Shown here: piece by piece, positions 1 through 26,918 of the stretch | How the letters are laid out: every line of letters starts with the position of its first letter | Position numbering within the stretch: position 1 is the stretch's first letter | Virus record (IMG/VR): IMGVR_UViG_3300044952_001586 | Span: 1 to 26,918 of that record | Length of the DNA stretch: 26,918 bases | Source of the DNA: a virus | Strand: one strand, 5' to 3' | Translations under genes and position numbers: made by a program | The notes under the pieces: model-generated | The model's database searches: none | Seen by the model: only the letters and a program-made list of their open reading frames with translations | What the model was told of the DNA's origin: nothing

Positions 1-1926
1 GCGCCGCGCGGGTTTCGGGATTCCAGAAACACCGAGGCCACCGCTGGGGGTGGCCTCGATAGGGAATTCGGTTTCAGTCGTTTGTGGATCCGGGGGCGAC
101 AGCCCCATCTGCCGCTCCAGTTCACGCCAATGGCGTTCCTCGAAGCGGTCCAGCCCAGCGGCAGCAGCTGCGGCCCGGGCATAGACGTAGCAGTCCAGGG
201 CCTCATTGCGCTCGCGGGTCTTCTGCCACTCCCGCACAGGGAAGCCGTTGCGGTTGCGGCGGGTGATCAATTGTTCGGCGCAGAGTTGCTGAATGAACTC
301 GGCGTCCACCTTCGGCAGATGAACGAAACCCGCAGGAAAGATGACCGTGACGTCGTCCTCGTCCACCTCGGCGGCTTTGCGCAGGGCGTTGTAGAACTCC
401 AACTTGGCGATGCCCACCGCCACCGAGTAGACCTTGATACCCCGGCGCAGCTTCTTGCCGGCCTGGGTAACGTCTACCGCTGTTGGCGTGCCGATCAGAG
501 CCGCGCCTCGCGGCACACCCTTCACCGCCATCAGCCGGTGGTCCTTCGCCGTGCGCACGAAGGCGTAGGCCTCCTGGGTGGCGAAGCCGGTATCCAGGGC
601 GATACGGGCCAGCGGCATCTGTGCGCCCGAGGCATGGGTCCAGGATTCGGTCAGTATCTGGGCCAACTGACGCCAGACCGTGTCCCGCGCGGTGTCGCCC
701 ATCAGCACTCGGTGCTCGATGAGCCACGCTTCCTTGCCGCGCCCGAAGGCCCAGATCGAGGCTTCGATGCGATCCTTCTGTACGTCGGCGCCGCCTACCA
801 GCAGCAGGCCGCCGGAGGGAATGCTGCCGATGCGGTAATCCTCGCGCCGCTCCAGTAACCGCTGCCAGTCCGGCGCCTCGCCTTCCTCGATCCAGGTCTC
901 GCCCAGTTCCGTATTCTTGAAGGTCTTGATGGCCGAAGCCGATCCGGATTCCTTGTTTACGGAGGATTCCCAGGCGGCGGCGATGTCGCGCCAGAAGCGC
1001 CAGCCGATCGGGCTGTAGAGCGACGACAGGTGGAAGCCTGCGGTTTTGCTATTGCTGGCAGCCATTGCCCGCCACTCGCCCGCCGCCAGCATTGCGGTCT
1101 TGTGATGTTCGGCAATGGCGGTGTCGCAGGTTTCGCAGACGTAGGCCGCCGTCTCGGGATGTTTCTTGTCCCAGCGCAGTTGCTCGAAGCGCAGCCACTG
1201 GCGGTGGCCGCAGTGCGGACAGGGCACGAAGTAGCGGCGCTGGTCGGACGCCTCGTATTCGCGTTCGATCGCTGACACCCCGGCGATGGTCGGGGTGGAT
1301 ACGATGAAGATCTTGCGCCGCGCGAAGGTGCGGGTGCGGGCTTCGGCCAGCGAAATCGCGTCACCCTCACCATCGACGTCTAGGGGATATCCGTCCACCT
1401 CGTCGAGGAAGAGATAGCGCACCGGCATGCTTCGCAATCCGACGGCGCTGTTCGCTCCGGTCATCACCAGCACGCCGCCCCTAAATTCCTTGGCCAGGAT
1501 GGTGTTGCCCGAGTCGCGGCTGCGGGCCGGCGAAATCAGTTCCTTCAACGTGGGCGACTCATCGATCAGCGGGTCGATGCGCTGCTTCGAGTTGCGCTTG
1601 GCCATCTCCACTGTGGGCGACACCGCCATCATCGGGCCGGGCGCGTGGTGGATCACGTAGCCGATCCAGTTGTTGCCGCATTCCGTTTTGCCCAGTTGGC
1701 CGCCGGCCATGAACACGATGCGCTCGATGGGCGACGTCGGCGACAAGCAGTCCATGATCTCCTTGAGATACGGCGTGCGGCTGGTCCGCCATCGCCCGGG
1801 TTCCGAGGAAGATTTGCTGGACAGCACCCGGTGCCGGTCGGCCCATTCCGACAGGGTCAGCATCGGGTCGGGGGTCAGCCCCTCGCGCCAGGCGCGTTCG
1901 ATCTCGATGCCGCCTTCGTAATCCAT
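1..1926 (-). CDS. phage terminase large subunit, GpA family (3' end cut by window edge)
   Basis: This is the ATP-driven DNA-packaging motor and headful/cos nuclease. I translated the minus strand from ATG at 1926 and it stays open for 642 codons to base 1, so the C-terminus lies outside the window. The ATPase part shows a terminase-type Walker A (GGQLGKTE, about residues 75-82) and a Walker B (LFLDEVD, about 172-178). A CPHC...CETC cysteine pair follows at roughly 230-265, and the nuclease half contains the segment GGADVQKDRIE. GpA-family proteins are usually about 600-700 aa, so little is missing. Its ATG overlaps the small-subunit stop by one base (TGATG), so the two are translationally coupled. 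Long plus-strand ORFs here are antisense shadows. Confidence 0.93.
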   Translation of the reverse strand, partial: MDYEGGIEIERAWREGLTPDPMLTLSEWADRHRVLSSKSSSEPGRWRTSRTPYLKEIMDCLSPTSPIERIVFMAGGQLGKTECGNNWIGYVIHHAPGPMMAVSPTVEMAKRNSKQRIDPLIDESPTLKELISPARSRDSGNTILAKEFRGGVLVMTGANSAVGLRSMPVRYLFLDEVDGYPLDVDGEGDAISLAEARTRTFARRKIFIVSTPTIAGVSAIEREYEASDQRRYFVPCPHCGHRQWLRFEQLRWDKKHPETAAYVCETCDTAIAEHHKTAMLAAGEWRAMAASNSKTAGFHLSSLYSPIGWRFWRDIAAAWESSVNKESGSASAIKTFKNTELGETWIEEGEAPDWQRLLERREDYRIGSIPSGGLLLVGGADVQKDRIEASIWAFGRGKEAWLIEHRVLMGDTARDTVWRQLAQILTESWTHASGAQMPLARIALDTGFATQEAYAFVRTAKDHRLMAVKGVPRGAALIGTPTAVDVTQAGKKLRRGIKVYSVAVGIAKLEFYNALRKAAEVDEDDVTVIFPAGFVHLPKVDAEFIQQLCAEQLITRRNRNGFPVREWQKTRERNEALDCYVYARAAAAAAGLDRFEERHWRELERQMGLSPPDPQTTETEFPIEATPSGGLGVSGIPKPARR

Positions 1927-2462
1927 CAATCCACCTTGGGGCGCAATTCGCCCAATTCCATCAGGTGCGTGCGCACCGCCGCGTCCAGGGCGATGTGCAG
2001 GGCATGGGCATCCATGCCGAGGGTGGCCGCCATCTGCGCCGACACCCGTGCCGGCCAGTTGAGCCAGGCGTCGCGTTCATTGCGCGCCAACTGGAAGACA
2101 TGGGCGATGGCCTGGGAACGGTCGACCAGATCGCCCTTGAGCCGGGCCAGGCGCACCTTGTTGGTCTGCGCCTTGACCACTTCGTTGACCGTGCGAGCCT
2201 GCAGCAGCGAGGTGCCGCCGGTGCCCAGACTGGGGGTTTGCGGCTCGGCCTGGGCCGGCGCTTCCTTGACAGTGATGGTCTCGGCCCGGCGCTGGGTGCC
2301 CTGTGCCGGGGCCTCGGTGTTCTTGTTCCACTCCCGATCGACCTTGTCCGGATCCAGCGTGCCATCCGCCTCGGGCGTGATGCGGCCAGCGCGAATTGCC
2401 TTGTGTACGGCGGTGTCGGACACCCCCCGATGGCGGGCGTAAGCGCGAATCGAGAGACCCAT
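1926..2462 (-). CDS. phage terminase small subunit (Nu1-like)
   Basis: This 178-aa protein sits directly upstream of, and overlaps, the large terminase, the normal place for the DNA-recognition subunit. Residues 1-45 look like a DNA-binding helix-turn-helix (SIRAYARHRGVSDTAVHKAI followed by a short wing), as in lambda Nu1. A proline/alanine/glutamine-rich linker (about 50-85) leads to a helical C-terminal half containing NEVVKAQTNKVRLARL, a typical oligomerisation region. It should recognise the packaging site and recruit the large subunit. The assignment rests on position and the HTH-linker-helix layout; individual sequences in this family are poorly conserved. The start at 2462 faces the plus-strand gene block, so 2463-2566 must serve both directions. 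Confidence 0.85.
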   Translation of the reverse strand: MGLSIRAYARHRGVSDTAVHKAIRAGRITPEADGTLDPDKVDREWNKNTEAPAQGTQRRAETITVKEAPAQAEPQTPSLGTGGTSLLQARTVNEVVKAQTNKVRLARLKGDLVDRSQAIAHVFQLARNERDAWLNWPARVSAQMAATLGMDAHALHIALDAAVRTHLMELGELRPKVD

Positions 2463-2493
2463 GGAATCCAGCTAAAAATTGATGGTTTTGTTC

Positions 2494-2532
2494 GAGATAA
2501 AGCTTGGCTTGTCTCTGGCACAGCGCGTTCAT
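2494..2532 (+). promoter_or_regulatory. leader motif copy 1 (hairpin plus 30-nt conserved block)
   Basis: The conserved block is 2503-2532: CTTGGCTT, ten variable bases, then CAGCGCGTTCAT. An upstream arm (GAGATAA-AGC, 2494-2503) pairs with GCTTGTCTC (2507-2515) around a TTG loop with one bulged A and one G-T pair. The block ends 34 nt before the start codon at 2567. Six further copies occur in the window. Confidence 0.8.
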
Positions 2533-2566
2533 GACCACACCATCAACCACGTCCACGGAGACGACC

Positions 2567-2833
2567 ATGACCACGCAAACCCCCGAAAAACGCCAGGAAC
2601 TGATCGACGAACTGCGCGAGATCCAGGTGCAGATGCTCGAGTGCATGGAGCAGGCCAAGACCCTGATCAAGCAAAGCGGCCTGGAGATGACCCTGCAACG
2701 TGCCGAGTCCTACTGGCTTGCCCACGCCAAGATGGCCCTGACCAACGACCACGGCTACCTGGGCGGCTCGATGTGCTCGATGGAAGACACCATCGCGGAA
2801 ATCGAAGCGGCCACCGAGGACGACGAGGACTGA
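2567..2833 (+). CDS. small acidic hypothetical protein
   Basis: An 88-aa protein of unknown function and the first of the small plus-strand genes. The start at ATG 2567 is chosen because GGAG lies just upstream and the protein then begins MTTQTPEKRQ; the frame is also open further up, but that would translate the leader motif. The N-terminal half (EKRQELIDELREIQVQMLECMEQAK) is strongly helical and could be a coiled coil. The C-terminus is very acidic (EIEAATEDDED). No catalytic motif or membrane segment is visible. Small acidic phage proteins can mimic DNA or bind host proteins, but nothing specific supports that here. It has its own leader (copy 1), and copy 2 begins nine bases after its stop. 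Confidence 0.75.
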   Translation: MTTQTPEKRQELIDELREIQVQMLECMEQAKTLIKQSGLEMTLQRAESYWLAHAKMALTNDHGYLGGSMCSMEDTIAEIEAATEDDED

Positions 2834-2841
2834 TCGAGATC

Positions 2842-2889
2842 AGGAAGCCTGGCGAAACGCTTGGCTTCCTGCTTGAACAGCGCGTTCAT
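2842..2889 (+). promoter_or_regulatory. leader motif copy 2 (hairpin plus 30-nt conserved block)
   Basis: AGGAAGCC (2842-2849) pairs perfectly with GGCTTCCT (2863-2870); the loop contains a further GCG/CGC pairing. The conserved block is 2860-2889 and ends 35 nt before the start codon at 2925. No T-run follows, so it does not look like an intrinsic terminator. Confidence 0.82.
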
Positions 2890-2924
2890 CACATCACCAT
2901 CAACGACGTCACAAGGACACGACC

Positions 2925-3146
2925 ATGACCACGACCATGACCCAGATCGACACCATTTACGCCCTGATCGCCCAGAAGCACCTGCGCATCGAAACCCTGG
3001 AAACCCGCCATTCGGATCGCCTCGATTTCCACGACGTGGCGGTCTGGAGTGTCCGCGACGCCCTGGAAGCCGCGTTTAAAGCGGGCGTCGAAGTCGGCAT
3101 GAACGTGTCGCGGCCCTCCGAGCAGGAAATCGCCAGCGCCGACTGA
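2925..3146 (+). CDS. DUF6900-like small protein
   Basis: A 73-aa protein beginning MTTTMTQIDTIYALIAQKH. The stretch containing ETLETRHSDRLDFHDVAVWSVRDAL, read as LETR, SDRLDFHDV and AVW-VRDALEAAFKAG, matches what I recall of DUF6900, a short domain found on phages and integrative elements with no known function. The ATG at 2925 is preceded by AAGGA. It has its own leader copy and leader copy 3 starts ten bases after its stop, so it appears to be a single-gene unit. The family name comes from memory of the sequence pattern and is less certain than the reality of the gene. Confidence 0.75.
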   Translation: MTTTMTQIDTIYALIAQKHLRIETLETRHSDRLDFHDVAVWSVRDALEAAFKAGVEVGMNVSRPSEQEIASAD

Positions 3147-3155
3147 ATACAGATC

Positions 3156-3204
3156 GAAGCCCAAGCGCGAAACGCTTGGCTTCACCTCGGAACAGCGCGT
3201 TCAT
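3156..3204 (+). promoter_or_regulatory. leader motif copy 3 (hairpin plus 30-nt conserved block)
   Basis: This is the strongest hairpin of the set: GAAGC-C-CAAGCG (3156-3167) pairs with CGCTTG-GCTTC (3173-3183), 11 base pairs with one bulged C. The conserved block is 3175-3204, ending 31 nt before the start at 3236. Confidence 0.83.
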
Positions 3205-3235
3205 GACATCACCATCAACCAGCAAGGAGCACGAC

Positions 3236-3754
3236 ATGACCACCATCAAACTGACCGAATCCCAAACCACCATCCTGACCCAGGCCGCCTACCGTCCTGA
3301 TGGCGACATCGAACCCCTGCCGCCCACCCTGCGGGGTGGTGCGCGGGCCAAAGTAATCGGCGGACTCACCACGCGCGGACTGATCGTCGAGCAAGACGGC
3401 AAGCACGTCCTTACCGACGACGGCTACACCGCCATCGGCCGCAGCCGCCCGGCCCATAATCCGGAACCGACTGAGGACGCCGCCTTGGAGGCCGATGTCG
3501 CCGCCGCCGAAGCGACCTGGCAGGACACGGCCAAGGAGACCAAGCCCCGCACCCGCGAGAACAGCAAGCAGGCACAAGTGGTTGCAATGCTGAAACGCGC
3601 CGAAGGGGCGACGATTCCCCAGGTTATGGCCGCCACGGGCTGGCAGGCGCACACGGTGCGCGGCACCTTTGCCGGGGCCTTCAAGAAGAAGCTGGGCCTG
3701 AACCTGATCTCGGAGAAGACCCAGGGCGGCGAGCGGGTCTATCGCGTAGGTTGA
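3236..3754 (+). CDS. DUF3489 domain protein
   Basis: A 172-aa protein. The C-terminal 60-70 residues (TRENSKQAQVVAMLKR, then GATIPQVMAATGWQAHTVRG and FAGAFKKKLGLNL) are typical of DUF3489, a winged-helix-like domain common on proteobacterial phages and integrative elements, often near DUF2924 and serine recombinases as here. The N-terminal half (residues 1-75: LTESQTTILTQAAYRPDGDI and so on) resembles a second small winged helix. It is therefore probably a DNA-binding regulator, but the target is unknown. ATG 3236 has AAGGAG upstream. It is followed after 15 bases by the next gene without a leader copy between, so the two share the leader at 3156-3204. Confidence 0.88.
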   Translation: MTTIKLTESQTTILTQAAYRPDGDIEPLPPTLRGGARAKVIGGLTTRGLIVEQDGKHVLTDDGYTAIGRSRPAHNPEPTEDAALEADVAAAEATWQDTAKETKPRTRENSKQAQVVAMLKRAEGATIPQVMAATGWQAHTVRGTFAGAFKKKLGLNLISEKTQGGERVYRVG

Positions 3755-3769
3755 ACGGGAGTCACGATC

Positions 3770-4006
3770 ATGCCGAATCTCATCCAAATCATGGAATCGC
3801 TTCGCGAGCAGCCGCGCCCGCTCAACGCCGAGGAGGACGCTTATCTGAACACCCTCATGGTTGAAGTTGCGGGCGCCGAGAACGATGCCCAGCGCTGGCG
3901 CATCCTTGAACGCGAAGGCATGAACCGCATCAACATCGAAGCCTACGGGTTTGACGCCGATGTTCTGGCCCATGTCTTTAAATTGCGCCGGGCTTCAATG
4001 AATTGA
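3770..4006 (+). CDS. hypothetical protein, second gene of DUF3489 unit
   Basis: A 78-aa protein of unknown function, MPNLIQIMESLREQPRPL at the start and VLAHVFKLRRASMN at the end. It starts 15 bases after the DUF3489 gene with GGGAG upstream of ATG 3770. It is mostly helical by eye, with no metal ligands, no signal peptide and no membrane segment. Its stop codon (4004-4006) lies inside the hairpin of leader copy 4, so translation to the end of this gene would open that hairpin. No family is recognised. Confidence 0.7.
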   Translation: MPNLIQIMESLREQPRPLNAEEDAYLNTLMVEVAGAENDAQRWRILEREGMNRINIEAYGFDADVLAHVFKLRRASMN

Positions 4007-4040
4007 AAAGCTTGGCTTCTCAATCACACAGCGCGTTCAT
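4002..4040 (+). promoter_or_regulatory. leader motif copy 4 (hairpin plus 30-nt conserved block)
   Basis: ATTGAAAAGC (4002-4011) pairs with GCTTCTCAAT (4015-4024) around a TTG loop with one A-C mismatch. The conserved block is 4011-4040 and ends 33 nt before the start at 4074. The upstream arm overlaps the last codon and stop of the preceding gene. Confidence 0.8.
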
Positions 4041-4073
4041 GGGGGCGTCATCCACGTCCCCAGGAGCCATCAG

Positions 4074-4214
4074 ATGGACTTCCACCTTTACAAAGCCACC
4101 CGCGCCGACGGCACGGTGTACTTCTTCCACCACCGCAGCATGGAGGAGGCCAAGGTCTTCGCCAGCGATGCGGTCAAGGTCATCGATTGCCATAGCCCGG
4201 AGGTCGCGCAATGA
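4074..4214 (+). CDS. 46-aa hypothetical protein
   Basis: A small gene found by reading on from leader copy 4: ATG at 4074, with GGAG upstream (4061-4065 region), encodes MDFHLYKATRADGTVYFFHH and ends EVAQ at TGA 4212-4214. Its stop overlaps the next start (ATGA), which supports translation. The protein looks like a compact beta-rich domain (KATRADGTVYFFH) followed by a helix (SMEEAKVFASDAV). No family recognised. It would be missed by a simple length cut-off. Confidence 0.7.
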   Translation: MDFHLYKATRADGTVYFFHHRSMEEAKVFASDAVKVIDCHSPEVAQ

Positions 4215-4468
4215 ACAGCATCGACATCCTGGGGCAAAGACTCGGTACCGCCGCCCTGACTACCCTGGTGCGCCTGTGCCCGGAGATCAGGATAGCCAGC
4301 CCGGCGCGACAGGAGGCCGCGTGTGCCGCGATGCGCGCCAAGTCCAAGGAAGCCATCGACGAGTTGCTGGACGACGCCAAGGCCGTGCCCTGGCTGGCGG
4401 AGGTGGCCTTTGCCAGCGCGGTGCTGACCCTCGCCAACGAGGGGGTCAGGGTGTTGAGGGGTGGCTGA
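4211..4468 (+). CDS. hypothetical helical protein
   Basis: An 85-aa protein whose ATG overlaps the stop of the 46-aa gene (ATGA at 4211-4214), so the two form a coupled pair behind one leader. It is rich in alanine, leucine and charged residues (ARQEAACAAMRAKSKEAIDE) and probably all-helical. The stretch AEVAFASAVLTLA is mildly hydrophobic but too short and too interrupted to call a membrane helix. No known family or function is recognised. Confidence 0.7.
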   Translation: MNSIDILGQRLGTAALTTLVRLCPEIRIASPARQEAACAAMRAKSKEAIDELLDDAKAVPWLAEVAFASAVLTLANEGVRVLRGG

Positions 4469-4488
4469 GTAGAACTCCGGGAAAGCGG

Positions 4489-4527
4489 GTGAATGCGCTT
4501 GGCTTATCAAGCTCACAGCGCGTTCAT
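4489..4527 (+). promoter_or_regulatory. leader motif copy 5 (hairpin plus 30-nt conserved block)
   Basis: GTGA (4489-4492) pairs with TCAC (4513-4516), and GCTTG (4497-4501) pairs with CAAGC (4508-4512). The pairing register differs from copies 2 and 3, but the variable segment is again complementary to what precedes it. The conserved block is 4498-4527, ending 40 nt before the start at 4568. Confidence 0.78.
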
Positions 4528-4567
4528 ACGGATGTCGATTACCCCCCAACGCACCAGGAGAACCGCC

Positions 4568-4927
4568 ATGACGACCATGACCATCAGCATCGAACGCACC
4601 CCTCGCACCTTGAACTTCGGCGGCACCGCCATCGAGGTCGAGGAGTTGGGCGTCCGACTGCCATTTGCCCGCAAACCTGTCGACCTCAGCGAGGTGGGCG
4701 GCAACGGACAAACCAGGGTTTACATCACAGAGACCAAGGAAGTGACCCCGGCCGAATTCGATACCTTTGCCCGCAGCCTGCTGGTCTCGCGCGAGTGGCT
4801 GCGCGGCAAAGGCGGTGGCACGGGCGACGGCTACCTCTGCGTGGAGGTCACCGCGCCGGGCCGCCCCTACCTTTACGTCAACCCGGAGGGCAGCGATTAC
4901 GCCCGCTACGTGGCACGCCTTGGTTGA
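4568..4927 (+). CDS. hypothetical protein
   Basis: A 119-aa protein, MTTMTISIERTPRTLNFGG at the start. ATG 4568 is chosen for the AGGAG (4556-4560) in front; an in-frame upstream start would translate the leader. The sequence alternates strands and turns: AIEVEELGVRLPF, QTRVYITETKEVTPAEFDTF, GYLCVEVTAPGRPYLYVN. It is probably a beta-rich globular domain. No cysteine cluster, nuclease or methylase motif is visible and no family is recognised. It forms a single-gene unit, with leader copy 6 starting nine bases after its stop. Confidence 0.72.
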   Translation: MTTMTISIERTPRTLNFGGTAIEVEELGVRLPFARKPVDLSEVGGNGQTRVYITETKEVTPAEFDTFARSLLVSREWLRGKGGGTGDGYLCVEVTAPGRPYLYVNPEGSDYARYVARLG

Positions 4928-4935
4928 TCGAGAAA

Positions 4936-4988
4936 GATTGAAAATGAAGCCTGAATTGCTTGGCTTCTCAATCGCACAGCGCGTTCAT
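4936..4988 (+). promoter_or_regulatory. leader motif copy 6 (hairpin plus 30-nt conserved block)
   Basis: GATTGA (4936-4941) pairs with TCAATC (4968-4973), and GAAGCC (4946-4951) pairs with GGCTTC (4962-4967), leaving an AAAT bulge on the left and a ten-base loop. The conserved block is 4959-4988 and ends 36 nt before the start at 5025. Its variable segment resembles that of copy 4. Confidence 0.82.
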
Positions 4989-5024
4989 ATGGGTGTCGCA
5001 ACCAACACCCCGCAGGAGAAAACG

Positions 5025-5393
5025 ATGACCACCACCAACCACACCCCCTCCACCCAGAACGACGCCTGGGGCTTTTTTGGCACCATGAACGAACACGCCA
5101 ACGTCGCCTGGCCGATCGCGATGCGCGCGATTTCCGAAGCCACCGGCCAGTCGCTGGAAACGGTCCGAATCTTTATGGACAGCCGCTACGGACGCCATTT
5201 TGCCGACAGCGTACTCAACCAGATGCACAACGGCGCAAATCTGGATGCCGCCATCGCCGCCGCCACGCAAGAGTGGATGGGCTGGACGATCGGTCGCATC
5301 ACCAGCAAGGAATACGGGATCCCGCGCGGACTGCCTTACCTGACCGGGTTTGTGATTCACACCGAGATCACCGACGAAGCACTCGCCGCCTGA
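5025..5393 (+). CDS. hypothetical protein, last gene of the plus-strand block
   Basis: A 122-aa protein starting MTTTNHTPSTQNDAWGFFG, with AGGAG just upstream of ATG 5025. It is rich in aromatic residues (WGFFGTM, NVAWPIAM, EWMGWTIGRI). The middle part (AISEATGQSLETVRIFMDSR) is helical. No catalytic motif or membrane segment is clear and no family is recognised. Its last 37 bases (5357-5393) overlap the 3' end of the convergent methyltransferase gene, so the two transcripts would be complementary there. Confidence 0.72.
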   Translation: MTTTNHTPSTQNDAWGFFGTMNEHANVAWPIAMRAISEATGQSLETVRIFMDSRYGRHFADSVLNQMHNGANLDAAIAAATQEWMGWTIGRITSKEYGIPRGLPYLTGFVIHTEITDEALAA

Positions 5394-6637
5394 CCAGACG
5401 CGGCATCAAAGGCCACCCCGTCCGACTGGCGGGTGGCCTGGCAACCGGCAAACTCCTGCCAGCGGCGAACAATAACGTCGCAATACTTCGGATCGAGTTC
5501 AATCACGCGTGCATGCCGGCCCGACTTCTCGGCCGCGATCATCGTCGTACCGGATCCACCGAAGGCATCCATCACCACGTCCCCTGGGCGGCTTGAGTTG
5601 CGGATCGCCCGCTCCACAAGCTCCACCGGCTTCATGGTCGGGTGCAGGTCGTTCTTGTGCGGTTTCTTGATCTGCCAGACGTCGCCCTGGTCGCGGTCGC
5701 CGCACCAATGGCGCTTGCCGCCCTCCGGCCAGCCATACAAGATCGGCTCGAACTGGCGCTGGTAATCGGCGTGGCCCAGAGTGAATGTGTTCTTGGCCCA
5801 GATGATGAAGGTGGACCACTTGCCCCCGGCGGCGCGGAAGGCGGATTGCAGGGTGTCGAGTTCGGAGGATGACATGGCGATGTAAACCGCGCCCCGGCAG
5901 TGCGCCAACGTTGGCGTCAGCGCCGCCAGCAGAAAATCGTAGAAGCCATCACCGAGGTTGTCGTTCAGGATCGCCCGATCCTTGCCACGCTGCCTGTCCT
6001 TGGCCGTGTTGGCGTAGTTGACGTTGTAGGGCGGGTCGGTAAAAGCCATGTCAGCCCGCTCGTCGACCAGCAGTGCCTCATAGCAATTGGCATCGGTGGC
6101 GTCGCCACAGAGCACGCGGTGGTCGCCACAGATCCAGATGTCGCCCGGACGCGATACAACCGGTCCGAAGGATTCCGGAACTGCATCCTCGTCGGTCTGC
6201 CCCTCGGTCGTGGATTCCTCACCGGCCAACAAATCGGCCAGCGCGTCAGCGTCGAAACCAGTGAGCGACAGGTCGAAGTTATCGTCTTGGAGTGCGGCCA
6301 GTTCCACCTGGAGCATAGCTTCGTCCCAACCAGCGTTCTCGGCGATACGGTTGTCCGCGATCACCAGGGCGCGGCGCTGGGTGGGGGTGAGATGGTCGAG
6401 CACCACTACCGGAACAGTCGGGATGCCGAGTTTCTGGGCGGCGGCGAGCCGACCATGACCCGCCACGATCACGCCGTCGCTCCCGGCGAGGATGGGATTC
6501 GTAAAGCCAAATTCAGCAATGGACGCGGCGATCTGCGCGACCTGGGCATCGTTATGTGTTCTGGCGTTTCTTGCATACGGCAGCAGTTTGCCGGTGGGCC
6601 ACTGCTCGATCTTGTCGGCGAGCCAGGAGATGCTCAT
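5357..6637 (-). CDS. ParB-domain / DNA methyltransferase fusion (DPPY type)
   Basis: A 426-aa protein. Residues 15-110 form a ParB/Sulfiredoxin-like N-terminal domain (NPILAGSDGVIVAGHGRLAAA). The C-terminal half is a beta-class amino-methyltransferase: catalytic DPPYNV at 201-206 comes before the SAM-binding FGGSGTT at 359-365, with the target-recognition part between. DPPY is usual for N6-adenine or N4-cytosine methylation. Such fusions are common on phages and usually act as solitary methylases that protect DNA from restriction or regulate packaging; no restriction partner is next to it. ATG 6637 overlaps the upstream gene's stop (ATGA). The C-terminal tail after about residue 395 is low in complexity. 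Confidence 0.92.
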   Translation of the reverse strand: MSISWLADKIEQWPTGKLLPYARNARTHNDAQVAQIAASIAEFGFTNPILAGSDGVIVAGHGRLAAAQKLGIPTVPVVVLDHLTPTQRRALVIADNRIAENAGWDEAMLQVELAALQDDNFDLSLTGFDADALADLLAGEESTTEGQTDEDAVPESFGPVVSRPGDIWICGDHRVLCGDATDANCYEALLVDERADMAFTDPPYNVNYANTAKDRQRGKDRAILNDNLGDGFYDFLLAALTPTLAHCRGAVYIAMSSSELDTLQSAFRAAGGKWSTFIIWAKNTFTLGHADYQRQFEPILYGWPEGGKRHWCGDRDQGDVWQIKKPHKNDLHPTMKPVELVERAIRNSSRPGDVVMDAFGGSGTTMIAAEKSGRHARVIELDPKYCDVIVRRWQEFAGCQATRQSDGVAFDAASGQAASASSVISV

Positions 6638-8028
6638 GCCTGTGCCCCCAACCGATCGGCGGCAACGGCATCGAAGGTCTGGCCGCTGGCAAGTAACGTC
6701 ACCGGCACGCCAGGATGATTCTGTTGGAAACGCTTGATGGCCACGTCCACATACTCCGGCGCGATTTCCACCGCCCGTACTTTCCGTCCGGTCCGTTGCC
6801 CGGCAAGCAGCGAGGTGCCGGAGCCGCCGAAGGGTTCGAACACGATTCCGCCCACGTCGGTGAAGGACTCCATGATGTGCACCGGCAAGTCGACCGGAAA
6901 CACGGCCGGATGGTCGATGTCCTGACCGATCTTGCCCTTGTGCCGCATGATGCGAATCACGCTGTCGGGTATGCGGTGGTCCTGGGTGGGGGTGCCGGAA
7001 TGCGTCCAGCCCCCAACCTCACCATCCTTGCCGCGCATGGCTGTCGATGAGCCATCGGCGCGCAGGTGCGTTTCCTGCCCGGCGAATTTGCACGGCACGA
7101 TCTTGTTGGGTTTGCGGCTCTGGCGGTTGAAGTGGAAAACGAATTCGAAACTCGGGGCCAGTCGGCCAGACCAATCGCCAGGCATCCCCGGCCCCTGGTC
7201 CCAGACATACCAGGCGAAGCGCCGCCAACCTTGGGCGCGCATCCAGTCGAGCCAGCCGTTCCAGTAGGGGAGCACTTCATTGTCGCGATGGATCAGTCCC
7301 AGGTTGACCAGGACCTGGCCATCGGCGGCCATGGGCAGTCGGGCGAAGACGCCGCACATCAGGTCATCCCAATCGACGATGGCGTTGGTGTAGTCACGTT
7401 GGCTGCCATAGGGCGGCGAGGTGAAGCACAGATCGGCGGCCTCTCCAGCCATCAGCGCTGCAACCACATCGGCGTTGGCGGCGTCGCCACAGATCAGGCG
7501 GTGCGCACCCAACTGCCAGACATCGCCCAGGCGGGAGACAGGATTGGCCGGGACGTCGGGCACCTCATCGGCGGCCTCCGGCTCGTCCGGACCCAGCGCG
7601 GCTTCCTCATCAACTGCAACAGCCTCGGCGAGCAGTCGTTCGATCTCAGCGTCATCGAAACCGGTGTGCAGCAGGTCATAGCCAGCCTCCTGCAACTCAG
7701 CCAGTTCCAGGGCCAGCAGTTCCTCGTCCCAGCCTGCCTGCAAGGCGAGTTGGTTGTCGCCGATCACGTAGGCCCGTTTCTGGGTTGGGCTCAGATGGCC
7801 CAACTCAATCACCGGCACTTCGGCCAGCCCCAACTTGCGAGCGGCTGCCAGACGACCGTGGCCAGCGATGAGGCCGTTGTTGCCATCCACCAGGAGGGGA
7901 TTGGTCCAGCCGTATTCCACGATGCTGGCGGCGATCTTGGCCACCTGCGCCTCGGAGTGGGTCCGGGGATTGCGGGCAAAGGGGATGAGCGTCTCGACCT
8001 TGCGGTATTCGACGGCGAGCGTGTTCAG
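6634..8028 (-). CDS. ParB-domain / DNA methyltransferase fusion (SPPY type), probable CTG start
   Basis: A second, diverged ParB-methyltransferase. The ParB part contains WTNPLLVDGNNGLIAGHGRL and the methylase part shows SPPY followed by FGGSGTS (beta-class order). SPPY is commonest in N4-cytosine enzymes. The first ATG/GTG/TTG in frame is GTG at 7944, but that cuts off the start of the ParB domain (AVEYRKVETLIPFARNPRTH). The frame is open further up, and CTG at 8028 lies eight bases after GGAG, giving 464 aa. Family members I recall begin with this LNTLAVEY-like segment, so CTG initiation is my preferred reading; a lost ATG is the alternative. The acidic linker (DEEAALGPDEPEAADE) separates the two domains. 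Confidence 0.85.
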   Translation of the reverse strand: MNTLAVEYRKVETLIPFARNPRTHSEAQVAKIAASIVEYGWTNPLLVDGNNGLIAGHGRLAAARKLGLAEVPVIELGHLSPTQKRAYVIGDNQLALQAGWDEELLALELAELQEAGYDLLHTGFDDAEIERLLAEAVAVDEEAALGPDEPEAADEVPDVPANPVSRLGDVWQLGAHRLICGDAANADVVAALMAGEAADLCFTSPPYGSQRDYTNAIVDWDDLMCGVFARLPMAADGQVLVNLGLIHRDNEVLPYWNGWLDWMRAQGWRRFAWYVWDQGPGMPGDWSGRLAPSFEFVFHFNRQSRKPNKIVPCKFAGQETHLRADGSSTAMRGKDGEVGGWTHSGTPTQDHRIPDSVIRIMRHKGKIGQDIDHPAVFPVDLPVHIMESFTDVGGIVFEPFGGSGTSLLAGQRTGRKVRAVEIAPEYVDVAIKRFQQNHPGVPVTLLASGQTFDAVAADRLGAQA

Positions 8029-8062
8029 ATCAAGGACTCCGAATTGGCGCGTGCTGCGCTGG

Positions 8063-8101
8063 AAACGACAAAGCCCGCCGACGAGCAGACCGTGGGCGGG
8101 C
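8063..8101 (-). terminator. possible intrinsic terminator or attenuator before the SPPY methyltransferase
   Basis: On the minus strand GCCCGCC (8101-8095) pairs with GGCGGGC (8079-8073) around a 15-base loop, followed by TTTGTCGTTT. The U-tract is interrupted, so termination may be partial. It lies only about 35 bases before the CTG start, leaving no room for a promoter between, which suggests read-through control. Confidence 0.45.
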
Positions 8102-8120
8102 TCAGGAAATCAGTTCGGGG

Positions 8121-8164
8121 TGCAAACCTGCAAACCCCGCAAACCCTGCAAACCTCGGTTTGCA
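8121..8164 (+). repeat. iteron-like TGCAAACC repeats
   Basis: Four direct copies of (T/C)GCAAACC lie at 8121-8128, 8129-8136, 8138-8145 and 8147-8154, spaced 8-9 bp apart, followed by one inverted copy GGTTTGCA at 8157-8164. Regular spacing of this kind is typical of sites bound by a replication initiator or repressor. A related set lies at 9641-9810. A separate hairpin (TCGCCTCC/GGAGGCGA, 8192-8215) is next to it. Confidence 0.7.
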
Positions 8165-8191
8165 GTCGGACACTATCGAAAGGCCGCGCTC

Positions 8192-8215
8192 TCGCCTCCC
8201 GCATGGCGGAGGCGA
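8192..8215. other. perfect inverted repeat
   Basis: TCGCCTCC (8192-8199) and GGAGGCGA (8208-8215) form an 8-bp stem with an 8-base loop. No T-run follows on either strand, so it is not an obvious terminator. It lies between the iterons and the tandem terminators and could belong to an origin or an operator. Confidence 0.5.
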
Positions 8216-8256
8216 CAGGAAGGACCCGTTGAATATCTGCCGACCATCTGACACTC

Positions 8257-8281
8257 AAAAAATGACCACCCGAAGGTGGTC
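8257..8281 (-). terminator. rho-independent terminator (second of tandem pair)
   Basis: Read on the minus strand: GACCACC, loop TTCG, GGTGGTC, then ATTTTTT. It has a 7-bp GC-rich stem with a stable UUCG tetraloop and a six-base U-tract. It terminates transcripts coming from the RuvC/DUF6362 genes. Confidence 0.85.
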
Positions 8282-8283
8282 AG

Positions 8284-8306
8284 AAAAACCTTCCGTTGCG
8301 GAAGGT
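8284..8306 (-). terminator. rho-independent terminator (first of tandem pair)
   Basis: Read on the minus strand: ACCTTCCG, loop CAA, CGGAAGGT, then TTTT. The stem is 8 bp and perfect. Together with the neighbouring UUCG terminator it makes a strong boundary between the RuvC/DUF6362 unit and the methyltransferase genes. Between here and 8454 I see nothing further. Confidence 0.85.
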
Positions 8307-8454
8307 CAGGGAGCTTGTGCGTCTGGTCGACGATAGCGAAATCCTACGGGAAAACCGCCCGAAATGTTGCAGCTGGCGAAAGCCGCTTCGACCCGCATCC
8401 ATCCTCGGAATCTCCTATTGACCTGCGATTCCCGGCAAATTGCCGCAACTCCCC

Positions 8455-8874
8455 TCATAGAGTCGGTGCACTCGCGAAACGTCCAGCTCGAAGTGGGATG
8501 TGTTGATTCAGGTTGTCGGCGACGACCCGCAATGCCCGCTGCCAGCGCCGCCACGCCGTGGTGCGATCGCAGCCGAAGCGCCGGCAGACATCCTTCCACT
8601 CGTACTCCTTGGCTCGCATCCAGATAAGGTGGCGCTGCTCCTCTTCCAGCCACTGCACCCAGCGCATGGCCTCCAGCATCCGCTCGATGGCCTCGGGGCT
8701 GGGCGGCAGGGGCCGCAGTTCGATGTCCTCGCCGGACATGGCCTCCCACTCCTGGCGGGCGAACAACGGCCAGACGGTGAAGTATCCCTGCACCCGCACA
8801 CGGGGCAGTCGCCGGCTGGTGTGCACCGTCTCCTGGAAGCGAGCGGCCACGTCCTCGATGGTCCATTCAGCCAT
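8455..8874 (-). CDS. DUF6362-like helix-turn-helix protein
   Basis: A 139-aa protein starting MAEWTIEDVAARFQETVHTS. The N-terminal part (RLPRVRVQGYFTVWPLFAR) and the C-terminal sigma-factor-like helix-turn-helix (EWKDVCRRFGCDRTTAWRRW) match the pattern I recall for DUF6362 phage proteins. It probably binds DNA and regulates phage genes; the target is unknown. ATG 8874 is used rather than upstream in-frame starts because it begins the conserved domain and overlaps the upstream gene by only eight bases. It is the last gene before the tandem terminators. Confidence 0.8.
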   Translation of the reverse strand: MAEWTIEDVAARFQETVHTSRRLPRVRVQGYFTVWPLFARQEWEAMSGEDIELRPLPPSPEAIERMLEAMRWVQWLEEEQRHLIWMRAKEYEWKDVCRRFGCDRTTAWRRWQRALRVVADNLNQHIPLRAGRFASAPTL

Positions 8875-9082
8875 GGTGGCCTCCCTTCCCCGACTCGCCA
8901 TAGAGCCGCTCGCCGATGCGCCGGATGAACTCGCGTTCGACGAAATCCAGGCGATCGTCGGCCTCGGCAACCACCAGGATGTGTTGGCCGCGCCAGCCGT
9001 CCCGCTTCACGGCTTCCAGGTCGGTGGCCTCGGGCAGGTGACGGGCCAGGGGGCTGCGGTAGCGTGGTTCCGGGATCTTCAT
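8867..9082 (-). CDS. 71-aa hypothetical protein
   Basis: The protein starts MKIPEPRYRSPLARHLPEAT at ATG 9082 with GGAGG upstream in the end of the RuvC-like gene, whose stop it overlaps by one codon-step (9079-9082). It contains LEAVKRDGWRGQHILVVAEADDRL and a helical FVEREFIRRIGERLYG, and a Gly/His tail GKGGHHG. No known family or motif is recognised. It lies between a Holliday-junction-type nuclease and an HTH regulator in one operon. Confidence 0.72.
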   Translation of the reverse strand: MKIPEPRYRSPLARHLPEATDLEAVKRDGWRGQHILVVAEADDRLDFVEREFIRRIGERLYGESGKGGHHG

Positions 9083-9549
9083 GCGCCCACCTCCTGAGTC
9101 TCGATGGCGAAATGGAGTAGCGCCAGGGCATCCGCCTCGTTGTCGTCGCGGGGGGTGTAACCACGCGCCGTGGCTGCCGCGACCATGTCGGCCTTGCCGG
9201 CGTTGCCCTTGCCCGTGGCGTGCTTCTTGATCGTGCCCACCGGCACGCCCTGGTATGGGATGGCGTGGTGTTCGCACCAGGACGTCAGTGTGGCCATGAA
9301 GCCGCCGTAGGCGTGGGCGGCATCGATGCCCGCGTGCCGACGCACCTCCTCGAAGTAGACGACATCAATGCCGTCGCCGCTGTGCTTGATCTCGGTGAGC
9401 CATTTACGAAACCGTAGGTAGCGCATGCCGCCGCCCTCGAAGCGCTGCGGCTTGAAGTCCTCGGTGTCGCTGATGATCTGGCCGTCCTTGAGGCGGATGG
9501 CCCAGCCGGTGTGGGTGCCCAGGTCCAGGGCAAGGATGGCGGTGTTCAT
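9079..9549 (-). CDS. RuvC-like Holliday junction resolvase
   Basis: A 156-aa protein starting MNTAILALDLGTHTGWAIRL. This is the RNase-H-like fold of RuvC: the first catalytic aspartate is in ALDLGTHTGW (about residue 9), a glutamate is in VVYFEEVRRH, and the C-terminal acidic pair is in RDDNEADALAL. Between them is the KKHATGKGNAGKADM segment usual in phage RuvC-like enzymes. It should resolve branched DNA during phage replication, recombination or packaging. ATG 9549 follows TGGAGG. The length is near that of other phage members (150-170 aa). Confidence 0.88.
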   Translation of the reverse strand: MNTAILALDLGTHTGWAIRLKDGQIISDTEDFKPQRFEGGGMRYLRFRKWLTEIKHSGDGIDVVYFEEVRRHAGIDAAHAYGGFMATLTSWCEHHAIPYQGVPVGTIKKHATGKGNAGKADMVAAATARGYTPRDDNEADALALLHFAIETQEVGA

Positions 9550-9590
9550 CGTCCAACCTCCATCTGGCCACCCAGACCAGACTGCCCTCC

Positions 9591-9628
9591 ACGTAGGAGA
9601 GAGGGAGTCTGTGCTCCCTCTCCTACGT
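9591..9628. other. large inverted repeat upstream of the RuvC-like gene
   Basis: ACGTAGGAGAGAGGGAG (9591-9607) and CTCCCTCTCCTACGT (9614-9628) are complementary apart from a two-base bulge, around a six-base loop. A second, overlapping palindrome CTCCTAC-GTA-GTAGGAG follows at 9619-9635. No U-tract is present, so a cruciform origin element or operator is likelier than a terminator. Confidence 0.65.
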
Positions 9629-9640
9629 AGTAGGAGGGGG

Positions 9641-9810
9641 TCCGCATGCAAACATATGGAGCAAGGTAAATCGTTGATTCATCGGAAAATACGGAAGATT
9701 GCGGAAGCTTGCCGCAAACATCCGCATGCAAACTTCCAGAACACGGAGAATCCTTGTAAATCAATGACATTTGTTTGCAGTCAGTTTGCAGTTTGCGGAA
9801 GTTTGCGGGA
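9641..9810 (+). repeat. TTTGC-type repeats between primase and RuvC-like genes
   Basis: TCCGCATGCAAAC occurs exactly twice, at 9641-9653 and 9721-9733, 80 bp apart. A cluster of GTTTGC(A/G) follows at 9773, 9784, 9791 and 9801, spaced about 7-11 bp. The core is the same as in the 8121-8164 iterons (TGCAAAC/GTTTGCA). The 292 bases between the RuvC-like and primase genes hold these repeats and the palindrome and no convincing ORF. This is a candidate replication origin or control region. Confidence 0.65.
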
Positions 9811-9841
9811 CTTTCCGCAATCATCCTGAGCAGGGATTTCA

Positions 9842-12010
9842 TCAGGCAACGCATGTGTTTTCCTCCTCCTGGTAGATCCAGATTTCGGGGTTTTCGACAG
9901 GGAGTGGCGCCCCGGTCTGGGGGCACTTGTAGTGGGTGGGCAAGACCCGGATCGACTCGGTTAACATTTCGCCCGTGGCCTCATCCGGCGGGCCGATGGC
10001 GCGGTTGAACACCATGCCATCGACGCAGAGATAGCCGTTCCTGCTGCGACCGACCGAGGGCAGGCCATAGGGCTGGTGGTCGCGGAAGTATTTGATGTAG
10101 CCCTTGCTCGCCAGCACGGCCAAGCGCTCGTTGATGGTGCGGGAAGCGCCCAGCCCTGCCTGGCTCTCGAAGGTCTCGGCGAACTGGTTGGCCGTGTAGC
10201 AGCGGCCCTGGCCTGCCTCATCGAACAGGATCTGCAGGATCACGTCATGCTTGCGCCGCCGCTCCGCATCCAGGCGCTCACCGTAGTCCTTCATCACCAG
10301 GCGGTCACTGTCGTCGACCTCGCGCCAGACGCCCTGAATCTTGTCGACGTGCTTGAGTGGGATGCCCGCGCCGTTGCGCAGCTCGAAGATGAGTTGCCGA
10401 GTCGTCCGGGACTCATCGGGGCGGTACAGGATCATCCCGCTGCTGTAATAGCCGCGCAGGCTGCCTGCGCCCGCAAGCGCCTGGAACGGATCTTCCTCGA
10501 ACTGCTTCTTGGCGAGCTTCCGGGTGTGGTGGACCAGGATCACGCCGGCATCCGGGTTCACCTCTTGGCGTAGTCGTTCCACCCGCTGCGACAGGAAGTA
10601 CAGCATGGCACCGTTGTCGTTCTCGCCACCGGCGTCGCCGCCGTCGAACACGTTGCGTATGGGATCGATGGCGATGATGTCGGGCGGCTCGCCGCCGAAG
10701 GCACGCTGGATGGCCGGGATCACCTGCGCCAGGCCTGCGTCGTCGAGGATCAACCGCAGCTGCGGTGTGGCGACGAAATTCACCCGTGCATCCAGTACCC
10801 GATGCGAGGGCAGCCGGATGCCTTTCACCCGCTCGCGCAGGTAGTAGTACTGCACCTCGGCCTGCAGATAGAAGACACGCAGGGGGCGCGCTGGATGCAT
10901 GCCGAGGAAATCTGCGCCCGCTGCCATGTGGGTCAGCCAGGCGAGCAGGAAATCGCTCTTGCCGACCTTTGGCGCGCCGCCGAACACCAGTAGGCTGGCC
11001 GGAGGCAGCACACGAGGCGCAATGAGGTCCAATGGCATCGGCGAATCGTCGTCAAGCATCGCCCCCAGGCTGAAGGTGGGCAGCAGGACCGGGGCCGCCT
11101 TGATCACCCGCCGCTCGCCTTCGCGCAGGAAGCTCGCGACGTCGAACCCCTGCTCGAAGGCATCGGCCGCATCCCAGCCGATGGGCTGATCGGCCGGCGG
11201 CACCAGGATGGCGACCGAGGCAGCTCCCGCCGCCACGCTTGCCCGTGCGGCGGCTTCGGCGTAATCCCAGCCCGGAGGATCACGATCCGGCCAGATCACC
11301 ACGTCCTTGCCGGACAAGGGTGACCAGTCGGTCTTGTCGATGGGCGCCCGCGCGCCGTTCATCGCCGTGGTCGCAGTGATGCCCTGGCGGATCAGCGCAT
11401 CGGCGCACTTCTCGCCTTCTGCCAGGATGACGGTTTCGGCCTGGGCGACGTCTGGCAGGTTGTAGAGTGGCCGGGGGTCGGGGGCGCGGCACATCCGGGC
11501 GCGCACGTCCCAGGGGCGGAACTCCTTGCGGCCCGGTTCCGGATCGTAGCGATAGACGCAGGCGATCAGTTCTCCGGTGGGGCTCAGGTAGTCCCACTTG
11601 GCGGTATGGGGGCCGAGTTCGTCCCTGGGCGCCTCTGTGCGTGCAGGCGTCGGCTGGGCCAGGGACTGACCTGCCAACCGGGCAGCGGCCTCCATCACCG
11701 CGCCGAAGTCGCGCCGGCTGTCCAGTCCGTGGCAGAGTCCGATGAGCTCGAACACATCACCGCCCTGACCCGTGGCGTGGTCGAGCCACAGCCCCGCCTT
11801 GTCGCCGTCGAGCGCCACCTCCAGGCTGTCACCCGGATCGCCGTGGAGGTTGCCCACAACGAATTTGTGGCCGCGCATCTTTCCTGCTGGAAACAGCGCA
11901 TGTAACACCGAAGGCAGCCGGGCGAGCAGTTCGGCGCGCAGGATTTCGCGTTGTGCGGTCAGGTCGACCCGGATGCCAGTGATCGGTGGCACCTCGTTGA
12001 AATCAAGCAC
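9842..12010 (-). CDS. phage primase-helicase (TOPRIM plus RecA-like ATPase)
   Basis: A 722-aa protein. Counting from GTG 12010, TOPRIM-type acidic motifs appear as VILAEGEKCADAL (about 195-205) and WPDRD (about 240-244). A RepA/RecA-like ATPase follows with Walker A GGAPKVGKS (about 344-352), Walker B DIIAIDPI and a downstream VILVHHTRK. The N-terminus (FPAGKMRGHKFVVGNLHG) looks like a degenerate primase head without zinc ligands. It probably primes and unwinds at the element's origin. GTG 12010 is chosen because GGAGG lies six bases before it; GTG 12037 is possible. It overlaps the upstream gene by eight bases. Confidence 0.88.
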   Translation of the reverse strand: MLDFNEVPPITGIRVDLTAQREILRAELLARLPSVLHALFPAGKMRGHKFVVGNLHGDPGDSLEVALDGDKAGLWLDHATGQGGDVFELIGLCHGLDSRRDFGAVMEAAARLAGQSLAQPTPARTEAPRDELGPHTAKWDYLSPTGELIACVYRYDPEPGRKEFRPWDVRARMCRAPDPRPLYNLPDVAQAETVILAEGEKCADALIRQGITATTAMNGARAPIDKTDWSPLSGKDVVIWPDRDPPGWDYAEAAARASVAAGAASVAILVPPADQPIGWDAADAFEQGFDVASFLREGERRVIKAAPVLLPTFSLGAMLDDDSPMPLDLIAPRVLPPASLLVFGGAPKVGKSDFLLAWLTHMAAGADFLGMHPARPLRVFYLQAEVQYYYLRERVKGIRLPSHRVLDARVNFVATPQLRLILDDAGLAQVIPAIQRAFGGEPPDIIAIDPIRNVFDGGDAGGENDNGAMLYFLSQRVERLRQEVNPDAGVILVHHTRKLAKKQFEEDPFQALAGAGSLRGYYSSGMILYRPDESRTTRQLIFELRNGAGIPLKHVDKIQGVWREVDDSDRLVMKDYGERLDAERRRKHDVILQILFDEAGQGRCYTANQFAETFESQAGLGASRTINERLAVLASKGYIKYFRDHQPYGLPSVGRSRNGYLCVDGMVFNRAIGPPDEATGEMLTESIRVLPTHYKCPQTGAPLPVENPEIWIYQEEENTCVA

Positions 12011-12416
12011 ACGCAGCCTCCCGCAGAGCCTGGGCACGAGGCTGGCTGCGACTGGATTTGGCTGACTTTATGGGCTTCCAGAGCGCATCCTCGTTCACCA
12101 GATAGCCGGCCTTGGCCGCCACCTCCCGCACGAAATCGAGATCGATGCCGATCAGGTCGCACCAGAAACCGAGGCCCGAACCGCTTACCAGGAAGCGTCG
12201 TGCACGGTGGCGCTGGTTGTCGTCGCGGCCGATGGCATCGCCAATGGCCTGGGCAATCATCGCCACCCAAAGTTTCGTTTCCGGGCAGACCGTGACCACA
12301 TGGCGCAGCAGGACTCGCTGAACCGCCTGGATGCCGATGTGGGGCCGAGCCGGCGACCACATCTCCATGCCGCCCTGCGCGTTGAAACGGATCTTTGCTT
12401 TGGTTTTTGGTTTCAT
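12003..12416 (-). CDS. hypothetical phage protein
   Basis: A 137-aa protein starting MKPKTKAKIRFNAQGGMEMW. ATG 12416 follows GGAG at seven bases and overlaps the nuclease stop (ATGA). The N- and C-termini are basic (KSAKSSRSQPRAQALREAACA). The middle contains RVLLRHVVTVCPETKLWVAMIAQAI, which alternates hydrophobic and polar residues rather than being a membrane helix. Position between a recombination nuclease and the primase suggests a replication accessory, but no family is recognised. Confidence 0.75.
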   Translation of the reverse strand: MKPKTKAKIRFNAQGGMEMWSPARPHIGIQAVQRVLLRHVVTVCPETKLWVAMIAQAIGDAIGRDDNQRHRARRFLVSGSGLGFWCDLIGIDLDFVREVAAKAGYLVNEDALWKPIKSAKSSRSQPRAQALREAACA

Positions 12417-13147
12417 TGGGTTCTCCAACAACGGTTAGCCCAGGCGCACATGCGGCATTCGACGTGCGATGGTTCGGTGGTCATGCGAGGGAGTTGGTCG
12501 CCAGCCTCTGTGGCGGAGATCACCTTCACCGCCCGGTCCGACATGCGTTGCGCCAGGGCGGCATCGAATGGAACACGCTCGGCGTAGATCTCCATCGTGT
12601 CGGCGTTTACCGCAGTGAATAGGGCCGGGTGCTTGTAAAGTTCGAGATAGGCCTGGTAGATCGCCACCTGGGCGGCGTACACGGGTTTGGAAACGGCGAG
12701 ATGCCGCTTCTCCAGATCGCGCCAGGATTTGCCACCGAGGCACTTTGACTCCCAAAGCGCCGGGTAGGCGAAGCCCTCCGGGCCGCCGACGATCACGCCA
12801 TCGATATGCCCCTGCAGCCGGCCATCGAGCAGGCTGAAGCCGAACTGCTGGCCATCCCGGCCATGGGTGCGCAGGTCGAACCCAGCCAGACGCAGCCAGT
12901 TCACCATCTGCGCTTCGTTGTCGTGACCACGCTCGAAGATTCGCAGGATGCGCCCGGAGAATTCCTTGCCTGGATCCACCGGCGCGGCGGCGTACTCGAA
13001 CTGCAGGGCGCGCTCGCAGGCCACCCCGAGCCGCGAGGCCCCGAGGTAGGCGCGGCGCTCCTGCTGCCGGGCCTTTGCCTGCATGCCGGCATCGACCAAG
13101 GCGGTGATCTGGCCGGAGAGGGAGGAAGTGGAATTGAAGTCGAGCAT
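12413..13147 (-). CDS. PD-(D/E)XK nuclease, RecB/Cas4-like
   Basis: A 244-aa protein. Visible nuclease motifs are GHIDGV (Asp about 116), LWESK (Glu-x-Lys 133-135) and QVAIY (QxxxY at 160-164). Cysteines at 44, 231, 234 and 240 (CRMCAWANRCW) resemble the four-cysteine iron-sulphur cluster of Cas4/AddB-type nucleases. It probably resects DNA ends to give single strands for the annealing protein encoded nearby. Its start overlaps the DUF6511 stop by one base (TGATG) and its stop overlaps the next start (ATGA). No cas genes are present, so this is a phage exonuclease and not a CRISPR protein. Confidence 0.88.
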   Translation of the reverse strand: MLDFNSTSSLSGQITALVDAGMQAKARQQERRAYLGASRLGVACERALQFEYAAAPVDPGKEFSGRILRIFERGHDNEAQMVNWLRLAGFDLRTHGRDGQQFGFSLLDGRLQGHIDGVIVGGPEGFAYPALWESKCLGGKSWRDLEKRHLAVSKPVYAAQVAIYQAYLELYKHPALFTAVNADTMEIYAERVPFDAALAQRMSDRAVKVISATEAGDQLPRMTTEPSHVECRMCAWANRCWRTQ

Positions 13148-13554
13148 CAGGCTGTCCTCCCTACAGGCCGAACGGGTGCGGACAGCGCCTGCTCATGGGT
13201 GGCGACCATGGCCTCGGTCCAGGCCGTGACGATGGCGTTGACCACCGCCAGGGCCTCGGCCTCGCTGTAGTGGCCCAGGGGCTTGTCAAAGCCGATCTCG
13301 GCGGCCGCCTCGCCGAATGGGCGCAGGCAGGCCCGCATGGCGGCAAGTTCCATCTCGGTCGGATCAATCATGAACACTTCCTCCAGTTCGGGGTCCTTGT
13401 CTTTCCAGGATCCATAGAGGGCATGGAAGGCGGCCTGACACCGGCGCGAGCAGAAGACCCAGTTGCGCGGAACGGAGCGGAGATCGCTGGGCCGGTAACG
13501 GGTGTCCATGTGCCCGAACCCGAAGGTTTGTCGTGTGCAGATGAGGCATTTCAC
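13147..13554 (-). CDS. DUF6511 zinc-finger-like protein
   Basis: A 135-aa protein. An N-terminal CLIC (residues 3-6) and a later FCSRRC (about 34-39) form a likely treble-clef or zinc-ribbon site, with GFGHMDTRYRP between. The rest is helical (MELAAMRACLRPFGEAAAEIG). This arrangement is what I recall as DUF6511, a phage family found beside helicase and nuclease genes; its function is unknown. It overlaps the helicase stop (ATGA at 13551-13554), so it is co-translated with it. Confidence 0.8.
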   Translation of the reverse strand: MKCLICTRQTFGFGHMDTRYRPSDLRSVPRNWVFCSRRCQAAFHALYGSWKDKDPELEEVFMIDPTEMELAAMRACLRPFGEAAAEIGFDKPLGHYSEAEALAVVNAIVTAWTEAMVATHEQALSAPVRPVGRTA

Positions 13555-15254
13555 GCCACCTCCTGCATCAGGACCGCGTCGTTGGCAGAGTGGCTGGCTT
13601 GCTCACCGGCGCGCAGCACCAACTGCTGGATCGCACGCTTGTTGAACTGGAAGGTCAACAAGACCGAGGCCTGGTAGCGGGTTAGACCGAAATCTGCTCG
13701 CTTTTCGGGGGGCAGATAGTTGAGTTGCTTCTCCGTGGCCGGCTCGTTGATCCAACGGCGCGTCTTATGCGCGGAGCCCTCCGACTCGTGGTCGTTGAGC
13801 CAGTCGTCGGCCTTGGCCAGGCACACCGTGCGCTCCCCGATGGCCAGGAGGTGGGGGCGGCTTTCCTTGGCCCCGCCCACGGCATACCAGCGACCCGCAA
13901 GGAAATAGACGCCGCCCCAGGCACTGAAGCCGGTGGCCATCATGGTGTCGTCGTTCCCGAACAGATCAATCCAGCGGAAGTTCGAGCGCTTGAGCAGGTC
14001 GATCTCGCTCATTACGAAGTTGGTCAGTGCCTCCACGGCGCGCACTTCGCGTTCCCAGACATGACCACACAATGGACATTCCATGACGGCGAGCGGGACG
14101 ATGGCCCCGCAGTCCGGGCAGTCCTTGGTCGGTGCCTCACCCTCCGTCAGGTGGCCGTCGAGGTTAACCTCCTGCTCCAGCGAGCCATGCATCAGGCTGG
14201 CCGTACCAAAGTCCAGGACGATACAGTCGGCCTTGATGACGCCGGGGAATTCCTCAGGGTCGATGGTGCGCAGTCCGCGACCGACCATCTGGATGAAGGT
14301 GGACTTGTAGGAACTGGGGCGCAGCAGCACTACACAACTGGTCGGCGGGTAATCGTAGCCCTCCGTGAGCACGGCCACGTTGACCACAACCCTGGCCTGG
14401 CCCCGTTCATAGTCGGCCAGACGTGCGCGGCGCTCGGTATCGGCCAACTCGCCATGGATCAGCACGGTGGGAATGCCCGCCGCGTTGAAGGCCTGGCAGA
14501 CGCTGTCGGCGTGCGCCACTGTTGAGCAGAACACGATGGTCTTGCGGTCGCCGGCCTTTTCCCGCCACCGGGCGATCACCGCGTCGGTGATCAACTGCTT
14601 GTTCAGGATGGCCGCCACCTCGTCCATGTCGAAGTCGATGGCGGTGCGGCGGACATTGGAGAGTGCATCCTGCACGCCGACGTCGATGACGAAGGTGCGC
14701 GGCGGCACCAGGTGGCCGGCGGCGATCATCTCGCCCAGGGAGATCTGGTCGGCGACGTTGTCGAACACCTCGCGCAGGCCCTTGCCATCCCCCCGGTTGG
14801 GGGTGGCGGTGAGGCCGCAGATGCCGGCCTTCGGATTCCTGGCCAGCACCTGGTCGATGACCGCGCGGTAGCTGGGCGACGCGGCGTGGTGCGCCTCGTC
14901 GATCACCAGCAGGTCGAGCGTGGGCATCTGCTCGAGATGGAGTCCTCGCGAGAGGGTCTGCACCATGGCGAAGGTGGCGTGGCCCGCCCACGATTTCTCG
15001 GTCGCGTCGAACACCGAGGTCGTGAGGCCCGGGTTGACGCGGGCGAACTTGGCGCGGTTCTGGCCGGTGAGTTCCGTGCGGTGGGCGAGGATGCAGACCT
15101 TTGCGTCCGGTTCTGCCAACAGGCTACCGGCAACCGCCGACAACATGATGGTCTTGCCGCTGCCCGTCGGGGCCACCGCCAGGGTGTTGCCATGCTGATC
15201 GAGTGCATCGAGCGTGCGCTCGACCAGCAGGGTTTGTCGGGGACGAAGCATCAT
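13551..15254 (-). CDS. superfamily 2 DEAH-box helicase
   Basis: A 567-aa ATP-dependent helicase. Motif I APTGSGKT (28-35), motif II DEAH (119-122), motif III LTATPNR and motif VI QMVGRGLR are all present, so the enzyme looks intact. A CPDC...CPLC zinc ribbon follows the helicase core (around residues 380-395). Phage helicases of this type unwind DNA or replication intermediates during early replication or recombination. ATG 15254 has GGAGG eight bases before it; a second ATG follows directly at 15251. It lies 14 bases after the SSB-like gene. Confidence 0.93.
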   Translation of the reverse strand: MMLRPRQTLLVERTLDALDQHGNTLAVAPTGSGKTIMLSAVAGSLLAEPDAKVCILAHRTELTGQNRAKFARVNPGLTTSVFDATEKSWAGHATFAMVQTLSRGLHLEQMPTLDLLVIDEAHHAASPSYRAVIDQVLARNPKAGICGLTATPNRGDGKGLREVFDNVADQISLGEMIAAGHLVPPRTFVIDVGVQDALSNVRRTAIDFDMDEVAAILNKQLITDAVIARWREKAGDRKTIVFCSTVAHADSVCQAFNAAGIPTVLIHGELADTERRARLADYERGQARVVVNVAVLTEGYDYPPTSCVVLLRPSSYKSTFIQMVGRGLRTIDPEEFPGVIKADCIVLDFGTASLMHGSLEQEVNLDGHLTEGEAPTKDCPDCGAIVPLAVMECPLCGHVWEREVRAVEALTNFVMSEIDLLKRSNFRWIDLFGNDDTMMATGFSAWGGVYFLAGRWYAVGGAKESRPHLLAIGERTVCLAKADDWLNDHESEGSAHKTRRWINEPATEKQLNYLPPEKRADFGLTRYQASVLLTFQFNKRAIQQLVLRAGEQASHSANDAVLMQEVA

Positions 15255-15268
15255 GTCGGCGTCCTCCC

Positions 15269-15898
15269 TTACTGCGCCCAGGCGGGTTTGCCGCCGGGAA
15301 TTCCCGAGGGTCGGGCTGCGGGCGCGGCAGGCTGCGGATAGGAAGGCATCGCCGGGGCTCCACCTTGGCCGCCACTCGACGGCCCCGTCCTGGCGGCCAC
15401 TCCCATCAACGCCGCATAGTCCTTGTGATCCGGCTCGATCACTGCCTTGATGGTGTTCTTGTCGTTGCCCTTGGCATCCTTTTCGATATCGATGCGGGCT
15501 GCAAACTCCATGCCGTCGAGTTCGGCAAAGCCGCCGATGCGCCGGGCTGCCACGGCTTGCGGGCTGTTGTCACCCGGATGCACGTTGCGGGCGCTGTTGA
15601 GGGCTGCACGCACGAAGGTGCGGCCCATGGCCTGCCAGGTGGGGCCCTTGGAAGAATGCAGCCCCACGTTCCACCAGATCTTGCGCCGGGCATAGGGGCC
15701 TTCCATGACCACGCCCTCGAAGGCGAGATAGATGGAACCCGTGTCCTGGGAGTAGGTGGCCCATCCGCCGGTCCAGCCCTGCGCGGGATCATCGTAGCCA
15801 CCCGGCTTGATGGCCGTGCGGATGCGCGCCAGGGTGCCTTTCGGGATCAGATCGAAGGAGGTTTGTTCTGCGGCGTCGTTGTAATCGAAGAAACTCAT
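15269..15898 (-). CDS. possible phage single-stranded DNA-binding protein
   Basis: A 209-aa protein beginning MSFFDYNDAAEQTSFDLIPK, an opening I associate with DUF669/SSB-like phage proteins. The body is rich in beta-strand patterns and aromatics (GWTGGWATYSQDTGSIYLAF, RRKIWWNVGLHSSKGP). It ends in a disordered Gly/Pro/Ala tail (about 175-209) finishing GKPAWAQ. SSB proteins often have such tails, though the usual acidic tip is missing here. It lies two bases after a Sak4-like ATPase gene, a common pairing because Sak4 annealing is helped by its cognate SSB. The identification is inference from position and composition. Confidence 0.6.
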   Translation of the reverse strand: MSFFDYNDAAEQTSFDLIPKGTLARIRTAIKPGGYDDPAQGWTGGWATYSQDTGSIYLAFEGVVMEGPYARRKIWWNVGLHSSKGPTWQAMGRTFVRAALNSARNVHPGDNSPQAVAARRIGGFAELDGMEFAARIDIEKDAKGNDKNTIKAVIEPDHKDYAALMGVAARTGPSSGGQGGAPAMPSYPQPAAPAARPSGIPGGKPAWAQ

Positions 15899-15900
15899 GG

Positions 15901-16779
15901 TCAGGACTCCTGAGAAAGGGATTCGGTGCTGGATGCGGGGGTGGGGGCCGGGCGTGTGAAGTCGAGCCGCTGGGCGGCGGGCCGGGCGGGGCCGGCGATC
16001 TTGTCCATGAGGCGACCGAGGTGCGGCTCCTCGATGGCATCGAGCCGCCCGGAACGATCCTTAGCCGGATAGCCCCATTCGTTGAGGGTGTGGCAGACGA
16101 AAGCGCGATACGCGGTGCCGTCGTCAGCCTTGAGTTCGGCCAGCGTCACCACCTCGTCGACGATGCCCGGCAGTTCGAGCCCGGTCTTGGAGCCGTCGAT
16201 CTGCAGTTGGAAAATCCGCCGATTGAAATCGTCGAGCCGTTCGTCGAGGATGCCGACGAACCAGACGTTCTTGCGCCGGGTGTGCTGCAGATGGGTGAGC
16301 CAGGCGATCATTTCCTGGCCCATCAGGCCATAGGCGCCCCGGCTGTCCGGCTTGCCGGTCTTCTCGGAATAGGCCTGCGGCTGCCCCTTGCACCATTGCA
16401 GGCAGAAGCGCCCTGCCACGGTGATGGAGTCGACGAAGACGGTGTCGTATTTGTCCAGCGCGGCGGGGTCACCGAAGCGCTGGCAGACGGCTTCGAAATG
16501 GGCATGACTGAACGGCTGGTCGTCGCGCAGCGCTGGGTTGGGACCGCCGATGAAGACCGCGAAGTCACGGCATTCCTGCCATGTGCGGGGACGGATGGTG
16601 TCGCTCGCATTTCCCTCTACGGCCAGGTCGCCCGCCTCGAGGTCAAGAAACAGGGTAGCCACGGGATTGAGCGTCCACAGCTGCGAGGTCTTGCCGATGC
16701 CGGATTTGCCGACGAGCACGCCCTTGACGCCGCGACGCTCGGCCAGCCGTTGCTCGGCGGAGATGATGGGAAGTGCCAT
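15901..16779 (-). CDS. Sak4-like RecA-family ATPase (AAA_24)
   Basis: A 292-aa nucleotide-binding protein. Walker A is GKSGIGKT (24-31) and Walker B is TVFVDS (about 113-118), within the compact RecA-like core of phage AAA_24/Sak4 proteins. Sak4 members anneal single strands for phage recombination. The tail from about 262 is Pro/Ser-rich. ATG 16779 is preferred over GTG 16782: AGGAGG lies seven bases before it and it overlaps the upstream stop (TGATG). Neighbours (SSB-like, helicase, PD-(D/E)XK nuclease) complete a resection-annealing module. Confidence 0.85.
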   Translation of the reverse strand: MALPIISAEQRLAERRGVKGVLVGKSGIGKTSQLWTLNPVATLFLDLEAGDLAVEGNASDTIRPRTWQECRDFAVFIGGPNPALRDDQPFSHAHFEAVCQRFGDPAALDKYDTVFVDSITVAGRFCLQWCKGQPQAYSEKTGKPDSRGAYGLMGQEMIAWLTHLQHTRRKNVWFVGILDERLDDFNRRIFQLQIDGSKTGLELPGIVDEVVTLAELKADDGTAYRAFVCHTLNEWGYPAKDRSGRLDAIEEPHLGRLMDKIAGPARPAAQRLDFTRPAPTPASSTESLSQES

Positions 16780-17309
16780 CACATTCCCTCCTCGCCACGA
16801 CGCAGGGTGAACTTCGGCGCCTTGGGCTTCATCGTGCGCGCGGCCTCGAAAGGCTGGCGCAAGGTGTCCGGCCAGGCTTTGAACTTCGCCTCGCTGACAC
16901 TGTATTTCGTGACAATGTATTGGGCGGGGTCTTCACCGCTGGCGGCGATCTGGCTCCAGATGGCCTGGAGTTGCCGCTGATCCCACTGCGTGTCCTTGCC
17001 GATCTCGATGGCGATGTCGTATTCACCATCGGTGATGTGCGTGGTGCCGGTATCCCTGCCCAAGGCGTGCAACTGCGTCCGGGCCTGCTCGGCAAAGCGC
17101 AGATCCAGACCGCCCTGGATCATGGTGGCTAGGGCGGCGAGCCCGGATTTCAGATTCGCCTCGAAGCGCTGCAGGTCGGCCACGCATGCCAGAGGCAGGT
17201 CACGAATGACCTGTGCCGACAAGCCGAGGTAGGGAACTGGCAGATCGATGCCGCTGGTAGCAAACGCCACTTCCATAGGCATGCTCAGGTTGGGGGAGGA
17301 AGTGTTCAT
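16779..17309 (-). CDS. hypothetical phage recombination-operon protein
   Basis: A 176-aa protein starting MNTSSPNLSMPMEVAFATSG at ATG 17309, with GGAGGAAA upstream and an ATGA overlap with the HTH gene. The C-terminal half contains a cluster of charged and aromatic residues (QWDQRQLQAIWSQIAASGED, QYIVTKYSVSEAKFKAWPD) and a basic end (KPKAPKFTLRRGEEGM). I recognise no family. Its place between a small HTH protein and the Sak4-like ATPase makes a role in replication or recombination likely, but no motif proves it. Confidence 0.75.
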   Translation of the reverse strand: MNTSSPNLSMPMEVAFATSGIDLPVPYLGLSAQVIRDLPLACVADLQRFEANLKSGLAALATMIQGGLDLRFAEQARTQLHALGRDTGTTHITDGEYDIAIEIGKDTQWDQRQLQAIWSQIAASGEDPAQYIVTKYSVSEAKFKAWPDTLRQPFEAARTMKPKAPKFTLRRGEEGM

Positions 17310-17518
17310 GCCATTTCCTCCGCCGTGGCGCGCTTCGAGGTGCTGGTCTTGAGGCACTGGACTTCATAGGCCTCGATGTCCTCCTGCCGATACAACACTC
17401 GGCCATGGATCTTGAGATGGATGGGACCGATGCCCTCGGAACGCCAGCGTTCCAGGGAGGCTTCGCTGATGCCCCAGCGGTCGGCCAGTTGGCGTTGGTT
17501 GAGATGTTTGATGCTCAC
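17306..17518 (-). CDS. small helix-turn-helix (AlpA/excisionase-like) protein
   Basis: A 70-aa protein starting at GTG 17518, six bases after AAAGGAG. Its core (LNQRQLADRWGISEASLERW, then GPIHLKIHGRVLYRQEDIEAY) is the MerR-type winged helix found in AlpA and excisionase proteins. It is the first gene of the nine-gene early operon and may control that operon or act as the directionality factor for excision. Three repeated GTGGGCAA sites lie just upstream. Confidence 0.88.
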   Translation of the reverse strand: MSIKHLNQRQLADRWGISEASLERWRSEGIGPIHLKIHGRVLYRQEDIEAYEVQCLKTSTSKRATAEEMA

Positions 17519-17573
17519 GTTTGACTCCTTTCGGTGGTTGCGGAAACGTGAGGCGGATTGTGGAAATCAGGGG

Positions 17574-17615
17574 GTGGGCAAACCGGTGGGCAAGGTGGAC
17601 GGAACCTGTGGGCAA
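17574..17615. promoter_or_regulatory. three GTGGGCAA repeats, candidate operators
   Basis: GTGGGCAA occurs at 17574-17581, 17586-17593 and 17608-17615, that is 12 and 22 bp apart (about one and two helical turns). They lie 56-97 bp upstream of the first gene of the early operon, where a repressor or activator would act. A matching -10/-35 pair could not be assigned with confidence. Confidence 0.6.
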
Positions 17616-17650
17616 ATCAGGTAATCGATTCCTGCCAAGGGATCACAGAC

Positions 17651-17677
17651 AAAAAAAAGCCCGGCGATCAACCGGGC
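17651..17677 (-). terminator. rho-independent terminator after DUF2188
   Basis: Read on the minus strand: GCCCGG, seven-base loop, CCGGGC, then eight T. It is a strong intrinsic terminator 35 bases after the DUF2188 stop. It isolates the unknown-gene/DUF2188 unit from the early operon, which must have its own promoter between 17519 and 17650. Confidence 0.92.
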
Positions 17678-17711
17678 AGGAGAGCAATCTGCTCTGGGGC
17701 ATCGATCGTTA

Positions 17712-17936
17712 TCAGCCCTTGGGCGGGAACGGATCGTTGCCGTAGCTGTTGCGTTCGCGGATGCGTCCGTTCTCACCGTGGATGAGCACTTCGCTTTGCT
17801 GGTTGATCGCGATGTCACGCGCCGCACGTTCGGCATCAGCCTGCGTGCGGTGATGCGAGGTATCGCGTTCGTTGCCTTCGCCGCGAACGGCCCATCCGTC
17901 TTCACGGGGTACTACATGCTGGTTCTTGCCTGCCAT
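17712..17936 (-). CDS. DUF2188 protein
   Basis: A 74-aa protein. The pattern GKNQHVVPREDGWAVRGEGN, then TQADAERAARDIA and ENGRIRERNSYGNDPFPPKG is a textbook DUF2188, a small beta-alpha-beta domain widespread in bacteria and phages with no settled function. ATG 17936 follows AAGGAA. It may be transcribed alone or from read-through of the two upstream unknown genes, as no terminator lies in the 62 bases between. Confidence 0.92.
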   Translation of the reverse strand: MAGKNQHVVPREDGWAVRGEGNERDTSHHRTQADAERAARDIAINQQSEVLIHGENGRIRERNSYGNDPFPPKG

Positions 17937-17998
17937 ATCGGTTCCTTTCGGAAATAGAGTTTGTGATCAGGGAATGATTGGGGACGTTATCTGTGCGT

Positions 17999-18955
17999 TT
18001 ACCTCCTCACTAGGGTTGCGAATTCAGGTTTCAGCCAGTAGTGACCCTTCTGGTCTGCCTCGGCGAAGACCTCGAAGATCAGCCGGTGACGTTTGATGAT
18101 GTCGGCAAGACGGAACTTCTCTGGTTCGATACCCAGCCGCTCGGCCAGATGGCGTTTATGTACTTCATCGCCGTCAAACTCTTCCAGCACCGTGAGAAGT
18201 CCATGAAGTTGCGGCGGAACTTTGTGTTCCAGCCCCTCGATGAGCGCGACCCGTTTGCTGTGCAGCAGGCGCAACGAGGTTTCCCTCGTATTGACAGTCG
18301 GCACCATCCCGGTGAGGTAGGCATCCAGGTTCTCGACGACCAGCCCCGCCTTCCTGAGATGCGCCACTGCGCGCAGGGGCACGGTCAACCGGTCTCCGAG
18401 TACCGTTTTCGTCAAGGCCACAGGATCGCTGGAGGTGATGATGACCTCGGCGCCCGGCGCGACCTGTCTGTCGAGTTCATCGCGCACTATCGCCGCCGAC
18501 GGCACCAGGTGCCGCCCAAAAAACAGAGTAAGCCGCCTGCGCCTGTATTCGGCTTCGCCCAGACGCCAGAGAACATCCGGCACGACGGCATCGGGTGGGC
18601 TACGTGACGTCAGGTGCAATGCACTTGCCAGCCAACCGGCAATTTTGGCCGAATGGGCAAGCCAGAGACGGGCCTGATCGGGCCGCAAGCGGATCCAGCC
18701 ACAATCCGGGCAATAGCCCCGGTACGGGAAGGCGCCCCTGTCGTCATCGGTGTTCGCGTTGGGCTCGATGACCGGGCCGCAGCAGTCCGGACAGACGATG
18801 CCGGCGGTCAGGTCGTTCGACAGGGACAATGCGCCCACCTCGCGCAGATGACGGTACACGTCCATTCTGTCACCCCGCCAGATGGCATCCGGCTCCAGGC
18901 GAGGGTCAGGCTGTTCGAGCAGCCAGCACAGTTCAGTGAATGCCTGATCTCTCAC
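17999..18955 (-). CDS. unknown zinc-ribbon protein, partner of the upstream gene
   Basis: A 318-aa protein starting at GTG 18955, whose GTGA overlaps the upstream stop by four bases. Cysteines at 55, 58, 82 and 85 (CPDC and CPDCGW) form a likely zinc ribbon after a helical N-terminus. The middle (AHLRKAGLVVENLDAYLTGMV) and the end (HKRHLAERLGIEPEKFRLAD, then RHRLIFEVFAEADQKGHYWL) resemble winged-helix modules. It therefore looks like a multidomain nucleic-acid-binding protein. I do not recognise the family. It is encoded with, and probably works with, the 418-aa protein upstream. Confidence 0.8.
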   Translation of the reverse strand: MRDQAFTELCWLLEQPDPRLEPDAIWRGDRMDVYRHLREVGALSLSNDLTAGIVCPDCCGPVIEPNANTDDDRGAFPYRGYCPDCGWIRLRPDQARLWLAHSAKIAGWLASALHLTSRSPPDAVVPDVLWRLGEAEYRRRRLTLFFGRHLVPSAAIVRDELDRQVAPGAEVIITSSDPVALTKTVLGDRLTVPLRAVAHLRKAGLVVENLDAYLTGMVPTVNTRETSLRLLHSKRVALIEGLEHKVPPQLHGLLTVLEEFDGDEVHKRHLAERLGIEPEKFRLADIIKRHRLIFEVFAEADQKGHYWLKPEFATLVRR

Positions 18956-20208
18956 GCAGGCATTTCCAAGGACAGATCAGTCGAGGCAGGCGTGCCAGCG
19001 CTGCTTGCCGGGGTCTGCATCACCCCCCACGCCTGCAACAGTGCCTCGACCAGCTGGGCATCTGCTTCGTCCATGTCGCGCAGATTGCTGATTCCTGCCT
19101 GCTTGATCTCGATATGCAGCACTCGGCCTGATTTGTCACCATCCCTTGGCAGGAAATACAACGAGACAACCGCTTCCAGGATATTGAAACCCTGACTCAT
19201 CAGGACATGGTCAAGCCGCTGTGCCTTCACGCAGTCGAGGACGTCGGGTGCGTTCTTTTGGCCGGGCGGCTTGATGATGTGGTCACAGTGTGGTGGCAGG
19301 TTGGCATGAAGCCTGGCTTGGGAGAGCCGGATTTTTTCGACACCATGTGCAGCCAGGTCGATCTGACTGTCATCGAACAGCTCGAAGCCATCGCGTAAGC
19401 GATTGAGAAAGAACATCGGCGCGTCGATGTTTTCGACCTGCAAAGGTTTCTGGAAGATGTGCTTACCCAGGAGAGGCAATAACTTTTTCAGGGTTTTCTC
19501 GCCCCCAGACGCGAGGATGTCCATCACACCGGTTGCCGGGTAGATGACGGCATCCATCTTCATGGGGGGCCTGATGTCCCGCCAGCGTGCGCGATCGTCA
19601 TCTCCGAATTCCAGCTGGCGCTGGACGTTGTCCTCAATGAGCAGTGCCAGCTGCACGCCACCGTCGAGATGGCGGTCGACAGGTTCGATCTCGCAGGCGC
19701 GGGGCCGGCCTTTTCGAGGTGTGAATGCCTCGCCTACCGCCAGCTCAAGTGCCCGAATGTCCTCGGTACTACGAAACAGTACATCGCACGGTGGGAACTT
19801 GAATCGTTTCCACCCGCGTATGCCGGTGCGCAAGTTGGCGTCGAGGATGGCCGCAGCAGCTTTGAACAACTCAGGCCAGTTGGCCATAGTCCACAAGGCA
19901 CGCTCGGCATCACATGAAAGCTTGGTGAAATCGTCGTGCAACGCCGCGTCTGGCTTGGCGACATTGCGAATGGCATCAATGCCGCGCCGGTTGGCAAAGG
20001 CATGAACCTGTCGCAACTCACCAAGGACCATTCTGGTCAGACTCGCGTCGAGTGATTCCGTGATCGCGATCAGGGATTTTGTCAGTTTGTCCGCTGGCAC
20101 GCCCCAGTCATGACCGTCGGGAAGCGCGATCGCACGTGACTGGAAGTAGTACTGCCAGGAACGGCCTGGCACCTGATGGATCAAACGGCGGTAGTTGAAG
20201 GCGGCCAT
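18952..20208 (-). CDS. unknown 418-aa protein
   Basis: ATG 20208 follows AAGGA and starts MAAFNYRRLIHQVPGRSWQY. The protein has no membrane segment, signal peptide or recognisable Walker motif. It has many charged/aromatic stretches: PPCDVLFRSTEDIRALELAV, HLDGGVQLALLIEDNVQRQL, FFLNRLRDGFELFDDSQIDL. The segment ALLIEDN...DAVIYPATGVMDIL could hold acidic active-site residues but fits no motif I know, and VLHIEIKQ has an E-x-K that hints at, without proving, a nuclease. It is the first gene of a two-gene unit divergent from XRE/ImmA, behind a consensus TTGACA. Longer starts further up are unlikely because they would cross the promoter region. Confidence 0.8.
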   Translation of the reverse strand: MAAFNYRRLIHQVPGRSWQYYFQSRAIALPDGHDWGVPADKLTKSLIAITESLDASLTRMVLGELRQVHAFANRRGIDAIRNVAKPDAALHDDFTKLSCDAERALWTMANWPELFKAAAAILDANLRTGIRGWKRFKFPPCDVLFRSTEDIRALELAVGEAFTPRKGRPRACEIEPVDRHLDGGVQLALLIEDNVQRQLEFGDDDRARWRDIRPPMKMDAVIYPATGVMDILASGGEKTLKKLLPLLGKHIFQKPLQVENIDAPMFFLNRLRDGFELFDDSQIDLAAHGVEKIRLSQARLHANLPPHCDHIIKPPGQKNAPDVLDCVKAQRLDHVLMSQGFNILEAVVSLYFLPRDGDKSGRVLHIEIKQAGISNLRDMDEADAQLVEALLQAWGVMQTPASSAGTPASTDLSLEMPA

Positions 20209-20313
20209 CTTGGTGTTCCTTTTCGAGATAGGCCACAGTCCATCCGACATTCGTCCGGTGTGCGTGAGGCCGGGTTGCGTCAAAGCACCCTTTAGTGGCG
20301 CATATAAACAAAT

Positions 20314-20330
20314 ATATTCGTTCGCTATAT
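20314..20330. promoter_or_regulatory. candidate operator 1 in the divergent control region
   Basis: ATATTCGTTCGCTATAT is an imperfect palindrome sharing the core TTCGTTCG with the site at 20383-20396. It lies just downstream of the minus-strand promoter at 20345-20373. The next gene is an XRE-type regulator, which makes it a likely binding site. Confidence 0.55.
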
Positions 20331-20344
20331 CGGGTGTTTGCGGC

Positions 20345-20373
20345 AAGTTAACAGCCGATGATTGTCTTGTCAA
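20345..20373 (-). promoter_or_regulatory. sigma-70-like promoter for the two unknown genes
   Basis: On the minus strand TTGACA (20373-20368) is followed after exactly 17 bases by TAACTT (20350-20345). The -35 is a perfect match and the -10 is weak. Candidate regulator sites lie on both sides. Transcription would start near 20338, leaving a leader of about 130 bases before ATG 20208. Confidence 0.5.
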
Positions 20374-20382
20374 GTCGGTGCT

Positions 20383-20396
20383 ATTTCGTTCGGAAT
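20383..20396. promoter_or_regulatory. candidate operator 2 in the divergent control region
   Basis: ATTTCGTTCGGAAT is nearly palindromic (its reverse complement is ATTCCGAACGAAAT) and shares TTCGTTCG with the site at 20314-20330. It lies 76 bp before the XRE start. The region 20209-20471 is AT-rich compared with its surroundings and holds no convincing ORF. Confidence 0.55.
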
Positions 20397-20471
20397 AATG
20401 TATGTTTCCACCAGTGAAAAACCTTTGCAGCCACTGCAAATCCGGTACATAGAGGAAATCAGGAGAAACCT

Positions 20472-20798
20472 GTGGCAACCCCATTGGGCGAGAAAATCCG
20501 CAAGCTGCGTCGCGACAAGAAGTTGAGTCTGGAGGCCCTCGCGGCCGCAGCGGAAATGAGCAAGAGTTACTTGTGGGAGTTGGAGAACAACGACGACGCC
20601 AACCCCACCATGGACAAAGTGTCACGCATCGCTGCCGTACTTGAAGTCACACCGGAGTTCCTGGCTCATGACAAGCAGGCCGATACGCCCCAGGATGCGT
20701 TCGACAAGGCATTCTTCAGGAACTACAAATCCCTCAGGCCTGAAACCAAGCAGCAACTGCTAGAAATTCTCAAAACTCTCAAGAAGACGCAAGGATGA
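20472..20798 (+). CDS. XRE-family transcriptional regulator
   Basis: A 108-aa protein starting at GTG 20472, with AGGAG six bases upstream. Residues 4-66 form the classic XRE helix-turn-helix (LGEKIRKLRRDKKLSLEALA, then MSKSYLWELENN and PTMDKVSRIAAVL). The C-terminal 40 residues are a helix for dimerisation. It probably represses its own operon and the divergent pair through the TTCGTTCG sites. Its stop overlaps the peptidase start (ATGA), the usual pairing in ImmR/ImmA-type switches where the peptidase removes the repressor. Confidence 0.92.
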   Translation: MATPLGEKIRKLRRDKKLSLEALAAAAEMSKSYLWELENNDDANPTMDKVSRIAAVLEVTPEFLAHDKQADTPQDAFDKAFFRNYKSLRPETKQQLLEILKTLKKTQG

Positions 20799-21754
20799 CG
20801 GCAGCTGATCTCGGCCCGATCCCTTGGGCAAATCGGCTTAATCGTCTGCTGGATCAGTACCATGGTATCCATGGCGGCCTGCGATATCCGGTCGACGTCG
20901 AATTTCTTGCTCAGCAGATCCCACAGCAGTTCAACACGGGTGAACCGATTCTGGTTCGGGGTGAAGAAATCAGCCCGGACTTCGAGGGCTGCCTGCTCAA
21001 GCTGGACGACGAGACAGGTGGACCACCCTCCTGGGCGTTGATCTACAACAAGGGACTTCCTTCGCCTGGTCGTATCCGCTTCACCCTGGCACACGAGTTA
21101 GGGCACTACCTCTGCCATCGACAACTGCAAGAGGGCTTCAATTGCAATGAATTCGATACCCTGCACTGGGAATCGCCAGAGCGCCAGCTGGAGGTGCAGG
21201 CCAACAAGTTCGCTGCCTATCTGTTGATGCCGCGCCCGGACTTCGAAGCACAAATCCGTTCTGCCCCGGTTGATCTCGAAATTCTGGGGGCTTGCGCTGA
21301 ACGATATGGCGTATCGCTCACCGCTACCGTGCTGAAATGGCTGGAATTCACCCCAATGCGTGCCCTGTTGGTGATGTCGCGCGATGGGCGCGTGCAATGG
21401 GCGCGCGGCAGCGAATCGGGCAAATGGCTGGCTATTGCAATGAATAAGCGGCTACCAACCGGGCAGCGAAGGTCATTGCCGGCGCAGTCCACCACCATGC
21501 TGAATACAACGAGCAACGTTGATCGGCAAGGTACGGAAGGCTCTGCACGAATCTGGTTCGCAGACGAGCCCGAGGACATGTCCCTTCGTGAGATGAAGAT
21601 CGTCTCGGATCAATACCGGCAGACCATGACCCTGCTGGTCCTGCCGCCGGAGGTTAAGCCATGGGAGCGCGACAAACGCGATGGGGACGATGACGAAGAA
21701 CTGGAAAACACCTTCGATCATTTCGTTCGCAACGGCCAGCCACCCGTGCGATAA
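20795..21754 (+). CDS. ImmA/IrrE family metallo-endopeptidase
   Basis: A 319-aa protein with the zinc-protease motif HELGH at 100-104 and the likely third ligand Glu about 133 in the following helix (LEVQANKFAAYLLMP). Domain layout is the N-terminal ImmA/IrrE fold (1-170), then a C-terminal region (about 185-319) with an acidic patch DGDDDEELEN. Members cleave the adjacent XRE repressor after damage or another signal, switching the element on. ATG 20795 overlaps the XRE stop. The C-terminal extension is longer than in minimal ImmA and may be a sensor. Confidence 0.92.
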   Translation: MTAADLGPIPWANRLNRLLDQYHGIHGGLRYPVDVEFLAQQIPQQFNTGEPILVRGEEISPDFEGCLLKLDDETGGPPSWALIYNKGLPSPGRIRFTLAHELGHYLCHRQLQEGFNCNEFDTLHWESPERQLEVQANKFAAYLLMPRPDFEAQIRSAPVDLEILGACAERYGVSLTATVLKWLEFTPMRALLVMSRDGRVQWARGSESGKWLAIAMNKRLPTGQRRSLPAQSTTMLNTTSNVDRQGTEGSARIWFADEPEDMSLREMKIVSDQYRQTMTLLVLPPEVKPWERDKRDGDDDEELENTFDHFVRNGQPPVR

Positions 21755-21771
21755 GGACTGGTAGGTCGAGC

Positions 21772-22986
21772 ATGAGCAAGTACAAGTGGCAGTTCGCACC
21801 GCGCTTTCGCCGCCATGCCTTTGGCTGGCGTTCAGATACGCCCATCCAGCGTATCAAGGAAGCTCTCACGGAGATCAAGCAGATCGCCCGGAAAGAGCCT
21901 GTCACCGCCGCAGAGGGTGCGGTGACCTTGCTGGAAAAGCTATCGCCTGCCCTGGAGCAGGTCGATAGCTCGTCTGGATCCTTGGGCTCGGCGGTGAACC
22001 GGGCCATCGATACGCTGGTGCCGATCATCGCCAATGCTGAGGTTGATCAGCGCGTTCGGCAGCGCTGGCTGGAGCGTCTGTGGAACGCCGTTCAGGAAGA
22101 TGCCATCCCCTACATCGAGGTTCTCGGCGACTACTGGGGCGAACTGTGCGTGACCACAGAACTGGCGTCAGCCTGGGCCGATGAGTTGTTGCCATTGGTG
22201 AAGCATGTCTGGAGCCCACAAGCGTCTGGGCATGGCTTCTTCAAGGGGACGACCGCCTGTCTGGCCTCCCTGTATGCCGCCGGTCGTCACGATGAATTGC
22301 TGGCGCTGATAGAGAAAGCGCCCTTCAAGTGGTGGCATGACCGGCGTTGGGGGGTGAAGGCGTTGGCCGCCATGGGCAAGAAAGCCGAAGCCATCCGCTA
22401 TGCGGAGGAATCGCGCGGACGCAACGATCCGTCCTGGCAGATTGCGCAGGCCTGTGAAGAGATCCTGCTGTCGTCCGGCCTGCTCGACGAGGCCTACCGT
22501 CGATATGCACTGGAAGCCAATCAAGGCACGACGAACCTGGCTACATTTCGCGCCATCACCAAGAAGTATCCGAACAAACCGCCGGAGGAAATCCTGCGCG
22601 ACTTGATCGCCAGCACGCCCGGCGCCGAAGGCAAATGGTTCGCCGCTGCCAAGGATGCCGGCCAGTTTAATGTAGCCATTGAGCTGATCACGCGTAGCCC
22701 GACTGATCCCCGCACGCTGACCCGCGCCGCCAGGGATTTTGCTACAGAGCGGCCAGACTTCGCCGTTGCCTCCGGGTTGGCTGCCTTGAGCTGGATTTCA
22801 CAAGGTGCTGGCTTCGACATTACGGGCGCGGATGTACTCGCTGCATACACCGCCGTGATGCAGGCAGCTTCCGGAGCCGGAGTCGATGCTCTGCATATCA
22901 AGGCGCAGATCCGCGAGATGACATCCGGCTCGCACCCTGGAAACCAGTTCATGAATTCGATCCTGGCACATCATCTGTCGACCTGA
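21772..22986 (+). CDS. hypothetical helical-repeat protein
   Basis: A 404-aa protein starting MSKYKWQFAPRFRRHAFGWR, 17 bases after the peptidase stop, with a weak ribosome site. The body is almost all helical with TPR/HEAT-like repeats (HDELLALIEKAP, GVKALAAMGKKAEAIRYAEES, LLDEAYRRYALEANQG). No enzymatic motif is visible. It is probably a scaffold or sensor encoded in one operon with XRE and ImmA. I have seen no defined family for it and give no function. Confidence 0.8.
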   Translation: MSKYKWQFAPRFRRHAFGWRSDTPIQRIKEALTEIKQIARKEPVTAAEGAVTLLEKLSPALEQVDSSSGSLGSAVNRAIDTLVPIIANAEVDQRVRQRWLERLWNAVQEDAIPYIEVLGDYWGELCVTTELASAWADELLPLVKHVWSPQASGHGFFKGTTACLASLYAAGRHDELLALIEKAPFKWWHDRRWGVKALAAMGKKAEAIRYAEESRGRNDPSWQIAQACEEILLSSGLLDEAYRRYALEANQGTTNLATFRAITKKYPNKPPEEILRDLIASTPGAEGKWFAAAKDAGQFNVAIELITRSPTDPRTLTRAARDFATERPDFAVASGLAALSWISQGAGFDITGADVLAAYTAVMQAASGAGVDALHIKAQIREMTSGSHPGNQFMNSILAHHLST

Positions 22987-22996
22987 GTCGTCATCA

Positions 22997-23012
22997 GGGT
23001 TTGCAAGAACCC
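22997..23012. other. short inverted repeat after the helical-repeat gene
   Basis: GGGTT (22997-23001) and AACCC (23008-23012) form a 5-bp stem 11 bases after the stop. No T-run follows, so it is at best a weak or rho-assisted end. Nothing else is seen in 22987-23111. Confidence 0.3.
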
Positions 23013-23111
23013 GCAGCCATACTCATGCGCCAGTAATTCCCTCATGTCGTCTGTAGCGCCCCATCCGGACAATTTCGCATCAAGCGAGTTGGACAAACAG
23101 GAGCGATACCG

Positions 23112-23330
23112 ATGCATGACATCAACCATCTACCCCCCGAGCGGATGACCCCGCAGCAGCGTCGGCACGAGATCGCGTCGTTGCTGGCCAGAGCACTCGT
23201 GCGCCTTCGCTGCGGGAAGCCTCGGCAGTCCGCAAACATGGCTGCGGAGAACGAGTTTGACCTTGGCTTCACTGGTAACCAGCGCGTTCATTCAGACCCC
23301 GTCAACAATAGAAAAACGGAGCCAAGATGA
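23112..23330 (+). CDS. small protein of the DUF2924/recombinase cassette
   Basis: A 72-aa protein starting MHDINHLPPERMTPQQRRHE, after CAGGAGCGATACCG. The segment RRHEIASLLARALVRLR is the conserved helix I recall from small proteins encoded next to DUF2924 and serine recombinases in proteobacteria. Its C-terminal part (DLGFTGNQRVHSD) is encoded by leader motif copy 7. Its last bases overlap the DUF2924 start (23327). The function is unknown; co-location suggests a helper in recombination or regulation. Confidence 0.75.
   Translation: MHDINHLPPERMTPQQRRHEIASLLARALVRLRCGKPRQSANMAAENEFDLGFTGNQRVHSDPVNNRKTEPR
23262..23291 (+). promoter_or_regulatory. leader motif copy 7 (inside coding sequence)
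   Basis: The 30-nt block matches the other six at all 20 constant positions (CTTGGCTT and CAGCGCGTTCAT). It lies inside the 72-aa gene and ends 35 nt before the DUF2924 start at 23327. It lacks the long upstream complementary arm, but its variable segment contains a CTGG/CCAG pair. Confidence 0.75.
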
Positions 23331-23827
23331 GCACGCCCACCAGAATTCCTGCGACACCTCCTTCAATCGTTTCGCAGATCGCCAGATTGCCCGACGTCCC
23401 TATGGCCGACATCCAGGCCCTTTGGCAGAAACTGTTCGGTGCCGATACGCCGAACCACAATCGGCAATTCCTCGAGCGCCGCATTGCCTACCGGTTGCAG
23501 GAGGTGGAGTTCCGCAAGGTGAACGCCAGTCTGCTGGATCGAAACAAGCGCCGAATCGCATCTCTACTGGAGACCGGCAAGATCAAGAAGCGCGATCGTG
23601 ATTACCGGCCCACAGCAGGTACCGCGCTGACCCGTGAATACCAAGGTGTTGCATATCACGTGGTCGCCACCAGCGACGGCCAGTACGAATTCGAAGGCCG
23701 GATGTATCCGAGCCTGTCCATGATCGCGCGTGAGATCACCGGAACCCGGTGGTCAGGGCCACTATTCTTCGGAATCAAAGCCCCTGCCAAACCGAAAGCA
23801 TCGGTCAAGAAGGGAGGCCGGCGATGA
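23327..23827 (+). CDS. DUF2924 protein
   Basis: A 166-aa protein. The pattern SIVSQIARLPDVPMADIQAL, WQKLFGADTPNHNRQFLERR and IAYRLQEVEF, followed by GTALTREYQGVAYHVV and DGQYEFEGRMYPSLSMIARE, is a full-length DUF2924. These proteins are almost always beside a serine recombinase, where they may help the synapse or DNA binding; the role is unproven. ATG 23327 has GGAG upstream. The stop overlaps the recombinase start (ATGA at 23824-23827). Confidence 0.92.
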   Translation: MSTPTRIPATPPSIVSQIARLPDVPMADIQALWQKLFGADTPNHNRQFLERRIAYRLQEVEFRKVNASLLDRNKRRIASLLETGKIKKRDRDYRPTAGTALTREYQGVAYHVVATSDGQYEFEGRMYPSLSMIAREITGTRWSGPLFFGIKAPAKPKASVKKGGRR

Positions 23828-25179
23828 GTGAGGTTCTGAAACGACGCATGCGCTGCGCCGTCTACACCCGCAAGTCCAGCGAGGAAGGGCTGGACCAGGA
23901 ATACAACTCCATCGATGCCCAGCGCGACGCCGGCCATGCCTACATCGCCAGTCAGCGTGCTGAAGGCTGGATTCCGGTGGCGGATGACTACGACGACCCC
24001 GCGTTCTCCGGTGGCAACATGGAGCGACCGGCACTCAGGCGCCTGATGGTCGACATCGAAGCCGGCAAGGTCGACATCGTGGTGGTCTACAAGATCGACC
24101 GTCTGACCCGGAGCCTGGCGGACTTCTCCAAGATGGTGGAGGTGTTTGAACGTTACGGGGTGTCGTTCGTTTCGGTGACCCAGCAGTTCAATACCACGAC
24201 CTCGATGGGGCGGTTGATGCTCAACATCCTGCTGTCCTTCGCCCAGTTCGAGCGGGAGGTCACCGGCGAACGCATCCGCGACAAAATTTCCGCCAGCAAG
24301 CGCAAGGGTATGTGGATGGGTGGCATTCCACCTCTTGGATACGACGTTGAGAATCGACGACTGGTGCTCAATGAGCGAGAGGCCAAGATCATCCGGCACA
24401 TCTTCCAGCGCTTCGTCGAGCTCGGTTCCAGCACAAAACTGGTCAAGGAACTGAAGCTGGACGGTGTGACTTCAAAATCCTGGACCACCCAAGATGGCAA
24501 GATTCGCGAAGGCAAGCCCATCGACAAGAGTCTGATCTACAAACTGCTCAACAACCGGACCTACCTCGGTGAGTTGCGCCACAAGGAATTGTGGTACCCG
24601 GCCGAGCACACATCCATCGTCGAGCGCGATCTTTGGGACAACGTCCATGCGATCCTGTCCAGCAATGGCCGGGTACGAGGCAACGCCACCCGGGCGACAG
24701 TGCCATTTCTGCTCAAGGGCATCGTGTTCGGCCACGACGGACGCGCGTTGTCTCCGTGGCACACCACCAAGAAGAATGGCCGCCGTTACCGGTATTACCT
24801 ACCTCAACGGGATGCCAAGGAGCACGCCGGGGCATCTGGGTTGCCACGTCTGCCGGCCGCAGAACTGGAATCGGCTGTGCTCGACCAACTGCGCGCGATC
24901 TTGCGTGCCCCTGATTTGCTTGGCGACGTGCTGCCGCACGCAATCGAACTCGACCCGACACTCGATGAGGCCCAGATTACCGTGGCCATGACGCGCCTCG
25001 ACGCGGTTTGGGACCAGTTATTCCCAGCCGAGCAGACCCGGATCGTCAAACTCATGGTCGAGAAGGTGATCGTGTCACTCAACGACCTCGAAGTGCGTCT
25101 GCGCGCCAACGGCATCGAACGTCTGGTACTGGAACTGCGTCCTGAGACAGCCGCGCAGGACGAGGAGGCAACAGCATGA
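23824..25179 (+). CDS. large serine recombinase
   Basis: A 451-aa site-specific recombinase. The resolvase catalytic domain (about 8-160) has Ser18 in VYTRKSSEEG, the DRLTRS motif and the FAQFEREVTGERIRDK helix. A recombinase DNA-binding domain follows (about 170-275: IPPLGYDVENRRLVL, then NNRTYLGELRHKE). The zinc-ribbon cysteines normal in large serine integrases are missing: the protein has one cysteine (residue 11), and the expected site reads VFGHDGRALSPWHTTK. It probably integrates and excises the element. It overlaps DUF2924 upstream and the HTH gene downstream by ATGA. Confidence 0.92.
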   Translation: MSEVLKRRMRCAVYTRKSSEEGLDQEYNSIDAQRDAGHAYIASQRAEGWIPVADDYDDPAFSGGNMERPALRRLMVDIEAGKVDIVVVYKIDRLTRSLADFSKMVEVFERYGVSFVSVTQQFNTTTSMGRLMLNILLSFAQFEREVTGERIRDKISASKRKGMWMGGIPPLGYDVENRRLVLNEREAKIIRHIFQRFVELGSSTKLVKELKLDGVTSKSWTTQDGKIREGKPIDKSLIYKLLNNRTYLGELRHKELWYPAEHTSIVERDLWDNVHAILSSNGRVRGNATRATVPFLLKGIVFGHDGRALSPWHTTKKNGRRYRYYLPQRDAKEHAGASGLPRLPAAELESAVLDQLRAILRAPDLLGDVLPHAIELDPTLDEAQITVAMTRLDAVWDQLFPAEQTRIVKLMVEKVIVSLNDLEVRLRANGIERLVLELRPETAAQDEEATA

Positions 25180-25604
25180 GTGAGACGCTTATCCACAAAA
25201 CAGGAACACCCGATGTCATCGCATCCAGCGATGGCAGGTTGACCCTGAAGGTGCCCATTCAGATCAAACGCCGCAGTGGACGCAAACTGGTCACATTGCC
25301 GAACGGCGAAACCGCCAAGCCACGGCCCTGGGATATTGCCGCCACACCACTGCAGTTGGCTCTGGCCCGTGGTCACCGCTGGCTTGCCATGCTGGAGTCG
25401 GGTGAAGCGAAGACCCTGAAAGAGATCGCCGTGCGCGAGGGGATCGACAACAGCTACGTGAGTCGGATGGTCAACCTGACCACGCTCGCGCCCGACATCG
25501 TGGCCGCCATTTTGGACGATGCACTGCCGAACCACTTGACGCTATTCGACCTGGCAGTCGATCCGCCGGCGCTGTGGGAGGAACAGCGGGCCCGGATCGG
25601 ATAG
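25176..25604 (+). CDS. recombinase-associated helix-turn-helix protein
   Basis: A 142-aa protein overlapping the recombinase stop (ATGA at 25176-25179). The C-terminal half has a ParB/KorB-like helix-turn-helix (LKEIAVREGIDNSYVSRMVN). The N-terminal half is a basic beta segment (LTLKVPIQIKRRSGRKLVTL). Homologues are often found directly after serine recombinases and are sometimes mislabelled LacI-type. It could be a directionality factor or a regulator of the recombinase; neither is shown by sequence. No terminator is seen in 25605-25787. Confidence 0.82.
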   Translation: MSETLIHKTGTPDVIASSDGRLTLKVPIQIKRRSGRKLVTLPNGETAKPRPWDIAATPLQLALARGHRWLAMLESGEAKTLKEIAVREGIDNSYVSRMVNLTTLAPDIVAAILDDALPNHLTLFDLAVDPPALWEEQRARIG

Positions 25605-25787
25605 AAATCTGTACCAATCAGGGCGCCGAAGATAAAATGGCAGCAGGTGCCCACCTTACTTGCACACGAGTAAAAACAGGCGTTCTGATTCCATAGTCGT
25701 TGAAAACCTCTCTTTGAGCCTCGTCGTCGGGGTCTTAAACGTGTGCGTCTGACCCGAAATCGACGTGGTATTCAGGAAAGGTTTGTC

Positions 25788-26918
25788 ATGACAATCAAAG
25801 CCCTCGCTTACTCCGCGCAGCAACACCTTCAGGCCAGCACGGGTGGCTCATTCAAACGAGCTCACATCTACGAGTTGCTGGCAGCCTCGTTTGGATTCAA
25901 CTCCAACGCTGCACTCGGCGCAGACGCCGTTTTCACCGAACAATCGTTATCCAGCCGAAGGGCATCCAGCTATGGTTCGCTCGTTCGAAATCGCTGCATC
26001 GAAATTGGGTATCAGCCCGATGTTGCAGATGCGGTCTCCATCGCGCTCCCTGCCTATTTGAGTGAGCGGCAGATCGGTGTCATCACGATTGCTGATTTGG
26101 TGGCGCATCTTCGCTATGAAGCGGGGCACCAAGATGATTATTCGGACGACGACGAAGAGCCGGACGATAGGGACGACACCCTAGATGACCAGTGGGTAGA
26201 TTCTGTCGCGCTGGAGTCACCAATCCTGCTAGATGGGCTCGAAGATGCGGCCTGTAAGGGGAATGCTCTTGCCCACTATGCGTTAGCACTGATCCACGTA
26301 CCGGAAGAAGACGAGGAACGGAACGTTGGAAGCGATTACTGGCATTCCCAGGCTCAACAGGGGCGGCTCCTGACCGGTGTTGAAAAGGAGTGGGCTGATG
26401 ACTACGTGACGAGCCTCGCCCGATCGGAGAAGCATGCTCACCATTTGCGCGAAGCTGCGCGACTGGGGCAGCAAGACGCTCTTCTAGAGTTGGCCGACAG
26501 GTTTGAAGATCCGGCTTTCTTTGAACAAGCTGCCCCCCATTCCAATGCGGATCCCACCGTTGTCGCCGAGATTGCGCAACGCCTCGGTCGGCATGGCGAC
26601 GCCAAGAAGTGGCTGACGATAGCTGCCGAGGCTGGTGACACCGAGGCCATGCGTCAATTGATCGAGGAGTATGACCAGCGTGATCTGGTGCGTTGTTGGA
26701 CTTGGGTTTACTTCGCCAAGCTGAAGGACGTGGATCTGACCATGGACGAGCACTACGCAATTAACGAAGATGGCTCGCCCTATGACGATGACGTCGGGGG
26801 GGCTGCCTACGTCGGTGGCCGCGACGGCGTGGTCATCGATCCAATCAGTGCGGAACAAGACGCCACTGCCCGAGATGCTGCGCAGAAGCTTTTGGGAAAA
26901 ACTCTGCTGGCTAGGTAA
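25788..26918 (+). CDS. Sel1/TPR-like hypothetical protein
   Basis: A 376-aa protein starting MTIKALAYSAQQHLQASTGG at ATG 25788 with AGGAAAG upstream. The N-terminus (KRAHIYELLAASFGFNSNAA) is a helical domain; an acidic linker follows (DDYSDDDEEPDDRDDTLDDQ). The rest holds degenerate Sel1/TPR repeats (NALAHYALALIHV, HLREAARLGQQDALLELADR, WLTIAAEAGDTEAMRQLIEE). Sel1 proteins act as scaffolds; no catalytic motif is visible. It lies beyond the recombinase cassette after a 183-base gap, so it may be either the last cargo gene or the first host gene. Confidence 0.8.
   Translation: MTIKALAYSAQQHLQASTGGSFKRAHIYELLAASFGFNSNAALGADAVFTEQSLSSRRASSYGSLVRNRCIEIGYQPDVADAVSIALPAYLSERQIGVITIADLVAHLRYEAGHQDDYSDDDEEPDDRDDTLDDQWVDSVALESPILLDGLEDAACKGNALAHYALALIHVPEEDEERNVGSDYWHSQAQQGRLLTGVEKEWADDYVTSLARSEKHAHHLREAARLGQQDALLELADRFEDPAFFEQAAPHSNADPTVVAEIAQRLGRHGDAKKWLTIAAEAGDTEAMRQLIEEYDQRDLVRCWTWVYFAKLKDVDLTMDEHYAINEDGSPYDDDVGGAAYVGGRDGVVIDPISAEQDATARDAAQKLLGKTLLAR

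Follow-up and report, generated by a model that had tools for sequence, protein, structure and literature searches.

Seven copies of a 30-base block, each a short distance before a small gene or gene unit, raise the question of what such a repeated element does for the virus that carries it, and in particular whether it acts as a structured RNA leader or as a DNA signal from which transcription begins. The window, by which we mean the whole stretch of DNA analysed, is a 26.9-kb IMG/VR virus record that encodes, besides the units discussed here, a ParB-type methylase, a helicase, a PD-(D/E)XK nuclease, an AAA-domain primase-like protein, a DUF2924 protein, and a serine recombinase. A sequence-only reading had described the block as CTTGGCTT-N10-CAGCGCGTTCAT and interpreted it as a family of hairpin leaders. 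The description was borne out, as all seven copies are present at the places given for them, with 0 mismatches in the 20 constant positions and a chance expectation of 0.02 blocks per window in shuffled sequence, and each copy ends 31–40 nt 5′ of a start codon (the ORF starts are listed in Table 1). The interpretation that we favor is a different one. Judging from sequence features, the 30-base block is probably a phage-specific promoter family and not an RNA hairpin leader.

Anatomy of the putative promoter

In the proposed arrangement, CTTGGCTT would contain TTGGCT as a −35 box (positions −35 to −30), the 17-bp spacer would take in the ten variable bases, and (C)AGCGCGTTCAT would contain an extended −10 box with GTTCAT at −12 to −7. 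RNA synthesis would start 7 nt past the block at a Y-R-Y site, producing a 25–35 nt A/C-rich leader with a ribosome site, and each copy would activate a single small gene, a coupled pair, or, in one case, the DUF2924-recombinase unit.

Table 1 Putative promoter blocks, associated hairpins, and selected genes of the window
Feature	Position	Strand	Predicted RNA start	Remarks
Promoter block 1	2503..2532	+	2539	Exact motif, geometry, Y-R-Y; −35 TTGGCT 2504–2509, −10 GTTCAT 2527–2532; would drive ORF 2567–2833; divergent from terminase small subunit, gap 40 bp
Promoter block 2	2860..2889	+	2896	Would drive DUF6900 ORF 2925–3146
Promoter block 3	3175..3204	+	3211	Would drive DUF3489 ORF 3236–3754, then ORF 3770–4006
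Promoter block 4	4011..4040	+	4047	Would drive ORF 4074–4214 and overlapping ORF 4211–4468 (phrog_36268)
Promoter block 5	4498..4527	+	4534	Would drive ORF 4568–4927 (phrog_21303)
Promoter block 6	4959..4988	+	4995	Would drive ORF 5025–5393 (phrog_8020)
Promoter block 7	23262..23291	+	23298	Would drive DUF2924 ORF 23327–23827 and serine recombinase 23749–25179
3′-end hairpin of gene 5′ of block 2	2841..2871	+		3′ arm is −35 box plus variable bases; fold z −6.1
3′-end hairpin of gene 5′ of block 3	3156..3183	+		Fold z −3.0
Hairpin ending gene 5′ of block 4	3987..4016	+		Fold z −2.6
Hairpin ending gene 5′ of block 6	4936..4973	+		Fold z −2.2
Terminase small subunit	1926..2462	−		phrog_57, 3e-30; divergent from block 1
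DUF6362 protein, 139 aa	8455..8874	−		PF19889, 6e-40; candidate reader of −35 box
Small conserved gene, 71 aa	8867..9082	−		phrog_19772-like; overlaps DUF6362 start

The 273 loci examined for this anatomy yielded 531 unique block copies. The design of the scan makes the left half the same in all of them, and the right half is nearly invariant; with the exact block as the seed of the search, this degree of conservation is somewhat overstated. The last six bases are mostly GTTCAT (433 copies of the commonest form, AGCGCGTTCAT), followed by GTTACT (60 copies), with GTGAAT, GTCAAT, GTACAT, GTTTAT, CTTCAT, and others as rarer variants, and T at −11 and T at −7 were kept in every −10 variant collected. 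The spacing between the two halves was fixed at ten bases across 239 loci with no real gap variants, low-mismatch matches at other gaps being either absent or shifted readings of the same copies.

When one sequence was taken per downstream-gene cluster, position −1 (index 35) was a pyrimidine in 93/94 (p = 3e-33), +1 (index 36) a purine in 73%, and +2 (index 37) a pyrimidine in 90/94. The two candidate boxes, separated by about 17 bp, and the Y-R signal located 7 nt past the −10 together appear to have a sigma-70-type geometry. An A/C-rich leader carrying the ribosome site lies 3′ of the predicted start, and the distance from block end to start codon has a median of 35 (5–95% range 26–41). In addition, 69 copies stand between a divergent terminase start codon and a small-gene unit, the median distance from that start codon to the block being 51 bp. 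Taken together, the fixed spacing, the start signal, the leader, and the divergent gap agree with a promoter, and a transcribed leader element is hard to accommodate beside them.

Two ordinary promoter classes were rejected. For a sigma-70 housekeeping promoter, the hexamers are not TTGACA/TATAAT-like and a T replaces the A at −11 in all copies. Sigma-70 requires A at −11 of its −10 box, and ordinary sigma-70 region 2 should therefore read the block poorly; a scan of window positions 2300–5500 found no sigma-70-like site. For a sigma-54 promoter (GG-N10-GC), a distance of 15 bases separates the GG of the block from its first constant GC, and the absence of sigma-54 spacing and of a T-run, already remarked on in the sequence-only reading, was confirmed from the sequence.

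The upstream hairpin, RNA leaders, and operators

The complementarity between the variable bases and an upstream arm that changes with them, from which a conserved hairpin had been proposed, is real in a subset of copies, but the hairpin is neither a defining feature of the block nor a leader. Within the window, the −32..+18 region folds better than shuffles in copies 2, 3, 4, and 6 (z from −6.1 to −2.2, Table 1) and does not do so in copies 1, 5, and 7 (z of −0.8, −0.7, and +0.15, respectively). In comparisons of own with swapped upstream flanks, excess pairing with the own flank was found for the variable bases (z = 4.5) and for CTTGGCTT (z = 6.6), and no excess for the second constant half (z = −0.6). 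Where a co-directional gene ends ≤60 nt upstream, the mean helix score was 17.9 versus 16.1 ± 0.2 for swapped and 13.5 for shuffled flanks, whereas in the absence of such a gene it was 13.7 versus 13.3 ± 0.25 and 13.3. Since the hairpin is enriched only behind a co-directional gene, it belongs to the 3′ end of the upstream gene. It is upstream of the predicted RNA start and outside the new transcript. The −35 box would thus double as the 3′ arm of the 3′-end hairpin of the preceding co-directional gene, where the hairpin would presumably have a function, and this sharing explains the covariation. We speak of a 3′-end hairpin rather than of a terminator because a T-run is lacking; an intrinsic terminator was rejected on this ground and for want of any terminator-like site at a block. 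Copy 1, which lies behind a divergent gene, is among the copies without a better-than-shuffle fold.

A cis-acting RNA leader, in which the block would be transcribed and serve as a protein- or RNA-binding element controlling translation of each small unit, would account for the position of the block always 5′ of the ribosome site at a narrow distance, and for the covariation of the variable part with the upstream arm in a subset of copies. We nevertheless consider it improbable. The conserved RNA structure with covariation that the hairpin interpretation called for was not recovered from 40 diverse copies, which have no fold in common (RNAalifold −0.5 kcal/mol, covariation term 0), and mean pairing probabilities in the whole-block consensus RNA fold were at most 0.18. 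Moreover, the lack of excess pairing by the 3′ constant half, the lack of hairpin enrichment where no co-directional gene precedes, and the invariant spacing all speak against a leader, and divergent copies leave little room for another promoter, none of which was found in the window. The suggestion of a radC or STAXI type RNA met the same fate. These candidate RNAs are similar to the block in being repeated mobile-element motifs 5′ of small genes, and they differ from it in that neither matched window positions 2400–5060 even at E ≤ 10 and the block has no conserved RNA structure; more generally, Rfam gave no match at gathering in the window, and in 11 motif-rich loci no Rfam match fell on a block. 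As for DNA, the block could be an operator for a phage repressor or activator overlapping or lying beside an ordinary sigma-70 promoter, given the imperfect dyad GAAC-N5-GTTC in its 3′ half and the several HTH proteins encoded by the phage. This we regard as highly improbable, as the whole block is asymmetrical, the dyad is lost in −10 variants such as GTTACT although these often retain GAAC, sigma-70-like hexamers are absent at the blocks, and the initiation-like signal keeps a fixed position relative to the block.

DUF6362 as a candidate reader of the −35 box

If the block is a phage-specific promoter, a protein that reads it would be expected, and on balance we lean toward the DUF6362 protein as the reader of the −35 box. 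Being sigma-region-4-like and belonging to the replication operon, DUF6362 would place the block units under delayed control, and the −10 might be read either by a second phage subunit or by the RNA polymerase of the host, its region 4 being displaced. The DUF6362 sequence matched Sigma70_r4_2 at 9e-5 and 22.5 bits, below the 25.7-bit cut-off. In its AlphaFold model (pLDDT 78, with residues of about 21–60 at low confidence), nearly all PDB matches listed pair residues 54–126 with sigma region 4 at Z of 6–8, the closest of them having an rmsd of 1.3–1.9 Å over 56–72 residues; small helical domains commonly give Z of 8 or less. The structural alignments are confined to the C-terminal domain, the Foldseek match to sigma-4 was weak (E of 0.5 and above), and a PDB sequence search with the DUF6362 profile returned nothing significant. 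The modeled fold is accordingly described here as suggestive of sigma region 4. No sigma-2-like partner was found; the small neighbor of DUF6362 was tried as a sigma-2 subunit, and its two-helix model, of low confidence (pLDDT 64), was uninformative.

Co-occurrence of the protein and the motif was tested from both directions. DUF6362 was present in 28/41 virus records selected by the motif and in 17/19 of those of ≥30 kb, and the motif was present in 28/29 loci (≥15 kb) selected by DUF6362 alone, with a reversed-sequence control of 0. Among 300 Burkholderiales genomes, all but the centre genome G042 chosen irrespective of DUF6362 and the motif, DUF6362 was associated with ≥3 near copies of the block (12/21 vs 6/279, Fisher p = 5e-12). 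Three distant DUF6362 genomes (G278, G291, and G257) have the same −35 box together with a second half of AGAGCGT(T/C/A)(C/A)AT. However, DUF6362 is part of a conserved phage core and has its lineage in common with other core genes, from which co-occurrence by itself does not distinguish it, and the linkage could be one of lineage and not of function.

That the same promoter has a different reader, either a host sigma factor or a phage protein other than DUF6362, is a serious possibility, which we judge to fall somewhat short of an even chance; it is a variant of the promoter explanation, and its probability is not to be added to that of the latter. Such a reader would be consistent with the cultured Acidithiobacillus phage AcaML1, which has the promoter without DUF6362, and with the motif in several genomes that lack DUF6362 (G302, G329, G280, and G144, as well as records G013 and G030). 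Against a host sigma factor stands the finding that exact copies occur in prophage-like clusters only and are absent from most host genomes, and a host regulon was rejected on the same basis. Against another phage protein, DUF6362 is the one core gene with a sigma-4 match among those examined, and it is present in all core-lineage phages compared except AcaML1. Even AcaML1 shares the phage core, and its gp20, a protein with a C-terminal HTH-like stretch, occupies the DUF6362 slot behind the same small phrog_19772 gene; no sequence relation between gp20 and DUF6362 was detectable (hhalign probability 1%). DUF6456 as a general replacement for DUF6362 was rejected, being a weak match and found in AcaML1 only.

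There are also exceptions of the opposite kind, with DUF6362 but not the motif in G091, G136, and G317. DUF6362 genomes without the exact motif showed no repeated −35/−10 pair of another sequence, and no shared promoter of the same geometry was found in Rhodobacter phage RcKemmy, which has a distant DUF6362-like protein. In records G013 and G030, the copies lie 5′ of a small gene (MSNRF...) near lysis genes, and the same gene is block-bearing in the DUF6362 phage G003; these two records may be mosaics or fragments.

Known systems and distribution of the block

Several phage and bacterial systems offer points of comparison for the putative promoter and its candidate reader. At T4 middle promoters, a phage factor (MotA/AsiA) alters how host RNA polymerase reads the region near −30/−35 (PMC6024815). 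As with the MotA box, many short phage units would be switched on together by the block. T4 middle promoters retain the sigma-70 −10 box, whereas the −10 of the block is non-canonical and almost as strictly conserved as its −35 box, and the DUF6362 model, unlike MotA, resembles sigma region 4. T4 late promoters, which depend on gp55 and gp33, are without a −35 element (PMC6024815). They resemble the block in that a phage sigma-like factor, here the candidate DUF6362, would be paired with a −10 sequence of its own, and they differ from it in that the −35 box is the most conserved part of the block. The split sigma factor SigO-RsoA of Bacillus subtilis consists of a separate sigma-region-4 protein and a separate partner (PMC8103513). 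DUF6362 would likewise be a stand-alone sigma-region-4-like protein, but a sigma-2-like partner, in contrast to SigO-RsoA, was not found beside it. ArpU/RinA-type late activators, by which phages switch on later gene units, are small proteins that resemble sigma-4; the likeness to them is one of description, and their hosts and target sites are different. On present evidence, the block system would work like the T4 middle and late promoters and SigO-RsoA, and it is filed under none of them.

We suggest, tentatively, that the block may represent an undescribed promoter class of proteobacterial temperate phages, with a stand-alone sigma-region-4 reader and a further reader for the unusual −10, in which the −35 box is also a hairpin arm of the upstream gene and the end of one transcript and the beginning of the next are both set by a single 30-bp piece. 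Literature searches found no paper on DUF6362 and none containing the block 12-mer together with the word phage. If our reading is correct, it would allow co-regulated units to be predicted from sequence by a simple rule in hundreds of uncharacterised phages and prophages of beta- and gammaproteobacteria and some other groups, and would give DUF6362 a testable role. It would also join DUF3489, DUF6900, and DUF2924, genes of unknown function, in one regulon, make the block a compact example from nature of bases that serve a hairpin and a promoter at once, and possibly yield a portable pair of phage-specific promoter and factor.

The block is widespread outside this element, including in the proteobacterial genomes where the sequence-only reading proposed to look for it, and far beyond chance. 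Viral contigs contributed at least 120 stretches with exact copies, and bacterial genome contigs at least 118. In whole genomes, the exact copies are clustered as in prophages, and the pattern read backward is essentially empty. Among the matches listed, most hosts belong to the beta- and gammaproteobacteria, some of the genomes being alphaproteobacterial or from Nitrospira and Geobacter, and AcaML1, with four exact copies, is the only named phage.

Putative GTTACT promoters and AcaML1 gene calls

The -10 form GTTACT was found repeatedly (L263:4395, L270:8612, L278:3068, L282:17814 and L288:18516) at copies of the promoter block with the leader ACGGGTGTCGCAAC. Leaders of this type belong to the unit that closes the small-gene cluster, which would fit a promoter strength peculiar to that unit.

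In the Acidithiobacillus phage AcaML1 (L246, JX507079), promoter blocks lie within the annotated open-reading frames gp33 (22244-22273) and gp5 (3015-3044), and therefore the start of gp33 and the gp5 gene were probably wrongly called. A minus-strand gene starting near 22207 is probably missing from the annotation.

A Pseudomonas sRNA P9 was matched in Rfam (RF00624, 61.9 bits) in a phage contig (L039:1743-1818, plus strand), flanked by the promoter block on either side.

Other genes of the window

The XRE-type HTH and CapP-like peptidase genes make up the regulatory module, a pair that looks like a CapH/CapP-type DNA-damage switch serving prophage control. The small phrog_19772-like gene beside DUF6362 is kept even in AcaML1, where another HTH-like protein replaces DUF6362. 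For the overlapping 318-aa and 557-aa genes, Pfam gave no convincing match and PADLOC no match, and among the 16 phages compared, relatives were found in G007 and G144 only.

Features of the window and of RcKemmy
Feature	Location	Strand	Remark
Small phrog_19772-like gene	window 8867-9082	-	end overlaps DUF6362 start
318-aa gene	window 17999-18955	-	adjoins and overlaps 557-aa gene
557-aa gene	window 18952-20625	-	adjoins and overlaps 318-aa gene
XRE-type HTH gene	window 20472-20798	+	overlaps M78 (IrrE) peptidase gene
CapP-like M78 (IrrE) peptidase gene	window 20795-21754	+	capP model, 1.7e-66
Intergenic regions with common direct repeats AAGCAAGCAT...AAGCAAGCAT	L383 (RcKemmy, MW677517) 1920-2067 and 25326-25469		

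Intergenic repeats of RcKemmy

One of the two repeat-bearing intergenic regions of the Rhodobacter phage RcKemmy precedes the terminase. A distant DUF6362-like protein is also encoded by this phage, in the gene that ends the rightward early operon.
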